A stretch of DNA of 64,000 nucleotides, taken from contig NZ_CP083723.1 in assembly GCF_020150815.1 (NCBI RefSeq), positions 248,001 through 312,000 on the forward strand, written 5' to 3'. Position 1 is the stretch's first letter, and the number at the start of each line of letters is the position of its first letter. This stretch comes from Haloprofundus salilacus (GTDB lineage: Archaea > Halobacteriota > Halobacteria > Halobacteriales > Haloferacaceae). The translations under genes were made by a program, and so were the position numbers. Of the stretch, positions 1 through 64,000 are shown one piece after another. The notes under the pieces are model-generated. The model searched no databases and was not told the DNA's origin. It was given only the letters and a program-made list of their open reading frames with translations.

Positions 1-1557
1 ACCCGCGAGGAGGTCAAGGAGTCGTTCGCCGTCGACTACCCCGACACCGACTACCCGAGCGCGGCCGTCGTCGCCTCCGACGCCGCCCGCGAAGTGGGAG
101 CGGACGCATACATTCTCTCGGACGCTCACGGATTCGTCGGCCACGCCGCCGCGTTCAAAGATGCAGTTATCGAAGCCCGCGCGTCGCTGCCGGCCGACAC
201 CGCGCTGTATCTCTCCGGCGTCGCTACGCCCACGAACGTCGCGACGCTCGCGTACGCGGGAGTTGACCTCGTGGATGCCAAGCGCGCCCGAGTGAAAGGG
301 TTCGAGGGGAAATATCTCACGAGCGACGGCGAATACTTCCTCGAAGATCTCGACGAACTCCCGTGCGCCTGCTCGGCCTGTCTCGGCGGCGTCGAGGAGT
401 TCACCCGCGAGGACTGCGCCGGACACAACGTCAACGTCCTGCGGGCGGAACTCGCCCGCGTACGACGCCGGATTCGCGACGGCCGACTCCGTGATTACGT
501 AGAGGGACAGGCGCGTCACAACGTGTGGCTCACGGCGGCGTTCCGCGAGTTCGACCAGCAGTACAGCTACCTCGAACAGCGCACGCCGGTCATCCGCGAC
601 TCGGAACTCACCGCCGCGACCGAAGATTCGCTGCGCCGCGTCGAGATTCAGCGCTTCGCCGAGCGGGTGACGACCAGATATCGAAATCGGTTTGACTCGC
701 CGCTGGTGCTCGTCCCGTGTTCTGCCCGGAAGCCGTACAGCGAGTCCCAGAGCCACGGCCAGTACCACGACGCTATCCAGTTCCGCGCCCACCAGGTGTC
801 GATGACCTCGCCCATCGGCGTCGTCCCGCAGGAACTCGAACTCACCTACCCCGCCCAGCACTACGACTCGGTGGTGACGGGCCGGTGGTCCGAAGACGAA
901 AAGCGGTTCGTCGCCGAAGTGTTGGGGCGCTACCTCGAACGCAACGAGTACCCGCGCGTCGTCGCGCACGTCCCGCCGGAGGGGTACCGAGACATCGTCG
1001 AGCGTGTCGAAAAGCGGGTTGAGATGCCGTTCGAGTACACCGTCGAGGACCACCCGACGACGACGGAGTCGCTGGCGAACCTCGCGTCGACGCTCGCGGA
1101 CGAGCCGAAATATCGGAAACGAGAGCGCGAGCACAACACGGTGAAAGCCATCGCCGACTACCAATTCGGCGACGGCGCGGGCGACGCGCTCTTCTCGAAC
1201 GCGGACATCCGGATGACCAGTCGCTACCCGAAACTACAGGTCCGCGACGCCGACGGCGAGCAGCTGGCGACGATGGTGCCGCAGTACGGCGTGCTCTCCT
1301 TTACGCTCGCCGGCGCGCGACTGTGGGACGCCTCCGACGCGCCGACGAAGCGAATCGAGATAGACGGCTTCGTCCCCCACGGGAGCGTGCTCGCGCCCGG
1401 CGTCGTCGACGCCGACGAGGAGATCCGTCCGGGCGACGAGGTTGTCGTCGACGGCCCGAAGGCGTTCGCCGTCGCCAGAGCGGAGATGTCGGGTCCGGAG
1501 ATGGCTGAATCGACCCGCGGCGTCGCCGCCGAGGTCCGTCACGTCGACGAGAAATAA
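1..1557 (+). CDS. arcS: Archaeosine synthase ArcS (TgtA2), 5' partial
   Basis: The reading frame is open from the first base, so the gene begins outside the window; 518 codons remain. ArcS acts with the radical SAM protein RaSEA to convert preQ0 at tRNA position 15 into archaeosine. The ArcS signature PC-x3-KPY-x2-S-x2-H is present as PCSARKPYSESQSH (about nt 715-756). A TGT-like zinc site CACSAC, followed about 15 residues later by a His, lies near nt 364-426. The last 90 residues look like a PUA RNA-binding domain. RaSEA is encoded at 41.6 kb. Identification rests on the signature motif and domain order; only the N-terminus is missing. Confidence 0.95.
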   Translation, partial: TREEVKESFAVDYPDTDYPSAAVVASDAAREVGADAYILSDAHGFVGHAAAFKDAVIEARASLPADTALYLSGVATPTNVATLAYAGVDLVDAKRARVKGFEGKYLTSDGEYFLEDLDELPCACSACLGGVEEFTREDCAGHNVNVLRAELARVRRRIRDGRLRDYVEGQARHNVWLTAAFREFDQQYSYLEQRTPVIRDSELTAATEDSLRRVEIQRFAERVTTRYRNRFDSPLVLVPCSARKPYSESQSHGQYHDAIQFRAHQVSMTSPIGVVPQELELTYPAQHYDSVVTGRWSEDEKRFVAEVLGRYLERNEYPRVVAHVPPEGYRDIVERVEKRVEMPFEYTVEDHPTTTESLANLASTLADEPKYRKREREHNTVKAIADYQFGDGAGDALFSNADIRMTSRYPKLQVRDADGEQLATMVPQYGVLSFTLAGARLWDASDAPTKRIEIDGFVPHGSVLAPGVVDADEEIRPGDEVVVDGPKAFAVARAEMSGPEMAESTRGVAAEVRHVDEK

Positions 1558-1906
1558 CGAGCGGAACGACCGTTCACGACCGTTCACGCAAGGAATTTTG
1601 GCGGCGTATTCGCGGCCCAAAAAGGCCTCTAACGCCGGAATTCTGAATTTTCCCCCGAAACGTCGAATTTCTCTGAAACAGTCGTGAATCCGTACAGGCT
1701 CCCCGTGGTCTGTGAATCACTCCCGAGGCCGTATCACGCCGGGACGAATCGACGCTTGCGGTTGGTTTCATCACCCCATAACGTGCACCAACTGGCTATT
1801 TATCAGGTGGACAGTTGTGGCTATTTATTCGATATCGCGCTGTAAGCACTTCCGTCGGAACACGGCCACCGGAACCGGGCCTCCGGACCGGGCCGACAGA
1901 CAAGCC
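1558..1906. other. Intergenic region downstream of arcS
   Basis: No convincing gene is seen. The stretch holds a 10-bp tandem duplication (gaccgttcac twice, near 1567-1586), a short hairpin with GGCC arms around CAAAAA (about 1616-1629) that could end the arcS transcript, and two TATA-like blocks, ctatttat, near 1796 and 1819. These blocks could serve the small genes further right. Confidence 0.5.
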
Positions 1907-2047
1907 ATGTCACAGATCCAATACCACGGCAGCGATCTCCGTCGACAGGGTACCGTACCGAAGCGCCTCGCGCAAACGATCCGAGCGCAGATGGTTGCGG
2001 AGGAAGGTACTCACGGGGGGATCGAAGATGGTCGCTACAGCCACTGA
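1907..2047 (+). CDS. Possible small ORF, 46 codons
   Basis: This ATG-initiated frame lies downstream of two TATA-like blocks and overlaps the start of the next gene by 20 nt in another frame. The product is 46 residues, Gln- and Arg-containing, and lacks the strong acidity of most neighbours. No family is recognised. It could be a leader peptide, a real small protein or chance. Confidence 0.25.
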   Translation: MSQIQYHGSDLRRQGTVPKRLAQTIRAQMVAEEGTHGGIEDGRYSH

Positions 2048-2582
2048 TATCGTCGCACCGAACGGCTGGATGTGCGAGAAGCTCTCGGCGGACGAGGCTA
2101 CCTTCGTCCCCGAACGCTGGCGTCTCTCGCTGCACGCCGTTCGGTTGCCGAATCAAGAGTGGGAACTGTACTGTCGTGAGTGCGCAGGCGAGGCGACGAG
2201 CGCGACGACCATCGGGTTCACGCAGACGCGCTCGTCGGCGATAACCGCATTCGTCGAGGCGATGGAGTGGATAAACACCGTCGCCGACCCGAAACAACGC
2301 GAGTCGGAGGTGACCGAGATTCCGGTGCGCATCGGCGCGCTCGTTGACCACCTCACCGCTCGCTCCGACGTTATCGAAGGCGAGATGTGGGGACAGACGC
2401 GAAGCCAACCGTCCAACGCGACCGACCACTGGGGCGGCCCTCGCCGTCACTTCACCTCGCCGGGAGGCGGCGGGTCGCGGAGTACGGCGGAGGACATCTG
2501 GGAGTCGCTGGCGGACCACCGGTTCCGCCGAACGCGGCGAAGCGCCAGTAGGCAGAACGCGCCGAACTCGTCAACCGGCTGA
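2028..2582 (+). CDS. Hypothetical protein, 184 aa
   Basis: ATG start chosen because the protein from this point is well behaved (MVATATDIVAP); upstream codons in the same frame are Arg/Ser-rich and look non-coding. Residues 1-120 seem folded and contain a CxxC-like pair of cysteines (YCREC). The last 60 residues are Gly/Ser/Arg-rich and probably disordered. No signal peptide or membrane segment is visible. The family is not recognised and function is unknown. Confidence 0.5.
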   Translation: MVATATDIVAPNGWMCEKLSADEATFVPERWRLSLHAVRLPNQEWELYCRECAGEATSATTIGFTQTRSSAITAFVEAMEWINTVADPKQRESEVTEIPVRIGALVDHLTARSDVIEGEMWGQTRSQPSNATDHWGGPRRHFTSPGGGGSRSTAEDIWESLADHRFRRTRRSASRQNAPNSSTG

Positions 2583-2705
2583 CGTCGACCCGCGGTACCG
2601 ACGCCACGGCACCGTTTCCGTCGGCGTATCAGTCGACTCCGGCCGACACCCGTCGCGCCGTCCGACGACTGGGGGGTTCTCGGACGCGGCGGCGGGCGAG
2701 CGAAC

Positions 2706-2711
2706 TTTTTA
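2706..2711 (+). promoter_or_regulatory. TATA box for the 2736 gene
   Basis: CTTTTTAG lies 27 nt (centre to A of ATG) before the start at 2736, the spacing expected for a leaderless haloarchaeal transcript. Confidence 0.55.
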
Positions 2712-2735
2712 GACGTGGCCGCGTGATTTCGAGCC

Positions 2736-3122
2736 ATGGAGCACGTTTCACTCGGCGTTCCCCGTCGCATCCTCGACTCGCTACCCGACGACAGCGACGC
2801 GGCCGCACAGGACATGCAGCATGCGGTTGACGGCATCGAGTCGCGCATCAACCGCGCCATCGACGAGGCCGCCGACGAGGCCGAGGCCGCCGAGTACGTC
2901 ACGGACGCGCTCGAACGACTGGAGTCGCAACTCGAACGCTACGACGAGTTCGTCCCGGAGCTTCGCGCGTGGGGCCAGTCGCCCATCTACGCCATCGCGT
3001 GGCGCAACCTCCACGCCGATCTGATGCTGCAGCTGTACGAGATCGACTGGCTCACCGACCAGATCGACCGCGAGCGGAACCACCGCCTCGTCGAGGATGG
3101 CATCCGCTTCGGAAAGCGGTAG
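2736..3122 (+). CDS. Conserved haloarchaeal hypothetical protein, 128 aa
   Basis: Soluble acidic protein predicted to be almost wholly alpha-helical, with Ala/Glu/Asp heptad-like stretches from residues 25 to 75 that could form a coiled coil, and a conserved-looking WGQSPIYAIAWRN block near residue 85. The start is supported by a TATA box at leaderless distance. The stop is 6 nt before the yqeC start, so the two are probably one transcript. No catalytic motif is recognised; a small structural or accessory role linked to YqeC is only an inference. Confidence 0.7.
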   Translation: MEHVSLGVPRRILDSLPDDSDAAAQDMQHAVDGIESRINRAIDEAADEAEAAEYVTDALERLESQLERYDEFVPELRAWGQSPIYAIAWRNLHADLMLQLYEIDWLTDQIDRERNHRLVEDGIRFGKR

Positions 3123-3128
3123 CGTCGC

Positions 3129-3872
3129 ATGCGACTCGCCGACGCACTCGCCGCACGCGAGGGGATGACTTGCGTCGTCGGCGCGGGCGGCAAAAAGACG
3201 ACACTGTACGCGCTCGCGTCGCGTCTCGACCGGGCCGTCGTCACTGCGTCGGTCCGGATTCCGATTCCCTCGCTCGAAGAGAACGTCGAAGAAGTCGTCG
3301 TAACCGACGACCCGCTCGCTGCCCTCGAAGAAGCAACGCTCGACGACTTTCCACTCGGCCTCGTCCCCGGTCAGGCCGACGACGTGCGGTATCACGGCTA
3401 CGAGAACGAACTCCTCGACCGCCTCGCCGCGGCGCACGACGGACCGGTGCTCGTCAAAGCCGACGGCGCACGGATGCGCGATTTCAAAGCGCCGAGCGAC
3501 CGCGAACCGCAGATTCCCGACGAGACGGCGACGGTGCTCCCTATCGCCAGCGCGCACGTCGTCGGCGAACCGCTGGACGAGAAGATGGTGCACCGCCCCG
3601 AGCGAGTCGCCGAAATTGCGGGAATCGACGTGGGCAACGCGATTACGACTGAAACGGTCGCGGCCGTGCTCGCCAGCGACGAGGGGGGATTGAAGCGAGT
3701 TCCGGAGGGGGCAACGGCGGTTCCGGTCGTGAACAAAGTTGACGACGAACAACTGGCCGATGTGGGGAGAGAGATCGCGTCGAAAATCTTGGAGCGCGCC
3801 GGCGGGCGAGTGGAGCAGGTGGTGCTCGCGCGGATGAACCGAGAGGATGCGGTAGTCGGCGTGGTAGAGTAA
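3129..3872 (+). CDS. yqeC: YqeC-family protein, selenium/molybdenum hydroxylase accessory factor
   Basis: The 247-residue protein has a P-loop-like N-terminus (VVGAGGKKTT, residues 17-26), followed by the YqeC family blocks LVKADGARMRDFKAP and NKVDD. The second resembles an NKxD nucleotide-base motif. In bacteria YqeC is associated with selenium-dependent molybdenum hydroxylases; its reaction is not established. The gene follows the 2736 gene by 6 nt and converges on mobA, placing it in a Mo/W cofactor neighbourhood. No molybdenum hydroxylase is seen in this window, so its client here may be another Mo/W enzyme. Confidence 0.85.
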   Translation: MRLADALAAREGMTCVVGAGGKKTTLYALASRLDRAVVTASVRIPIPSLEENVEEVVVTDDPLAALEEATLDDFPLGLVPGQADDVRYHGYENELLDRLAAAHDGPVLVKADGARMRDFKAPSDREPQIPDETATVLPIASAHVVGEPLDEKMVHRPERVAEIAGIDVGNAITTETVAAVLASDEGGLKRVPEGATAVPVVNKVDDEQLADVGREIASKILERAGGRVEQVVLARMNREDAVVGVVE

Positions 3873-3890
3873 CTCCGTCCAGCCGCCGTC

Positions 3891-4502
3891 TTATTCGAAC
3901 TCCTGCGCGGCTTCCTCGAACTCCTCACGCGTGTTCAGGTTTTCAAACGTCTGCAGGCTCCCGTGCTCGGCAATCTCGCTCTCGTCGACGACGACGTAAT
4001 CCAACTCGAACAGCGGGTCGATAATCTTCCGCGAACCTTCCGCGAGCGCCGCGTCGCAGGCGTCGGCCATCGAGTCCGCCCGGTAGACGGCGTGCGTCGT
4101 CTGAAACCACTGATCGTCCAACTGCGGCACGGCCGCGTCGTGACCTTCGACGCGCTCGAACAGGTACGCGACGACGTCGGGGTTGACGAACGGCATGTCG
4201 CAAGCGACGACGACGGCGTATTCGCCCGAAACGGCGCGGAGACCGGTCCGAATCCCCGACATCGGACCCTCGTCGGGCGTCTCGTCCTCGGCGATGGAAA
4301 CGGGGTGCGGATAGTCGCTGAAGGCGTCGCGAATCGCCGCCCGCTGGTCGGCGCGGCAGTTGACGACGAGCGCGTCGACGACACCGGCGAGTCGGTCGCC
4401 GACGCGGCGAATCATCGGCGTTCCGGCGAGGTCAGCGGTCGCTTTGTCGGCGTCGCCGAAGCGGGTCGAACGACCGCCGGCGACGATGACTGCCGTGCGC
4501 AT
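3891..4502 (-). CDS. mobA: Molybdenum cofactor guanylyltransferase MobA
   Basis: MobA transfers GMP from GTP to molybdopterin to make the MGD form used by DMSO-reductase-family enzymes such as formate dehydrogenase. The 203-residue protein begins MRTAVIVAGGRSTRFGDADK, the GG-x-S-x-R-x-G nucleotide-binding signature with its Lys. A later VVACDMPFV block carries the metal-binding Asp. The ATG at 4502 was chosen because it starts directly at the Rossmann strand; a longer in-frame extension to 4556 has no family counterpart. It converges with yqeC and is divergent from the AOR-like gene. Confidence 0.93.
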   Translation of the reverse strand: MRTAVIVAGGRSTRFGDADKATADLAGTPMIRRVGDRLAGVVDALVVNCRADQRAAIRDAFSDYPHPVSIAEDETPDEGPMSGIRTGLRAVSGEYAVVVACDMPFVNPDVVAYLFERVEGHDAAVPQLDDQWFQTTHAVYRADSMADACDAALAEGSRKIIDPLFELDYVVVDESEIAEHGSLQTFENLNTREEFEEAAQEFE

Positions 4503-4578
4503 GAGCGGTGATTCGAGGGGATGAGGTATGCCTCTTGCGCCGGGCCGCGCCGCCAACGCTTATTGCTACCAAGCATCA

Positions 4579-4586
4579 TTTATAAA
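4579..4586 (+). promoter_or_regulatory. TATA box for the cluster-less AOR gene
   Basis: TTTATAAA lies only 5 nt before ATG 4591 but about 20 nt before ATG 4603. For a leaderless transcript this favours 4603 as the true start, which also matches the usual AOR N-terminus. Confidence 0.6.
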
Positions 4587-4602
4587 CCAGATGACAACCC
4601 CC

Positions 4603-6447
4603 ATGCGCGACACCGTGCTGCGGGTGGACCTCTCGGCGGAGACCGTCGAGAGAGAGCGCGTCCCCGAGAAGTGGCGACGCGACTACCTCGGCGGGAAGGG
4701 GTTGGGCGCACGCTACCTCTACGCCGACCTCGCCCCCGGCGTCGACCCGCTGGGTCCCGACAATCTTCTCTCCTTCATGCTCGGCCCGCTCTCGGGATAT
4801 CTCCCGGGCGAGACGCGCTACGCGGCGGTGACGAAGTCGCCGCTCACCGGCGGCTTTCTCGACTCCTACAGCGGCGGGTCGTTCCCCGAACGCCTCGCCG
4901 GGTCGCTAGACGACTGTCTCGGCGTCCTCATCACCGGTCGCGCGGAGCGGCCGGTCACCCTCGTCGTCGACGACGGCGCGGCGACGATAGAACCCGCCGA
5001 CGACCTGTGGGGCCGCGACACCGTCGAGACGGACGCAGCGTTCCCCGACGCCGCAGTCGCCTGCATCGGCCAGGCGGGTGAGTCGACAGTGGCCTACGCC
5101 ACCATCGCCTCCGACGGCGGCAACCACCACGCCGGACGCGGCGGTGCAGGCGCGGTGATGGGGTCGAAACGACTGAAAGCCGTCGTCGCACGCGGCGACG
5201 CCCCCGAGATACCGCCCGCACTTCGCGACGTGCGCGACCGGTACGAGCGCGCCTACGGCGACCACAACACGGGGCGTTGGCAGGCGGCCGGGGAGACGCT
5301 TGAGAGCGTCGACTTCGCCAACGAAGTCGGCGTGCTCGCCACCGAGGGCTGGCAGCGCGGTCGGTTCGAGGAGGCCGACGACATTGGTATCGAGGCCGCC
5401 CGCGAGGCCGCCGTCGGTCGAGAACGCGAGGACGACGCCACCCCCGGCGGGTTCCGCGTTCCGACCGACGACGGCGAGCACGAAAGCGTCCCGCGTGGGG
5501 CCGCACCGATGACGCTCGGGGCCGGACTCGGTGTCGACGAGTTCGACGCCGTTGCGGCGCTTGGCGCGACGTGCGACCGCCTCGGCGTCGACGTGATCAG
5601 CGCCGGAAACGCCGTCGCGTGGGCCGTCCGCGCCGATGACGCCGGACTCGTCGAGACCGACGTTCGGTTCGGCGACGACGAGGCGGCGCGGCGACTACTC
5701 GTCGCCATCGCTTCGCGCGACGGCGAACTGGCCAACGCGCTGGCCGACGGCGTCGCCGACGCCGCGCGCCGGTACGGCGGCGACGACCTCGTGCCGACGG
5801 TCAAATCGATGGAACTGCCATCGTACGACCCCCGCGGAGCGGTCGGGATGGCGCTGGCGTACGCGACGAGCGACCGGGGGGCCTGCCACCGCCGCGCCCG
5901 TCCGGTCGAGCGCGAGGTGTTCGAGGCGTGGGACGACGCCGACGCGGTTGAAGCCGTCGCGGGAGCGCAGACCATTCGCTCGGTCCTGTGGAGCCTCGTC
6001 GTCGACGACTTCGTCGGCGAGACGATGTGGGACGACCTCGGCCGGGAGTGGCTGGCCGCGGTCGGTCTCCCGCACGACGCCGAGGAACTGAGCCGAACCG
6101 GCGAGCGCATCTGGACGCTCGTCCGCCTGTTCAACGTGCGCGAAGGCTTCGACCGGAGCGACGACGCGCTCCCCGAGGCGCTGCGCCGACCCCTTACCGA
6201 CGGCCCGGCGGCCGGACGCGCCGTCGACCCCGAGACGTTCGAGCGACTGCTCGACGCCTACTATGCCGTTCGCGGCTGGGGACCCGACGGTCGCCCGACC
6301 CGAGCGACAGTCGAGCGGCTCGGTCTCGGCAGCGTCGTCGACGACGAAACGCCGCTGGCGGACGAAACGGCGACTCCCGACCCCGCAGGGGCGGACGGAC
6401 CGACCACGACCACCGCGGACAACGAACACGAGACAGATGACAGATAG
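4603..6447 (+). CDS. Aldehyde:ferredoxin oxidoreductase homologue lacking Fe-S ligands
   Basis: The 614-residue protein follows the AOR fold from end to end: MRDTVLRVDL start, GGKGLGARYLY, SPLTGGF, AGRGGAGAVMGSKRLK (tungstopterin-binding region) and DPRGAVGMALAYATS followed by RGACH. The CxxCxxxC motif that normally follows the first third, and the later DxxGLC cysteine, are both absent. The fourth-ligand region reads SVLWSLVVDDF, and the PEYE glutamate block is replaced by AAPMTLG. Tungstopterin binding is therefore plausible, but the [4Fe-4S] route for electrons is gone. The gene is translationally coupled to 6437. It may be a non-redox, regulatory or alternative-acceptor member of the family. 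Confidence 0.85.
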   Translation: MRDTVLRVDLSAETVERERVPEKWRRDYLGGKGLGARYLYADLAPGVDPLGPDNLLSFMLGPLSGYLPGETRYAAVTKSPLTGGFLDSYSGGSFPERLAGSLDDCLGVLITGRAERPVTLVVDDGAATIEPADDLWGRDTVETDAAFPDAAVACIGQAGESTVAYATIASDGGNHHAGRGGAGAVMGSKRLKAVVARGDAPEIPPALRDVRDRYERAYGDHNTGRWQAAGETLESVDFANEVGVLATEGWQRGRFEEADDIGIEAAREAAVGREREDDATPGGFRVPTDDGEHESVPRGAAPMTLGAGLGVDEFDAVAALGATCDRLGVDVISAGNAVAWAVRADDAGLVETDVRFGDDEAARRLLVAIASRDGELANALADGVADAARRYGGDDLVPTVKSMELPSYDPRGAVGMALAYATSDRGACHRRARPVEREVFEAWDDADAVEAVAGAQTIRSVLWSLVVDDFVGETMWDDLGREWLAAVGLPHDAEELSRTGERIWTLVRLFNVREGFDRSDDALPEALRRPLTDGPAAGRAVDPETFERLLDAYYAVRGWGPDGRPTRATVERLGLGSVVDDETPLADETATPDPAGADGPTTTTADNEHETDDR

Positions 6448-7315
6448 CATCGACCTCGACGAACTGGACGTATCGACCGACAGCGACGCGGAGAAACCGA
6501 ATCGCGGCGACTGGTTCTGGAAGGGCGAGGGCGACCCCGAAGACGAGACACTGGAGACCCGCGACGGTGAGGGCGAGAACGAGGCCGAAACCGGTGCCGA
6601 ACTAACCGACGCAGATACTGAGCTTTCCGACTCCGAGACGCTCGATCCCGAGACCTCCGCCTCCGGTGCGGCCTCCGACTCCGGCGCGACCCCCCGGGAC
6701 TCCGACGCCGACCACAGCGCGATTCCACGGGTTCCGCGGACGAACGACGACGCTCCGGTCGGCATCCCCATCCAGGGCGGCGGCGCGGGCGGCGCGGCGA
6801 CGGGAAGCGTCGATGACGACGCCGCGGCCGAAGGCGAGCAAACGGAACCGGAACCGACGGGACCGCACGGCAGCGGTCCCTCCGAGATGACGATGGCGCT
6901 GACGTACGAAGCGGTGAAACGGCTGGAGAACCCCGCCGCCGCGTTCGCCGACGCCGAAGGGTGGACCGACTGGCTCGGTATCGTCGGCGACGTGGACGCG
7001 CACGTCATCACCAAGTTCCAGCGCGAGTCGGTCGTCGACGCGGACTTCTTCAACGGCACTGGCACCGGCCCGGCGGAGCGACTGGCTGGTATCGACGAAC
7101 GCTCGATGTTCTTCGCCGAGCGGATGGTCGTCGTCGGCGTCGCGGGCGTCGACGACTACATCGCCGAGGAGAGCGGGTGGGAGTTCGTCCCCCTGGAGAC
7201 GGCCGCCGAAAAAGCTGGGTGGCCGCTCGTCGACGGGAACGAAAGCGGAGAGAACGGCGGCGGCGAGAACGGCGATGTCAGCGGGAGCGACGACAGCAGC
7301 GTCAAGCGGCAGTGA
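6437..7315 (+). CDS. Acidic protein coupled to the AOR homologue, 292 aa
   Basis: The ATG lies inside the last four codons of the AOR-like gene, so the two are translationally coupled. Residues 1 to about 150 are strongly acidic, Ser/Thr/Glu/Asp-rich and probably disordered. They contain one aromatic anchor (NRGDWFWKGEG). Residues about 150-265 form a compact domain with blocks MTMALTYEAVKRLENP and DAHVITKFQRESVVD and a final FVPLETAAEKAGWPLV. The tail is Gly/Asn/Glu-rich. No cofactor motif is seen. Its position suggests an obligate partner of the cluster-less AOR; function unknown. Confidence 0.75.
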   Translation: MTDSIDLDELDVSTDSDAEKPNRGDWFWKGEGDPEDETLETRDGEGENEAETGAELTDADTELSDSETLDPETSASGAASDSGATPRDSDADHSAIPRVPRTNDDAPVGIPIQGGGAGGAATGSVDDDAAAEGEQTEPEPTGPHGSGPSEMTMALTYEAVKRLENPAAAFADAEGWTDWLGIVGDVDAHVITKFQRESVVDADFFNGTGTGPAERLAGIDERSMFFAERMVVVGVAGVDDYIAEESGWEFVPLETAAEKAGWPLVDGNESGENGGGENGDVSGSDDSSVKRQ

Positions 7316-7425
7316 CGACGACCGCACTAGTGACTGTTCCGAGAGCGGCAGCGAGGCGACGAACCGCCGGAACGCCTGAAACTAGACGTAAACTTTTGTG
7401 ACTCCGACACGCACTAGCACACAGT

Positions 7426-7692
7426 ATGAGTCTCAGAAATGGATTCCGCCAATCGTGGGTGCTCACGTTCGGCATCCTCGCCGCGATGGCGTGGCTGACG
7501 CTCACCGCGCTACGAGTGTTCTCGCTCGTCGAATCGCCGCTGGCGTGGACCACCCCGACGCTCGGGACGGGCGCGATGGGCGGGCTCGTCGGAATCGTCG
7601 TGATGGTCGTCTTCGTCGGCGTCCTGCTCGTCCTCTTCGGTGAACTCGGCGAGTCCGACCCTGCGCCGAGCACGTGGCCGCCGGAGAGATGA
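7426..7692 (+). CDS. Small membrane protein, 88 aa, two TM helices
   Basis: Two hydrophobic segments are visible at residues about 12-32 and 49-73, with a short charged N-terminus and a Pro-rich C-terminus. A TATA-like CTTTTG sits about 35 nt upstream of the ATG. The stop codon overlaps the start of the next gene (ATGA), making this the first member of a three-gene overlapping set ending at 8170. Unknown function. Confidence 0.7.
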   Translation: MSLRNGFRQSWVLTFGILAAMAWLTLTALRVFSLVESPLAWTTPTLGTGAMGGLVGIVVMVVFVGVLLVLFGELGESDPAPSTWPPER

Positions 7693-7835
7693 CGCAGTTC
7701 GAGTGCACCGAGTGCGGCCAACTCGGACAGTTCGGGCGCTTCGACGAGTCGTCGCTGACGATGCGCTGTCCGGTCTGCGAGGAGCAGACGCTCTGGACCG
7801 TCGCCTTCGCCGACGAGGGAGGGGTGTCGTTTTGA
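7689..7835 (+). CDS. 48-residue zinc-ribbon protein
   Basis: This very short gene overlaps the preceding stop by 4 nt (ATGA). The product has two CxxC knuckles, CTEC at residues 6-9 and CPVC about 20 residues later, separated by a basic/aromatic loop. This is the pattern of haloarchaeal micro-proteins that bind one zinc. Its own stop overlaps the TTG start of the next gene. A role as a small adaptor or RNA/protein-binding factor is only inferred. Confidence 0.75.
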   Translation: MTQFECTECGQLGQFGRFDESSLTMRCPVCEEQTLWTVAFADEGGVSF

Positions 7836-8170
7836 CGCTCGTCGTCCCGCTCAGCGATCGGTTCCACGAGGCGGCCGAGGAGTGGGCCGATATCCGCCTC
7901 ATGGAGACCGAAGACGCACTCGAAGTGAAAGCCGAACAGGCGCTTCTGGAAGTCGAACATCTCGTCTCGGGCGTACACGAGGTTGAGTTCACGGTTGAAG
8001 ACGGCGAACTTCGCTACGATCCCAGCGACGAGTTGGCCAAGTTACTGTCGAAACACGCGGAGAACACCGGCGTCGACGAGGCGACGGTGTTGGGCCTCCA
8101 CGTCGACCTGTTCGCCCGCGTCTTTCTCGACGACGATGCAAAGCGACCATCGAGCGCGCCGCCGAAGTGA
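7832..8170 (+). CDS. Hypothetical acidic protein, 112 aa, TTG start
   Basis: A TTG start at 7832 gives a four-base overlap with the previous stop (TTGA) and a natural N-terminus (MTLVVPLSDRFHEAAEEW). The next in-frame ATG (7901) would lose 23 well-formed residues. The protein is soluble, acidic and helical, ending in a Pro/Ser tail. No family is recognised. Its tight coupling to the zinc ribbon and membrane protein suggests the three work together. Confidence 0.65.
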   Translation: MTLVVPLSDRFHEAAEEWADIRLMETEDALEVKAEQALLEVEHLVSGVHEVEFTVEDGELRYDPSDELAKLLSKHAENTGVDEATVLGLHVDLFARVFLDDDAKRPSSAPPK

Positions 8171-8243
8171 CCCTCTCGACGGATTATTGCGGCGAACCAC
8201 GTCGCTCAACGCACCAACTATCAATCGAGGGACTGCGAACAAT

Positions 8244-9479
8244 TCACAGCAGCGGGAACGAGCGGTCGTTCCGCGCGGGGACGTAGAAATTCGCTCGCGA
8301 CGTGACGCGGATGAAGTTCAAAATCCCGTTGTGTTCGCGGTCGGTGATGTCCGGGCTATCGTCGCGGACGTACCAGCCGTTCATCGCTTTTCGCGTCCGC
8401 CGAAAGTGGTCGAGTTTCCGCTGGAAGGTGACGAAGTGGACGCCCGGTTTACCGCCGTCGACGGTATTGAAATCGCGTCGCAGCACTAACGGTTCGTCGG
8501 TGTCGTCGCGGCGGACCTGCGCGACTTTCTCGTGGTGACCGACGACGTCGTGGTCGCGGGCGTGTTCGCGGACCTGATTCGAGAAGGGTACGTCGTCGGT
8601 GAATTTCGCCACGTCGTCCTCGGTGAACTCCGGGGAGAACATCCGCGCGATGCGCTCGTTTTCGTCGAGCGTGCCGTACCAGTCGCGGAGGTTCACCGTT
8701 AGGCGGCTGAGGTGCATCGTCGTCCCGTCGACGAATCGCCCATTGGGGATAGCGACGCTCTCCTCTCTGGGTTGTGTCCGATTGCGCCCGGAGAAAAAGC
8801 CCATGAACATCTGCTCGTCGCCGGTCAGCGCGTCGCCGGGGACGCCCTCGGCGTCGGCGTGTTCCGCGGGGAGTCCCTCGCCGAGGAAGCCGGTTCGACG
8901 CCCGCGAACCCGGAACACGTCGCCGAGACGGTGGTCGACCGACTCGCCGCCGAGGCGCTTTCGGGAGCCGAACAGCGCGCTCTCGGCAGCTGCGAGGTGC
9001 GACGGGAGGTCGCTCTCCAACACGAGCGCGGCGTCGAACGACTGGAGATCGGGGTCGTCGGTCCGCGACAGCACTTGCGGCGGGTCGATGGGGACGCGCG
9101 AGAGTTCGCCAATGCGCTCGAAGTAGTTCGTCCCCCACGCCAACGTGTGAAAGAGACCCTCGTGGTGCCAGTTGTACGCCGCTTCGAGCGTCCGCATCGC
9201 CTGTTCGACGGTCCGCGCGTCTTCGACCGACGGCTCTCGCTGGAGGTCTAACAGGAGGATACGTCGGTAGCGCGCCTGCAGGTGGTTGCCCACGTCGTCG
9301 GTCGGTAGGTACTCGTTCTGGGCGAATTGGCGGTCCGGGAGGCGGTCGCTGCGCGGATTGGCCGAGAGGCCGTCGACGCCTGGGCCGGTCGCCGGGTCGA
9401 GGAGGCGGCTACAGCCCGAGAGACCGACGGTTCCTGTCACGACCGCGAGATGACTGAGCGCGGTGCGTCGTGAAACCAC
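8244..9479 (-). CDS. DyP-like Tat lipoprotein with altered distal motif
   Basis: From a GTG start at 9479 the protein (411 aa) opens with a Tat-lipoprotein signal: SRRTALSHLAVV, then lipobox LSGC with Cys23. The C-terminal half resembles dye-decolourising peroxidases: MFMGFFSGRNR aligns with the distal GxxDG motif. GHHEK then VLRRDFN and GVHFVTFQRKLDHF align with the proximal heme His, RR motif and final strand. The distal catalytic Asp is apparently Ser (GFFSG). It is probably a cell-surface heme or deferrochelatase-like protein, or a non-heme relative. An in-frame ATG at 9575 would add 32 residues before the Tat motif and is less likely. Confidence 0.65.
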   Translation of the reverse strand: MVSRRTALSHLAVVTGTVGLSGCSRLLDPATGPGVDGLSANPRSDRLPDRQFAQNEYLPTDDVGNHLQARYRRILLLDLQREPSVEDARTVEQAMRTLEAAYNWHHEGLFHTLAWGTNYFERIGELSRVPIDPPQVLSRTDDPDLQSFDAALVLESDLPSHLAAAESALFGSRKRLGGESVDHRLGDVFRVRGRRTGFLGEGLPAEHADAEGVPGDALTGDEQMFMGFFSGRNRTQPREESVAIPNGRFVDGTTMHLSRLTVNLRDWYGTLDENERIARMFSPEFTEDDVAKFTDDVPFSNQVREHARDHDVVGHHEKVAQVRRDDTDEPLVLRRDFNTVDGGKPGVHFVTFQRKLDHFRRTRKAMNGWYVRDDSPDITDREHNGILNFIRVTSRANFYVPARNDRSFPLL

Positions 9480-9574
9480 GGCGTCTGGTAGCTCAGTACC
9501 GCTGTTCGCAAAAAGCTGTCTGTCGCCTCGGAGAACTGTCACGTCGTCGGTCCGAAACTCCCACCGACAGTACA

Positions 9575-9580
9575 TTTATT
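9575..9580 (+). promoter_or_regulatory. TATA box for the small membrane-protein trio
   Basis: ATTTATTCG is centred about 30 nt upstream of ATG 9608, consistent with a leaderless or near-leaderless transcript diverging from the DyP-like gene. Confidence 0.55.
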
Positions 9581-9607
9581 CGCTCGCTCGCACAACTCTC
9601 GACAACG

Positions 9608-9760
9608 ATGCTTCCGACACCACTCCACGTGCAGGGTGCGACCGGCATCAACGGGCCGCTTCCGCTGGAAGTCGCCCTCCTCTCGCTCGGACTCGGAGCC
9701 GTCGTCCTCGGATTCGTCGCGTACGACGCCTACCGCGCGTACGGGGAGTACGTCTCGTGA
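9608..9760 (+). CDS. 50-residue single-TM membrane protein
   Basis: Starts at a leaderless ATG and encodes a short polar N-terminus, one TM helix (about residues 19-40) and a short tail with the tyrosines YDAYRAYGEY. The stop overlaps the GTG of the next gene (GTGA). It is the first of three tiny overlapping membrane-protein genes. Confidence 0.65.
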   Translation: MLPTPLHVQGATGINGPLPLEVALLSLGLGAVVLGFVAYDAYRAYGEYVS

Positions 9761-10038
9761 GCGGCGCTTCTCGGTCGGTGGCGGCCGTTGCGCCGAGCGC
9801 CGAGACGACGCTCTACTACCTCCGGGTAACGGTGTACTCGCTCGCGACGCTGCTATGCTGTTCGCTTCTGGTCGTCGGCACCGTCGCCGTCATCGCCGAA
9901 CTGAAGGGGACGTGGCACTGGGCGATACATCTCGAATCGACGATAAGCTACATGGGCGTCTTCGTCGGAGCGCTGCTGCTCCCGCTGATTCCGTTGACGG
10001 CGACGCTACTCGTCTCGCGGTGGTGGTTCGATGCGTAG
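9757..10038 (+). CDS. Small membrane protein, 93 aa, GTG start
   Basis: The GTG at 9757 overlaps the previous stop by four bases. Two long TM segments flank a short amphipathic loop with paired Trp/His (GTWHWAIHLES). The next gene starts 8 nt before this one stops. The TM1-loop-TM2 pattern matches that of the next protein (both have A-x-x-xE before an aromatic TW pair), suggesting tandem duplication. Function unknown. Confidence 0.65.
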   Translation: MSGASRSVAAVAPSAETTLYYLRVTVYSLATLLCCSLLVVGTVAVIAELKGTWHWAIHLESTISYMGVFVGALLLPLIPLTATLLVSRWWFDA

Positions 10039-10267
10039 CCGCTACGTCACCGCGCTTCGGCGCTTCGCCGTCGTCTCCGTCGTCGGTCTCTGCCTATCTG
10101 TGTTGGGCGTCGCCGTCGTCGCCATCGTCGCCGAGTCGTACGCGACGTGGGAATGGTATTTCCGTATGGAGCAGGCGATGAGCCTGCTGATGCCCGTGAC
10201 CATGGCGTTTCTCTGTCTCTCCGTCGCGTCGGGGTTCGGCGTCGTCTACGCCGCCGACCGACGCTGA
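10031..10267 (+). CDS. Small membrane protein, 78 aa, paralogue of the preceding gene
   Basis: Two TM helices (about residues 12-36 and 49-72) separated by a loop with ESYATWEWYFRMEQ, which mirrors the corresponding loop of the 9757 protein. It overlaps that gene by 8 nt. No cofactor-binding motif is visible. The trio could form a small membrane complex. Confidence 0.65.
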   Translation: MRSRYVTALRRFAVVSVVGLCLSVLGVAVVAIVAESYATWEWYFRMEQAMSLLMPVTMAFLCLSVASGFGVVYAADRR

Positions 10268-10323
10268 GCGTTGCTGCCACGTCGACATCGCCGACCGAGG
10301 TTGAGCGTCGCTGCCACGTCGAC
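10253..10323. repeat. 37-bp direct repeat, two copies
   Basis: Two copies (10253-10286 and 10290-10323) share gccgaccg, tgagcg and ctgccacgtcgac with two or three substitutions. The first copy begins inside the 3' end of the membrane-protein gene, so the stop region was duplicated. The remaining bases to 10536 hold no gene I can support. Confidence 0.7.
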
Positions 10324-10536
10324 GGCACCGCGTTCGATCGCGTCCCAATCTGTTATGGAATCAGGTTTTCTACAGGGGAAGGCGAACGCCGATTCGATTG
10401 TCAGCGTCTTCCGCTCTGCGGATCTGATGGGGGGCGGAGACTCAGCAAGTCGTTCTTGTGCTCGGCTGCTGGCTGACAATCGGTACTTACGCACCGTGAG
10501 CGGCGCGGCCGGTTTGGAGACCATCTGCGCGACGAG

Positions 10537-11166
10537 TTAGGAGATCATCTGCGCGACGAGTTCGTCCTCGAACTCGACGAAACCGGCGAAGACGAGCGCC
10601 GCCGCCCGGAACAGCGGTTCCTCCGTCTCGTTGAGCACGTCGTCGACGAACGCCTCGTGCCACGTCGCGAGATGCTCGTCGAGGAACACGCGCTCGTAGC
10701 CGAACGCCTCCTCCGCCCCATGAAACTGCCGCTCGACGAGGTACCGGAGGAACGCGAGTTCGACGGCGATGAAGTCGTTCTCCTCACCGTACTCCTCCGG
10801 CGGCTTCCACCCCGCGGCGGCGTAACTCGCTTCGACTTGCGCGAGCCCCTCACCGATGAAGTCGGTGTCATCGCGGTAGTACGTCTCGTGCGCCAGGACG
10901 GGCGGGCGCGGCCCGACGAACACGCGCGTGTACTCCTGCGCCAGTTCATCTCGAACCGCTGCCGGGTCGCGTCCGTCGTTGTTCGCGACGAACGTTCTGA
11001 GCAGGTCGAACCCCTCGTCTAACGAGGTGTTGACTTTCGCGTCCGGCAACTGGAGGCCATCGCCGAGTAAGTTCGCGACGAACGTCTCGTCGGGTACGTC
11101 CCAGAACACCTCGATGACAAAATCCACGAGTTCGAGGCGGGCGTCGTAGACGGCGGCGTCGTCCAT
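10537..11166 (-). CDS. torD: TorD/DmsD-family molybdoenzyme chaperone
   Basis: The 209-residue all-helical protein carries the family block EYTRVFVGP followed by the HETYY segment. TorD-type chaperones bind the Tat signal of DMSO-reductase-family enzymes and hold them until the Mo/W cofactor is inserted. Its start overlaps the stop of the upstream iron-sulfur gene (ATGA). The formate dehydrogenase alpha subunit at 15.7 kb, which has a Tat signal, is the obvious client. The start at 11166 is fixed by this coupling and the natural MDDAAVYD N-terminus. Confidence 0.88.
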   Translation of the reverse strand: MDDAAVYDARLELVDFVIEVFWDVPDETFVANLLGDGLQLPDAKVNTSLDEGFDLLRTFVANNDGRDPAAVRDELAQEYTRVFVGPRPPVLAHETYYRDDTDFIGEGLAQVEASYAAAGWKPPEEYGEENDFIAVELAFLRYLVERQFHGAEEAFGYERVFLDEHLATWHEAFVDDVLNETEEPLFRAAALVFAGFVEFEDELVAQMIS

Positions 11167-13292
11167 CACTGGGCACCTCCGTTCTCGAACAGGAGGCGTG
11201 CACGGCAGTCTCCGCAGTAGTCGAAGACGCTGGCGTCGGCGCCCGGCGCAATTCCTTCGACCACGTCGCCGACCTCGCCTTTCACTTTCTCGATGGAGCC
11301 CCGACTGGCAAACGGTTTCCCGCAGCGGACGCACTCGACCATCTCGCCCTCGTATACCGTCTCCCAGCGTTCGCCGCTGTTGCGTTCGGGGAGGCGAGCG
11401 AGATCCAACCCGGTTTCGATGGTGATGGCCGTCTCCGGACAGCCTTCTTCACATAGCCCGCAGTTGACGCAGTCCTCGTGGCTGAACTGCAGGTCACCGT
11501 CGTCGGTCCGGCGGATGGCGTTGGTCGGACAGAGCGTCGAACAGGTGGGCGTGAGGTTGCACGCCTCACTCACGTCCATCAGTCCGAACGTCTCCAGCCC
11601 TCGAATCACGTCCCGGTCGGGGTCGGTGCGGGCGACGATGGCGCGGACGCTTTCGAGCGCCCAATCGTGTGTGTTGAACGCCGGGTTCGGCTTATCGTCG
11701 CGGACGACGCCCGTCGCGCGGTGTTCGCCCGCCGGAATCGGCGTCTCTGAGAGGCCGTCGACGAACGCCTCCAATTCGGCGACGAACGATTCGTGTTCGG
11801 CCGGGTCGGGCGCGAAGAACGCGGTTCTGTCGCCGAGGCCGAGGTCGGCCGTCGCGCGGTTCAGTCGCTCGACCAGTTCGGCTTTCGGGTCCGGTCCGGA
11901 GTGCAGACAGCTGTCGCCGCAGCCGACGACGGCGACTCCGTCGGCTCCCGCGGCGAGCGCGTGGAGCACGTGCGCCTCGCCGACGGTGTCGGTGCAGTTC
12001 ACCGAGACGGGGAGGACGGGCGGGTAGGTGAGGTCGGTTCCGCTCGCCGCGCGGCGGCCGTAGGCGCGGAGCGCGTCGGCGGCACGCTCCGAGCAGACGA
12101 AGGCGACGACGGGCGTCTCGATGCCTTTCTCGCCTCTGCTGAACAGCCAGCCGCCGCCTTGCTCCTCCACGTCGAGAAGCGCCTCCACTTCGCGGGCGAG
12201 GCGCTCGTTCGACGGTTCGCGGAGCATCGTCGCGCCCGTCGGGCAGGCGCTCGTGCACGCGCCGCAGTCCTGACACGCCACCTCGTCGAACTCGACGGAG
12301 TCAACGGTCGGCCGTCGGACGGCGTCGTGCGGGCAGGCGTCGGTGCAGGCGGTACAGCCTTGCTGGCTGGATTCGCCCGCCGCGCAGACGTCGAGGTCGA
12401 GGTCGAGATGCTTCGGCTTTGTGACGCCGCCGAGTAGACTCTCGACGGCGGCGACAGTTCCGGCGTCAACGGGGCCGGTGTAGTAGCCGAGTCGGCCGCC
12501 GCGCGCCGCGGACGAGCCCTCGGGATACACCACTTGGTCGACTTCGATAGCCCGCTCGATGCCGGAGCGGTCGATAGCGTCTGTTGGACAGCACTGCTCC
12601 CACTCGCCGCCAGGGGCATCGGGGTCGATGTCGACCGGGTAGCGCGTCAACATCCCCTCAGGACCCTCCTTCACGCACTTCATACAGGAGACGCAGTCGT
12701 CTGTCACCTCCGAGTGGAGCGTGAGTCGAAACTCGCCGAACTCACCCTCGACGCCGACGACGCGCCCGCGTTCGACGGTCACATCCGAGAGATCGACGTC
12801 CGAATCGTGGAAATCGCGGCCGTCGGCGACGAGCGTCACCTTGGCGGAGTCTGCGAGCGCGGCGGCCGTCTCGGCGTCGCCGACGACGACGACGGCGTCT
12901 CCGGCGTCTTGGGTGACGCTCCGACTCGCCGCCTCGTGTTCGAGTCCGGCGCGACGCGCGTTCAACAGGCGGGCGGTCTTGTCAGTCGCGGCGTCGCGGT
13001 CATGGACCCAGCCCGCGCCCGCGCGGTGGTCGACGAACGAGGTGGCCTCCGGATGGAGCCCCTTCTCCTCAGCGAGCGCCCGGAAGCGGCGCTGACAGCC
13101 ATCGTCGGGTGCAGTGACGAGCAACTGGTCAAGTTCGTACTCGTCGACGAGCTGTGCCATCGCGGGGAGACCGTCTTCGCACAGCAGCGTCGAGCTGGCG
13201 ACCACGTCCACGTCGCGGACGCCGTCTCGCGTTCGTTCGAGGTCGATGTCGCAGGTGTCGCCGCAGGAGCACACAAAGGCGCCGACGTTCAT
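11166..13292 (-). CDS. HdrA/MvhD-like multi-[4Fe-4S] electron-transfer protein
   Basis: The 708-residue modular protein begins like HdrA: VGAFVCSCG (1-11), a later Cys38, and GWVHDRDAATDKTA at 94-107, where HdrA has its conserved WVH and KA. The HdrA FAD domain is missing. Ferredoxin-type cysteine sets follow at about 200-240, 303-320 and 340-350. An MvhD-like domain at about 395-480 has Cys400, 433, 458 and 462. A further ferredoxin set (578-618) and a C-terminal CVRC...CGDC zinc ribbon (654-696) close the protein. There is no signal peptide, so it is cytoplasmic. Its operon with torD next to formate dehydrogenase suggests electron delivery. Confidence 0.8.
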   Translation of the reverse strand: MNVGAFVCSCGDTCDIDLERTRDGVRDVDVVASSTLLCEDGLPAMAQLVDEYELDQLLVTAPDDGCQRRFRALAEEKGLHPEATSFVDHRAGAGWVHDRDAATDKTARLLNARRAGLEHEAASRSVTQDAGDAVVVVGDAETAAALADSAKVTLVADGRDFHDSDVDLSDVTVERGRVVGVEGEFGEFRLTLHSEVTDDCVSCMKCVKEGPEGMLTRYPVDIDPDAPGGEWEQCCPTDAIDRSGIERAIEVDQVVYPEGSSAARGGRLGYYTGPVDAGTVAAVESLLGGVTKPKHLDLDLDVCAAGESSQQGCTACTDACPHDAVRRPTVDSVEFDEVACQDCGACTSACPTGATMLREPSNERLAREVEALLDVEEQGGGWLFSRGEKGIETPVVAFVCSERAADALRAYGRRAASGTDLTYPPVLPVSVNCTDTVGEAHVLHALAAGADGVAVVGCGDSCLHSGPDPKAELVERLNRATADLGLGDRTAFFAPDPAEHESFVAELEAFVDGLSETPIPAGEHRATGVVRDDKPNPAFNTHDWALESVRAIVARTDPDRDVIRGLETFGLMDVSEACNLTPTCSTLCPTNAIRRTDDGDLQFSHEDCVNCGLCEEGCPETAITIETGLDLARLPERNSGERWETVYEGEMVECVRCGKPFASRGSIEKVKGEVGDVVEGIAPGADASVFDYCGDCRARLLFENGGAQ

Positions 13293-13296
13293 ACTC

Positions 13297-13315
13297 GTGT
13301 GATAGCTTACCACAC
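13297..13315. promoter_or_regulatory. Inverted repeat upstream of the HdrA/MvhD-like gene
   Basis: GTGTG and CACAC arms flank a 9-nt centre, just 5 nt before the start codon of the leftward operon. A TATA-like element (minus strand TTTATTTTG) lies about 55 nt upstream of the ATG, so the palindrome falls in the leader, where a repressor or RNA structure could act. Confidence 0.35.
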
Positions 13316-13699
13316 ATGAAAGCCTTTGCGCGCCGACAGGATTCAAAATAAACGAAATATCTCTTCAGGGAGAGAGTTGACAGAAGAACTCCGTGGTTTT
13401 GGAACGTTATTGGGCCAGCCACGGTGGTCATGGTAGCCACAATCGGAGCCCGCCGACCGCTCGTTGAGTAGCAAGTAAACTACCCCACCCAACTCGTTCG
13501 CTACGTTCGCTTCTTGAAGTCGGAGGTACCACCTTGAATTACCTGAATTGAGGCGCTAAGGCCCCTTCCTCACCGAGCGAGCGAAGCGAGCGAGTAGGGA
13601 GGGGATACAGCGCCGCACAGTTCTCGGACACGTTCGACACTCAACCCACAGCCCCACGTAATCGCAACCGTTTAGTACGTGGTTTGCATAAATTATGGT

Positions 13700-13822
13700 G
13701 TGGCAACGCGCAAGACCATCTCTATCCGCGACGATCAAGAGGAGTGGATTCAGGAGAACCACCTGAGTCTGTCCTCGTTCGTCCAAGAGAAACTTGATGA
13801 ACTCATCGAAGAACGCTCGTGA
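13700..13822 (+). CDS. 40-residue ribbon-helix-helix (CopG-like) protein
   Basis: A GTG-initiated micro-gene encodes a beta strand (RKTISIRDD) followed by two helices (QEEWIQEN and LSSFVQEKLDELIEE), the RHH/CopG layout. Its stop overlaps the GTG start of tnpB by four bases (GTGA). Small RHH genes coupled to tnpB occur in haloarchaeal IS elements. A role in repressing tnpB or assisting its RNA is an inference. Confidence 0.75.
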   Translation: MATRKTISIRDDQEEWIQENHLSLSSFVQEKLDELIEERS

Positions 13823-15120
13823 ACTACAACTACAGGTATCGACTCCGACCGTCCGACGCTCTCGCAGAACAGTTAGCGTGGACTGTCGATACCTGTAGAC
13901 AGGTCTACAACCACTTCCTCTACCGACTCAACCGAAACGACGACACTTCGGCGTACTCCGAACAGAAACTTCTGCCGAGTCTCAAGAAGTGGTGGAACGA
14001 CCTGAGAGACGTTCACTCGAAAGTCCTACAGAAAGTCGTACAGCGGTTGTACGACAACCTCTCGACGCTCCGAGGGCGAAAAGGGAACGGCTACCGCGTT
14101 GGGACGCTCAAATGGAAGGCACCGAGCGAGTACCGCAGTTTCACCTACAGTCAGTCCGGCTTCAAGCTCAAGAACACGAGCGGTCGAACGCGACTATGGT
14201 TCTCAAAACTCGGAGAAATCCCCATCACCTTCCACCGCGACGTTCCCGACGACGCCGAAATCAAGACCATCACGGTCAAACGCGAACCCACCGGCAAGTG
14301 GTACGCCATCCTCGGCGTCGAAACCCCGGACGACCCGCCCGCGAAACCGGAGAATCCCGAGCGGTGTGTCGGTATCGACGTTGGCATACTCAAGTACGCC
14401 CACGACACCGACGGAACTGCGGTCGAATCGCTCGACCTGTCCGACGAGCGCGAGCGGTTGGAACGCGCACAGCGCGACCTCTCGCGGAAACAACACGGGT
14501 CGAACAACTGGGAGGAACAACGCCGTGTCGTGGCCGAACGCCACGGCGACCTGAAGAACAAGCGTCGTGACTTCCTCCACAAGCTCTCGAACTACTACGC
14601 CCGAGAGTACGACCTCGTGGCGGTCGAGGACTTGGATGCGAAAGGCTTGGTCGAACTACCGGGCAACTCGCGGAACCGAGCAGGTGCAGCGTGGGGAACG
14701 TTCCTCTCGTTGCTCGAATACAAGTGCGAACGTGAAGGAACGCACTTCGTCACCGTGAATCCGCACGGAACGACGAAAGAGTGTGCGTCCTGCGGCGTTT
14801 CGACGGACAAGCCGCTGTGGGTGCGCGAACACTCGTGTCCGGCGTGTGGGTTTGAGGCGGATAGAGATGTGAACGCGGCGTGGAACATTCTTTCTCGCGG
14901 TATCAAAAAGCGGTTAGGAGCGGGACGCTCCGAATCAACGTCCTCAGAATCGCAAGGCGATTCTGATGTGCGAACGAGAGCTTTGCTCTCGTTAACGCCT
15001 GTGGAGACTGCGCTCGCTGTGGACACCTCGGTGTCTGCAAAGCGCGTTCGCCAGATTCCGTGGAAACAGGAAGCCCCACCCTCAAGCGTGAGCCAAAAGG
15101 AGAGCGGTAGGGTGGGGTAG
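13819..15120 (+). CDS. tnpB: RNA-guided nuclease TnpB (IS1341-type)
   Basis: The 433-residue protein has the RuvC triad expected of active TnpB: Asp187 (GIDVGIL), Glu270 (AVEDLD) and Asp350 (DRDVNAAWNI). A zinc finger is formed by CASC (322-325) and CPAC (340-343). The N-terminal 180 residues are the REC/WED-like region. After Asp350 and the closing helix, the last 65 or so residues are low-complexity and overlap strong DNA hairpins, as expected where the guide RNA scaffold is encoded. The gene appears intact. TnpB cuts DNA next to a TAM using a guide from the element's right end. Confidence 0.93.
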   Translation: MNYNYRYRLRPSDALAEQLAWTVDTCRQVYNHFLYRLNRNDDTSAYSEQKLLPSLKKWWNDLRDVHSKVLQKVVQRLYDNLSTLRGRKGNGYRVGTLKWKAPSEYRSFTYSQSGFKLKNTSGRTRLWFSKLGEIPITFHRDVPDDAEIKTITVKREPTGKWYAILGVETPDDPPAKPENPERCVGIDVGILKYAHDTDGTAVESLDLSDERERLERAQRDLSRKQHGSNNWEEQRRVVAERHGDLKNKRRDFLHKLSNYYAREYDLVAVEDLDAKGLVELPGNSRNRAGAAWGTFLSLLEYKCEREGTHFVTVNPHGTTKECASCGVSTDKPLWVREHSCPACGFEADRDVNAAWNILSRGIKKRLGAGRSESTSSESQGDSDVRTRALLSLTPVETALAVDTSVSAKRVRQIPWKQEAPPSSVSQKESGRVG

Positions 15121-15122
15121 TT
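14945..15122 (+). ncRNA. Candidate omega (reRNA) scaffold at the tnpB right end
   Basis: Four hairpins run in series: a 9-bp perfect stem with a 3-nt loop (14945-14965), another 9-bp stem with a TTT loop (14973-14993), a 6-bp stem (15022-15035), and a 9-bp stem whose arms are CCCCACCCT (15074-15082) and AGGGTGGGG (15109-15117). In characterised TnpB systems the guide RNA overlaps the 3' end of tnpB and runs past the element end. Here the guide would begin at about 15123. No transcript evidence is available. Confidence 0.5.
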
Positions 15123-15173
15123 CACGCTGAAAGACGGGGTAACGCCTAAACCACTGGCAGTCTATGTTAAAGT

Positions 15174-15344
15174 ATGACACACAAAGACAGCGGTTGGCGA
15201 CCGAGCGTCGGAACCCAGACGTACGCCGGGTTTGAGCTCTGGGATCACGGCTCTGCCCCACACAAAATCAACGATGCCCAAGTCGACGGTGACATCAAAT
15301 TCGACTGGGAGGAAATCGAGCGAGCGATTCGGTCAAGAGAGTAG
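15174..15344 (+). CDS. Hypothetical small protein, 56 aa
   Basis: This ATG frame starts about 50 nt after the IS end. The product is acidic toward the C-terminus (KFDWEEIERAIRSRE) with a Gly/Trp/Tyr-containing N-terminal half, a composition typical of a real haloarchaeal protein. It could be a small gene or a remnant of one cut by the IS. No family is recognised. Confidence 0.35.
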   Translation: MTHKDSGWRPSVGTQTYAGFELWDHGSAPHKINDAQVDGDIKFDWEEIERAIRSRE

Positions 15345-15717
15345 CAGCTCTCAACATCTGATCGAATCTTCGCTAGCGGATCACCGCTTAGCCTACGGCG
15401 AGCGGTCCAAGTGTTCCCGTGAGACTATGATCTAAAGGCGGTCTGAGTCGATCTCTTCGGAGTTCACTTCGCCAACGGTACCGAAACGCGTCACCGAACC
15501 GTAGAGTAGCGAATTCTATTCTTTTCTCCGACAATTCTTCATGCCGTCTTGTATTTCGTGCATTTTCTCTTACTCGAAGAATTAATAGAGGGAACGATAA
15601 TAACTGGCGACTGTATCCCAGTTCCACCATAACACTCATTATTAAACATGCCGGACATTTGAGCATGTGCATAGATAACAGTGGACAATCACCGCAGTTG
15701 AAAGATAGGTGGGGACC
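15345..15717 (+). promoter_or_regulatory. fdhA: AT-richer regulatory region upstream of fdhA
   Basis: No gene is seen here. The stretch is clearly lower in GC than its surroundings. Near its right end a TATA-like TTATTAAA (about 15639-15646) would give a start site near 15670 and a leader of about 48 nt. AGGTGG, 8 nt before ATG 15718, is a Shine-Dalgarno-like site, unlike the leaderless genes elsewhere in the window. Confidence 0.5.
15646..15668. promoter_or_regulatory. Palindrome between fdhA TATA and predicted start site
   Basis: ACATGC (15646-15651) and GCATGT (15663-15668) form a perfect inverted repeat with an 11-nt centre. It lies directly after the TATA element, a position where a bound repressor would block transcription. 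Confidence 0.4.
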
Positions 15718-18700
15718 ATGAGTTCGGAACCCGTTTCGCTGGATCTCGACCGTCGGTCGTTCATGAAGGCTAGCGCGCTCGCCGGCGCACTCGCGTTGGG
15801 AGGAAGCGCAACAGGTCAGGTGCTCGCTCAGGGCGAAAGTGACGAAGAGGACGGCGCAGATACGGAAGGGGAACTTGTAAAGACGATCTGTAACTTCTGC
15901 GCCGTCGGCTGCGGGTTCAAAGGCGAGCGGAAGGGCAACGCGTTCGTCGGCCAGGAACCGTGGTTCGAACACCCAGTCAATAACGGTTCGCTCTGCTCGA
16001 AAGGTGCAGCGATTTACGGCAGTGAACACTCGCCGAAACGACTGAAACACCCTATGAAACTCGAAGAGGGCGAGTGGAAGAAGATTTCGTGGGGCGAAGC
16101 AATGGGCGAAATCGGCGACGAACTCCTGCGTATCCGCGACGAGTACGGCCCGGATAGTGTCATGTGGCTGGGAAGCGCCCACCACGCTAACGAGGAGGCG
16201 TACGCCTTCCGTAAACTCGCCGCGTTTTTCGGAACAAACAACGTCGACCACCAAGCGCGCATCTGCCACTCCACGACCGTCGCCGGTCTCGCAAACACGT
16301 GGGGCTACGGTGCGATGACGAACACGATAAACGACTACCGGAACTACGACCTCGACATCATCATCGGGCAAAACCCCGCCGAGGCTCACCCAATCGCGAT
16401 GCAACACATCCTCGAGGGTCAGAGACGCGGCGGCACGATCGTCTCGGTCGACGCCCGGTACACGAAGACGTCGGCACACGCTGACTACTTCTACCGTATC
16501 CGTCCCGGTACGGACGTTGCGCTGATGATGGGGATTATCCGCTACCTTCGCGAGCAGGGCGAACTCGATCAGCAGATGATCAACGACCGGGTCCAAGGGT
16601 GGCCCGACGTCGACGCCAAACTCGACAGATACGACCTCGACACAGTCGAAGACATCACTTGGGTGAGCAAGGATGACATCCAGGAGCTCGGCGACCTCAT
16701 CATCGAGAACAAGCCGAAAGTCCAGATCGAGTGGGCGATGGGCGGAACCCAGCACAACAACGGGACCCAGAACATCCGTTCGTACGCGCTGACGAGCCTC
16801 GGGTCGGGCTGTGCGGCCCGCAGCGGCGGCGGATTGCAGGTAATGCGCGGCCACTCGAACGTCCAGGGCGCGACCGACCTCGGCCCGAACAGCCACATCC
16901 TTCCGGGGTACTACTCCAATGACTCGCCGGGGTCGTGGGCTTACTGGACCGACGTCTGGAACGAGAGCCCGTGGACCAGCGGGAGCATCTCCATATCAGA
17001 GATGTACGATCGCTTCGAGATGATGTCGAAGGAGAAGTACGAGGCGCAGGGCGGCTCCGAGTCCACCTTCGAGAACGAGGGCCTCGCGATCACCAGCCGA
17101 TCGATGATGCTCCAGAACGGACTCACCGTCGCCCGGTGGTTCGAGGCAGCCCTCGACAAGAAGGACCGGCTGAACCAGTCCGAACTCTACCAGCCGAACA
17201 AGGTGAAGGCGGCCATCTACGACGGACACTCCACGAACTCCATCAGCGAGATGGACCAGCAGAAGAAGGCGTTGGAGAACCTCGACCTGCTGGTCGTCGT
17301 GGACATGTTCCCGTCGTTGGCGTCGGTGATGCACAACCGCGACGACGGCGTCATCCTATTACCGGCGTCGAGCCAGTACGAACACCACGGCACCGTTACC
17401 AACTCCCACCGCTCGGTGCAGTGGCGCAACCCCGTCCGACCGCCGGGCCACAACTCCAAGACGGACATGGAGATCATCCAACTGTTCGCCGACGCGCTCG
17501 GATTCGGCGAGCATTTCGACTGGGGAAGCGGAAACGGCCTGTTCAACGGGCGTTCCACCTACGAGGATGCGCTCCGCGAAATCAATCTCGGAGTGCGCAC
17601 CATTGGCTATCAGCAAGATCCCGAGCGTCTCCAGCGCCAGTACGAGTACGACTGGGCGTTCAGCACGGAAGACCTAAAGGTCGACAAGCCTGGGCTCCCG
17701 GTCAGCGGCGAGTACTGGCAGCTCCCGTGGCCGTGCTGGGGTGAAGGACATCCAGGTACGCCCATCATCTGGCGCGCTGATATCGACCCGCGCGAGGGCG
17801 GCCAAGACTTCCGCGCCCGCTGGGGAACGAAAGCGCCGACGCCGCAAGAGTGGAAGAAGATGAGCGACGAAAAGGGTATTCAGAAAGAGTACCCGTTCAA
17901 GGAGACGGTGAAGCAGCAAGGCCAGAAAGGTCTAGAAATGCTTCGAGCGCCGTACAACCCGGACTGGTATGGTGGCAAGGAGATAAAGGGCGTTCCGGAG
18001 TACCCCAACTTCTCCACTGCGTGGCCGAAGGATGTCACGAATCCCGACTCGCTTTCGATTCCGTACGAGTACGCGCTTCGAGCGGACAAATCGCCCTACG
18101 ATGCTGCGAAGGAGCTCAAGAAGCGCGGCGCCGACGTCAACCCGAAGGAGTACGAGCCGTTCGACGTCAAGCAGCCTGATCCACCGACCGGTCGAGGGCG
18201 TGCCCGCGGTGTCGCCTGGGACTTCTTGGACACCGTCCCCGTCCACCGCGAACCGGTCGAGAGTCCGCGCCCGGACTTGGTTGAAAAGTGGCCCGCAAAT
18301 GGTAAGCAGACGAACTTCTATCGGCTTGACCAGAACAATGCGGAGGTCCAGAAACGAGCGACTACGGCGGCGCAAAAGCAGGGCATGAACATCATCATGA
18401 CGACCGGACGCCAGGTCGAACATCAGGGTGGTGGGTCCGAGTCGCGCTCGAACATCTTCCTAGCCGACCTTCAGCCGCACATGTACGCCGAAATTCATCC
18501 GAATCTGGCCGAGCAAATTGGCATCGACGGTGGTGACCTTGTCGTCGTCTCGACGACAGACCGGGGGTCTATCCTCGTGAAGGCGCGGGTAACCCATCGA
18601 CCGAACGAGAAAGAGACGTTCCTGCCGTTCCACTGGGGTGGTGTCTACCACGGGAAGAGTCTAGAGGACAAGTACCCCGACGGAATGGCACCGTTCGCCA

Positions 18701-18912
18701 TCGGGGACAGCGTGAATCTCATCACGTCCCGCGGGTACGATGTCGAGACCCAGATGCAGGAAACGAAGCCTGCGATGGTGAAAATCCAGAAGGCGACTAC
18801 CGACCTGCTCGAGAGGCTAAATATGGATACCGACCTCACGTTCCCGCAGGACCGTGATGGCGTCGGCCTGCAGAAAGATTTCGACGTCCGTGACTCGAAA
18901 ACTGTTCAATGA
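15718..18912 (+). CDS. fdhA: Formate dehydrogenase alpha subunit, Cys form, Tat-exported
   Basis: The 1064-residue molybdopterin oxidoreductase has a Tat signal (DRRSFMKASALAG, residues 11-23). The N-terminal [4Fe-4S] ligands are Cys58, 61, 65 and 93, followed by the formate-dehydrogenase active-site block HQARICHSTTVAGLA. Cys183 there takes the place of selenocysteine and is preceded by Arg181. The sequence continues as in FDH-N/O with YGAMTNTINDY and a C-terminal cofactor-binding barrel (VEHQGGGSESR and FLPFHWGGVYHG). It oxidises formate at a bis-MGD Mo or W centre, probably outside the membrane. ATG 15718 is preceded by a Shine-Dalgarno-like site. fdhB follows after 9 nt. Confidence 0.9.
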   Translation: MSSEPVSLDLDRRSFMKASALAGALALGGSATGQVLAQGESDEEDGADTEGELVKTICNFCAVGCGFKGERKGNAFVGQEPWFEHPVNNGSLCSKGAAIYGSEHSPKRLKHPMKLEEGEWKKISWGEAMGEIGDELLRIRDEYGPDSVMWLGSAHHANEEAYAFRKLAAFFGTNNVDHQARICHSTTVAGLANTWGYGAMTNTINDYRNYDLDIIIGQNPAEAHPIAMQHILEGQRRGGTIVSVDARYTKTSAHADYFYRIRPGTDVALMMGIIRYLREQGELDQQMINDRVQGWPDVDAKLDRYDLDTVEDITWVSKDDIQELGDLIIENKPKVQIEWAMGGTQHNNGTQNIRSYALTSLGSGCAARSGGGLQVMRGHSNVQGATDLGPNSHILPGYYSNDSPGSWAYWTDVWNESPWTSGSISISEMYDRFEMMSKEKYEAQGGSESTFENEGLAITSRSMMLQNGLTVARWFEAALDKKDRLNQSELYQPNKVKAAIYDGHSTNSISEMDQQKKALENLDLLVVVDMFPSLASVMHNRDDGVILLPASSQYEHHGTVTNSHRSVQWRNPVRPPGHNSKTDMEIIQLFADALGFGEHFDWGSGNGLFNGRSTYEDALREINLGVRTIGYQQDPERLQRQYEYDWAFSTEDLKVDKPGLPVSGEYWQLPWPCWGEGHPGTPIIWRADIDPREGGQDFRARWGTKAPTPQEWKKMSDEKGIQKEYPFKETVKQQGQKGLEMLRAPYNPDWYGGKEIKGVPEYPNFSTAWPKDVTNPDSLSIPYEYALRADKSPYDAAKELKKRGADVNPKEYEPFDVKQPDPPTGRGRARGVAWDFLDTVPVHREPVESPRPDLVEKWPANGKQTNFYRLDQNNAEVQKRATTAAQKQGMNIIMTTGRQVEHQGGGSESRSNIFLADLQPHMYAEIHPNLAEQIGIDGGDLVVVSTTDRGSILVKARVTHRPNEKETFLPFHWGGVYHGKSLEDKYPDGMAPFAIGDSVNLITSRGYDVETQMQETKPAMVKIQKATTDLLERLNMDTDLTFPQDRDGVGLQKDFDVRDSKTVQ

Positions 18913-18921
18913 GGTAATGCT

Positions 18922-19593
18922 ATGTCAACAAACAACTCGAAACAAGTGATGGGCCAGGGCGTCATGAGCGTCGGTGAGGACGCGCGAATCTTCCCCGACG
19001 TGGAGGCGTGTATCGACTGCGGCGGCTGCGTCGTCGCCTGCAAACGAACGTGGGACGTTCCGCGGAACGAGCAGCGTATCAGCATCTCGACGATGCTCGA
19101 AGGCAAGGAGGCCGCGGCGGGCCTCAATGCCAACAGCGCACAGGCGCTCAAGCAGGGGCAGTCGCCCGGCGAGACGAGCGTGCCGATGCAGTGTTACCAC
19201 TGCGAGAACGCCCCCTGCGTCTCGGTCTGCCCGACCGATTCGCTGTTCAAGAAGGACAACGGCTTCGTCGAGGTCCGAGACGACCTCTGCGTCGGCTGTC
19301 AGTACTGCCTGTCGGCGTGTCCGTTCGGCGCGCCGCAGTTCCCCGATGCCGACGAGGGATCGGCGAAACTGTTCGGCACCGGCGGCACGATGGACAAGTG
19401 TACGATGTGCGAGGAGCGCCAGGATGTCGGTAAAGGTCCGGCCTGCGCCGAGGAGTGCGCGACCGACGCTATCCTCGTCGGCACGACCGGACAGATAGCC
19501 GAGGAACTCGACAAGCGCGGCAGCGCCTCCTTCTTCAATCAGGAGGCGATGGAGATCATCTTCGGCGAGGAGGGCGCGAGGGAGTTCCAATGA
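18922..19593 (+). CDS. fdhB: Formate dehydrogenase beta subunit, four-cluster ferredoxin protein
   Basis: The 223-residue protein has four cysteine sets in the order typical of FdhB/DmsB subunits: CIDCGGCVVAC, CYHCENAPCVSVC, CVGCQYCLSAC and CTMC...CAEEC. It passes electrons from the alpha subunit to the cytochrome b. There is no signal peptide, so it is probably exported bound to the Tat-carrying alpha subunit. The stop overlaps the next start (ATGA). Confidence 0.92.
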   Translation: MSTNNSKQVMGQGVMSVGEDARIFPDVEACIDCGGCVVACKRTWDVPRNEQRISISTMLEGKEAAAGLNANSAQALKQGQSPGETSVPMQCYHCENAPCVSVCPTDSLFKKDNGFVEVRDDLCVGCQYCLSACPFGAPQFPDADEGSAKLFGTGGTMDKCTMCEERQDVGKGPACAEECATDAILVGTTGQIAEELDKRGSASFFNQEAMEIIFGEEGAREFQ

Positions 19594-20051
19594 GCCGTTC
19601 GCTGCCCGAGACGAGAGATTACAGCGTGCTGGCAATAGCCGTCAACGCGGTCATCGCGATAGCCGTCACCGCGGTCGTCGTCTGGTGGGCGTCGGGGTTC
19701 GCCTACAACGCCGAGGCGCTGTTCCGCGTCGGTCCGACCGTCGAAGGCGGCGGCATCGGCGCGGACTGGCGCGCCGGCAACACGATTCCGGCGCTCGACT
19801 TCCTCATCGCGTTCGTCCACGCGGCCGACGTGCTGATGGGTATCTTCATCCTCGTCATGGTGTTCGTCCACTGGGGCGCGTTCCGCCGCCTCGCCTCGCG
19901 GATGCGGCAACCTGGCGAACCGGCGCGCTACGACTCCGATGCGGACGCCGTCGCCGACGGCGGCCGACCGAGCGACGGCGCGAACGTCGCCGGCGGCGCG
20001 AACGCGAGCGCCGACAACACCGCCCGCGACCCGGGAGGTGACGATCGATGA
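19590..20051 (+). CDS. Small membrane subunit of the formate dehydrogenase operon
   Basis: The 153-residue protein has TM helices at about 13-35 and 70-95, separated by an extracellular-looking Gly-rich loop, and an acidic Ala/Gly/Asp tail. Both ends overlap neighbouring genes by four bases (ATGA), so it is embedded between the beta and cytochrome b subunits. It has no haem or Fe-S motif. A structural anchor role is inferred; the family is not recognised. Confidence 0.7.
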   Translation: MSRSLPETRDYSVLAIAVNAVIAIAVTAVVVWWASGFAYNAEALFRVGPTVEGGGIGADWRAGNTIPALDFLIAFVHAADVLMGIFILVMVFVHWGAFRRLASRMRQPGEPARYDSDADAVADGGRPSDGANVAGGANASADNTARDPGGDDR

Positions 20052-21052
20052 CGAACTTAGACCACGGGAAGTTCACCCGGATGACGACGACGTTCCACAC
20101 GCTGTTGGCGCTGGACGTGTTCATCCTGTTCTTCTCGGGGTACGGACTGATGTTCAACGACGAACTCTGGTGGCTCGTCACGCTGATGGGCGGCAGCACC
20201 GGCGTGACTGCGGTCCACCGCATCGCGGGTCTCGGTCTCGTGGTGCTCATCGTCTTCTGGATGCTGATGATGATAACGACGAGCACCGGCCGCGGCAACT
20301 TCCGACAGATTCTGATAGGGCCCGACGATGTGGCCGCCGCGATTCAGGACTTCAAGTTCGTCCTCGGGATGGCCGACGAGCGCCACCCGAACGCCCGGCA
20401 GTTCGCCGGCTACAAATCCGACGAGGTGCCGCTGCTGTCGTACATCGGCAAGGGCGTCGTCTACATTTTCTCGATCGAACTGACGCTGCTCACGATTTCG
20501 GGGCTGCTCATCTGGAGCAAGACCGGGGTGATGCAGTACTTCGCGACGAAGACGGCAGCGATGGCGTTTGTCGTCTTCCACGGCCTGCTCGGCGTTATCA
20601 TGCTGATGGGCGTGATGTTCCACATCTTCGAGCACGGCTTCCACCCGGCGTTCTACCCGGTCGAGGTGAAAGCGTTCATCCCCCGGAAGCTGATTCCGGA
20701 GGAGCACGCCGACACCGACCACGACTCGACGGGCATCAGCCAGCTCAGCCTCGCGCCGTCGTGGGGGTGGGCGACGAACGTCATGGGCGTGCTCACCGTC
20801 ATCGGCATCGTCAGCGTGCTCGTCGGCAGTATCTTCGACGAGGGCTACCCAGTCCCGCGCGAACTCGCCGTCGGTGGCGGGCCGACAGACCTGCTTCTGA
20901 CCGTCGGCATCAACGTCGGGATTCTGGTGCTGTTCATCGGGATGGCGCTGCAGATGTACGGCAATCTGATGCGCGTCCGCTGGCAGCGGCAACTGGAGGA
21001 AGAGGCCCGCGCGCCGGCCGCTACCGACGGTGGACGGCCGAACGACGACTAG
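20048..21052 (+). CDS. Cytochrome b subunit of formate dehydrogenase
   Basis: The 334-residue membrane protein has about five TM helices and conserved histidines on several of them (FHTLLALD, AVHRIAGL, VFHGLLGV, FHIFEHGFHP), the pattern of FdhI/FdnI-type di-haem cytochromes b. It would accept electrons from the beta subunit and reduce the membrane quinone. The C-terminus is acidic and cytoplasmic-looking. A GC hairpin follows 20 nt after the stop. Confidence 0.85.
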   Translation: MTNLDHGKFTRMTTTFHTLLALDVFILFFSGYGLMFNDELWWLVTLMGGSTGVTAVHRIAGLGLVVLIVFWMLMMITTSTGRGNFRQILIGPDDVAAAIQDFKFVLGMADERHPNARQFAGYKSDEVPLLSYIGKGVVYIFSIELTLLTISGLLIWSKTGVMQYFATKTAAMAFVVFHGLLGVIMLMGVMFHIFEHGFHPAFYPVEVKAFIPRKLIPEEHADTDHDSTGISQLSLAPSWGWATNVMGVLTVIGIVSVLVGSIFDEGYPVPRELAVGGGPTDLLLTVGINVGILVLFIGMALQMYGNLMRVRWQRQLEEEARAPAATDGGRPNDD

Positions 21053-21072
21053 AACACCCACTTTTGCGCTGC

Positions 21073-21091
21073 GGGGCGGCTTCGCCGCCCC
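21073..21091 (+). terminator. Hairpin after the formate dehydrogenase operon
   Basis: A perfect 7-bp stem (GGGGCGG/CCGCCCC) with a CTTCG loop begins 21 nt after the cytochrome b stop. It is followed by aaaatttctctt, which would give a weak U-containing tail. Confidence 0.5.
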
Positions 21092-21124
21092 TCGACAAAA
21101 TTTCTCTTCGGCTTAGCCACGAAG

Positions 21125-21234
21125 GCTTCGCAGACGCGAAGCTCCTGCTCTCGGACCAAAAGCATTCGTCGTTCATTTCAGCCGCTCCGCGGCTTCCGCT
21201 CACACCTCATCCGAGAATTACTCCGCGATTCTCG
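21125..21234. repeat. Cluster of three short hairpins in the spacer
   Basis: Hairpins GCTTCGC-agac-GCGAAGC (21125-21142), GCCGC-tcc-GCGGC (21181-21193) and CGAGAAT/ATTCTCG (21212-21234) follow the terminator-like stem. The density and stem lengths resemble the ladder at the TnpB right end. The spacer holds no gene. Confidence 0.45.
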
Positions 21235-21302
21235 TACAACAGGGTGAAACTGCGGTTGTTCGTCGAAGCAATTTGTGTCGACTGCTGTCGTCCCCCGGAG
21301 AG

Positions 21303-21521
21303 TTACTCTTCGCGGCGTCTCTTCGGCGTCAATCGCCGAAAGACGCGGACGAACGGTTTGAGGAGAACCGCCGCCGAGAACAAGAAGACCAGAAGCGCTC
21401 CGCCATCGGAGACGCCGAGTTCCAGCGCGCCGAGCGCGACGGCTCCGGCGACTGCAAGGTATAGCCAGAACGCGACAACGACGGGCACGTAACCGTGCGT
21501 CGGGGAGGGCGCTTGGTACAC
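21303..21521 (-). CDS. Small membrane protein, 72 aa, two TM helices
   Basis: Hydrophobic segments at about residues 11-35 and 41-58 are followed by a strongly basic tail (RVFRRLTPKRRREE), giving a positive-inside C-terminus. Unknown function. It stands alone between the formate dehydrogenase operon and the 21603 gene. Confidence 0.6.
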   Translation of the reverse strand: MYQAPSPTHGYVPVVVAFWLYLAVAGAVALGALELGVSDGGALLVFLFSAAVLLKPFVRVFRRLTPKRRREE

Positions 21522-21602
21522 GGTCGACTGTTCTCTCCGTTTGTTATGAGCGTTCCCCCTGCACTGACCGCCGAATTCACTCGGTACGCGGTGTGTCTCG
21601 CC

Positions 21603-22004
21603 TCACGCCGACAGCAGTTCCGCGCCCTCGGTCGAGAGTTCGACGGTCACGTCCTGTCTGGTGTGCTGGCTGATCTGGTCGATGTTGCGCGTCAGCACTT
21701 CGAGGACGTCCTTCGGTTCGGGGTAGACGAGCATGTTGCCGTCGTCGTCCTCCATCACCAGCTGGGTGTCCGAGAGCGATATCTGGTCGTTCTCGATACG
21801 GGCGACGATGGCGGGTAGTTCCTCCGCGCCGCCGGGGTCGCCCTCCTCGACCATCGTCACGTACAGCGAGTCGAGACCGATGAGGTCCTTGTACTCGCGG
21901 ACGCGGCGGGCACAGCGCACCATATCCTCCGTGACGGCCGTCTTCTGCGGGTTCCCGTGTTCGCCCTCGAAACAGTGCTTGCACACCCGAAGTTCCATCC
22001 GCAT
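21603..22004 (-). CDS. Conserved haloarchaeal hypothetical protein, 133 aa
   Basis: The start MRMELRVCKHC contains a CxxC knuckle, but only one, so zinc binding would need a second partner. The rest is an acidic alpha/beta protein with no recognised active site. No membrane segment is visible. The start at 22004 is chosen because upstream codons are unsupported. Function unknown. Confidence 0.65.
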   Translation of the reverse strand: MRMELRVCKHCFEGEHGNPQKTAVTEDMVRCARRVREYKDLIGLDSLYVTMVEEGDPGGAEELPAIVARIENDQISLSDTQLVMEDDDGNMLVYPEPKDVLEVLTRNIDQISQHTRQDVTVELSTEGAELLSA

Positions 22005-22148
22005 GGTTCACTCTCGGCTACCGACTCCGATATATGTTGGCACGTCGTCGACTTGCGAAGTTCCCACTCGGGTCGCCGAGCCGGTCTCGCAACCCGTCCG
22101 CTGCTGTCGCCGTACCGTTTTTGTGTCTGCCATGCGAACTCTTCACAC

Positions 22149-22352
22149 ATGGCCGGAATACTGAACACGGTGTACGTGGTGGCGGTACTGCTCGTCGCGA
22201 TCGGCGGCGTCTGCGGTGTGATGTGGGTGACGCGGGACTCCGCGCCCGACCCCCGAACGTCGTCGGCGCGAGTGCGAAACGTCTCGAACGCGCTCATTGT
22301 CGCCGCTATCGGACTGTTTCTGGTGGCGATGGCGGTGAGTCTCCTGCTGTGA
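22149..22352 (+). CDS. Small membrane protein, 67 aa, two TM helices
   Basis: TM helices at about residues 5-27 and 46-66 are joined by a polar loop (SAPDPRTSSARVRNVSN). The gene stands alone and ends 74 nt before the SAMP/MoaD start. No family recognised. Confidence 0.6.
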   Translation: MAGILNTVYVVAVLLVAIGGVCGVMWVTRDSAPDPRTSSARVRNVSNALIVAAIGLFLVAMAVSLLL

Positions 22353-22426
22353 CCGAGAGCGGGGCGCTCGGGCGCGCGAACTGCCGCCCGGCACAGCTTT
22401 TTACCGATACCACGCTTTCTGCGACT

Positions 22427-22705
22427 ATGCGACTCGAACTGCGGTTCTTCGCGACGTTTCGCGAGGCCGTCGGACAGAAGACCATCGAGCGCGAGTACGA
22501 CGATAACCTCGCCGTCGGCGACGTGCTCTCGGCGCTCGAAACGGAGTTCGACGGACTCGACGGCCAACTGCTCGAAGACGGTGACCTCAGACCGCAGATA
22601 AACGTGCTGAAGAACGGCCGCGAAGTGCTGCACATGGAGGGCATCGAGACGACGATGGAGGACGGCGACACGCTGAGCGTCTTCCCCCCGGTAGCCGGAG
22701 GCTGA
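22427..22705 (+). CDS. Ubiquitin-like SAMP/MoaD protein
   Basis: The 92-residue beta-grasp protein ends in the diglycine tail FPPVAGG needed for adenylation by UbaA/MoeB. Haloarchaeal proteins of this family act as protein modifiers (SAMPs) and as sulfur carriers for molybdopterin or tRNA thiolation. The N-terminus (MRLELRFFATFREAVGQK), the block INVLKNGREV and the length resemble the Haloferax SAMP3 type as I recall it; this needs a search. It precedes two unknown genes by 1-nt gaps, an operon-like layout. Confidence 0.85.
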   Translation: MRLELRFFATFREAVGQKTIEREYDDNLAVGDVLSALETEFDGLDGQLLEDGDLRPQINVLKNGREVLHMEGIETTMEDGDTLSVFPPVAGG

Positions 22706-22706
22706 G

Positions 22707-22991
22707 ATGAGCGACGAGCGCACCGCTGGAGCGACAAAGACCGTCGAGAAGTCGTTCCGGGGTATCTCCGAGCGCCTCGCCGCGCACTACCTGACGAACC
22801 TCGGCGGCGAACGCGTCGAGGAGAACCGCGTCGTCGGCGACGACTGGGAAGCGACGTTCTCCTCGCAGAAGGTCGACATCGGTCCCACGCTCGACATCAC
22901 CGAGGTGACACTCGTCTTCGAGGGCGACACCGAAACGCTCGATCCGCTCGTCGAGCAGTTCTCCCAGAAGGCGATGCGCGCCGGAGGGTGA
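22707..22991 (+). CDS. Conserved hypothetical protein beside SAMP/MoaD, 94 aa
   Basis: The start is 1 nt after the SAMP stop. The protein is predicted alpha/beta, with a middle block RVVGDDWEATFSSQKVDIG and, like its neighbour, a C-terminal Gly-Gly. The tail sequence (KAMRAGG) does not resemble SAMP tails, so the diglycine may be coincidence. No catalytic motif is seen. Confidence 0.65.
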   Translation: MSDERTAGATKTVEKSFRGISERLAAHYLTNLGGERVEENRVVGDDWEATFSSQKVDIGPTLDITEVTLVFEGDTETLDPLVEQFSQKAMRAGG

Positions 22992-22992
22992 C

Positions 22993-23427
22993 GTGACCGA
23001 CGACCGAAACGGGAATCGAGAGGACGACTCCGACGCGCCCGCCGGCGACGCCGAATCTGCCGTCGTCGACATCGAAGACGTCCCCATCGAGGGCCAGATC
23101 ATGCTGCTGGCGGGCGCGAAAGCGAGCGTACCGCCGGAACGCCTCCCGACGCTTCTGACGCGAGCGCAGGCGGACCTCGGCGGACGAATTGAGGAGTACC
23201 GCCGAAGCTACGAACTCGTGGACGAGACCGACGAGTACGCGGCGTTCTTCGTGTCGACCGGCCACTGGGCCGAGGTCGGCGAGCGACTCGGTCTCGACCG
23301 AAGAGAAGCCGACGCGCTCCGCCGAACCCACGAAGAGCAGTTGCGTCGACTCGGGCGGCGGAGCGACCGCCGAGAGGAGTTCGGCTCGGCGCTCGAAATC
23401 AGGGAAGCCGCGGTCGTCGGCGTTTAG
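22993..23427 (+). CDS. Conserved hypothetical protein, 144 aa, GTG start
   Basis: A GTG start is used 1 nt after the previous stop. The first 35 residues are acidic and disordered. The rest is helical, with a LxxxLGRRSDRREEF basic segment near the C-terminus that could contact nucleic acid. It completes a three-gene set with SAMP/MoaD. The family is not recognised. Confidence 0.6.
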   Translation: MTDDRNGNREDDSDAPAGDAESAVVDIEDVPIEGQIMLLAGAKASVPPERLPTLLTRAQADLGGRIEEYRRSYELVDETDEYAAFFVSTGHWAEVGERLGLDRREADALRRTHEEQLRRLGRRSDRREEFGSALEIREAAVVGV

Positions 23428-23528
23428 TCAGAGGAAACTCGGTGGCGTGAAGTCGGGGCAGAGCCGTCGTTGGTGACACTCGTTGCCGGATAGACAGTAG
23501 TTTCCCTGCCGGTGTTCCGAGAGTGTAC

Positions 23529-24275
23529 ATGAACGTTCCCACGGAACTCCGGGCCGGCGTCCGGGACGCGCTGCCGCTGTTTCTCGGCATCGTCCCGTTC
23601 GCCGTCGTCTTCGGCGTCGCCGCCGTTGACGCGGGGCTGTCGGCGCTTCAGGCGGTCGGTCTCTCGGTGTTCGTCTTCGCCGGCGCGTCGCAGTTGGCGA
23701 CGATCGAACTGCTCGCTGACGACGCCACCCTTGCGGTCGTTGTCCTCACCGCCGTCGTCATCAACCTCCGGATGCTGATGTACTCGGCTTCCATCGCGCC
23801 GTACTTCCGGTCGCTGGCGGGTCGCTCGAAGGCGTTTCTGGCATACTTTCTCACCGACCAGGCGTACGCACTCTCGGTGGCGCACTACGGTGCGCTTGAC
23901 GACGCGACCGGAGGGTCCGGGTCGGGCGAGTCGGACGCTTCCGCCGCCGAAACCGACGCACTGTCGACCGCAGACCGCCGCTGGTACTATCTCGGCGTCG
24001 GGGTGAGCCTCTGGGTCGTCTGGCAGTTGGGAACCGTCGCCGGTCTCGTCCTCGGAACTGGCGTTCCCGAGAGTTGGGGGCTTGACTTCACCGTCCCGCT
24101 GGTCTTTCTGGCGCTTCTCGTCCCGGCGATGAATGACGTTCCGACAATTACGGCGGGCGTCTGCGGCGGCGTCGTCGCCGTCGTCGCCGCCGGTCTGCCG
24201 TTGAACCTCGGCCTGCTCGTCGGGGCGACGGCAGGTATCGTCGCTGGACTCCTCGCGGAGCGTGGTCGGCGATGA
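23529..24275 (+). CDS. azlC: AzlC-family branched-chain amino acid exporter, large subunit
   Basis: The protein has the AzlC N-terminus (PLFLGIVPFAVVFGVAA), the block VFAGASQLATIELL and the following VVINLRMLMYSASIAP signature. About seven TM helices are visible. A Ser/Ala/Glu-rich loop near residue 140 is a halophile insertion. It works with AzlD to export branched-chain amino acids or analogues. ATG 23529 is preferred over a GTG two codons upstream. The stop overlaps azlD (ATGA). Confidence 0.9.
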   Translation: MNVPTELRAGVRDALPLFLGIVPFAVVFGVAAVDAGLSALQAVGLSVFVFAGASQLATIELLADDATLAVVVLTAVVINLRMLMYSASIAPYFRSLAGRSKAFLAYFLTDQAYALSVAHYGALDDATGGSGSGESDASAAETDALSTADRRWYYLGVGVSLWVVWQLGTVAGLVLGTGVPESWGLDFTVPLVFLALLVPAMNDVPTITAGVCGGVVAVVAAGLPLNLGLLVGATAGIVAGLLAERGRR

Positions 24276-24649
24276 CCACGTCGTACCCGGCGACGACGGT
24301 GTGGGCCGTCGTCCTCGCCATCGGCGTGCTGACGTTCGCGATTCGCTTCTCGTTCATCGCGCTGTTCGGCGGGCTCGAACGCCGCTCCGGTGAAGCGGAG
24401 GGGTCGGCGTCCGCCGGGACCGTTCCGCCGCGCATCAGTGCGGCGCTTCGGTACGTCCCGCCTGCGGTGTTGGCCGCGCTCGTCTTCCCGGCCGTCGTGA
24501 CGATAGAACCGACAGTCGTCGGCACGCTCACCAACGAGCGACTGCTCGCGGGTGCGGTGGCTGCGGTCGTCGCGTGGCGAACCGAGAGCGTGCTCGCGAC
24601 CATCGGCGTCGGGATGGGCGCGCTGTGGGCGCTGCAGTTTCTCCTATAA
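24272..24649 (+). CDS. azlD: AzlD-family exporter, small subunit
   Basis: The 125-residue protein has four hydrophobic helices and the AzlD features: an N-terminal TFAIRFSF segment, ALRYVPPAVLAALVFP, and a final TM. A 20-residue polar insert follows TM1. Its start overlaps azlC, and the pair is found together throughout bacteria and archaea. Confidence 0.9.
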   Translation: MTTSYPATTVWAVVLAIGVLTFAIRFSFIALFGGLERRSGEAEGSASAGTVPPRISAALRYVPPAVLAALVFPAVVTIEPTVVGTLTNERLLAGAVAAVVAWRTESVLATIGVGMGALWALQFLL

Positions 24650-24713
24650 CTCGCACGGACTGTCAAGTCGACGCGGACTCGGAACTAAGCGTCCGCTCGT
24701 CGAACGAATCCCC

Positions 24714-25997
24714 GTGATAGCGCCGCTGGAGGGCGAGGTACTCCTGACGCTGTTCGCCCAGCTGTTCGTCATCCTCTCGGTCGCGCTGCTTCTGGGTCGA
24801 CTCGCCCGGGTCGTCGGGATGCCGGCGGTCGTCGGCGAACTGCTCACCGGCATCGTCCTCGGCCCGTCGCTTCTGGGCATCGTCGCGCCGGGGACGTTTG
24901 AGACGCTGTTTCCGTCGACCGCCGAACAGTTCCACCTCCTCGAAGCCATCTCGTGGCTCGGCGTCGTCTTCCTCCTGCTGACGACGGGACTGGAGATGGA
25001 CATCGACCGACTGCGACGGCGGGCCGGCAGCGCCGCACTCGTCTCGACGACAGGCGTCGCGGTGCCGTTCGCGCTGGGTCTCGGCGTCACGGGGCTGCTC
25101 CCGGCGTTCCTCGTCGTCGACCCGACCGATCGACTCGGTCTCGCACTCTTTCTCGCGACGGCGATGAGCATCTCGGCCATCCCCGTCATCGCTCACATCC
25201 TCGTTGAGACGGGCCTCGCCGCTCGACCCGTCGGACAGGTGATGCTCGCGTCGGCGACGCTCACCGTCCTTGCCAGTTGGCTCCTGCTCTCGCTCGTCAT
25301 CGGCTTCGTCCAGAGCGGCCGGTTCGACGTGGACGCCGTCGGCGTTTCGCTGCTCACGCTCTGTCTGTTCACCGCGTTCGCCTTCACCGTCGGTCGGCGT
25401 GGGGCGTCGGCGATACTCCGGCGGGCCGGGTCCACCGATGCCGGCCCGCGTACGCAGGTTGCAGTCGTCGCCGCGTTCGCCCTTGGCGCGGGGTCTCTGA
25501 CCGCCGCGTTCGGCTTCGAGGCGACGCTCGGCGCGCTGCTGGCCGGCGTCGCCGTCGGTCGCGACGCGCTCGACGTCGAAGCGCGTCGTGTCCTCGAAGA
25601 CGTTTCGTTGGGTGTGTTCGCCCCGCTGTTTTTCGGCACCGCGGGACTCAGAGCCGACCTCTCGCTTTTGGTCGATCCGGCGGTGGCGCTCGTCGGTGCG
25701 GCGCTGCTTATCGTCGCCACCGTAGGCAAACTCGTCGGCGTCACCGGCGGCGCGCTCGTCGCCGGCTTCGGCCGCCGCGACGCGCTGGCGATGGGCGTCG
25801 GACTGAACGCCCGCGGCGCACTCGAAATCGTCGTCGCGACTATCGGTCTCTCCCTCGGCCTGCTGACGCCAGCGCTCTACACGATAATTGTCCTCGTGGC
25901 AATCGTCACCTCGGTACTCGCGGCCGCGTTGCTCCCGGTCGTCGCGACTGCGCCCGAGAAACGTCGCCTCGTCGACCGACCGGCGGGACGGCTCTGA
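24714..25997 (+). CDS. CPA2-family cation:proton antiporter
   Basis: From a GTG start the 427-residue protein has about 12 TM helices and Kef/NapA-type blocks: GMPAVVGELLTGIVLGPSLL, the LTTGLEMD segment, and GVGLNARGALEIV near the C-terminus. There is no RCK/TrkA-N domain, unlike KefB/C. It probably exchanges Na+ or K+ for protons. An upstream in-frame extension into azlD is Arg/Ser-rich and was rejected. Confidence 0.85.
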   Translation: MIAPLEGEVLLTLFAQLFVILSVALLLGRLARVVGMPAVVGELLTGIVLGPSLLGIVAPGTFETLFPSTAEQFHLLEAISWLGVVFLLLTTGLEMDIDRLRRRAGSAALVSTTGVAVPFALGLGVTGLLPAFLVVDPTDRLGLALFLATAMSISAIPVIAHILVETGLAARPVGQVMLASATLTVLASWLLLSLVIGFVQSGRFDVDAVGVSLLTLCLFTAFAFTVGRRGASAILRRAGSTDAGPRTQVAVVAAFALGAGSLTAAFGFEATLGALLAGVAVGRDALDVEARRVLEDVSLGVFAPLFFGTAGLRADLSLLVDPAVALVGAALLIVATVGKLVGVTGGALVAGFGRRDALAMGVGLNARGALEIVVATIGLSLGLLTPALYTIIVLVAIVTSVLAAALLPVVATAPEKRRLVDRPAGRL

Positions 25998-26639
25998 CTA
26001 CCGGCTCGGTTCGGCGACGAGTTCTGTGACGACGCCAAGATAGCGCCGTCGAACGCCTTCGACGGCCAACCCCGCCTCCGCGACGACGTCGGCGGGGACC
26101 TGGTTCCACCGGCAGCCCATCTGCTCGAAGTGCCACGGGGCGAGGCGGTCCTGCAGTTTGGCGAGCGGTTCGACGTGACTCCGCCCGTGTTCAAGCAGCA
26201 GTATCCGACCGTCCGCCTCGCAGACGCGCGCCATTTCCCCGAGCGCGGCGACGGGGTCGGGAAACGTACACGTCGACAGCGACGAGACGACTGTGTCGAA
26301 ACTGTTGTCGTCGAACGGGAGGTTCGCGGCGTCCGCCTCTTCGAGCGTCACGTCGAGTCCGAGTTCGTCGGCACGATGACGCGCCCGCTCGAGCATCTCC
26401 GGACTGAGGTCGACGCCGGTGATCGAGACACCCGCGGGCAGGTAGGGGAAGTTCGCCCCCGTCCCGCACCCGACGTCGAGAACGCGGCCGCTCGCCCGCG
26501 TGAAGAGACGGCGGCGACTCCGGCCGAGGAGGAGGCGGTCGAGCGGTTCCGCGCGGTCGAACTGCCCCGCGGCGTCGCCATAGATGCGCCTGAGTTCCTC
26601 GGTCGACTTGCCCGGCCGAGTCGATTTCTCTGCGCTCAC
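25998..26639 (-). CDS. SAM-dependent class I methyltransferase
   Basis: From GTG 26639 the protein (213 aa) has motif I RVLDVGCGTGANF (residues 52-64), an acidic VDLS after strand 2, and motif IV FDTVVSSLSTCTFPDP. The overall pattern is that of UbiE/phospholipid N-methyltransferase-like enzymes. The substrate is not predictable. It converges with the antiporter gene, abutting its stop. Confidence 0.85.
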   Translation of the reverse strand: MSAEKSTRPGKSTEELRRIYGDAAGQFDRAEPLDRLLLGRSRRRLFTRASGRVLDVGCGTGANFPYLPAGVSITGVDLSPEMLERARHRADELGLDVTLEEADAANLPFDDNSFDTVVSSLSTCTFPDPVAALGEMARVCEADGRILLLEHGRSHVEPLAKLQDRLAPWHFEQMGCRWNQVPADVVAEAGLAVEGVRRRYLGVVTELVAEPSR

Positions 26640-26797
26640 AGTACGTGGTGAGCTACCGAGTACCAAAAATCGCACTGTTATCGTCTCCATTGTCGCTTTC
26701 ACTTTTGCCCGTGCCGTCGTCGTCACCAGTTCCGCCGTCGTCGTTGCCGTCTTCGTCTCCGCCGTCGTCGCTTTCAACCGTACGCCGACGCGCGACG

Positions 26798-26805
26798 CTT
26801 ATTCG
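26798..26805 (+). promoter_or_regulatory. TATA box for the SRPBCC gene
   Basis: CTTATTCG is centred about 29 nt before ATG 26831. The identical octamer precedes the VanZ gene at 30048. Confidence 0.55.
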
Positions 26806-26830
26806 CTCGAAGAGCCTATCTTCGTAGTTT

Positions 26831-27283
26831 ATGAAGCACGTACACACTTCTATCGACATCGAGGCCCCGCCGAGCATCGTCTGGGACGTGCTCACTGACC
26901 TCGACGCCTACCACGAGTGGAACCCGTATATCACTGAGGCGAGCGGCGAAGTGGCCGAAGGAAGCATCGTGAAAATCCACGTCGAACCGACGGGGCGGCG
27001 AAACTCGGCGCTCCGCTGCGAGGTGACCGAACTCGTCCCCGAACGCACCCTGCAGTGGGTCGGGAGTCTCGGCGTCCCGGGACTGTTCACGGGTCGACAC
27101 ACCTTCGAACTCGAACCGCTGGACGACGACCGGACGCGCCTGGTCAACCGCGAAGAGGTGTCGGGACTGCTCGCGCGCTTCGTCGTCACCGACGAGACGC
27201 CGCTGGACTACGACTGGATGAACCAGGCGCTCGCCCGCCGCGCGGAACTGCGGTTCAACCCGCAGCGGCCCGCCGAGACGTGA
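26831..27283 (+). CDS. SRPBCC-domain (START-like) protein, 150 aa
   Basis: The sequence follows the SRPBCC/polyketide-cyclase-2 pattern: ASIDIEAPP-type start (HTSIDIEAPPSIVWDVLTD), YHEWNPYI, then beta strands ending TFELEPL, and a long C-terminal helix. These domains bind hydrophobic ligands in a central cavity. No catalytic residues are evident. The gene is monocistronic behind its own TATA box. Confidence 0.85.
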   Translation: MKHVHTSIDIEAPPSIVWDVLTDLDAYHEWNPYITEASGEVAEGSIVKIHVEPTGRRNSALRCEVTELVPERTLQWVGSLGVPGLFTGRHTFELEPLDDDRTRLVNREEVSGLLARFVVTDETPLDYDWMNQALARRAELRFNPQRPAET

Positions 27284-27288
27284 GCAGT

Positions 27289-27543
27289 TTACGGGCGGTC
27301 CTCGGCCTCGCGCTCACGGACGGCGGTGAACCGCTGTGCGGCGTCGGCGATTTGCTCGAACGCGAGGAGAAACCTGTAGACGAAGTACAGCGACACTGAC
27401 GCGAGAAGGAACCAGACGACGATGAGCAACTCCTGAAAGACGAGGATGGAGAGGAGGAGGAGAACCACGAGGGCGACGACGACGTACAGACCGACGCTGT
27501 TGAGGAGGTCGTAGACGGAGGGCGGGGACTGGTGGGAACTCAC
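27289..27543 (-). CDS. Small membrane protein, 84 aa
   Basis: Two nearly continuous TM segments (about residues 17-40 and 42-62) are followed by a charged helix EQIADAAQRFTAVREREAE. The layout, TM pair then helical tail, resembles the broken gene directly upstream (27646-27917), whose tail reads EIARVADALER, so the two may be related. Confidence 0.65.
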   Translation of the reverse strand: MSSHQSPPSVYDLLNSVGLYVVVALVVLLLLSILVFQELLIVVWFLLASVSLYFVYRFLLAFEQIADAAQRFTAVREREAEDRP

Positions 27544-27645
27544 GTCCTGACTGTCATATGGGTTTCATAAAAACGTTCGGTTCTGAATCTTTCTGTCGGT
27601 CGCTTCCGTGACTGTCGCCACAACGACTCTCGTAGTCGTCGCTCG

Positions 27646-27917
27646 CTATCGTTCAAGTGCGTCGGCAACGCGGGCGATTTCTTGGACGAGTCGGTAGAGC
27701 AGGAAGACGATAGCGAGTAGCGGGAGCACGTTCGCGAGTGCGACCAGCGACCCCGGACTGACGACTGCGAAGGCGACAAGGAGGAGACGCCGAGGAAGAC
27801 GGCGGCTCGTTTGAACACGACTTCCGACTCGTCGGCTTCCGACTCACCGTTGCCGTCGCCTGTTGTCGTACTGGAGTCGCTCCGGGACTAGCCGTCGGTG
27901 GGAGGGCGCACGCTCAT
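27646..27917 (-). pseudogene. Broken small membrane-protein gene
   Basis: Reading leftward from ATG 27917 gives MSVRPPTDG, an in-frame TAG, then a good acidic stretch ending VVFKRAAVFLGVS. From there the frame must shift to continue into LLVAFAVVSPGSLVALANV and the tail EIARVADALER with its stop at 27646. The span is 272 nt, consistent with one lost base plus one nonsense change. The protein parts look like the 27289 membrane protein in layout. A sequencing error could explain the shift, but hardly both lesions. Confidence 0.6.
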
Positions 27918-27968
27918 GGCTCTCGGTCCCGCGAGCCTCGCAAAAAAGTTCAGATTCCGACAGCTCGC

Positions 27969-29900
27969 TTAGTCGTCGGCGGGGGCAGGGGAGTCGCTGC
28001 TGCTGCTGACGCCCGTGCCGGGACCGACGTCGATTCCGAGTTCGTCGAGTTTCTCGTCGGGGACGACGCCGTCGACCCAGCCGCGGTGGTCGTAGTACTC
28101 CTCCTTCATCTCGTCGAGCTCGCAGAACTCGCCTTCGGAGGCGCCCTGTCCGGCGACGCCGCCCTCGCCGTCGAGGAAGCGCGCCGGCAGCGAGTCGTCG
28201 GAGCCGTCGAAGCCAACGAGGTTGTTGTAGTAGCGTTCGAGGTTGTAGACGCGCTCGCCCGCCTCGATGAGTTCGTCCTCGGTCACGTCGAGACCCGTCA
28301 TGCCGTTGTACTGCATGACGTACTCCTCGATGCCCTCCGCGAAGGCGTTGAACTTGCAGATGTCGAAGCTGTCGGAGATGGCGTGGAGGTCCTGGAACGT
28401 GGCGGTGAGTTCGCCCTTCCCCTCCCACGCGTACGGGTCGACCTTCTCCGGAATGCCGAGAATCTCGGCGGCCGGGGTGTAGGCGCGCAGGTGGCACGCC
28501 CCGCGGTTCGAGGTGGCGTAGGCGATGCCCATGCCCTTCATGCAGCGCGGGTCGTACGCCGGAATCGTCTGACCCTTGACGGCCAGCGAGTTCTCCTCAG
28601 CGTCCTTCTCGTCGGCGATGCGCTTCGCGCCCTCGGCGATCAGGTCCGGGAGGCCCTCCTCGCGTTGGGCGACGCGCTCGATCATGTCGACCATCGTCTC
28701 GGAGTCGCCCCAGTCGAGCGTCCCCACGTCGTCGAGTTTGCCCTCCTCGGACATCTCCATCGCCATGGCCATCATGTTGCCCATCTCGATGGTGTCGACG
28801 CCCATGTCGTTGCAGCGGTCGATCATGAGCGCGATATCGTCGCGCTCGGTGTGTCCGGAGTTCGGGCCGAGCGCGAACGCCGACTCGTACTCGTAGGACT
28901 CCATGCGGACGTTCATTTCCTCACCCTTGTGCATCGTCGTCACCTCGACTTCCTTCTTACAGGCGACCGGACAGGAGTGACACGTCGGTTCGTCGACGAG
29001 GATGTTCTCGCGGACGTTCTCGCCGGAGACCTCCTCCGCGTCGATGGTCGTCCCCTCGCTCTCGGAGAAGCTCCGCGTTGAGGTGTACTTCGCGTTCTTC
29101 GTTGGGAGGCCGTCCATCTCCTCGGTGATGTTCATCAGGACGTTCGTCCCGTACATCGAGAGCCCGCCCTCGTTCGGCGCGGTGACGTCGGACTCCTGGA
29201 TCGCCTGCATCCCCTGCTGGTAGCCCTTCTGGAACGTCTCGGGGTCCGCGGGTTTCGGCATCCGGGTGCCGGATTTGACGACGACTGCTTTGAGGTTCTT
29301 CGAACCCATCACGCAGCCGGTGCCGCCGCGACCCGACGCCCGGTCGTCCTCGTTGACGATGCAGGCGTAGCGCACGCCGTTCTCGCCGCCGGGACCGATG
29401 GCCATCACGGAGACGTTCTTGCCGACGGAGCCGTCGACTTCGTCGTCGATGGCTTCGATGGTGTCGTGGACGCCCTCCCCCCAGAGGTGAGAAGCGTCGC
29501 GGAGTTCGACCTCGCCGTCCTCGACGTACGCATAAACCGGTTCCTCGGCTTTGCCGTCGAAGACGAGACCGTCGAAGCCGGACCACTTCAGTCGCGCGCC
29601 GGACCAACCGCCGTGGTGGGAGTCGGTGACGGTGCCGGTGAGCGGCGACTTGGTGACGACCGCGATGCGGCCGCTCATTACCGTCTGCGTCCCCGTCAAC
29701 GGGCCGTTCATGAACGCGAGTCGGTTCTCCGGCCCGTCCGGGTCGACGTCCGGCCCGGCGTCGAAGACGTACTTTACCCCGAGGCCGCGCGCGCCGATGT
29801 ACTTGCGCGCGTCCTCTTCGTCGATACCCTCGTAGGCCACCTCGCCCGACGTGAGGTCGACTCTTCCTACGTGGTCTTGGAATCCGCCTAGTTCAGTCAT
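27969..29900 (-). CDS. Tungsten aldehyde:ferredoxin oxidoreductase
   Basis: The 643-residue AOR has all Fe-S ligands: CHSCPVAC gives Cys307, 310 and 314, and SFDICKF gives Cys515. Tungstopterin-binding blocks GARGLGVKY, SGRGGTGCVMGSKNLK and YDPRCMKGMGIAYATS with RGACHLR are present. It oxidises aldehydes to acids with ferredoxin as acceptor in the cytoplasm; haloarchaea carry several paralogues of differing substrate range. A minus-strand TTATAAT at 29915-29921 lies about 18 nt before the ATG. It contrasts directly with the cluster-less homologue at 4.6 kb. Confidence 0.93.
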   Translation of the reverse strand: MTELGGFQDHVGRVDLTSGEVAYEGIDEEDARKYIGARGLGVKYVFDAGPDVDPDGPENRLAFMNGPLTGTQTVMSGRIAVVTKSPLTGTVTDSHHGGWSGARLKWSGFDGLVFDGKAEEPVYAYVEDGEVELRDASHLWGEGVHDTIEAIDDEVDGSVGKNVSVMAIGPGGENGVRYACIVNEDDRASGRGGTGCVMGSKNLKAVVVKSGTRMPKPADPETFQKGYQQGMQAIQESDVTAPNEGGLSMYGTNVLMNITEEMDGLPTKNAKYTSTRSFSESEGTTIDAEEVSGENVRENILVDEPTCHSCPVACKKEVEVTTMHKGEEMNVRMESYEYESAFALGPNSGHTERDDIALMIDRCNDMGVDTIEMGNMMAMAMEMSEEGKLDDVGTLDWGDSETMVDMIERVAQREEGLPDLIAEGAKRIADEKDAEENSLAVKGQTIPAYDPRCMKGMGIAYATSNRGACHLRAYTPAAEILGIPEKVDPYAWEGKGELTATFQDLHAISDSFDICKFNAFAEGIEEYVMQYNGMTGLDVTEDELIEAGERVYNLERYYNNLVGFDGSDDSLPARFLDGEGGVAGQGASEGEFCELDEMKEEYYDHRGWVDGVVPDEKLDELGIDVGPGTGVSSSSDSPAPADD

Positions 29901-30047
29901 TGTAAGGTACTATGATTATAATAGGCCTCCAGTTCGTTAGCTGTTGCCGCACCAACGTAACCGTGTTCGGTTACACCGGTCGCCGTCTGCGCCTTTTCGC
30001 GGAACCGCGGGCCCTCTCTCCCGCACCGTCGCCGCTGGAGCGGGAGG

Positions 30048-30055
30048 CTTATTCG
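30048..30055 (+). promoter_or_regulatory. TATA box for the VanZ-family gene
   Basis: CTTATTCG is centred 27 nt before ATG 30079, supporting that start over longer in-frame options. Confidence 0.55.
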
Positions 30056-30078
30056 GGCGGCGGAACCAGTCGGAGGCG

Positions 30079-30498
30079 ATGTCATCGGCCTCCTCGCAGA
30101 CTCCTGCTCGCTCATCGACGCTCTCGCTCGGTCTCCGATGGGCGGCCGTCCTCTTTGTCGCGGGCGGCGTCTTCGTCGCCTCCGTTGTCACGCCGCCGGG
30201 CGACGGTGTCCCGACTCTCGGTCCGTTCGGACTCGTCGGCGCAGACAAGTGGTTACACGCCGCCGCTTACGCCGCCGTTGCGGGGACCCTCGCCCACGCG
30301 CTCACCCCGAGCACCGAGCGAGCGGCCGCCGGCGGCTTTCTTGGCGGGGCGGTCTACGGACTCTGCATCGAACTCGTCCAGTGGTTCATCCCCGCCAGAC
30401 AGTTCGACCTCCTCGACGCCGCGGCCAACGGCGTCGGTGCGGCGCTCGGGGCCGGGTTGTGGCTCGTCGCCGTCGCGGTGATTCGCCAATACGGCTGA
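30079..30498 (+). CDS. VanZ-family membrane protein, 139 aa
   Basis: Four TM helices are visible, with VanZ family motifs: ADKWLHAAAYA in the second quarter and ELVQWFIPARQFDLLDAAAN in the last third (E-x-x-Q and R-x-F-D-x-x-D-x-x-x-N). The family's biochemical role is uncertain; in bacteria some members affect glycopeptide sensitivity. It converges with a lipoprotein gene across an 11-bp tandem repeat. Confidence 0.85.
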   Translation: MSSASSQTPARSSTLSLGLRWAAVLFVAGGVFVASVVTPPGDGVPTLGPFGLVGADKWLHAAAYAAVAGTLAHALTPSTERAAAGGFLGGAVYGLCIELVQWFIPARQFDLLDAAANGVGAALGAGLWLVAVAVIRQYG

Positions 30499-30531
30499 GT
30501 CATCCGGCGGTCATCCGGCGGTCATCCGGCG
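30499..30531. repeat. 11-bp tandem repeat, three copies
   Basis: GTCATCCGGCG is repeated exactly three times between the VanZ stop and the converging lipoprotein. On the minus strand each unit contains TGA, so the copies place stop codons in all three frames at the end of the lipoprotein gene. Confidence 0.85.
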
Positions 30532-31670
30532 ACCGACGACGGTACAGGTTGCGACACCCGAACCCGACCCTCTCCGTCGACGACGACGTACCATGGACCG
30601 ACGGACGGGCAGGTGAGCCAGTCGTAGCGCTCGCTCGACCCGGTGTCCGCCCGAACGGTCAGCGCGAACGGACCGAGGTGGTCGAACAGGGCTGCGTCGC
30701 TCGCGTACCCCCCGGCGTTGAGGCGGTAACACCGCTCGATCGTCCGAGCCCCGTCGGTCAGCGGGTCGACTCGGACCGTCACATCGTGAGACTCGTCGTC
30801 ATCGTTGACGAGGTGGCAGCGGCCGCTGTCGCCGCCACAGCCGAACTCGACGCCCTCCTCGGTGACCGTCGCGAACAGCTCCGGGACGACCGTTGGCCAC
30901 GTTGTCCGCGCGGTCGACCCCTCGCTGGCGACGGTTACCGAGAGCGCCCGGTCGCGGCCGCCGACGGGGAGGACGAGACGCGCGTCGGGGGGGATACTGT
31001 AGCGCGACGTAACGGCCCTCCCGGCCGCCGCGAATGAGATTCGAACGGTTCGCCACCCGACGCCCCGATTGTCGACGCGGAGGGCCGGACCGGGACCGAA
31101 CGCCTCGTTGACGGCGGAACTTGCGCCGACGGTGGGTCGGTCGACCGGGTCACCGGGCGCGGCTTCCCCGACGGCGCGGGAGACGGGCGGACACGTCGGC
31201 GTGCAGGTGACGACCGGTGTGAAGCGGACCTCGTCCTCGTCGAGCGCCACGTCGAGGTCGCTTCGCGCTCCCTCTACGACCCAGTCGTGAATCGCTCGCC
31301 GTCCGTCCGCCGTCTCGACGAAGAGGCGGTACGTACCAGCGGTCGCGACGATCGCCGGGTACGTAACCGTCCCGGCACGAGAGAGGGTCGCGCTCGCACG
31401 GAACGCTTCGGTCGACGAGTCGGCCGACGCGGAGCCGTCGCTTTCGCCCCTCCGAAGGTCGTCGACGGCGAGCGTCACGTACCGCTCGTCGACGCCGGCG
31501 TTTCGCACCCGCACGCCGCGCGGCGTGGGGAGCAACGCACCCGCTCCCCGGTACGGACCAGTGTCCTCCGCCCGCGCCGGTTCCGCGTTCGGGTCGCTGT
31601 CGGACCCGCCGCACCCGGAGAGTCCGGCGAGACCGACCGCAAGGACCGCGAGCAGTCGTCGCCGTCGCAT
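30522..31670 (-). CDS. Secreted lipoprotein, 382 aa
   Basis: The signal MRRRRLLAVLAVGLAGLSGC ends in a lipobox (Cys20) and lacks a Tat arginine pair in canonical context, though the N-terminal RRRR could serve Tat. The mature part is Ser/Asp/Glu-rich, then several beta-sandwich-like repeats with paired cysteines (VTCTPTCPP; GCGGDSGRC; ERCYRL; LTCPS). It is a tandem paralogue of the 31757 gene: both share VRN...YVTLxV, a YRxxVET strand and a CxPxCP block in the same order. Function unknown. Confidence 0.75.
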   Translation of the reverse strand: MRRRRLLAVLAVGLAGLSGCGGSDSDPNAEPARAEDTGPYRGAGALLPTPRGVRVRNAGVDERYVTLAVDDLRRGESDGSASADSSTEAFRASATLSRAGTVTYPAIVATAGTYRLFVETADGRRAIHDWVVEGARSDLDVALDEDEVRFTPVVTCTPTCPPVSRAVGEAAPGDPVDRPTVGASSAVNEAFGPGPALRVDNRGVGWRTVRISFAAAGRAVTSRYSIPPDARLVLPVGGRDRALSVTVASEGSTARTTWPTVVPELFATVTEEGVEFGCGGDSGRCHLVNDDDESHDVTVRVDPLTDGARTIERCYRLNAGGYASDAALFDHLGPFALTVRADTGSSERYDWLTCPSVGPWYVVVDGEGRVRVSQPVPSSVAG

Positions 31671-31756
31671 ACACGTCCGTCCGCCGCGGAGCCGTATGAA
31701 CCCGCCGTCGGGCCAGCATCTCGTTTTCCCTTGCGTCCACCGTGTGGTGGCGTCGC

Positions 31757-32932
31757 TCAGCGCGGGATTCCCTGGTCGAGGAAGAATCCTCCGTCGTCGA
31801 CAAGAACGGTAATCGGACTGTGCGGCGGGCACGCCCACCACGTCGTCGACGCCGAAGCCCCCGTCTCGCTTTCGACGGTGAGTTCGTACTGCCCCGCCTC
31901 GGCGACGGGGCGAAGCTCTCGACGCTCGTCGGGCGCGACGGTTCGTCGCTCGTCGAACAGCGTCACGCGGTCGTCGTTCCGGTCGCTCACGCTGCTTCCG
32001 TCGCCGCCGTCGCCATCGTCACCCTCGACGCGTATCCGGACGGTCTGCCGAACGTCGCCGCGGTTGTCGAGCCACAGCACCGGGTTCGCGTCCCCGCAGG
32101 TGACCCGCCGGCTCGGCCCGAGGACGACCCGCTTTTCGAACTCCTGGGGGACATGCCACTCCGTCTCGGTTCGCTGCCCATCGTTTTCGTCGCGATTTTC
32201 CCCGGTTTCGTCGCCGACGACGACGGTGTACGTGCCGCTTCGGTACGTCGTCGGGACCGTAAGGCGACTTCTGGCGGGCACGCGATAGCGGTAGTCGAGC
32301 AGCGTCTGCCCCGAGAGCGACACTGCAAGCGAGACCCGTCGCTCCTCGACGGTCGGATTGTCCAGCGTCACGACCGCGGGCTGGTACCACAGCGAGACGC
32401 CGCTGCCGGTCAGCGGCAGGTCTTCGGTCGCCGTCCCGCCGAGCGAGAGCGGGCAGTCCGGACGACAGCGGGCGAACCGCCGAAAGACGGTTTCCGACTC
32501 GTCGACGTCGACCGCCAGCCCCTCTAACTCGGCGACGACCGTCCACTCGAACTCGGTCCGGTCGCCCGCGTCCGTCTCGACGAGGACGCGGTAGCGACCC
32601 TCGGCCAAGGGTATCTCCGGGAAGCGGCGCTCCTGTCCCGACGGGAACGTCCGACTCTCCGCGAACGCCGTCACCCCGTCGGCCGCACGTTCGACGACGA
32701 GTGTGACGTACGTCGCCTCGCGGCGGAGATTTCTGACCGCGATTCGCTGGTCCGACCGCGGTTCCTCGGCCGACTCTTCCCTCGTCGACTCCGACACGTC
32801 TGCTGTGGTCGCCGCTTCCGTTTCCAACGAGGGTGTTGTCGTCTCGTCGTCACTTTCGGGGAACCGGTCGCCGCACCCCGCAGTCGTCGTGAGACCGGCG
32901 ACGATCGCTGCGAGGAGCGCGCGTCGGCGCAT
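31757..32932 (-). CDS. Secreted lipoprotein, 391 aa, paralogue of 30522
   Basis: MRRRALLAAIVAGLTTTAGC is a lipoprotein signal (Cys20). An acidic/Thr-rich linker follows, then domains parallel to the neighbour: IAVRNLRREATYVTLVVE, EGRYRVLVETDAG, a CRPDCPLS block, VTCGDAN and a final WWACPPHS before ITVLVDDGG. The two genes are 86 nt apart on the same strand and probably cotranscribed. Likely cell-surface; role unknown. Confidence 0.75.
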   Translation of the reverse strand: MRRRALLAAIVAGLTTTAGCGDRFPESDDETTTPSLETEAATTADVSESTREESAEEPRSDQRIAVRNLRREATYVTLVVERAADGVTAFAESRTFPSGQERRFPEIPLAEGRYRVLVETDAGDRTEFEWTVVAELEGLAVDVDESETVFRRFARCRPDCPLSLGGTATEDLPLTGSGVSLWYQPAVVTLDNPTVEERRVSLAVSLSGQTLLDYRYRVPARSRLTVPTTYRSGTYTVVVGDETGENRDENDGQRTETEWHVPQEFEKRVVLGPSRRVTCGDANPVLWLDNRGDVRQTVRIRVEGDDGDGGDGSSVSDRNDDRVTLFDERRTVAPDERRELRPVAEAGQYELTVESETGASASTTWWACPPHSPITVLVDDGGFFLDQGIPR

Positions 32933-33122
32933 ACGTCCGGTGAGGGTTGCGCGCGTAAATAGCTCCGGCGGAAGGGGTCACGGCGGACGAAGCGCAGACG
33001 ACCGTCGCCACCGTCGCAACCGTCGAATAGATGACTGTCGCGACCGCCGAATCGGCGACCGTCGCGCCTCTCGGTCGTTCCCGTGAAGTGTTCTGAAAAC
33101 TGACTCACAGGTGGCGTGGCAA

Positions 33123-33130
33123 TTTAAATA
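33123..33130 (+). promoter_or_regulatory. TATA box for the aminotransferase gene
   Basis: TTTAAATA is centred about 26 nt before ATG 33152, which favours this leaderless start over a TTG two codons upstream. Confidence 0.65.
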
Positions 33131-33151
33131 CTGTCTCCGAGGACCTTGGCC

Positions 33152-34315
33152 ATGCCAACGACACTCGGACCGGGGCTACGCGTCGGAGCCGACCGGACCA
33201 GCGGCGTGAACGAGTCGGTCATCCGCAAGATGACCAGAGCGGCGCTGCGGGAGGGTGCAATAAACCTCTCGCAGGGGATTCCCGACGAGGAGGAGACGCC
33301 GCCGGCGGTGAAGGCTGCCGCGAAGGAGGCCATCGATTCAAGCAGCCAGTACACGCTCACGTGGGGGCTCCCCGAGCTCCGCGAAGCCGTCGCCGACCGC
33401 TACGAGGCGTGGAAGGGCGTCCGCTACGACCCTGAGACGGAGGTAACCGTCACCTGTGGGACGAGTGAGGCGATCATGTCCACGCTGCTCGCACTCTGCG
33501 GCGAGGACGACGGCGTCATCTACTTCGAACCGACGTACGAGAGCTACATTCCGGCGATCCGCTTCGCGGGGGCGCGGGGCGTCCCCATCGACATCACCGA
33601 CGGGCTGACCGTCGACCCCGACGAACTGCGGGCGGCCGCGAAGGACGCGTCGGTGCTCCTGTTGAACACCCCACAGAACCCGACCGGGAAGGTGTTCGGC
33701 CGCGACGAGCTCCGCGAGATAGCGGCCGTCGCCGAGGCGGAGGACCTCGTCGTCGTCACCGACGAGATATACGAGCACATCGTCTACGCCGACGACTACG
33801 TGAGCCCGGTGACCGTCGGCAACCTCGCCGAGCGGACGGTCGTCTGTACGGGGATGTCGAAAACCTACAGCGTCACCGGCTGGCGTGTCGGATTCGCGCT
33901 CGCGCCCGACTGCCTCTCGGCGGAACTGCGCAAGATACACGACTACACGAGCATCTGCGCGCCGACGCCGTTTCAGCGGGCCGGTGTTGAGGCGCTCTCG
34001 CTGCCCGACGACTACTACGTGGAGCTCTCGGACTCCTACGAGGCCCGACGCGATCTGCTCTGCGACGGCCTCGCCGACGTCGGTCTCGACCCGGTCGTCC
34101 CCGACGGCGCGTACTACGTGATGGTCCGCTACGGCACCGACGAGAGCGACACGGCGTTTGCCCGCCGACTCGTCCGTGAGGCCGGCGTAGCGACGGTCCC
34201 CGGCAGCAGTTTCTACACCGACGGGGAAGCGGACTGGGTCCGGTTCACCTTCTCGCGGAACGAGCCGACGCTCCGGGAGGCGCTCGACAATCTCGCCGAG
34301 AACCGCTGGTGGTGA
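33152..34315 (+). CDS. PLP-dependent class I/II aminotransferase
   Basis: The 387-residue protein has fold-type I aminotransferase landmarks: LSQGIPDEE, the LLNTPQNPTGKV block (conserved Asn), VTDEIYEH (PLP Asp), and GMSKTYSVTGWRVGF with the Schiff-base Lys and a phosphate-binding Arg. The C-terminal WVRFTFSR provides the substrate-carboxylate Arg. Substrate unknown; an aspartate or aromatic type is possible. It opens a cluster with a deacylase, an FAD oxidase and a polyamine-type importer, suggesting catabolism of an amino compound. Confidence 0.88.
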   Translation: MPTTLGPGLRVGADRTSGVNESVIRKMTRAALREGAINLSQGIPDEEETPPAVKAAAKEAIDSSSQYTLTWGLPELREAVADRYEAWKGVRYDPETEVTVTCGTSEAIMSTLLALCGEDDGVIYFEPTYESYIPAIRFAGARGVPIDITDGLTVDPDELRAAAKDASVLLLNTPQNPTGKVFGRDELREIAAVAEAEDLVVVTDEIYEHIVYADDYVSPVTVGNLAERTVVCTGMSKTYSVTGWRVGFALAPDCLSAELRKIHDYTSICAPTPFQRAGVEALSLPDDYYVELSDSYEARRDLLCDGLADVGLDPVVPDGAYYVMVRYGTDESDTAFARRLVREAGVATVPGSSFYTDGEADWVRFTFSRNEPTLREALDNLAENRWW

Positions 34316-34338
34316 GCGTCGTCGTCGGGCGTCGATAG

Positions 34339-34435
34339 CGACGAACGTTGGCGGCGGACGTCGGTAGTGGCGAGTGTTCGTAGTGCCGAGCGTCGGTAAT
34401 CGAACGTCGGCGGCAGTCGAACGTCGCCGACGGTG
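34339..34435. repeat. Degenerate ~16-bp tandem repeat
   Basis: About six units of the form cga-acgtcggtagtgg (14-17 bp, several substitutions each) fill the spacer between the convergent aminotransferase and M20 genes. No gene is seen in it. Confidence 0.55.
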
Positions 34436-34453
34436 AACGCGGAGGATCCCGCG

Positions 34454-35731
34454 CTATGTCGCAGAAGAGAGGAACCGCCGGGCCGTCTCCGCGAGCACCT
34501 CGCCCGCGTCGAGCACTTCCGACCACTGTATCGTCTCGTCGGGGAAGTGCGCCTGATTTATCGAGCCCGGTCCGAACAGCACCGTCGGGATGCCCGCGGC
34601 GACGTAGTGCCGCGAGTCCGCGCCGTACGTCTCGCCGAGCGGCTCGGCGTCGGGCAGTCCGTGCTCGCGCATCGACCCCCGGAGCGCGGCGACCACCGGT
34701 TCGTCGGGGGATATCTCCGCCGCCTCGAACTGCACGGAGAAGCGCTCGAACGTCGGCGGATGCGCCGAGAGCCACTCGCTGTCGGCGACGACATCGTCAA
34801 GCGCCGCGCGAAACTCGGCCTCGACCTCGTCGACGGTCTCTACCGGCGCGACGCCGAGTCTGAGTTCGGCGACGAGTGACGCCGGCACGCTCGACGCCCA
34901 CGACCCGGCCTGCACGGTGCCGATGTTGACAGGCCACGGGTTCTCGAAGCGCTCGTATAGCGGGTGGGTAACGCGCTCGGCGCGCTCGGCCTCCAGTTGC
35001 TCGAACGCTGCCCGAATGCGCTCGAAGTGCGGGAGGACCGACTCGCCGTTCCACGTCCGCGCCGCGTGCGCCGACCGGCCGGCGAGTTCGAGGCGCATCA
35101 TCACGCTGCCCTCCGTCGCCACCAGCGCCTCGAGCTCGGTCGGCTCGGTGACGATTGCGGCGTCGCGCTCGAAGGGGTACGGATTGTCCATCGCAGCCGC
35201 CGCCGCGCCGACGCCACCGTCCTCCTCGCCGGCGACGCTTTCGACGACGAGTCGGCCGTCGAGGTCGAGTTCGCCCGACTCAACGGCGTCGCGCACCGCC
35301 AGCGCGGCGAAGATACCGACCGCTGTCCCGCACTTCATGTCGGCCGCGCCGCGGGCCGTGAGCCGCTCGCGCGCCTCGTCCCACGTCGGCTCGAAGGGGT
35401 CGCTCGACCACTGGTCGGCCTCCGCAGGAACGACGTCGACGTGGCCGTTGAAGACGAGCGTCGGCCCGGCGTCGGGGTCGCCGAACTCCAGTACGCCGCC
35501 GACGCTGGGACGGTCGGCGACCGCCTCAGCGGAGAGGTCGTCGGGGAACGAGGGGTGCCCGGCGAGGCGCTCGGGGTCGGCCGTCCAGACGTAGGTCTCG
35601 AAGCCCAACTCCTCCAGCTGGGCCGCTAGCCACTCCTGGGCCGGGCGCTCGTTCCGGTCGGTCGTGTCGAACGCAAGAAAAGTCTCGACGAACGTCCGAA
35701 GGTCGTCGTCGTACTCGGTAGCGAATGTCAT
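34454..35731 (-). CDS. M20-family deacylase/metallopeptidase (ArgE/DapE type)
   Basis: The 425-residue protein has the di-zinc ligands His97-x-Asp99 (GHVDVVP), Asp131 (GAADMKCG), Glu169-Glu170 (GEEDGG), and Glu in VTEPTELE, plus a central dimerisation domain (GRSAHAA). The final zinc His lies near the C-terminus (NQAHFPDE). Such enzymes remove acyl groups from amino acids or cleave short peptides. ATG 35731 starts directly at the catalytic domain. Its place between aminotransferase and oxidase suggests deacylation of the imported compound. Confidence 0.88.
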   Translation of the reverse strand: MTFATEYDDDLRTFVETFLAFDTTDRNERPAQEWLAAQLEELGFETYVWTADPERLAGHPSFPDDLSAEAVADRPSVGGVLEFGDPDAGPTLVFNGHVDVVPAEADQWSSDPFEPTWDEARERLTARGAADMKCGTAVGIFAALAVRDAVESGELDLDGRLVVESVAGEEDGGVGAAAAAMDNPYPFERDAAIVTEPTELEALVATEGSVMMRLELAGRSAHAARTWNGESVLPHFERIRAAFEQLEAERAERVTHPLYERFENPWPVNIGTVQAGSWASSVPASLVAELRLGVAPVETVDEVEAEFRAALDDVVADSEWLSAHPPTFERFSVQFEAAEISPDEPVVAALRGSMREHGLPDAEPLGETYGADSRHYVAAGIPTVLFGPGSINQAHFPDETIQWSEVLDAGEVLAETARRFLSSAT

Positions 35732-35888
35732 AGATGGGAGATGGTTTCCTGTTCGTGCGAGCAACGACGTGATAAATTTGGCGACCCGGTCGGAGTTTAG
35801 TCAGCGAGCCGAACGGTTGCGGCTCCGTGGCGCTCGGTCGGTCGGGTCGGTCCCACAGTGTTAAGACGACGCTGTGCGACCGTTTGCC

Positions 35889-37274
35889 ATGACTACGGAC
35901 TGTTCGTTTCTCGCGGAGCTCGACCTGCGCGACGACCAGGTGTCGTTCGCGGCGGCCGACAGGGACCACCGCGGCACCGACTGGGGGACGAAGGAGAGCG
36001 AGGCCGCACCCCCCGACGCGGTCGTCTGGGCGGAGTCGACGGCCGACATCGCCGCGGTCCTCGCCGCCGCCGACGAGCGCGGGGTGCCCGTCACGCCCTA
36101 CGCCGCCGGCACCGGCATCGAGGGGAACGCGGTGCCGACCGCCGGGGGCGTCAGCCTCGACACGACCCGGATGGACCGCGTCCTCGACGCTCGACCCGAC
36201 GACCTGCAGGTTGACGTCGAACCAGGGGTCGTCGGTGCGGCGGTCGATGACGCTGTCGCCGGCCACGGGCTCTTCTTCCCCCCGCTCCCGACGTCGGGTG
36301 ACATCGCCACCGTCGGCGGGATGATTGCGACCGACGCCAGCGGGATGCGCACGGTGAAGTACGGGACGGTCGGCGACTGGGTGCGCGAGCTCGAAGTCGT
36401 CCTCGCCGACGGGACGGTGCTCACCGTCGGAACGAAGGCCGCGAAGACGTCGAGCGGTTACAACCTCCGCGACCTCGTCGTCGGCAGCGAGGGGACGCTC
36501 GCGGTCGTCACGCGAGCGACGCTCCGCCTCGCGGGCCTCCCCGAGCAGGTCCGCGGCGCACGGGTGGTCTTCAAGACCGTCGACGACGCGGCGGCGGCGG
36601 TGGCCGACGTCGTCCGCTCCGGCGTCGACGTCTCCGCCATCGAACTGCTCGACGCGGCGAGCGCACGCATCGCCAACGCCTACGTCGGCGCGTCGCTGCC
36701 GGACCGGCCGATGCTCTTCGTTGAACTCCGCGCGAACCACGGCGTCGACACCGAACTCGAGTTCTGCCGCGAGGTCGTCGCCGCCCACGACCCCATCGCA
36801 TTCGAGACCGCCGACGGTGCAGCGCTGAACGACCTCTGGGAACTCCGCCGCGAGCTCGCCGACGCCGTGCGGGCGTTCGACCCCGACCTCCAGTCGGTCC
36901 ACCCCGGCGACGTGGCCGTCCCCGTCAGCCGCTATCCGGAGCTCCTGCGCGGCGTCGCTCGGCTCGCCGAGCACCACGACTTGCTGATTCCCTGCTTCGG
37001 CCACGCGGGCGACGGCAACGTCCACTTCGACGTGCTCGTCGACCCGAGCGACGAAGCGGCTGTAGCGCTCGGCGAGCGCGTCTTCGCCGAGGTCGTCGAC
37101 CTGGCCATCGAAATGGGCGGCACCGCGACGGGCGAACACGGCATAGGTCGCGGCAAGCGGCAGTTCCTGCGCTCGGAACACGGCGAGGCGGGGGTCAGGA
37201 CGATGCGAACGGTGAAGCGAGCACTCGACCCGAACGGGACGCTCAATCCGGGGAAGGTGCTCCCCGACGACTGA
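35889..37274 (+). CDS. GlcD-type FAD-binding oxidoreductase
   Basis: The 461-residue flavoprotein has the PCMH FAD fold (PYAAGTGIEGNAVPTAGG; SGDIATVGGMIATDASG; YGTVGDWVRELEVVL) and the C-terminal block CFGHAGDGNVHFDVLV with GEHGIGRGKRQFL. This is the pattern of glycolate oxidase GlcD and D-lactate dehydrogenases. It oxidises a 2-hydroxyacid to the 2-oxoacid. It is adjacent to the Pot-type importer operon and probably part of the same catabolic unit. ATG 35889 has a TATA-like TGTTAAG about 28 nt upstream. Confidence 0.88.
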   Translation: MTTDCSFLAELDLRDDQVSFAAADRDHRGTDWGTKESEAAPPDAVVWAESTADIAAVLAAADERGVPVTPYAAGTGIEGNAVPTAGGVSLDTTRMDRVLDARPDDLQVDVEPGVVGAAVDDAVAGHGLFFPPLPTSGDIATVGGMIATDASGMRTVKYGTVGDWVRELEVVLADGTVLTVGTKAAKTSSGYNLRDLVVGSEGTLAVVTRATLRLAGLPEQVRGARVVFKTVDDAAAAVADVVRSGVDVSAIELLDAASARIANAYVGASLPDRPMLFVELRANHGVDTELEFCREVVAAHDPIAFETADGAALNDLWELRRELADAVRAFDPDLQSVHPGDVAVPVSRYPELLRGVARLAEHHDLLIPCFGHAGDGNVHFDVLVDPSDEAAVALGERVFAEVVDLAIEMGGTATGEHGIGRGKRQFLRSEHGEAGVRTMRTVKRALDPNGTLNPGKVLPDD

Positions 37275-37355
37275 ACGGCATTCGAAAACTCACGAGAGAA
37301 CCGTCTTTCGGTGAACTCTCGTGACACTCCGGTACCGTCTCCCGTTATTGTTGCT

Positions 37356-37371
37356 CAAATGTCACCATTTG
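37356..37371. promoter_or_regulatory. Palindrome just upstream of the importer TATA box
   Basis: CAAATG-tcac-CATTTG is a perfect 6-bp inverted repeat ending 11 nt before the TATA element. This position suits an activator, or a repressor overlapping TFB contact. Confidence 0.5.
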
Positions 37372-37382
37372 TTTCGCGAAGC

Positions 37383-37390
37383 TATTTAAC
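37383..37390 (+). promoter_or_regulatory. TATA box of the ABC importer operon
   Basis: TATTTAAC is centred 26 nt before ATG 37412, predicting a leaderless polycistronic transcript for the four transporter genes. Confidence 0.6.
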
Positions 37391-37411
37391 AGGGGCGCAG
37401 AAAGTGGTTCC

Positions 37412-38521
37412 ATGACACGCAATCACGTACTCGGGCGCCGAAACGTGCTGAAGGCGACCGCCGGTGCAGCGGCGGCAGGGCTCGCCGGATGTCTCGGCGG
37501 CGGGGACGGCGGCGACTCGCGGACGCCGATGGACGTCACGGAGTGGCCGCCGGAGGACCTCGAAGGCAATCTAAACCTCTGGAACTGGTACGACGACTGG
37601 GCGGAGTACGCCAAGGAGGAGTTCGGCAATCAGTTCGATGTCACCGTCACCAACAGCGGCTTCTCTTCGCCGGACCAGTGGTACTCGAGGCTTCAGGCCG
37701 GGAACGAGGAGATGGACAACATCGCCGCGACGACGAACTGGGTTGAGCGGTCGATTGAGAACGATTACCTGCACGAACTCCCGGTCGACATCATGCCCGC
37801 GTGGGAGAACATCACTGACCGCGTCAAGGACGTAAGCTCGTACCAGCAGGACGGCAAAGTGTACGCAATCCCCGAGGCGCTGGTGCTCTACCCGCTGACG
37901 TACAACGACGAGCACTTCGACAGCGCCCCGTCATCGTGGGACGTTCTCTGGGACGAGTCGCTCGAAGGACAGATCATGATGTGGGACAACAGCACCGTCT
38001 CCTGTCAGATCGCGGCGCTGTACACCGGACAGGACCCCGTCGAGCCCGACGACTTCGGCGAGATCGAGGAGGTGCTCAAACAGCAGAAGCCGCTGCTGCG
38101 CACTTACTGGGGCGACTACCAGCAGGGGATGAGCCTCTTCGTCAACGAGGAGGTCGTCGCCGGACCGCTGACGATGGGCCGAACGTACACCGCCCGGTTC
38201 GGCGAGGGCGCACCGGTCCACTACACCGCTCCCGAGGAGGGGGCGATGTTCACGAGCGACCTCTTTGTCATCCCGAAAGGCGCGCCGAACCCGATGGCTA
38301 GCCTCCAGTTCACTAACTGGGGGTCCCAGAAGAAACACGCGGCCAAACTGTTCGAGACGATGGGCTACATGCCCGCCGTCGATATCGAGGACCAGCTCTC
38401 CAAAGAGGACCGCGAGTTCACGAACTGGCCCGACAGCTGGAACCTCATCTTCCAGGAGACGCTCTCCGACGAAGTCCGCTCGCGGTTCGACGAGATCTGG
38501 ACCGCGGTCAAAGCCGCCTGA
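37412..38521 (+). CDS. Tat-lipoprotein substrate-binding protein, PotD-like
   Basis: The 369-residue protein starts with a Tat-lipoprotein signal (GRRNVLKATAGAAAAGLAGC, lipobox Cys27) and continues as a family-1 solute-binding protein of the spermidine/putrescine type: LNLWNWYDDW, ATTNWVERSIENDYLHELP and YAIPEALVLYPLTYN. Polyamine or similar cationic ligands are expected. It is anchored outside the membrane and feeds the PotBC permeases encoded downstream. Six nt separate it from the ATPase gene. Confidence 0.88.
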   Translation: MTRNHVLGRRNVLKATAGAAAAGLAGCLGGGDGGDSRTPMDVTEWPPEDLEGNLNLWNWYDDWAEYAKEEFGNQFDVTVTNSGFSSPDQWYSRLQAGNEEMDNIAATTNWVERSIENDYLHELPVDIMPAWENITDRVKDVSSYQQDGKVYAIPEALVLYPLTYNDEHFDSAPSSWDVLWDESLEGQIMMWDNSTVSCQIAALYTGQDPVEPDDFGEIEEVLKQQKPLLRTYWGDYQQGMSLFVNEEVVAGPLTMGRTYTARFGEGAPVHYTAPEEGAMFTSDLFVIPKGAPNPMASLQFTNWGSQKKHAAKLFETMGYMPAVDIEDQLSKEDREFTNWPDSWNLIFQETLSDEVRSRFDEIWTAVKAA

Positions 38522-38526
38522 TAGCA

Positions 38527-39639
38527 ATGTCACTGCTCACTGTTCGCAATCTGACCAAGGAGTTCGGCGACCTGACCGCGGTGAACGAGGCCTCGTTCGA
38601 CATCGAGGACGGCGAGTTCGTCTCGATTCTCGGGCCGAGCGGGTCGGGGAAGTCGACCATTCTCCGGATGGTCGCGGGCTTCGAGGAGCCGACGGCGGGC
38701 TCAATCGAACTCGATGGCGCCGAGGTGATCGGGACGCCGCCGTTCGAGCGCGACCTGAACATGGTGTTCCAGAACCTCGCGCTCTTTCCGCACCTCACGG
38801 TCGCGGAGAACATCGGCTATGGGCTGAAACAGTCGAGCGTCCCGAAGGCCGAGCGCAAGGAGCGGACCGAGGCGATGCTGGAGATGGTCCACCTCGAGGG
38901 CTACGGCGACCGCGACCCCGACGAGCTCAGTGGCGGCGAACAGCAGCGTGTCGCGCTCGCTCGCGCGCTCGTGAACGAGCCCGCGCTCGTGCTGTTCGAC
39001 GAGCCACTCTCCTCGCTCGACCGCAAGCTTCGCCAGCACATGCAGACTGAGCTACAGCGCATCCAGTCGGAGACGGGAATCACGTTCCTCTACGTCACGC
39101 ACGACCAGGAGGTCGCCCTGTCGGTCTCCGACCGCCTCGTCGTACTCAACGACGGCCACGTCGAACAGATCGGGGCGGTCGAGGAGCTCTACGACGAGCC
39201 GGCGACCGCGTTCGTCGCGGACTTCATCGGCGACGTCAACGCCGTCGACGCGACGGTCCGCGGCCGTGACGACGAACGGCTGGTCGTCGAGACCGCCACC
39301 GGAACCGCGGCCGTCGACGCGCCCGCCGAGGGCCGGTGGAGCGCCGGCGACCGAGTGTCGCTCTGCGTCCGACCGCATGAGGTCCGCCTCTCCGAGACGG
39401 CCACCGAGTCGCGCGCGTTCGCGTCGACCGGCACCGTCCGGACACGGAGCTACCACGGCAGCGACGTCGTCTACACCGTCGACACGCCCTGGGGGACGCT
39501 CACGGCGAACGTCCGCGGCGAGGAGTTCGCCGTCGACGACGAGGTCGTCGTCGGGTGGAACGCCGACGACGTGCACCTGTTCCCGGCCGAGGCGGCCGAC
39601 TCCTCCGAGACAGGCCAACTGACCGCGGAGGGGGACTGA
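38527..39639 (+). CDS. potA: ABC transporter ATP-binding protein, PotA-like
   Basis: The 370-residue ATPase has Walker A GPSGSGKST (36-44), signature LSGGEQQR (134-141), Walker B LVLFDEPLS (about 154-162) and the H-loop in VTHDQE. A TOBE-type C-terminal domain (about 240-355) is typical of the spermidine/putrescine and iron/sugar MOI group. The stop overlaps the potB start (TGATG). Confidence 0.92.
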   Translation: MSLLTVRNLTKEFGDLTAVNEASFDIEDGEFVSILGPSGSGKSTILRMVAGFEEPTAGSIELDGAEVIGTPPFERDLNMVFQNLALFPHLTVAENIGYGLKQSSVPKAERKERTEAMLEMVHLEGYGDRDPDELSGGEQQRVALARALVNEPALVLFDEPLSSLDRKLRQHMQTELQRIQSETGITFLYVTHDQEVALSVSDRLVVLNDGHVEQIGAVEELYDEPATAFVADFIGDVNAVDATVRGRDDERLVVETATGTAAVDAPAEGRWSAGDRVSLCVRPHEVRLSETATESRAFASTGTVRTRSYHGSDVVYTVDTPWGTLTANVRGEEFAVDDEVVVGWNADDVHLFPAEAADSSETGQLTAEGD

Positions 39640-40559
39640 TGGGCGATACCGAGTCGACGGAGCGAGGGCCCGGCGGTCTCGCCGGTCGCGTACGCGGAAT
39701 CACCGACTTCGCGCGCGAGCACCCGCGGGTCCGGAGAGGGCTCATCGCGGGACCGCCGACGACGTTTCTCGTGCTGTTCTTCGCGCTGCCAATCTTGACG
39801 ATGCTCGTCATCTCCTTTCGGGCAGGCGACATCAACGGCCCGTTCACGCTTGACAACTACACGAACTTCCTGACCTCGGACACCTACCGTACTGTCCTCT
39901 GGCGGACGCTACTCGTCACCGTACAGGTGACCGCGGTCGTCACCGTCGTCGGCTACGCGCTGGCGTACAGCATCGTCCGATTCTCGCGGCGAACGACGCT
40001 GCTGCTCCTGCTCGTCATCCTCCCATTCTGGACGAGCTACATCATCCGGATGTACGCGTGGATAAACATCCTGCAGAGCGGCGGTGTCCTCGACTCGACG
40101 CTCCTGCTGTTGAACGTCATCGACCAGCCCATCGGGGTGCTCTACTCGCAGACCGCCGTGCTCGTCGGCTTCACCTACGTCTGGCTGCCGCTCGCGGTGC
40201 TCCCCTTCTACGCGTCGTTGTCGAACATGGATCCCGACCTGATCGAGGCTGCCAAGGACCTCGGCGCGGGGCCGCTGAAAGCGTTCTTGACGGTGACGCT
40301 CCCGACGACGCTCGACGGCGTCGTCACGGGCGTCATCCTCGTCTTTATCCCCACGTTCGGCTCGTTCATCACGCCGCGGCTGCTCGGCGGGACGGACAAC
40401 ATCATGATTGGGATGGTCATCGAGAACCAGTTCAAATCGGCGTTCAACTACCCCTTCGGCGCGGCCATCGGCATCGTCATCTCCGCCGTCGTCGTCGTCC
40501 TGCTCGTGCTCGGTGCCCGCGTCGGCGCGGGGAACCTTCAGGGAAGTGACGGCCAATGA
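39639..40559 (+). CDS. potB: ABC transporter permease, PotB-like
   Basis: The 306-residue membrane protein has six TM helices and the EAA loop that docks to the ATPase (EAAKDLGAGPLKAFLTVTLP). The long periplasmic loop after TM1 and the motif FWTSYIIRMYAW are typical of PotB/PotH. ATG 39639 overlaps the potA stop; the stop overlaps potC (ATGA). Confidence 0.92.
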   Translation: MGDTESTERGPGGLAGRVRGITDFAREHPRVRRGLIAGPPTTFLVLFFALPILTMLVISFRAGDINGPFTLDNYTNFLTSDTYRTVLWRTLLVTVQVTAVVTVVGYALAYSIVRFSRRTTLLLLLVILPFWTSYIIRMYAWINILQSGGVLDSTLLLLNVIDQPIGVLYSQTAVLVGFTYVWLPLAVLPFYASLSNMDPDLIEAAKDLGAGPLKAFLTVTLPTTLDGVVTGVILVFIPTFGSFITPRLLGGTDNIMIGMVIENQFKSAFNYPFGAAIGIVISAVVVVLLVLGARVGAGNLQGSDGQ

Positions 40560-41389
40560 GCCTGCTCGACGGCGCGCTCCTGCCGGTCGAGCGGTTCCTC
40601 CAGCAGCACGGCGAGCGCCTGGCGCAGGTCGTGACGGTCGCGGTCTTCGCCTTCCTCTGGCTCCCCATCGGAGTGCTCGTCGTCATGTCGTTCGCGGCAG
40701 GCGGCGTGCTCTCGTTCCCCCCGCAGGAGCTGACGCTGCGGTGGTACGGCGTCTTCCTCTCGAACGACACCGCCATCCAGGCCATCGGGCTGACGCTGCG
40801 CATCAGCGTCGTAGCGACGCTCGTGACGGTCACGCTCTCGACGCTCATCGCCTATACTGTCGACCGGTTCGCGTTCCGGGGGCGGAGTTTGATCCAGCTG
40901 CTGGCGACGCTCCCTATCGTCGTTCCGCTCGTCGTCACCGGCGTCGCGCTGGTGCTGTTCTTCGGCACCGTCGACCTCGGGTCGAGCTACTGGGAGATCG
41001 TCGTCGCCCACGTGGTCCGGACCATTCCCTTCGCGACGCTCGTCATCATCCCGACGTTCCTCACGTTCGACCGAGGGCTCGAAGAGGCCTCGAAGGATCT
41101 GGGTGCCGACGAACTGCAGACGTTCCTGCAGGTGACGCTCCCGAACGTCTTCCCCGGCATCCTCGCCGGCGGTCTCCTGGCGTTCACCATCTCGTTCAAC
41201 GAGTTCGTCTTCACCTACTTCGTGAAGGGGTCGGGCCAGTCGACGCTCCCGGTCTACATCTGGGACCAGATTCGGTACAACGTCACCCCCGAGGTGAACG
41301 TCATCAGCGTCGTCTTCCTGCTCGTCGCCGTCTCGATGGTGCTCGTCGCCGTCTCACTGACGCGCGTCGACCTCATCGCCCGCCGGTAG
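40556..41389 (+). CDS. potC: ABC transporter permease, PotC-like
   Basis: The 277-residue permease has six TM helices, the EAA motif EEASKDLGADELQTFLQVTLP-like segment (EASKDLGADELQTFLQV) and the PotC/PotI block FTISFNEFVFTYF. It completes the importer with the preceding genes. Confidence 0.92.
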   Translation: MSLLDGALLPVERFLQQHGERLAQVVTVAVFAFLWLPIGVLVVMSFAAGGVLSFPPQELTLRWYGVFLSNDTAIQAIGLTLRISVVATLVTVTLSTLIAYTVDRFAFRGRSLIQLLATLPIVVPLVVTGVALVLFFGTVDLGSSYWEIVVAHVVRTIPFATLVIIPTFLTFDRGLEEASKDLGADELQTFLQVTLPNVFPGILAGGLLAFTISFNEFVFTYFVKGSGQSTLPVYIWDQIRYNVTPEVNVISVVFLLVAVSMVLVAVSLTRVDLIARR

Positions 41390-41443
41390 CGGCGCCGGCT
41401 CTCCTCCGGCGCTCTCGGATCTCGCGTCGCAGCGGGCGCTCGA

Positions 41444-41518
41444 CCGAATCACCACCGTTGACATTCCGCCAAATCACTACTGCTGACGCTCCGCCGAACT
41501 ACCACCGCCGACGCTCCG
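41444..41518. repeat. 25-bp tandem repeat, three copies
   Basis: Units at 41444-41468, 41469-41493 and 41494-41518 share the frame ccgaatcaccaccg...gacgctccg with three to five substitutions between copies. The spacer otherwise holds only the raSEA promoter. Confidence 0.8.
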
Positions 41519-41531
41519 CCCAGACGAAGCC

Positions 41532-41539
41532 GATATACC
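41532..41539 (+). promoter_or_regulatory. TATA box for raSEA
   Basis: GATATACC is centred 28 nt before ATG 41563, fitting a leaderless start. Confidence 0.55.
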
Positions 41540-41562
41540 CGCGGACGGATTACTCCGGCGCA

Positions 41563-42633
41563 ATGAGTGAACCGAGTCCCGATGTGTACGAACGGGGGCG
41601 CGGAATGGACGCGCACAACAAGGTGATGCGCGAGATTCGCGGCCTCAAGGAGAAACACTACGACCCGCACGAACCGACGCGGGTGTGGATAGACGAGGAC
41701 AACACGCCGAGTGGCGTCTACCAGTCGCTCACCATCATCCTCAACACCGGCGGCTGTCGCTGGGCACGCGCCGGCGGCTGTACGATGTGCGGCTACGTCG
41801 CGGAGTCCGTCGAAGGCGGCACGGTCGAACACGAGGCGCTGATGGACCAGATTCAGGTCTGTCTCGACCACGAGGCAGAACGCGCCGACGAGAAGTCGCC
41901 ACTAATCAAAATCTACACCTCCGGGTCGTTTTTGGACGAGCGCGAAGTCCCCGCCAAGACCCGAGAGGCCATCGCCGAGACGTTCTCGGACCGCGAGCGC
42001 ATCGTCGTCGAGTCGCTGCCCGACTTCGTGGACCGCGAGAAACTCGACGACTTCGTCTCGCGGGGGTTGGACACCGACGTAGCCGTCGGTCTCGAAACCG
42101 CGACTGACCGCGTCCGCCGCGACTGCGTGAACAAGTACTTCGCCTTCGACGATTTCATCGCCGCCAGCGAGGAGGCCGACGCCGCGGGCGCGGGCATCAA
42201 AGCCTACCTCCTGATGAAGCCGCCGTTCCTCTCCGAGTCGGAGGCCATCGAGGACATGAAATCCTCCGTCCGACGCTGCGCGGAGTACGCCCACACCGTC
42301 TCGATGAACCCGTGTAACGTCCAGCGCTACACGATGGTCGACGAACTCCACTTCCGCGGCGGCTACCGCCCACCGTGGCTCTGGTCGGTTGCGGAGGTAC
42401 TTCGCGACACCGCCGACGCCGACGCCATCGTCGTCTCTGACCCCGTCGGCCACGGTTCCGACCGCGGCCCGCACAACTGCGGCGAGTGCGACGACCTCGT
42501 CCAGAAGGCGATCAAGGATTTCGACCTCCGACAGGACCCATCGGTGTTCGAGCAGGTCGACTGCGACTGCAAGGGGACGTGGCGCGCCGTCGTCGAAGAG
42601 GAGACGAGTTACGCGATGCCGCTGGCGAAGTGA
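41563..42633 (+). CDS. raSEA: Archaeosine biosynthesis radical SAM protein RaSEA
   Basis: The 356-residue protein carries an expanded radical SAM motif, CRWARAGGCTMCGY (Cys65, 73, 76; C-x7-C-x2-C). It also has the family blocks IYTSGSFLDEREVP, AVGLETATDRVR and AYLLMKPPFLSESEAI, and C-terminal cysteines (NCGECDD, DCDCKG). RaSEA works with ArcS to turn the lysine adduct of preQ0-tRNA into archaeosine. ArcS is encoded at the left end of this window, 40 kb away on the same strand. Confidence 0.92.
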   Translation: MSEPSPDVYERGRGMDAHNKVMREIRGLKEKHYDPHEPTRVWIDEDNTPSGVYQSLTIILNTGGCRWARAGGCTMCGYVAESVEGGTVEHEALMDQIQVCLDHEAERADEKSPLIKIYTSGSFLDEREVPAKTREAIAETFSDRERIVVESLPDFVDREKLDDFVSRGLDTDVAVGLETATDRVRRDCVNKYFAFDDFIAASEEADAAGAGIKAYLLMKPPFLSESEAIEDMKSSVRRCAEYAHTVSMNPCNVQRYTMVDELHFRGGYRPPWLWSVAEVLRDTADADAIVVSDPVGHGSDRGPHNCGECDDLVQKAIKDFDLRQDPSVFEQVDCDCKGTWRAVVEEETSYAMPLAK

Positions 42634-42847
42634 GACGGCGACTGGCACGGCCAGAAGCCGAGATGGCGTAGACGTACAGTCGCTTTCTCGACGAACTCGG
42701 TAACGGCTCTCCCACCCGTGTAAGCGGCCGTTTACGCCCGCGTAGGCTGTTCATAGTGATACCGGATGCCGTACTACGCCCGAGTAGCAGTCGGACGGCC
42801 CTGCGACGGCGGACTTACCGCCCGTCGGTCGTCTCGACATCTCGACT

Positions 42848-42970
42848 ATGAAACAGACGCAAGGAAGCTACAAGGCGGTGTACTGCTCCGACGGCTGGTT
42901 GGAGATTCGCGATGAGCAGAACGCTGAAGGCTGGATATCGACCGACTCGCCCGTGCCAGTGACGACGTGA
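42848..42970 (+). CDS. 40-residue haloarchaeal micro-protein
   Basis: A short ATG frame encodes a compact beta-type sequence (SYKAVYCSDGWLEIRDE then GWISTDSPVPV). Its Tyr...Asp-Gly...Trp-Ile-x-Ser/Thr-Asp pattern matches a widespread family of about 40-residue haloarchaeal proteins ending soon after a W-I-x-S-D motif. The spacers on either side (42634-42847 and 42971-43260) carry no other gene that I can support. Function unknown. Confidence 0.6.
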   Translation: MKQTQGSYKAVYCSDGWLEIRDEQNAEGWISTDSPVPVTT

Positions 42971-43260
42971 GGCTCACCCTTTCTCGCTCGAGTCGCAACC
43001 GGTGCAGGAGCGGTTTGGCCGATTCGGCCCAGCGGGAGGGAGTATTCGACAGTGCCGTTCCCTATTCGACACTCTAGAGCTAATAGCGGATTCTTCCGAG
43101 TTCCGCCTCGTCTCGACGGTCCGTTCTTTCCTCTTTCTACACCGTATTTCTTTCACTATTTCTCGAGGGGGTTGTAGGGCCGAACTGGTTCCTTCGGATA
43201 ACTGCGGCTATCCTCGTCGCCGTATACTGGTTCTTCAAAACGTAGCTTCCGCGATCGCGG
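42971..43260. other. Spacer downstream of the purine gene purQ
   Basis: AT-richer than its surroundings. One frame (43087-43245) is open and hydrophobic at its end, but it has no ATG, GTG or TTG, so it is not called. Nothing else is recognised. Confidence 0.4.
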
Positions 43261-43941
43261 TTACTGCTCCGCGAAGCCACGAAGGATGCCCGCGCCGTCG
43301 GTTCCCCCCACGTCGGCGAGCGTCGCGCGTTCGGGGTGCGGCATCAACACCGCGACGCTCGCTCGCTCGCCGAGAATCCCGGCGACGTTGGCGGTCGACC
43401 CGTTCGGATTCGCCTCGTCGGTGACGTTGCCGTCGGCGTCGCAGTAGCGGAACAGCACTCTGCCCGCTGCTTCGAGCGCTTCGTACCGCTCGACCGATAT
43501 CTCGAAGCGACCCTCGCCGTGGGCGATGGGCACCTCGATGACCTCGCCCTCGTCGTAGGCGGCGGTCCACGGCGTCTCCGCGTTCTCGACCCGCAGGTGG
43601 ACGAGTTCGCACTGGAAGCGCGCGCTCCGGTTCGTCGTGAACGCACCCTCTGTCAGTCTCGACTCGCAGCCGACCTGCGCCCCGTTGCAGACACCTAAAA
43701 CGGGAACGCCGCGTTCAGCGGCGTCACGGACCTCGTTCATGATGGGGGACTGGGCGGCCATCGCGCCCGCGCGGAGGTAGTCGCCGTAGGAGAAGCCGCC
43801 GGGGAGCATCACGCCCGTCGCGTCCTCCGGGAGACCGTCCTCGTGCCAGACGCGTTCAGTGTCGATGCCGAGGTGGGTGAGCGCCGCCACCGCGTCGCGG
43901 TCGCAGTTCGACCCGCCGAACTGTACTACGGCGACCGTCAT
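43261..43941 (-). CDS. purQ: Phosphoribosylformylglycinamidine synthase, glutaminase subunit PurQ
   Basis: The 226-residue class I glutamine amidotransferase starts MTVAVVQFGGSNCDRD. The nucleophile Cys lies in GVPVLGVCNGAQVG, with the catalytic His and Glu in VLMPHPERA. It supplies ammonia to PurL for FGAM synthesis. Its start overlaps the purS stop (ATGA). Confidence 0.95.
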   Translation of the reverse strand: MTVAVVQFGGSNCDRDAVAALTHLGIDTERVWHEDGLPEDATGVMLPGGFSYGDYLRAGAMAAQSPIMNEVRDAAERGVPVLGVCNGAQVGCESRLTEGAFTTNRSARFQCELVHLRVENAETPWTAAYDEGEVIEVPIAHGEGRFEISVERYEALEAAGRVLFRYCDADGNVTDEANPNGSTANVAGILGERASVAVLMPHPERATLADVGGTDGAGILRGFAEQ

Positions 43942-44192
43942 TCGGCTTCCTCGACCACCACGTCGTAGTCGTGGATAGTCGGATTCGCCAGCAGTCGCTC
44001 GGCCATCTCGTCGGCGCGTTCCTCGGCGTCCGCGGCGGAGTCGGCGTCGACGTCCACCTCGAAGCGGTCCGCCGAGCGCAACCCCTGCAGTTCGAAGCCG
44101 AGTCGTTCGAGCGCGCGCTTCGTCGTCTCCGCCTCGGGGTCCAACACGCCACGCTTCAGTCGGACGGTCACCGTCGCGGTGTACGCGGTCAT
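43938..44192 (-). CDS. purS: Phosphoribosylformylglycinamidine synthase subunit PurS
   Basis: The 84-residue protein begins MTAYTATVTVRLKRGVLDPEA, the PurS pattern (V-x-LKxGVLDP), followed by LGFELQGLRSADRFEVDVD. PurS bridges PurQ and PurL. A minus-strand CATTTTA (44216-44222) lies about 26 nt before the ATG, indicating a leaderless purS-purQ transcript; longer in-frame starts are rejected. Confidence 0.93.
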   Translation of the reverse strand: MTAYTATVTVRLKRGVLDPEAETTKRALERLGFELQGLRSADRFEVDVDADSAADAEERADEMAERLLANPTIHDYDVVVEEAE

Positions 44193-44509
44193 CGTCCGAC
44201 TCTGCGCGGTCGTGGGTAAAATGGCTTTTGGATGTGCGACAATAGTCACGTTTGTGTATATCGCTCGGGCGAGGCGCGAACGAGGATCCGCTCTCTCGTG
44301 TCGTTCGTGAGCGACCGTCGGGGCCGAATATCACTCGTGAGCGTTAATTTGTGTAATCGGTGTATTGTCCAAAAATGCTGGAAAGCGGGCGCCTATCGAC
44401 TAATTAATCGTCGCTTGTGCGCGCGAATCGTTGTCGCGAACGGAAGACGTATACTCAGTTATGGCCCACATTACCACGTGTTCACTCCCGGTTCCCAGGT
44501 GATGAGAGC
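44193..44509. promoter_or_regulatory. Divergent promoter region between purS and purU
   Basis: Besides the leftward purS TATA, a TATA-like GTATACT (about 44448-44454) could drive purU with a leader of about 35 nt containing the Shine-Dalgarno-like AGGTGATGA just before ATG 44510. An imperfect palindrome CGACTAATTAATCG lies near 44396-44410. No gene is seen. Confidence 0.45.
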
Positions 44510-45487
44510 ATGACCCGAGAGTTGACTGAGATTACTGTCATCGGCGAGGACAAGACGGGCCTCGTCGCGCGTATTACGTCTCTTCTATTCGACCGCAGTA
44601 TCAACATCGAAGATATCGACCAGGCGGTCCGCGAGGGAATCTTCCGGATGACGCTGCATGCCGACACGAGCGAGATGGTGTGCACGCCCGAGACGCTCCG
44701 TGCGACGCTCGACGAACTTGCGACCGAACTCGACGTGGACATTCGCGTTCGGTTCCCCGCCGACCGCGAGACGAAACGTCTCGCAGTCCTCGTGACGAAG
44801 GAGTCGCACTGCCTCGAAGCGATGTTCGAGGCGTGGGCCAACGACGAACTCGGCGCCGACATTGGCGTCGTCATCGGGAACCACGACGACCTCCAACCGC
44901 TCGCCGAACACTACGACGTGCCGTTTCACGACATCGGCGACAAGAAGGGCGGCGCCGACGAAGGGGAATTGCTCGACCTGCTCGACGAGTACGACGTAGA
45001 CCTCATCGTTCTCGCCCGCTACATGCGCATCCTCTCGCCGAACGTCGTCTTCCGCTACGAGGACCGCATCATCAACATCCACCCGAGCCTCCTCCCGTCG
45101 TTCCCCGGCGCAGCCGCCTACCGGCAGGCGAAGGAAGAGGGCGTCCGAATCGCAGGCGTCACCGCCCACTACGTGACGACCGACCTCGATCAGGGACCCA
45201 TCATCACACAGCGCGCCTTCGACGTGCCCGACGATGCGACGGTCGCCGAGATAAAAGAACGCGGGCAACCGCTCGAAGCCGACGCGCTGCTCGAAGCGGT
45301 CAAACTCCACCTCGAGGACGCGCTGACCGTCCACCGCGGGCGGACGAGTCTTCGCGACAGCGACGACATCGACTACCAACTCGGTCTCTCGCGGGAAGCG
45401 CAGGAAGCGAACCCGGACCGTCCGGTCGACGGGAAACTGCCGTCGGCGGTTCGCAAGCGAGCGGAAGCCGACGCCAGCGACGACTGA
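44510..45487 (+). CDS. purU: Formyltetrahydrofolate deformylase (PurU-like)
   Basis: The 325-residue protein has an N-terminal ACT domain (TEITVIGEDKTGLVARITSLL) and a formyltransferase-fold domain with INIHPSLLPSFPGAAAY (catalytic His in HPS) and YVTTDLDQGPIITQ (catalytic Asp). In bacteria PurU releases formate from 10-formyl-THF for PurT. Here it adjoins purS/purQ and purC, and a formate dehydrogenase is encoded in the same window. A 40-residue acidic tail exceeds the bacterial length. Confidence 0.9.
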   Translation: MTRELTEITVIGEDKTGLVARITSLLFDRSINIEDIDQAVREGIFRMTLHADTSEMVCTPETLRATLDELATELDVDIRVRFPADRETKRLAVLVTKESHCLEAMFEAWANDELGADIGVVIGNHDDLQPLAEHYDVPFHDIGDKKGGADEGELLDLLDEYDVDLIVLARYMRILSPNVVFRYEDRIINIHPSLLPSFPGAAAYRQAKEEGVRIAGVTAHYVTTDLDQGPIITQRAFDVPDDATVAEIKERGQPLEADALLEAVKLHLEDALTVHRGRTSLRDSDDIDYQLGLSREAQEANPDRPVDGKLPSAVRKRAEADASDD

Positions 45488-45513
45488 CCGCCGAAAACCC
45501 CAAAAATCGACCG

Positions 45514-46530
45514 CTACAGATCGCGGACCGCGTCGACGGCCTCGTCCAGTTCGGGTGCGCCAAACCAGTCGTAGTCGGTGTACGCGTTCGTCCCGGCGGC
45601 GTACATCTCCGAAACGGTGTCGACGACTGAGTTGGGGAGCGCCGGTGGCTCGGCGTCGCACAACGCGCGCCAATCCGGATCGTCGCGCCGGTCCGCCTCG
45701 GCTTTTGCGTCGCTCACGGCGTCGACCCACTCCGGATGTTCGCGCTTGTAGTACTGCCGAACGACTTCCTTCGACATCTCCTGTCCTTCGTAGCTGAATC
45801 GGTTCTCGTCGAACGTTCCGACTACGTCCGCGACTTCTATCGATCCGTCGTGGTAGAGACACTCGATTTTCCCGTCCTCGTGGACGAGTCCCGCGCGGTC
45901 GGCGCGCTCGGTGAGAATGTGGTTCACCGCGAACGCCAACTCTTCGAGGCGGTCGATTTCGGCCGGGCCGGAGATGGCGTCGGCCTCGTCCCGCGAGAGG
46001 TAGCGGTCGCGCTCTTCGAACTTCGTGGAGAACTCGACGACCGGTTCGGGGAGTTCCACCACCCCGTCGGGCCACGAGTCGTAGTCGAGACCGTAGTCGG
46101 CGGGGTCACCGCGCGACCGGAGGCTCGACCCCACGGGAACCGTGTTCCGGAAGACGATTTCGAGCGGGATCAGGTAGTTGTTCCCGACTGCGTCGTAGAA
46201 CCCTTCGTAGTCGTAGCCGTCTTCGTACCGGAGGTTCGGCACCTGTACGAGATTGATAGCCATCTCGCGCGGTGGTTCGGTCGTCTCGCCGAGTTCGCGT
46301 TCCTCGCCGTCTTCGACCACTCCCCGATAGTGCGTCGGGATGTGGTTCACGTCGAGCAACTCGAAGTTGTACGCGCCCATCGTACAGAGACTCGCCCCTT
46401 TCCCCGGGATCTCGTCGGGCATCTTCCCCCAGTCGAAGACCGAGTAGTCGTCGGTGAAGACGAAGCTCCCCCGGCCGAGTGAGTCGGCCGTCGGTTCCTC
46501 GGTCACGCGGAACTCCTTGACGCTCGTCAT
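45514..46530 (-). CDS. purC: SAICAR synthase PurC
   Basis: The 338-residue protein is longer than bacterial PurC but has its landmarks: FVFTDDYSVFDWGKMPDEIPGKG (shown here only by its ends FVFTDDYSVF and MPDEIPGKG), EIVFRNTVPVGSSLRSR and the later DGKIECL and DVVGTFDENRF blocks. It condenses CAIR with aspartate using ATP. It is convergent with purU. Confidence 0.93.
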   Translation of the reverse strand: MTSVKEFRVTEEPTADSLGRGSFVFTDDYSVFDWGKMPDEIPGKGASLCTMGAYNFELLDVNHIPTHYRGVVEDGEERELGETTEPPREMAINLVQVPNLRYEDGYDYEGFYDAVGNNYLIPLEIVFRNTVPVGSSLRSRGDPADYGLDYDSWPDGVVELPEPVVEFSTKFEERDRYLSRDEADAISGPAEIDRLEELAFAVNHILTERADRAGLVHEDGKIECLYHDGSIEVADVVGTFDENRFSYEGQEMSKEVVRQYYKREHPEWVDAVSDAKAEADRRDDPDWRALCDAEPPALPNSVVDTVSEMYAAGTNAYTDYDWFGAPELDEAVDAVRDL

Positions 46531-46715
46531 AACTGAACACGCGACCGCCCGGCGTATCAATGTTTCACTTTCGTGCTTTATAGTTCGATTTCGTCAGCCT
46601 ATTTTATGCACGTGTATGCTTGTCCGCCGACGCGGTTCGACTCCGCTCGCTCGGCGGAACCCCAGATGACAGATCAGGCCCGACCTACTTTGTGCTCCTC
46701 GCCATCGCTTGTCAC

Positions 46716-47579
46716 ATGGACGACACCTCGACGCACGAGGAGTGGAGCGACGCGCAGGAGACGACGACGGTCGAAGTCGACGACCACGAACTCCGGGTCG
46801 CCTACTACGAAGCGGGGACGGACCACGACGAGCCTCCGGTCGTCTTCCTCCACGGCATCCCGACATGGTCGTTCCTCTGGCGCGGCGTCGCCTCGGCAGT
46901 CGCCGAATCTCGGCACGTCGTCGCCCCAGATCTCGTTGGCTACGGAAACTCGACGATGCGCGACGGGTTCGACCGCTCGATTCGCGCGCAGGAGGCGATG
47001 TTGGAGTCGCTACTCGACGAACTGAACGTCGATTCCGTCACGCTCGTCGGCCACGACATCGGCGGCGGCGTGGCGCTTCGCTACGCCACGCACAACCCCG
47101 ACGCCGTCGACCGACTAGTGTTATCGAACGCCGTCTGTTACGACTCGTGGCCGGTGGAGTTCGTCGCGTCCCTCGGCGTGCCCAAGAACGCCGAGAAGAT
47201 GGACGACGACGAACTCGAAGCGCAACTCGACGGCGCGTTCGAGGACGGGTTGTACGAGGACGACCCGGACCCGGCGTTCGTCGAGGGGATGAAAGCGCCG
47301 TGGCTCGGCGACGGCGGGAAGACGGCGCTGTCACGGGCGGCCGTCTCGACGAACACGAACCATACGACCGAACTCGACTACGATGCGATAGCGGCGGAGA
47401 CACTGCTGCTGTGGGGCGGTGACGACCAGTTCCAACCCGTCTCGTACGCCGAACGACTGGCCGACGACGTCGACTCGACGGAGTTCGTCGAACTCGACCG
47501 AGCGTACCACTGGGTGACCGAGGACCGACCCGACGTGTACCGTGACGAGCTACAGACATTTCTCGACGGTACGGAGTAG
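46716..47579 (+). CDS. Alpha/beta hydrolase with Asp nucleophile (dehalogenase/epoxide-hydrolase type)
   Basis: The 287-residue protein has the oxyanion motif HGIPTWSFLW (46-55). At the nucleophile elbow is VGHDIGG, with Asp114 in place of the usual Ser. A likely acid lies in WGGDDQFQP (Asp236-237), and the catalytic His is His265 in AYHWVTED. An Asp nucleophile and HGxPT motif are characteristic of haloalkane dehalogenases and epoxide hydrolases, though some Ser-hydrolase relatives also vary here. The substrate is unknown. A TATA-like element lies about 28 nt before ATG 46716. Confidence 0.85.
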   Translation: MDDTSTHEEWSDAQETTTVEVDDHELRVAYYEAGTDHDEPPVVFLHGIPTWSFLWRGVASAVAESRHVVAPDLVGYGNSTMRDGFDRSIRAQEAMLESLLDELNVDSVTLVGHDIGGGVALRYATHNPDAVDRLVLSNAVCYDSWPVEFVASLGVPKNAEKMDDDELEAQLDGAFEDGLYEDDPDPAFVEGMKAPWLGDGGKTALSRAAVSTNTNHTTELDYDAIAAETLLLWGGDDQFQPVSYAERLADDVDSTEFVELDRAYHWVTEDRPDVYRDELQTFLDGTE

Positions 47580-47765
47580 CTGCTGACAGGCAACTCGACT
47601 TCGCCCGCGAGTGGCGCGTTGCGCACCCGCCCTCGACCGACTCGCGGCAGTTCGTCAGCTCATACGGGGTTTGGTCCCGCTATCGCTGATAAACGTCCGC
47701 GCCGCGTGGGGTGGATCGTTGGGGGGCTCTCGGAGAATGTGTTGACTGCCACCGACACCCGAGAG

Positions 47766-47770
47766 TATTA
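47766..47770 (+). promoter_or_regulatory. TATA box for the ThDP enzyme gene
   Basis: GTATTAG is centred 27 nt before ATG 47795, supporting this start over an upstream in-frame one. Confidence 0.5.
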
Positions 47771-47794
47771 GCCTCGCGACCGCACCCTTACCGT

Positions 47795-49492
47795 ATGACC
47801 GACGGCTACACCGGCGCGGATCTCTTCGTCGACGCGCTCGAACAGTACGGTGTCACGCACCTCTTCGGCAACCCCGGTACGACGGAACTACCGGTGATGC
47901 GGGCGCTGGAGGACAGCAATCTCGACTACGTTCTCGGCCTCCACGAGGACGTCGCCGTCGGCGCGGCGGCGGGTTACGCGAGTACCCGCCGGTATCACAG
48001 CCACCACGACTCCGACGTTCTGCCGGTCGGCGTCGTCAACCTCCACGTCACGCCGGGACTCGCGCACGGTCTCGGCAACCTCTACGGCGCGAGCGTCGCC
48101 GGCGCACCGCTCATCGTCACCGCGGGCAACCACAGTACCGACTTCCGCCACGAGGAACCCATCCTCTCGGGCGACCTCCGCGAACTGGCCGACCAGTTCT
48201 GCAAGTGGTCCGACGAGGTGCGCGACGTGACCGCGCTCCCGACGATGCTCCGCCGGGCGTTCCGCGTCGCGCTCACGCCGCCGACCGGTCCGGTGTTCCT
48301 CGCACTGCCGCTGGACGTGATGATGACCGAGACCGACGCCGACCCGGAGCGATTGGGACCGGTTCCGAACGCGGGTCGCGGCGACCCGACGCAATTGGAG
48401 CGCGCCGCCGATCTCCTCGCCGACGCTGACGACCCCGTTCTGGTCGTCGGCGACGAAGTCGCTCGCGCCGGAGTCGACGCGGTGGACGCCGCCGTCGAAC
48501 TCGCAGAGGCGGCAGGAACGCGCGTCCACGGGGAGATTCTCTCCTGCGAGGTGAACTTCCCCGGCGACCACCCGCAGTGGGTGTCGCACGTGCCGCCGGA
48601 CGAGGGACTCGCGTCGACGTTGATGGACACCGACACGCTCGTCTTTGCCGGAATCTCCACGCACACGACGCTGACGCGCCACGAGAAGCCGCTCGTCCCC
48701 GACGACGCGACGTGTCTCCACCTCGGTCCCGACGCCTGGGAACTCGGCAAGAATCAGCCCGCGGACGCGGCGGTGCTGGGCGACGTCGGCCTCGTATGTT
48801 CGGAACTCGCGGTGCGCGTTCGTGAGCGCGTCGGCGACGACGAACGCGAGGCGCGACTCGAACGCGTCGACGCGACGAAGCAGGCGGTCGAACAACGGCT
48901 GCGCTCGCTCGGGACCGGGGATTCGAACGACGCCGACGACCCCCGCGCCTCGAAAGCCGAGCTAGTCGATGCGATTCGCGCCGCGGTCCCCGACGCCTAC
49001 GTCGTCGACGAGGGCGTCACCTCGAAGTACGTGATGCTCACACGATGGCCGTTCGCACCCGAACAGTACGTCTCGAACAAGGGCGGCGGTCTCGGCTACG
49101 GACTCCCGGCGTCTGTGGGCGCGGCTGTCGCCGAGAGCCAGCGCGACGACCCGCGGACCGTCCTCGGATTCGTCGGCGACGGCTCGTACCTCTACTATCC
49201 GCAGACGCTGTACACGGCGGCGCGCTACGACCTCGATCTCACCGTCGTCGTCTCCGACAACCGAAACTACCGCATCCTGAAAGACAACGCACTCGGCCTG
49301 TTCGGCGGCGACGAGGATGACTACGAGTTCGTCGGCATGGATTTCGAACCGGCGGTCGACATCCCGACGAACGCCGAGAGCCACGGCGCTCGCGGTCGGC
49401 TAGTCGACTCGCCGGACGAGATCGAGGACGCGGTTCGAGCGGCCGTCTCTCGTCCGGGACCGGACGTGCTGGACGTGCTCGTCCACGACTGA
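47795..49492 (+). CDS. Thiamine-diphosphate enzyme, benzoylformate-decarboxylase-like
   Basis: The 565-residue protein follows the acetolactate-synthase/BFDC architecture: an N-terminal Pyr domain (THLFGNPGTTELPVM; catalytic Glu in LHEDVAVGAAAGYA), a central domain, and a PP domain with GDGSYLYYPQTLYTAARYD and the metal/ThDP Asn in SDNRNYRILK. The family decarboxylates or carboligates 2-oxoacids; the exact substrate cannot be read from sequence. It stands alone behind its own TATA box. Confidence 0.88.
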   Translation: MTDGYTGADLFVDALEQYGVTHLFGNPGTTELPVMRALEDSNLDYVLGLHEDVAVGAAAGYASTRRYHSHHDSDVLPVGVVNLHVTPGLAHGLGNLYGASVAGAPLIVTAGNHSTDFRHEEPILSGDLRELADQFCKWSDEVRDVTALPTMLRRAFRVALTPPTGPVFLALPLDVMMTETDADPERLGPVPNAGRGDPTQLERAADLLADADDPVLVVGDEVARAGVDAVDAAVELAEAAGTRVHGEILSCEVNFPGDHPQWVSHVPPDEGLASTLMDTDTLVFAGISTHTTLTRHEKPLVPDDATCLHLGPDAWELGKNQPADAAVLGDVGLVCSELAVRVRERVGDDEREARLERVDATKQAVEQRLRSLGTGDSNDADDPRASKAELVDAIRAAVPDAYVVDEGVTSKYVMLTRWPFAPEQYVSNKGGGLGYGLPASVGAAVAESQRDDPRTVLGFVGDGSYLYYPQTLYTAARYDLDLTVVVSDNRNYRILKDNALGLFGGDEDDYEFVGMDFEPAVDIPTNAESHGARGRLVDSPDEIEDAVRAAVSRPGPDVLDVLVHD

Positions 49493-49573
49493 GCGGGCAG
49501 TTGCGTGACAGGCGATGGGTGACGCTCGTGCGAGTGACGACTTTCGGGGTGCGGGTTGCCGACGACCACCTGA

Positions 49574-49581
49574 CTTTTACC
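49574..49581 (+). promoter_or_regulatory. TATA box for cofH
   Basis: CTTTTACC is centred 27 nt before ATG 49604, so this leaderless start is preferred over one four codons upstream. Confidence 0.55.
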
Positions 49582-49603
49582 GGTCGCGGCGGTGGGAGTT
49601 CCT

Positions 49604-50992
49604 ATGAGCGACGCGCCAGCGCCGGACGCCGGGCGCGGTCCGACTGGGCCGACGGCGTTCGACTTCGAATACGTGCCCGAGACGGACCAGTCGTTCGAGA
49701 ACGCGCTGGCGAAAGCCCGAGACGGCGAGCGACTCACCGTCGACGACGGCGTCGAACTGCTGACTACCGGTACCGAGAACGACGGAATCGACCCGGTACG
49801 CAAGGAACTCGTGCTGGAGGCCGCCGACCGCCGCCGCGCCGACGTCGTCGGCGAGGACGTGACGTTCGTCGCGAACCTCAACAACAACGTAACGACGGCG
49901 TGCAACACCGGCTGTCTGTTCTGCAACTTCAAGGACAGCTCTCACGCCTTCGAGAGCGACTCCAGCGCCGACCACGGAGGCTTCACGAAGACGCCCGCGG
50001 AGTCGAGAGCCGTCGTCGAAGACGCCCTCGACACGGGTATCTACGAGGTGACGTCGGTATCGGGACTCCATCCGGCGTTCGCGCTCGACGACGAACACCA
50101 CGAGATTCTGCGCGACTACGACGACGCCGCGCGGACGGTGAACTACAAGCCGCCGGAGCGCTACGAGACGGACCCCGGGACGTACCTCGAACAGATGGAG
50201 GCGATGTCGGTCGGCGGCGTTCACCTCCACTCGATGACACCCGAGGAGGCGTACCACGCTCGCCGCGGCACCGACTGGTCCTACGAGTCCGTCTACCACA
50301 AACTCCGGGATGCCGGACTCGACTCTGCGCCCGGAACCGCGGCCGAGATTCTCGTCGACGAGGTGCGCGAGGTCATCTGTCCGGGGAAAATCGACTCGCA
50401 GGGGTGGGTCGACGCGATGGAAGGAGCGATTTCGGCCGGACTGGACGTGACAGCGACCATCATGTACGGCCACGTCGAAAACGAAATGCACCGCGTGATG
50501 CACCTGAAGGAGATTCGCGACCTGCAGGACCGAACCGGCGGTATCACCGAGTTCGTCCCGCTGTCGTTCGTCCACCAGCAAACGCCGCTGTACGAGCGCG
50601 GCGTCGTCACCGGCGGGGCCTCCGACGCCGAGGACGAACTACTCATCGCGGTGTCCCGCCTCTTCCTCGACAACGTCGACAACGTCCAGTCGTCGTGGGT
50701 GAAGTACGGCGACGAGAAGGGGCTGAAACTGCTCAACTGCGGCGCGAACGACTTCATGGGGACGATTCTCTCCGAGGAGATCACTAAGCGCGCGGGCGGC
50801 GAGTACGGCGAGTTCCGCTCGTTCGACGACTACGTCGAGATGCTGTCGGCCATCGGCCGCCCTCCGGTCGAGCGGTCGACCGACTACCGGACGCGCCGCC
50901 GAATCGACCCCGACGACGGCCCACACGGCCCGATGCTCGGCCCGCGCGCCGACGGGACGCCGATGCTCGACCGCCGGGAGTCGCCAGAGTGA
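49604..50992 (+). CDS. cofH: F420 biosynthesis radical SAM protein CofH
   Basis: The 462-residue protein carries the radical SAM motif CNTGCLFCNF (Cys100, 104, 107) and the CofH blocks YEVTSVSGLHP, GGVHLHSMTPEE and NCGANDFMGTILSEEI. CofH and CofG together make the deazaflavin FO from tyrosine and a flavin precursor. cofG and cofC lie about 2-4 kb downstream on the other strand. Confidence 0.95.
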   Translation: MSDAPAPDAGRGPTGPTAFDFEYVPETDQSFENALAKARDGERLTVDDGVELLTTGTENDGIDPVRKELVLEAADRRRADVVGEDVTFVANLNNNVTTACNTGCLFCNFKDSSHAFESDSSADHGGFTKTPAESRAVVEDALDTGIYEVTSVSGLHPAFALDDEHHEILRDYDDAARTVNYKPPERYETDPGTYLEQMEAMSVGGVHLHSMTPEEAYHARRGTDWSYESVYHKLRDAGLDSAPGTAAEILVDEVREVICPGKIDSQGWVDAMEGAISAGLDVTATIMYGHVENEMHRVMHLKEIRDLQDRTGGITEFVPLSFVHQQTPLYERGVVTGGASDAEDELLIAVSRLFLDNVDNVQSSWVKYGDEKGLKLLNCGANDFMGTILSEEITKRAGGEYGEFRSFDDYVEMLSAIGRPPVERSTDYRTRRRIDPDDGPHGPMLGPRADGTPMLDRRESPE

Positions 50993-51005
50993 GGCCGACC
51001 GCGCG

Positions 51006-51563
51006 ATGATGAGCCCAACCCACATCGCGACGGGCGTCGTCATCGCCGCCCCTTTCGCGATTTTCGCGCCCGAACTCGCGCCGCTCGCCGCCGTGAGCGC
51101 GATGGCCGGGGGCGTCTTCCCGGACCTCGACCTGTTCGTCGGCGTCCACCGAAAGACGCTGCACTTCCCCGTCTACTACTGGGGAGCAGTCGCTTTGGCG
51201 GGCGTTCTCGCCGTTCTCGTGCCGACGACGGCGACACTCGCCGCCTTCTTCTTCTTTCTCTCGGCGGCAGTCCACTCCGTCGCCGACTGGTTCTGCGGCG
51301 GCAACGAACTCCGTCCGTGGGAGAACACCTCCGAGCACGCCGTCTTCGTCCACCCGCTCGACCGATGGCTCCGGCCGAAGCGACTCATCCGGTGGGACGG
51401 GTCGCCGGAGGACCTCGCGCTGACGGCGGTGCTGTCGCTTCCCGGTCTCTTTCTCTTCGAGGGGCCGGTCCGTCTACTGACGGCGGCGACGCTTGTCGTC
51501 GCCGTCGTTTACGCCGCCGTCAGAAAGCGGGTCCCGGATCTCGCGCCGTGGTTGGCCGAGTGA
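51006..51563 (+). CDS. DUF457/YdjM-type membrane metal-dependent hydrolase
   Basis: The 185-residue protein begins with THIATG and has GGVFPDLDLF and HRKTLHFP near residues 35-55, the His/Asp pattern of YdjM-like membrane proteins, then HSVADWFCGG. Four to five TM helices are visible. Its physiological substrate is unknown; relatives are annotated as membrane-bound metal-dependent hydrolases. It follows cofH by 13 nt and may be cotranscribed. Confidence 0.8.
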   Translation: MMSPTHIATGVVIAAPFAIFAPELAPLAAVSAMAGGVFPDLDLFVGVHRKTLHFPVYYWGAVALAGVLAVLVPTTATLAAFFFFLSAAVHSVADWFCGGNELRPWENTSEHAVFVHPLDRWLRPKRLIRWDGSPEDLALTAVLSLPGLFLFEGPVRLLTAATLVVAVVYAAVRKRVPDLAPWLAE

Positions 51564-51603
51564 GTCGACGTTGACGCAGGCCGACGACGGACGGCGTCCG
51601 CGC

Positions 51604-52515
51604 TCAGTCGTCGGCGGGCGTCTGCGCGCGCTGCGTCGTCAGTTCACCGCCGAGGTCGACGCTGCCCGTGAGCTGTCGGTACGGGTACGGCATGTCGATA
51701 CCCTCGGCGTCGAGTCGTTCTTTGACGTTCTGGACGACGTCGGATTGGACGCGGACGAAATCCGAGCGGTTCGGGTTGTCGACCCAGAAGCGCGTGTTGA
51801 GACCGACGTAGGAGTCCTCCAGTTCGGTCACACGGATGTCGGGTGCGGGGTCGTCGAGCACCTCGGGGATCCGACCGACCTCGTTGAGAATCGCGGCCTT
51901 CGCCTGGTCGATGTCGTCCTCGTAGCCGATGCCGAAGACGAACTGCTGTCGGAGGCGGTCGTAGGCGACGGGGTTCTTCAGCGGGTTGTTTGCGAGTTCG
52001 CCGTTCGGGACGGTGATTCGCTCGTTGTCGAACGTCCGGACGCGCGTGACCCGGAGGTCGATGTCCTCGACGCGGCCCGTGATGTCGCCGACTTCGATCC
52101 AGTCGCCGACCTCGAACGGCTTGTCCTTGAGGATGAAGATTCCGGCGACGAAGTTGCCGAGCAGGTCCTGCGCGGCGAAGCCGACCGCGAGTGCGAGCGC
52201 CCCTCCGAACACGCCGAGCGCGGCGATGACGGTGCCGAACCCGGCCAGCATGAGACCGACCGCGAGCGCGAGCACCCAGACGACCGCAGCCATAAGGCTG
52301 TCCGCGAGAGTGCGAACCGTCTCGTCGTGGCCTTGCTGTCTGAGCACGCGGTCGACGAGCGGCACGAGAACAGCCCGTCCGAGAACGAGCGTGACGGCGA
52401 TGCCGAGAACGAACAGCACCGCCGGAACGAGATACTGTTGGATAAGTTCGCCGAGCGTGAGCCCTTCTATCGGTATCGTCTGTAAGGCGACCGTAGCGAC
52501 TGACTGAAACGACAT
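51604..52515 (-). CDS. mscS: Small mechanosensitive channel MscS
   Basis: The 303-residue protein has three or four N-terminal TM helices, with a pore helix rich in Gly/Ala (FGGALALAVGFAAQDLLGNFVAG). Its halves match TM3A/TM3B of MscS. The beta domain follows: PFEVGDWIEVGDITGRVEDI, then TVPNGELANNPLKNP. It opens under membrane tension to release solutes on hypo-osmotic shock. ATG 52515 is preferred over a GTG two codons earlier. Confidence 0.92.
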   Translation of the reverse strand: MSFQSVATVALQTIPIEGLTLGELIQQYLVPAVLFVLGIAVTLVLGRAVLVPLVDRVLRQQGHDETVRTLADSLMAAVVWVLALAVGLMLAGFGTVIAALGVFGGALALAVGFAAQDLLGNFVAGIFILKDKPFEVGDWIEVGDITGRVEDIDLRVTRVRTFDNERITVPNGELANNPLKNPVAYDRLRQQFVFGIGYEDDIDQAKAAILNEVGRIPEVLDDPAPDIRVTELEDSYVGLNTRFWVDNPNRSDFVRVQSDVVQNVKERLDAEGIDMPYPYRQLTGSVDLGGELTTQRAQTPADD

Positions 52516-52635
52516 GTACACCCTACGTTCGCACCGTCACGTCATTACTTCCCGGGAAGAACTCACCTAATCGAACCGTTTTCGCGCCTTCTGCGGCGTT
52601 GTCGAGCGAGTCGAACGGCGCGTCGAGGCTACCAC

Positions 52636-53796
52636 CTACTCTGAAAGCAGCGCCCGGTAGCGCCGGCCGGCGTCGTCGTCGGCGCGAAGCGCCGCGTGAA
52701 TCCGAGTCGAGAGCCACTCTGTCCCCGCGGCGGCCGACAACACAGACCGCTCCGTCACGTCGTCGTGCGCGTTTCCCCCGTCTCCACCGAGATCCGACGG
52801 CAGAAACCGCTCGTATACCGGCAACCGCTCGCGGAGCGGGACGCCGGCACCGGCGGCGATGTCGCGGAGTTCCTCGAGCGCGGGCCACCCGTAGTCGGGG
52901 TTGATGTAGTCGTCCGTCACCGGCGACACCCCACCGAGGTCGTCGACGCCGCAGTCGAGCAGTTCGCGGGCGGGCGAGAGGTTCGGCGGTATCTGCACTG
53001 AGACCTCCTCGGGGAGCGTGACGCGCGCCATCGCGACGACGCGGCGCATCGTCTCGACGCTCGGCGTCTCGTAGTCGGAGCGCTCGTTCGGGACGACGTT
53101 CTGGACGATCACCTCCTGGACGTGGCCGTGGCGCTCGTGGAGTTCGCGGATTGCGAGCAGGCTCTCGGCGCGGTCGCGCCACGTCTCGCCGATACCGACG
53201 AGGAGTCCGGTGGTGAACGGCACGTTCGCGCGTCCGGCGGCGCGGATGGTGTTCAGGCGCTGGCCGGGTGTCTTCCGGCGCGTCCCCGAGTGCGCCGACA
53301 CGTCGGCGGTCGTCTCCAGCATCACGCCCATCGAAGCGTTGACCTCGCGCAGGCGCTCGAACTCCGACTCGGTGAGGTCACCGGGGTTTGAGTGCGGCAG
53401 CAGTCCCTCTTCGAGCGCGATTTCGCAGGCGTGGTAGAGGTAGTCGAGAATCGAGTCGTAACCCCACTCGTCGAGCTGGTCGTGAATCACCTCGTAGCGC
53501 GCGTCTGGTTTGTCGCCGAACGTAAAGAGCGCCTCCGTGCAGCCCGCGTCAGCGCCCATGCGGAGCGTCTCTCGGATGTCCTTTGGCGACATGAGCGTCG
53601 CCTGTCCCGGCACGTCGTAGTAGGTACAGTACGTGCAGGTGTAGCGACACGCCGTCGTCAACGGGAGGAAGACGTTCCGCGCGTAGGTCAGCGCCGGAGC
53701 GGCGTCCGCGTCGTCGGGCGTCACCGACAGCAGTCGCTCCACCTCGGCGTCGTCGACGGCGATGTCTACGTCGTACTCGTCGGCCGCGGGAAACAC
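52636..53796 (-). CDS. cofG: F420 biosynthesis radical SAM protein CofG
   Basis: From GTG 53796 the 386-residue protein starts FPAADEYDVDIAV, as CofG proteins do. It carries CRYTCTYC (Cys50, 54, 57), followed by TFGDKPD, PHSNPGDLT and QNVVPNERSDY. It generates the tyrosine- and flavin-side radicals for FO with CofH. A minus-strand GTTTTTG centred 28 nt upstream supports this leaderless GTG; longer in-frame starts add an Arg/Pro-rich non-coding-like stretch. Confidence 0.93.
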   Translation of the reverse strand: MFPAADEYDVDIAVDDAEVERLLSVTPDDADAAPALTYARNVFLPLTTACRYTCTYCTYYDVPGQATLMSPKDIRETLRMGADAGCTEALFTFGDKPDARYEVIHDQLDEWGYDSILDYLYHACEIALEEGLLPHSNPGDLTESEFERLREVNASMGVMLETTADVSAHSGTRRKTPGQRLNTIRAAGRANVPFTTGLLVGIGETWRDRAESLLAIRELHERHGHVQEVIVQNVVPNERSDYETPSVETMRRVVAMARVTLPEEVSVQIPPNLSPARELLDCGVDDLGGVSPVTDDYINPDYGWPALEELRDIAAGAGVPLRERLPVYERFLPSDLGGDGGNAHDDVTERSVLSAAAGTEWLSTRIHAALRADDDAGRRYRALLSE

Positions 53797-53819
53797 GTTG
53801 AGGCGTGGTACGCCACCGA

Positions 53820-53827
53820 ACAAAAAC
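53820..53827 (-). promoter_or_regulatory. TATA-like element for cofG
   Basis: GTTTTTG on the minus strand, centred 28 nt before GTG 53796, implies cofG can be transcribed separately from cofC. Confidence 0.45.
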
Positions 53828-53999
53828 GTATCACTCCCCGGCAACCCGCGAGGGGGGAGGGCAGGGGTACGATCGCGAGTTGGCGAACAGGCAACGTTTC
53901 GGCGTCTCCTCGTATCGCGAGGGGTTCGCCGCGCACCCGCCTCGACGCCCTCGCGACTGCGCGTCAGGTCACGCGGAGAGCTGGCCGCGCTCTCGCACT

Positions 54000-54698
54000 T
54001 CAACGTTCGCGTTGCACGCCGACGCGGCCATCGCGCGAGTCGACATCGAATCCGGCGTCGAGGAGCCAGTCGCGCGCCCGCCCGTTGGTGTGGAGCAACA
54101 CCTCGACGAGGTCGTTGGGTTCGTCGACGTCGGTCGACAGGCGCATCGAGTCGAACTCGCGGACGGTCGCACCGATAGAGCGGGCAATTCGGAGGTGGTC
54201 GAGATACGATGCGCCGTGGTAGTCGACGTAGAAGTCGGGGTGACGGACGACGAGCGCGTTCGTCCCGCCGCCGCGTCCGGGGGCGACGACGAGGTCACCG
54301 CTCGATTCGAGAAAGCGAGAGAGTACTCGCGGGGTGGCGACGGCGAGATCGCTCATCACGATTGCCGTCGGGTCGTCTTCGCGTCGCCGTCGCGTCGCCT
54401 CTGTGGCGACGTCGCCGTCGCGTCGCTCGTCGTCGGTCGCGTCGTGGTCGGTCGGGTCGCTGGTCGCGGTGAGTCGGTCGTTGACCGCCGCAGAGAGCGG
54501 TCGGTCGTCGACTACGACGGGCGCGTCGAGTTCGACCGGAGCGGTCGCGAGAACGGTCGGTTCCGCGCCGGTTTCGGCGACGGCATCGACGACGTCAGCG
54601 AGCATTGCCCGCGAGAACGACTCTCGCTCGGCCGAGTTGAGAACCTCCGCGAGGCGCGTCTTCGGCCGAGTCGCTGCGTACGGGACGAGAACGTCCAT
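54000..54698 (-). CDS. cofC: 2-phospho-L-lactate guanylyltransferase CofC
   Basis: The 232-residue nucleotidyltransferase opens MDVLVPYAATRPKTRLAEVL, the CofC pattern with a conserved Lys. Later blocks are VMSDLAVATP (metal Asp), VVAPGRGGGTNAL and RLSTDVDEPNDL. An insertion of about 30 acidic/basic residues (DPTDHDATDDERRDGD) interrupts the middle and appears to be a halophile loop. It activates 2-phospholactate or phosphoenolpyruvate with GTP for the F420 side chain. Confidence 0.92.
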   Translation of the reverse strand: MDVLVPYAATRPKTRLAEVLNSAERESFSRAMLADVVDAVAETGAEPTVLATAPVELDAPVVVDDRPLSAAVNDRLTATSDPTDHDATDDERRDGDVATEATRRRREDDPTAIVMSDLAVATPRVLSRFLESSGDLVVAPGRGGGTNALVVRHPDFYVDYHGASYLDHLRIARSIGATVREFDSMRLSTDVDEPNDLVEVLLHTNGRARDWLLDAGFDVDSRDGRVGVQRER

Positions 54699-54714
54699 GA
54701 GAGAAGAGAGGGGG

Positions 54715-55521
54715 TTATCCCAGTTTATCGTACGTGGTCTGGTTCGAGCGGTACCAGAACACGCCGCCCGCGACGAGCAGGAGTACGACGAGACCGCCGA
54801 CGGCGTACATCGCCATCTGCATCGTCTGACTCGACTGCTGGGCGGATCCGGCTTGGTCTTCGGCTTCGTTCGCCAGTTCGACCGCGAGGTCGAAGTCAGG
54901 GTTGTTCCCGTCGTACGCGCGAATCGCCTGCGTCAGCGACTGTTCGGCCTGCTGTGTGTCCGCACCGCCGGCCGCTTCGATAGCCGCCTCGGCATTTTCG
55001 ATGGCCGCGCGCGCTTCGGCGCTCTCGGTCGTGTAGTGGTGCGTCTCCCACGAGCCGATCTCGTTGCTCGCGCCGCCGTCGCGCGACTGCGAGAGTCCCA
55101 TGAGGAGGAACGACTGCTCGTCCTCGTAGTCGTACTCCGTCACTTCCGGCACCGTGCCGGTGACTTTCACGTCGACTTCGCTGACGCCGTCGTTCGAGGA
55201 GACGGTCGCGCCGGTGAAGTTCTGCCCGTCGAACTCGTCGCTGCCGACCTTCGAACCGGTCTGGTCGTAGTACGTCACCGTCCACGTCACGTCGGTGAGA
55301 TTCGTCTCGCCGGCGACCGACCACGTGTTCCACTGCGGGTTCTGGTACAACTGGCCGAGCGTCACCGTCGCACTGACCTGCTCTCCGACCTCACCCTCCG
55401 CCGGAACGTTCTCCTCGGCGACCGAGACGGCGGCCGCCGGAGCGGCGAACGCCGAGAGGAGGAGCGCACAGGCAACGAGCGCGGCGAGTTTAGAAGAGCG
55501 ATTCCAGTTCGTCTTCGTCAT
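54715..55521 (-). CDS. Exported protein with C-terminal TM anchor, next to cetZ1
   Basis: The 268-residue protein has a Sec-type signal (residues 1-31; LLLSAFAAPAAA), an extracellular beta-rich domain with YDQTGSKVGSDEFDG, then an Ala/Glu-rich helical segment (about 165-225) and a single TM helix (about 236-258) followed by a short basic/polar tail. It overlaps the 3' end of cetZ1 by 32 nt, so the two are cotranscribed. It could act as a surface anchor or sensor linked to the CetZ cytoskeleton; that is an inference from position only. Confidence 0.75.
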   Translation of the reverse strand: MTKTNWNRSSKLAALVACALLLSAFAAPAAAVSVAEENVPAEGEVGEQVSATVTLGQLYQNPQWNTWSVAGETNLTDVTWTVTYYDQTGSKVGSDEFDGQNFTGATVSSNDGVSEVDVKVTGTVPEVTEYDYEDEQSFLLMGLSQSRDGGASNEIGSWETHHYTTESAEARAAIENAEAAIEAAGGADTQQAEQSLTQAIRAYDGNNPDFDLAVELANEAEDQAGSAQQSSQTMQMAMYAVGGLVVLLLVAGGVFWYRSNQTTYDKLG

Positions 55522-56671
55522 CGTTTACCAGATTTTGGAGGTTGTTGTCGCTCTCGCGGTTTATCTCGTCGATGTTGTCCTGCGCCTCGATGGCGACCTG
55601 CTGGAGTTCCTTGATACGGGGGACGTTCGTCACGCCCGAAAGCAGGATGACGCTCGCGACGAAGCCACTCCCGGTGACGGGGTAGTCGCCGCCGCGAACC
55701 TCCATGCTCCCGGTCTGCTCCTCGAGCCACTTGCGGCCGCGCTCTATACCTTTCCGATTCAGGTGCTGCGGCGGACCAGCCATAACCAACAGCGCGCGCT
55801 CGGTTCCTTCGATCTCACAGGGGAGCGTCAGCCGTCCGAGCGCAGCCTTGCGGACGAGACTCGTGATACGGTTCGTCGTGTGGGCGGTGTCGAGCGTGTC
55901 GTCGTCGCCGCCGTTGCCGGTCAGCCGCGAGAGGAGTCCGCCGGACTGCTTCTCCTCGACGGATTCGGAGGCGTAGCCGACGGTGGAGACGCCGCCGCCG
56001 GAGAGCGTGTTGATGATCTCGGAGGAGTCGACGACGCTCTCGGCGACTTCCTGACCCGCTTGGACCTCGCCAGCGCCGAAGAGGATGCCGAAGCGGCGGA
56101 CGATTTCGTCGTTTATCTCGTCGTAGCCGCCCTGGACCGATTCGCCGGTCTTGCGCCACGCGTCGTTGTCGAAGACGAGCAGATTGTCGACTTCGCGGAC
56201 GAACGTCTGGAACGAGCGGGCGGCGTTGAGCGTGTAAATGCCGCCCTCGTCGCTACCCGGGAGGATGCCGAGACCGTAGACGGGTTCGGTGTAGATGCGC
56301 TTGAGATGTTTCGCGAGGACCGGCGCGCCGCCGCTGCCGGTGCCGCCGCCGAGACCCGAGACGACGAGGAACGCGTCGACTTCGTGGACCGGAATGCTGT
56401 CGATGGCGCCCTGCACCTCGTCAATGTCCTCCTCGGCGACTTCCGCGCCGAGTTCGTTGTCCGCGCCGACACCGTGACCTTTGACCCGCGACTGCCCGAT
56501 GAGCACACGCTGATCCTTTGGGATGTTGCGCAGCCCCATCAGGTCCGCCTTCGCGGAGTTGACCGCGACCGCCGCCCGGACGATGTCACTGCCGTGTCGC
56601 TGGTCGTACTCGACGAATTTGTCGACGATCTTGCCACCGGCTTGCCCGAAGCCGATCATTGCCAGTTTCAT
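55490..56671 (-). CDS. cetZ1: Tubulin-like protein CetZ1
   Basis: The 393-residue GTPase has MKLAMIGFGQAGGK, the tubulin/FtsZ signature GGGTGSG (108-114), GVGADNELGAEVAEEDID, and the conserved YTLNAARSFQTFV and VFDNDAWRKTGESVQGGYDE blocks of CetZ1. An acidic C-terminus (EDELESLF) ends it. In Haloferax, CetZ1 controls rod-shape development and swimming motility. The upstream region has a TATA box and a Shine-Dalgarno-like GAGGGG. Confidence 0.95.
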   Translation of the reverse strand: MKLAMIGFGQAGGKIVDKFVEYDQRHGSDIVRAAVAVNSAKADLMGLRNIPKDQRVLIGQSRVKGHGVGADNELGAEVAEEDIDEVQGAIDSIPVHEVDAFLVVSGLGGGTGSGGAPVLAKHLKRIYTEPVYGLGILPGSDEGGIYTLNAARSFQTFVREVDNLLVFDNDAWRKTGESVQGGYDEINDEIVRRFGILFGAGEVQAGQEVAESVVDSSEIINTLSGGGVSTVGYASESVEEKQSGGLLSRLTGNGGDDDTLDTAHTTNRITSLVRKAALGRLTLPCEIEGTERALLVMAGPPQHLNRKGIERGRKWLEEQTGSMEVRGGDYPVTGSGFVASVILLSGVTNVPRIKELQQVAIEAQDNIDEINRESDNNLQNLVNDDEDELESLF

Positions 56672-56714
56672 GCTTTCGCTCCCCTCGTCATTGTGTGAAA
56701 GCCAGTACGAATGT

Positions 56715-56725
56715 CGATATAAGCC
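56715..56725 (-). promoter_or_regulatory. cetZ1 promoter (TATA) with short leader
   Basis: Minus-strand GGCTTATATC gives a predicted start site about 23 nt before ATG 56671, leaving room for the GAGGGG element 9 nt upstream of the start. The rest of the 56672-56948 spacer shows no gene. Confidence 0.5.
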
Positions 56726-56948
56726 TTATGATGGTAGAAAGTCAGTAAACTGTGATTTTCAGGCATGTTACTCTCTGACGATCAGTCGACAGTAAGGAGT
56801 GCTTACGGACCACCTGAACGGCAGTCTCTCGGCCCCAGATCGTTAAAATCGGTGAATATCTCTCTCCACCGAGAACCCTCCGTCTCTCGGTGTTCTCGCC
56901 CGTCCAGAACGCGTAAAATATCGAAGGTAAGCCGAAGTTACTGGCCGC

Positions 56949-57848
56949 TCACCGGGATGACTCCCCGAGATACGCGTCGAGCGTCTTCAGGTCACGCTCG
57001 TCTCTACCGAACGCGCCGACGTCGTTGTCGCTTGTCGAGAGGTCAAACTGCAGGCCCCGGTACTGGTCTGCGCCCATCGGGAATCCGGGGATCTTGCCGC
57101 CGATGCTGAGACCGATGCCAGCGAGAGCCATCGGCACCGGGATGACGTTCACCGAGCGTCCGTTTGCACCGTGCACTTTCTTCGCTACTTCCGCGAGCGT
57201 CAATCTCTCGGGACCACCGATTTCGTAGATGTGGTCGTCGTGTTCGTCACTCTCGACGGCGTCGGCAAGCATCGGTACGATATCTCCGACCCATATCGGT
57301 TGGAACTTGGTTTTACCGCCGCCCGGAAGCGGCGTCAGGTACGGAGGCGAGACTTTTTTTGTGAACGGCAGGAACTCACCGCCGTCGCCGAAGATGACGG
57401 TGGGTCGGAACATCACCCAGTCGAGGTCCGAGCTCTTGACGACTTCTTCCGCCTGTCCCTTCGCTTGGAGGTACGCCGTCGGTGCGTTCGGGTCCGCGTG
57501 AATTCCGCTCATCTGGACGAGTTTCGGGACGCCGTGCGCTTCGGCGGCTTTCACGACGTTCTCGGTGCCACCGAGGTGGACCTCGAAGTGTCTCTCGTTG
57601 CCGCCCTTTGGCTTGAACAGCGGCGACAGCGCGACGAGATTGACCACGACGTCCTGTCCCTCGAACGCACCTTCGATGGAGTCGTAGGCGGTCACGTCGC
57701 CGCGGGCAGTTTCGACGCCCGGCGGCAGGTCGTCGTCCTCGGGACTCCTCGACAGCACGGTCACCTCGTGGCCGCGGTCGAGCAGTTCCGCCGCGAGGTG
57801 CGTTCCGACGAACCCCGTTCCGCCGACGACGAGCACGTTCATACGCAT
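56949..57848 (-). CDS. NAD(P)-binding NDUFA9-like/atypical SDR protein
   Basis: The 299-residue protein starts MRMNVLVVGGTGFVGTHLA, an atypical-SDR GGTGFVG dinucleotide-binding motif. It continues with VVNLVALS, VQMSGIHADPNAPTAYLQAK (Tyr-x3-Lys) and FRPTVIFGDGG, as in complex I NDUFA9-related proteins and NmrA-like reductases. A cofactor-binding or quinone-related role is likely; the substrate is unknown. A second ATG two codons in (57842) is possible. Confidence 0.85.
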   Translation of the reverse strand: MRMNVLVVGGTGFVGTHLAAELLDRGHEVTVLSRSPEDDDLPPGVETARGDVTAYDSIEGAFEGQDVVVNLVALSPLFKPKGGNERHFEVHLGGTENVVKAAEAHGVPKLVQMSGIHADPNAPTAYLQAKGQAEEVVKSSDLDWVMFRPTVIFGDGGEFLPFTKKVSPPYLTPLPGGGKTKFQPIWVGDIVPMLADAVESDEHDDHIYEIGGPERLTLAEVAKKVHGANGRSVNVIPVPMALAGIGLSIGGKIPGFPMGADQYRGLQFDLSTSDNDVGAFGRDERDLKTLDAYLGESSR

Positions 57849-58002
57849 ACTGTCGGACGGACTGAACGTAAAGCTACCGCGCGATTCGCTCGCAGCCGAC
57901 CGTGCTACCCGGTCGAAGCAGCCGTTTCCGTGATGAGGTCGCGGACGTACTCCGCGCGGAGAGCTATCAACGCTTAAGCGCGGCCACCGACTCCACCCGG
58001 AC

Positions 58003-58599
58003 ATGCTCATTACGCTGGAGGGACTCGACGGCAGCGGGAAGACGACGGTGTGGGAGGCGCTACACGACTCGCACCCCGACGCCGTCTTCACCCGCGAACC
58101 GACGAACTCGTGGTACGGCGATGCGGTCAACCGCGCCATCGGCGACGACGACGCCGACCCGCTCGCCTCGCTGTTTCTGTTCACCGCCGACCACGCCGAC
58201 CACCTATCGCGGGTGATTCGCCCCGCGCTAGCTGACGGCGAACTCGTTGTCTCCGACCGCTACTCCGACTCTCGGTACGCGTATCAGGCGGTCGAACTCC
58301 AGCGAACCGAGATAAACCGCCCGCTAGAGTACATCCGCGGCATCCACGCCGCCTTCACCCGACCGCCGGACGCGACCATCTACTTCGACGTCGACCCCGA
58401 GACAGCGGCGGCGCGAAGCGGCGCGACTAACAAGTTCGAGCAAGCCGAGTATCTTGCCTCGGTTCGGGCGAACTACGAGCGACTCGTCGACGCCGAACCG
58501 AACCGGTTCGTCCGCGTCGACGCGACGAAATCACCCGAGGAAGTCATCGACCGCGTCGAGGACGCCGTCGACCGACTCGTCGCCACTCACGACGACTGA
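58003..58599 (+). CDS. tmk: Thymidylate kinase
   Basis: The 198-residue kinase has the P-loop [11 protein letters not shown], the DR(Y/H) motif in [19 protein letters not shown] (dTMP binding) and a LID-like region [12 protein letters not shown]. It phosphorylates dTMP to dTDP. It is divergent from the NDUFA9-like gene. Confidence 0.93.
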
Positions 58600-58684
58600 G
58601 CGGGCGTGCACTTTGCACGATCGACGTGGGTTGCTCTGTCGGCGCGGCGTCAGGTTGATGTATCACGCTTCGGACGTTTCGGTA

Positions 58685-59494
58685 ATGCCTTCCAGAATCG
58701 CTTCGCTCGCAGTTGTCTCCCTCCTTCTCCTCTCGGGCTGCGGCGGCATTCTCGGCGACGAATCGCCGACGCCGCCGAGCGAGAATCGGACGAACGACTC
58801 CGCTCGGTGGCTCGCGCCTGGACTGACGAGCGACGGCGTCGAGGACGCGGAGGCGCTCGCGTCGACGCACCGCCGATCCGTGGAGTCCCGGTCGCGGACG
58901 GCGGCGATGCGGACGCAGGTAACGGCCGCCGAAAACGGGAGTCTCCTCTCGAACCGTAGCTACGTCGTTCGGGTGGCGGACGACGGGCGACGACTCGCCG
59001 AGCAGACTGGCGACTCTCGTACGGACGACGAGTATCGTCCGCGCGTTTACTGGTACGACCCGAACGTGTCCGAGTACGCCGCGCGCAGCGGTGCGAACGA
59101 CGGCGAGGTCAGCTACACCTACAGCCGAGAGACCAACGGAGAGCTGTTCTCGGACGGTACGTACGCGGACCGCCTGTACAGCCTCTTCACCGTGTTGAAC
59201 GTCAGCGTCGCCCCCGAGACAGTCGACCGTTCCGTCCACCGGCTGGAAGCCTCGGAACGGAGCCTCCTTTTCGACGGGCGAGAGCTCCGAAACGTCACGC
59301 TCACGGCACGAGTCGACTACTCCGGCGTCGTCCGGTCGTACGAACTGCAGTACGAGACCGAACGAGGTGGAACGTCGGTGCGGATAACCGAGCGGGTGCG
59401 CATCACCGACCTCGGGTCGACGGAGGTGGAACGACCCGAGTGGGTCGAGACGGCGAGAAACGAGAGCGGCGGGTCGGCCGCCGCGTTAACGTAG
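58685..59494 (+). CDS. Secreted lipoprotein, 269 aa
   Basis: MPSRIASLAVVSLLLLSGC is a lipoprotein signal (Cys19). The mature chain is Ser/Thr/Asn/Asp-rich with an N-terminal Pro-rich linker (ESPTPPSENRT), then a mixed domain with VRVADDGRRLAEQ and a C-terminal half of Glu/Arg/Thr beta strands. DUF7537-like haloarchaeal lipoproteins have a similar layout, but I cannot assign the family with certainty. Function unknown. Confidence 0.65.
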   Translation: MPSRIASLAVVSLLLLSGCGGILGDESPTPPSENRTNDSARWLAPGLTSDGVEDAEALASTHRRSVESRSRTAAMRTQVTAAENGSLLSNRSYVVRVADDGRRLAEQTGDSRTDDEYRPRVYWYDPNVSEYAARSGANDGEVSYTYSRETNGELFSDGTYADRLYSLFTVLNVSVAPETVDRSVHRLEASERSLLFDGRELRNVTLTARVDYSGVVRSYELQYETERGGTSVRITERVRITDLGSTEVERPEWVETARNESGGSAAALT

Positions 59495-59508
59495 CCGCGA
59501 CGCCCTCA

Positions 59509-59607
59509 GCGGTATTGAGGACGCTGTACTCGGCGGATGTCGGAGACGCGGTACCGAACGAGTGTCGAGGGCACTGTACTCAGCGAGTGTCGGGGACGCT
59601 GTATTCG
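59509..59607. repeat. Degenerate ~25-bp tandem repeat, four units
   Basis: Units near 59509-59532, 59533-59558, 59559-59582 and 59583-59607 share gcg-gtgtcgg-gacgctgtactcg with substitutions. The fourth encodes the C-terminal EYSVPDTR of the leftward membrane protein; the others are copies of that 3' end beyond its stop. Confidence 0.7.
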
Positions 59608-59888
59608 TCCGGCGACGGCATGTAGAGCACGTCGATGGTGAAGCCGAGCGCCAGCGGCATGCCGACGAGCAGGCCGAGTACGCCCATCTGGCCGAGTTCG
59701 ATCGGAACGAGTTGGCCCGTGACCAGTGTCAGCGCCAGCAGCGCGAACGGGATGAGGACGACGGCGTAGAGCACCATCCCCCACTGCGTGTTCAGGCGCA
59801 AGCGGAGAAATCGCGTCATCACCGCTGCGACGAACGTGTGCGCGAGGAACGCAACCCCGAGTAGGACCAGACCGAGGACCGAGACCAT
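59580..59888 (-). CDS. Small membrane protein, 102 aa, three TM helices
   Basis: From ATG 59888 (MVSVLGLVLLGVAF) three hydrophobic helices are visible (about residues 3-22, 36-58, 62-88), ending in a polar tail EYSVPDTR. Longer in-frame starts add an Arg-rich segment without support. Its 3' end overlaps the degenerate repeat. Function unknown. Confidence 0.65.
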   Translation of the reverse strand: MVSVLGLVLLGVAFLAHTFVAAVMTRFLRLRLNTQWGMVLYAVVLIPFALLALTLVTGQLVPIELGQMGVLGLLVGMPLALGFTIDVLYMPSPDEYSVPDTR

Positions 59889-60030
59889 ACCCCGCCTACG
59901 GGGCGCGCGCTCTTTGGACTGTCGGAACGCGGCGTCTCCTCCGTCTCGCGTCGACGGCCATCGAGTCGACAGTCGTCCCCTCGTCCCGAACCGACTCACT
60001 TTATCACGAATAATCGCCCACACGTGTGTC

Positions 60031-61077
60031 ATGCACCGACTCATCGACGAACGGTCCCTGTCGGAGTCGCCGTTCTCGCCCGACGACGCTCGAGCAGCCT
60101 ACGTCGACCTGGTTCGGACACGGCGATTCGACGAGCGCGCGCTCGCGCTACAGCGGCGCGGCTGGATGAGCGGCTACCCGCCGTATCTCGGCCAGGAGGC
60201 GTCACAGGTCGGCGCGGCTCACGCAATGGCCGACGACGACTGGCTCTTCCCGACGTACCGCTCGAACGCCCTCCAGATCGCCCGCGGCGTCCCGATGAGC
60301 GACATCCTCCGCTATCGCCGCGGCTACCCCGAGTACCACTCCGACCATGACGTCCCCGTCTTTCCCCAAGCGGTTCCCATCGCCAGCCAGATTCCGCACG
60401 CCGTCGGCGCGGGGATGGCGCGCGACTACCGAGAGAACGACGAAGCGATGCTCGTCTGCTTCGGCGACGGCGCGACCAGCGAGGGCGACTTCCACGAGGC
60501 GCTGAACTTCGCGGGCGTCTTCGACGCGCCTGTCGTCTTCTTCTGCGAGAACAACGGCTGGGCAATCTCGCTGCCGCGGAAGCGACAGACCGCCAGCGAG
60601 TCGATAGCCGTCAAAGCCGAGGCGTACGGCATCGAGGGCGTGCAGGCCGACGGCAACGACCCGCTGGCCGTCCGCGACGCGGTCGAGCAGGGACTCGAAG
60701 CCGCCCGAGCCGGGACTCCCGTGCTGATAGAGAGCCTCACGTACCGCCGCGGCGCGCACACGACGGCCGACGATCCCTCCGTCTACCGCGACGACGACCC
60801 GGACCTCCCCGAGTGGCGGACCCGCGACCCGCTCGAGCGGTTCGAGGAGTTCCTCCGCGCTGAGGGCGTCGTCGACGACGCGTTCGTCGAAGAAGTGTAC
60901 GAAAACGCGAACGAGGAACTGGCCGAGGCCGTTGAAACCGCTGAGTCCGGCCCGCGTACCGACCCGGACGAACTGTTCGACTTTGTCTACGAGGAGCTAC
61001 CGCCGGAACTCGAAGCCCAGCGCGAGGCGATGCACGACTCCATCGCGAACCACGACCCGCAGGAACTCGACCGATAA
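60031..61077 (+). CDS. 2-oxoacid dehydrogenase E1 component, alpha subunit
   Basis: The 348-residue protein has E1-alpha landmarks: YPPYLGQEASQVGAA, PTYRSNALQIARG, the ThDP motif GDGATSEGDFHEALNFAGVF ending in ENNGWAIS, and the phosphorylation-loop-like RRGAHTTADDPSVYR. It decarboxylates pyruvate or a branched-chain 2-oxoacid. No E1 beta, E2 or E3 gene adjoins it; the next gene is on the other strand. A TATA-like CTTTATCA lies about 29 nt before ATG 60031. Confidence 0.9.
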   Translation: MHRLIDERSLSESPFSPDDARAAYVDLVRTRRFDERALALQRRGWMSGYPPYLGQEASQVGAAHAMADDDWLFPTYRSNALQIARGVPMSDILRYRRGYPEYHSDHDVPVFPQAVPIASQIPHAVGAGMARDYRENDEAMLVCFGDGATSEGDFHEALNFAGVFDAPVVFFCENNGWAISLPRKRQTASESIAVKAEAYGIEGVQADGNDPLAVRDAVEQGLEAARAGTPVLIESLTYRRGAHTTADDPSVYRDDDPDLPEWRTRDPLERFEEFLRAEGVVDDAFVEEVYENANEELAEAVETAESGPRTDPDELFDFVYEELPPELEAQREAMHDSIANHDPQELDR

Positions 61078-61100
61078 CGGGTCGACAGTTCGAAAACGGG

Positions 61101-62051
61101 TCACCGAATCGGAATCGACCGCGCCGCCGCGTCTCGCTGTTCGGCCTTCTTGACCAACCGTTCGATACGCGCCTCCAGCGGTGGATGCGTCGACAGCAGT
61201 CGGCCGAGTTGCGTGTCGTCCGCTGGCGCGGGGGTCGGCGTCGGCATTCCGAAAAACAGGCTCAACGGCGACTCGGTCGCCTGCTGCAGTCGGTGGAGCG
61301 CGCGAGCGAGCGACAGCGGTCGACCCGTCACCTCGACGGCCCGGTCGTCGGCGGCGAACTCCCGGCGTCGCGAGTACGCGCGGACGAACAGGGTGAGGCC
61401 CACGGCGACCAGCGTCACGACGCCTGCGGCGCCGTACTCGTCGTTCGAGAGCGGCGTCGCCGTCGGCGTCCCGCGCACCCACGCCGTCGCCCGGGCGACG
61501 CCTTCGAAAAACAGCGCGACCGGCAGGAGCGCCAGCGCGAGCACGCCGACGACGGTTCGAAGCGCGCTGATGGCGAACATCTGTACCAGACCGTCGTACC
61601 CCTCCAGGTGCGCGAGTTCGTGCGCCAGCAGCGCCTCGAACTCGTCGGCTGAGAGCATCCGAAACAGCGACCGGTCGACGACGACGATACCGTCTCTCGG
61701 ACCGCCGAGCGCGAACGCGTTCGGCGCGGCGAGGCGGGCGACGTACACCGCCGGCGTCGCGATCTCCATTCGGTCGCAGAGCGCGTCGAGCCGGCGGTAG
61801 AGCGCCGGCGCGCGCTCGGGAGCGAGCGGCATCGCGTCGACGCTCGCCAGCAGTCTCGGAACTCCGAAGCGGTAGTTGGCCCACGCCGTCAGGAGCACGA
61901 CGGCGGAGACGAGGGCGACGCTCACCGCCGGGTCAGGACGGACGGACCAGAGAAGGAGCAGAAACTGGTATGTCAGGAGGGCGAGCACCGCGTAGAACGC
62001 CAAGAGCGACAACCCGACTACGACCGCAAACGCGCGGAACAGAAGTCGCAT
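61101..62051 (-). CDS. htpX: M48-family membrane metalloprotease (HtpX-like)
   Basis: The 316-residue protein has two N-terminal TM helices, the zinc motif HELAH (144-148) preceded by FEALLAHELAHLEGYD, two further hydrophobic segments, and the third ligand Glu in the SRRREFAADDRAVE block. The final STHPPLEARIERL is typical of HtpX. It degrades damaged membrane proteins. ATG 62051 begins directly before TM1. Confidence 0.92.
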   Translation of the reverse strand: MRLLFRAFAVVVGLSLLAFYAVLALLTYQFLLLLWSVRPDPAVSVALVSAVVLLTAWANYRFGVPRLLASVDAMPLAPERAPALYRRLDALCDRMEIATPAVYVARLAAPNAFALGGPRDGIVVVDRSLFRMLSADEFEALLAHELAHLEGYDGLVQMFAISALRTVVGVLALALLPVALFFEGVARATAWVRGTPTATPLSNDEYGAAGVVTLVAVGLTLFVRAYSRRREFAADDRAVEVTGRPLSLARALHRLQQATESPLSLFFGMPTPTPAPADDTQLGRLLSTHPPLEARIERLVKKAEQRDAAARSIPIR

Positions 62052-62107
62052 GAGGAAACTACGTTTGGGCGGTTCAAACAGTTGTTGTCGGTGGCTCCCG
62101 ATTCCGC

Positions 62108-62341
62108 TCAGTCGTCGAGCGAGATGTACGTCTTCGTGTCGGTGACGCCCTGAAGGCTCTGAACCTCCGACGAAGCGGTCTTGAGAACGTCGTACACCTC
62201 CTCGGCGTCCACCTCTACGATGAGGTCGTACGCGCCCGCGACGATGTGCGCCTCCGCCACTCGTTCGAGCTCTCGGATCGGCGCGACCAACTGCTCGGAC
62301 TCTCCGGCCCCCGTCTTCACCATGATGAACGCGTGAACCAT
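62108..62341 (-). CDS. Stand-alone RAM (Lrp/AsnC ligand-binding) domain protein
   Basis: The 77-residue protein is a single RAM/ACT-like domain (VHAFIMVKTGAGESEQL, EAHIVAGAYDLIVEV, TKTYISLDD) without the DNA-binding helix-turn-helix of Lrp. Such domains bind small ligands such as amino acids and oligomerise. A paralogue lies on the opposite strand after the TrkA gene, so the two flank it. Confidence 0.9.
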   Translation of the reverse strand: MVHAFIMVKTGAGESEQLVAPIRELERVAEAHIVAGAYDLIVEVDAEEVYDVLKTASSEVQSLQGVTDTKTYISLDD

Positions 62342-62408
62342 CGTGGTGTGTTACTCGGTAACGTGGCAAAAAGTTTCCCCCGGGTCACGTCGGCGAACGG
62401 GGGTAAGG

Positions 62409-62414
62409 TTATTC
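62409..62414 (+). promoter_or_regulatory. TATA box for the TrkA-RAM operon
   Basis: GTTATTCT is centred 28 nt before ATG 62439, fitting a leaderless operon. Confidence 0.55.
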
Positions 62415-62438
62415 TCCCCCGCCGACGTACGCCGTTCC

Positions 62439-63125
62439 ATGCGGTTCGTTATCATTGGTGCCGGTCGTGTCGGACTTCGAACGGCGCGCGTCCTCCGGGA
62501 GGAAGGCAACGACGTGACGCTCATCGAACAGGACGGAGATCAGGCCGAGCGCGCTCGCGCAAACGGTTTCGAGGTCGTCGAGGGTGACGGCTCTCGCGAG
62601 CCGATACTGGAGTCGGCAGGGGTCGACGAAGCCGACGCGCTCGGCGCGCTCACGAGCGACCTCAACGTCAACTTCGCCGCCTGCATGATCGGCAAGCACT
62701 ACGGCTGTCGGACGGTGATGCGCATCGACGAGGACTACCGCGAGGAGATCTACCAGAAGTACGCCAAGGAGGTGGACGAGATCGTCTACCCCGAACGACT
62801 CGGCGCTATCGGCGCAAAGAACGCGCTGCTCGGCGGGTCGATTCGCGCCATCGCCGACATCGCCCAGAGCCTCCAGGTGCTTCTCATCACGATCACCGAG
62901 GAGTCGCCGATGAACGGCTACACGATAAGCGAGGTCGCGCTCCCGTCGGAGTCGCGCATCCTCGCGTTCGGCAAAGACGGCGCTTCAATGGGGATTCCGC
63001 TCCCCGACGACTCGCTGGAGACCGGCGACCGGGTGGCCGTGCTCGCGGACTTCTCGGTGCTTGACGAGGTGCGCCAACTGCTCGTCGGCGACAGTTCAAT
63101 GGCCGCCGCCGTGGGGGGTGACTGA
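62439..63125 (+). CDS. trkA: TrkA-type potassium channel regulatory protein
   Basis: The 228-residue protein has an RCK_N domain (MRFVIIGAGRVGLRTA, acidic Glu in LIEQD that contacts the ribose) and an RCK_C domain in the second half (ITITEESPMNGYTISE... and GIPLPDDSLETGDRVAV). It gates a Trk/Ktr K+ transporter by NAD(H) or ATP. No membrane subunit lies in the window. Two nt separate it from the RAM gene. Confidence 0.92.
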   Translation: MRFVIIGAGRVGLRTARVLREEGNDVTLIEQDGDQAERARANGFEVVEGDGSREPILESAGVDEADALGALTSDLNVNFAACMIGKHYGCRTVMRIDEDYREEIYQKYAKEVDEIVYPERLGAIGAKNALLGGSIRAIADIAQSLQVLLITITEESPMNGYTISEVALPSESRILAFGKDGASMGIPLPDDSLETGDRVAVLADFSVLDEVRQLLVGDSSMAAAVGGD

Positions 63126-63127
63126 GA

Positions 63128-63358
63128 ATGGTCACCGCCTACGTGATGGTGAAAGCCAACACCGGCGAGGCCGAGCGACTGCGCAACGAGATTTCGTCGC
63201 TCGACGGCGTCGTCGACGCCCACATCGTCGCCGGGGACGTCGACATCATCGCCAAGGTGACCGTCGACACGCCCGCGGAGGTCAAGAACATCTCCGCGAC
63301 CGAGATACAGGGCATCGACGGGGTCGAGGACACCCAGACGTACATCTCGATGGACTGA
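63128..63358 (+). CDS. Stand-alone RAM (Lrp/AsnC ligand-binding) domain protein
   Basis: The 76-residue protein is a single RAM domain (VTAYVMVKANTGEAERL, DAHIVAGDVDIIAKV, TQTYISMD) and a close paralogue of the 62108 product. Its start is 2 nt after the trkA stop, so it is cotranscribed and may feed a metabolite signal into K+ uptake. Confidence 0.9.
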   Translation: MVTAYVMVKANTGEAERLRNEISSLDGVVDAHIVAGDVDIIAKVTVDTPAEVKNISATEIQGIDGVEDTQTYISMD

Positions 63359-63416
63359 ACGCGACCGCCCGTCCGCGCGAGCGGTACGGCACAGCACGCT
63401 ACGCGCTCCTTTCGTG

Positions 63417-63917
63417 CTACTCGGCGGGGTCGCTCCCTCCGGCTTGATACGCCTGCGAGAGCATCGACGACACCGGTTCAGTGTAGTCATAGCCGGGGAT
63501 GATACCCTGGGCATACGTCCCCTCGACGAAGTCGACGAGCGCGCCCGCGTCGTCGACGCCACGCCGCTCGTTGATGTCCTCGAACGACAGCTCGACGGTC
63601 GCGTGGCGGCCTTCCTCCGCGACCTCCGGGTCGAGGTCGCGTTCGACGGCGGTGACGCCGCCCACGTCGACGACGCGGAGTTCGAACGTCTCGTACCAGC
63701 CCTCCTCGACCACGTCGGCCACCTCGTCGTTGGTCACCTCGTCGAGCATCGGCACGCGGACGGTCACGTCATAGACAACGCGGCCGTCTTCGCCCGGCGA
63801 CACCTCGACCGTGCCCTCGAACGGCGTCTTCACGGATTCGTACGTCGTCTCGTCTACTCTCTCGAACGACGCGTGGTCGCGGAAGGCGCGGTGCACGCGG
63901 TCGGGAACGTCGGTCAT
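63417..63917 (-). CDS. Conserved haloarchaeal protein, 166 aa (DUF5813-like)
   Basis: A soluble acidic alpha/beta protein starting MTDVPDRVHRAFRDH, with blocks YDVTVRVPMLDEVT, WYETFELRVVDV and VDFVEGTYAQGIIPGYDY. The overall layout recalls haloarchaeal DUF5813 proteins, which I assign with moderate confidence. No membrane or catalytic motif is seen. The last 83 bases of the window hold no gene. Confidence 0.6.
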   Translation of the reverse strand: MTDVPDRVHRAFRDHASFERVDETTYESVKTPFEGTVEVSPGEDGRVVYDVTVRVPMLDEVTNDEVADVVEEGWYETFELRVVDVGGVTAVERDLDPEVAEEGRHATVELSFEDINERRGVDDAGALVDFVEGTYAQGIIPGYDYTEPVSSMLSQAYQAGGSDPAE

Positions 63918-64000
63918 CGGTGGGAGAAGGGGCTCGCGGGAGAAAAACGACTCGCGTTGGGCGGGCCGGTCACCACTCCGAAAGGTCGAGACGCGTGAGC

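Follow-up and report, generated by a model that had tools for sequence, protein, structure and literature searches.

We have analyzed a haloarchaeal protein of the aldehyde:ferredoxin oxidoreductase (AOR) family, here termed AORc, that lacks all four [4Fe-4S] ligands and tracks formate dehydrogenase (FDH), an association that is new here. Its gene lies in a stretch of 64,000 nucleotides of the Haloprofundus salilacus genome, referred to below as the window, and genomic context is the strongest functional evidence for it. We put forward tentatively, as a reading that falls somewhat short of probable, that AORc is a repurposed member of its family which has no aldehyde oxidation cycle and is accessory to haloarchaeal FDHs; as to the form of that role, AORc is best read as a pterin-binding accessory protein of an FDH maturation module that would operate independently of FdhD. 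A widespread clade without the cluster or the acidic residue, together with Cys-bearing sisters as intermediates, offers a way to study a metalloenzyme becoming something else. The link between AORc and FDH where FdhD is undetected also makes it testable how active FDH is put together in haloarchaea without recourse to the usual chaperone for sulfur insertion.

A summary of the features is presented in Table 1. The AORc reading frame is intact, running from an ATG at 4603 to a TAG at 6445-6447 and encoding 614 amino acids; some 20 bp 5' of the start lies the TATA-like TTTATAAA. A profile search gave nearly full-length matches to AFOR_N (220.9 bits) and AFOR_C (297.9 bits), which places the protein in the AOR/WOR fold family over its full length. 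The Pfam search of AORc returned AFOR domains only, and the FdhD domain (PF02634) was not among them. An AlphaFold model made from 3 aligned sequences reached a pLDDT of 37, too low for use.

Table 1. Features of the window and of the sister loci
Feature	Position or locus	Strand	Evidence or remark
yqeC homologue	3129..3872	+	TIGR03172, 169 bits; accompanies FDH across the family
MobA-like NTP transferase, oriented divergently from AORc	3891..4502	-	Open frame from 4556; start codon probably the ATG at 4502
AORc, AOR-family protein without [4Fe-4S] ligands or Glu311-Tyr312-Glu313 block	4603..6447	+	ORF, domain matches, alignment
Cluster-loop remnant, residues 277-282 (Pf C288-C295 region), no Cys	5431..5448	+	Alignment
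R298-G299-A300 replacing Pf Glu311-Tyr312-Glu313	5494..5502	+	Alignment
W463...D468 replacing Pf D489...C494 (second pterin motif and fourth Cys)	5989..6006	+	Alignment
DUF7124 protein	6437..7315	+	Domain match; downstream of AORc at most N-type FDH loci
DUF7405 protein	8244-9575		Dyp-type peroxidase C-terminal match, weak; recurs at many N-type FDH loci
TorD/NarJ-type chaperone	10537..11166	-	PF02613
FlpD and multi-4Fe-4S electron-transfer protein	11166..13346	-	Domain matches
FdhA, N-type formate dehydrogenase alpha	15709..18912	+	Twin-arginine leader; CH active-site motif (DHQARICHSTTV)
FdhB-like iron-sulfur subunit	18925..19590	+
Cytochrome b561-type membrane subunit	20048..21052	+
Ordinary WOR83-like AOR, four Cys and Glu	27969..29900	-	Alignment; comparison only, outside the module
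Sister AOR loci, intact Cys with Tyr93/His182/His183	L014, L078-L081, L083, L121-L124, L195, L196

AORc was aligned with PfAOR (1AOR), PfFOR, 9mqx and other haloarchaeal AORs, among them the four that the H. salilacus genome encodes besides AORc; residue numbers for replacements are those of PfAOR. Larger alignments comprised 80 AORc, 10 sister-clade proteins and 42 other AORs. In the window protein C288, C291, C295 and C494 correspond to D277, a gap, G282 and D468, and Glu311-Tyr312-Glu313 to R298-G299-A300; the preliminary description of this DNA had claimed the loss of all four ligands and of the PEYE Glu, and both losses are borne out. The four cluster cysteines are found in none of the 80 AORc, in 10 of 10 sister proteins and in 41-42 of the 42 other AORs. 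C494D, D489W, E311R, Y312G and R182H are fixed in 80/80 AORc, in all of which Ala, Gly or Ser takes the place of Glu313. Displaced cysteines are ruled out by the alignment of the 80 orthologues, where the ligands are replaced and not shifted: the only cysteines present in every AORc, C324 (common to 41 of the 42 other AORs) and C428 (in the RG[AG]CH region), lie outside the cluster loop.

Other parts of the active site are conserved. Thr243, Asp343 (80/80), Arg444, Cys447 and His448 are unchanged in all AORc, and Tyr427 (Tyr or Phe at this position), Asp338 (75/80) and Arg76 are nearly fixed. The two pterin-binding motifs of AOR/WOR proteins lie at about 338-344 and 489-495. The first is retained in the window protein (D338, G341, D343), while D489W and C494D disrupt the second in 80/80 AORc, so that the cofactor may be bound only partly or not at all. 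The term tungsten-pterin protein, used of AORc before, thus holds in part: the first motif, Thr243, Arg444 and His448 are kept and speak for it, and D489W, C494D and the change of Arg182 to His speak against it.

The second-shell residues of AOR/WOR enzymes are Thr243, Glu313, Tyr427 and His448, according to PMC12096430 and PMC13328260; the roles assigned here to retained and lost residues are drawn from the former, which proposes Glu313 as proton acceptor in the AOR mechanism. This set is incomplete in AORc, with Glu313 replaced in 80/80 and the others kept. Without the cluster there is no electron exit, and without Glu313 the proposed proton acceptor is missing, so that an aldehyde oxidoreductase cycle is unlikely and AORc, judged by its missing residues, is likely non-redox. 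It could be argued that AORc still oxidises an aldehyde and passes the electrons to the cluster of a partner protein, given that it retains the fold along with some of the active site and that a FlpD/Fer4 protein is encoded nearby; with the cluster, Glu313, Tyr312 and Glu311 replaced in every AORc, the proposed acceptor among them, we regard this as quite improbable.

AORc proteins form one monophyletic clade (SH-aLRT 100) in a quick tree that has some long branches elsewhere, so that cysteine loss (80/80 without ligands) marks a conserved haloarchaeal clade. An orthologue is present in 122 of the 170 genomes of the window's family. Class-wide, 140 of 252 sampled genomes and 43 of 74 genera have a hit with the AORc query (E <= 1e-90), a count that takes in a few genomes with the sister clade only. 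A degenerate copy confined to a single strain is excluded by this spread, and neither chance nor decay in one strain can explain why 80/80 orthologues lack the four Cys. No relatives of AORc were found in the viral contigs searched, and one search of genome contigs with AORc gave two distant relatives only.

AORc is under purifying selection, with dN/dS of 0.15-0.25 between close pairs. A decaying pseudogene or a sequencing artefact might be suspected from the loss of all canonical catalytic features, but is refuted by reading frames intact over many genera and families, by these dN/dS values and by dozens of clade-specific fixed residues, and retains virtually no probability. The earlier claims that the frame is intact and the gene maintained, and the suggestion of a re-purposed AOR-family protein, are supported by the same observations: the 614-residue frame, the conserved clade, the fixed replacements and purifying selection.

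The second AOR of the window, about 31% identical to AORc, had been singled out as keeping the motifs that AORc lost. It does so (CHSCPVAC, fourth Cys and Glu present), with the block reading SYEYE and not PEYE, and the remaining three AORs of the genome likewise retain four Cys. It is a close homologue (1171 bits) of Haloferax volcanii WOR83, for which a structure has been solved (PDB 9q1t). With AOR/WOR proteins such as PfAOR and WOR83, AORc shares the two-domain architecture, the first pterin motif, Thr243, Arg444, Tyr427, His448 and the RGxCH region; it differs from them in the missing [4Fe-4S] ligands and Glu311/Tyr312/Glu313 and in D489W and R182H. The class II benzoyl-CoA reductase BamB keeps its cluster, and both BamB and YdhV are redox enzymes. 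The two are, like AORc, AOR-family branches without the usual second-shell residues, but unlike AORc they have an additional cysteine that ligates the metal (PMC12096430). In the open-access literature, two recent AOR/WOR surveys call the cofactor-coordinating residues and the [4Fe-4S] cluster conserved and, in the portions available, mention no cluster-less clade (PMC13328260, PMC12096430).

The gene order in the window is yqeC (+), mobA (-), AORc (+), DUF7124 (+), DUF7405/Dyp-like, TorD, FlpD/Fer4 and FdhA-FdhB-cytochrome b, with the ATG of DUF7124 overlapping the AORc stop by 11 bp. A TnpB/OrfB-like gene with zinc-finger Cys pairs (13819-15120) separates the FlpD/Fer4 gene from FdhA and is apparently missing from related loci such as L046. 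FDHs were classed as N (Tat leader and cytochrome b), A (cytoplasmic FdhF), D (NuoG-fused) and B (another FdhF). The window's module, with its N-type FDH, recurs in other genera and families; elsewhere AORc adjoins A-type cytoplasmic FdhF or NuoG-fused D-type FDH, and in L111 and L119 it lies 7 bp downstream of A-type fdhF on the same strand. On plasmids (L010, L011, L013, L197, L198), AORc and fdhF are accompanied by genes for formate-THF ligase, formamidase, a BCCT transporter and an FAD-dependent oxidoreductase, and by glyA. The 7 bp spacing and the overlap with DUF7124 would suit a protein that stays in an FDH complex as a structural or regulatory subunit; this is unlikely, since AORc accompanies differing FDH architectures (N, A and D) and has no obvious export signal, whereas the N-type FdhA is probably exported.

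The association extends to whole genomes, in searches that scored the top candidates per genome only. Within the window's family, 105 genomes have both AORc and an N- or A-type FDH, 17 AORc only, 1 FDH only and 47 neither (p=2.5e-26, kinship ignored). Adding the D type, a class defined post hoc after being seen beside AORc, changes these counts to 116, 6, 1 and 47. B-type FdhF shows no association with AORc in the family (p=0.34). Of 123 family AORc genes, 72 lie within 20 kb of an N-, A- or D-type FDH and none near a B-type, and 51 have no scored FDH inside 20 kb, which weighs against the accessory reading. Presence of AORc is variable inside nine genera; N/A FDH follows it in seven, with four discordant genomes, all in g21 (three with AORc and no N/A FDH, one the reverse). 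No genome of g9 or g10 has N/A FDH, and those with AORc carry the post hoc D type.

In the class sample, every genome with an N-type FDH (E <= 1e-100) also has AORc (69/69), including 48/48 outside the window's family (p ~1e-24, kinship ignored). The association with A-type FDH outside the family is looser than that of the N type: 44 genomes with both, 25 with AORc only, 18 with FDH only and 74 with neither (p=1.4e-8, kinship ignored). The 18 exceptions, 17 of them in one family, mostly have yqeC and mobA near the FDH and hold only other AORs, of about 30-36% identity. AORc is therefore not needed for every A-type FDH, and an obligatory role for all FDHs is ruled out. A distinct FDH subclade behind the exceptions is not supported by active-site motifs, which do not set their FDHs apart from those of AORc genomes. 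Apart from these 18 genomes, AORc shows the linkage to and co-occurrence with FDH expected of an accessory factor.

FdhD (PF02634) was detected in none of the 170 family genomes and none of the 252 class-sample genomes; 8 of 14 control genomes gave matches. FDH genes are common in the class sample where FdhD is undetected. In E. coli the sulfido ligand of all three FDHs needs FdhD, and FdhF made without it has had its sulfur put back by chemical means (PMC6239281); Halodesulfurarchaeum, a haloarchaeon with FDHs, has been shown to grow on formate (PMC5437934). FdhD and FdsC, as FDH chaperones, resemble AORc in its proposed role only, that of a dedicated accessory in FDH cofactor maturation; they have no sequence relationship to it, and AORc occurs where FdhD is missing.

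YqeC is encoded in 138 of 170 family genomes and accompanies FDH of any of the four types (130 with both, 8 with YqeC only, 1 with FDH only, 31 with neither; kinship ignored). The family model names the FDH-linked YqeC a selenium cofactor protein, yet it tracks FDH. It is probably not a selenium protein, because, of 114 family genomes, only 1 has a selD above the cut-off, with one yqeC copy beside it; a selenium role for the neighbouring yqeC is to that extent unsupported. The window resembles the accessory set of selenium-dependent molybdenum hydroxylases (Haft and Self 2008, PMC2276186) in having yqeC beside a Mo/W cofactor nucleotidyltransferase gene, but here, where almost no genome has selD, yqeC tracks FDH and not molybdenum hydroxylases. 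That YqeC has a sulfur role in FdhD's place is a reasonable guess from these gene distributions.

A pocket with one intact and one remodelled pterin motif, taken with the linkage to FDH, speaks for an accessory that helps to assemble or load the FDH cofactor. AORc would keep a putative pterin pocket without electron exit or acid/base residues, and, while FDH is being assembled, this pocket may serve to hold, shield or pass on the Mo/W-pterin cofactor or half of it. MobA would attach the nucleotide, and YqeC may take over the chalcogen insertion done by FdhD elsewhere. The full scheme of FdhD-independent maturation, with YqeC inserting the terminal sulfur and not selenium, MobA adding nucleotides and AORc as carrier or loading platform of the pterin cofactor, is possible and, taken as a whole, rather doubtful; if true, an enzyme fold would have turned chaperone for its own kind of cofactor. 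The main rival, kept in play by the plasmid neighbourhoods, is a one-carbon enzyme feeding FDH, that is, a non-redox or cluster-independent W/Mo-pterin protein whose chemistry, for example hydration, hydrolysis or formyl chemistry, would yield formate and in which Arg298 and His429 would give shape to a new active site. The genes for formate-THF ligase, the BCCT transporter, the FAD-dependent oxidoreductase and formamidase beside AORc and fdhF on several plasmids are consistent with it, as are the retained Tyr427, Thr243 and His448, and optional presence suits a pathway enzyme. However, no such genes were seen at the window's N-type locus, though N-type FDH is the context that always has AORc, and the loci share FDH with yqeC and mobA rather than a substrate pathway. 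We consider this rival somewhat unlikely.

The closest relatives of AORc bear on the order of its changes. Ten sister-clade proteins, 41-48% identical to the AORc query, keep all Cys and Glu313, yet have Tyr93, His182, His183 and Tyr/Phe at 489. The Mg that links the pterin phosphates of PfAOR is held in place by backbone groups of Asn93 and Ala183 (PMC12096430). Since the Cys-bearing sisters already have them, the phosphate-side changes preceded, or arose separately from, cluster loss. Within the stretches examined, no FDH, yqeC or mobA was found near the sister genes. Two annotated sister AOR genes adjoin amidase genes, and peptidase/deacylase genes lie nearby.
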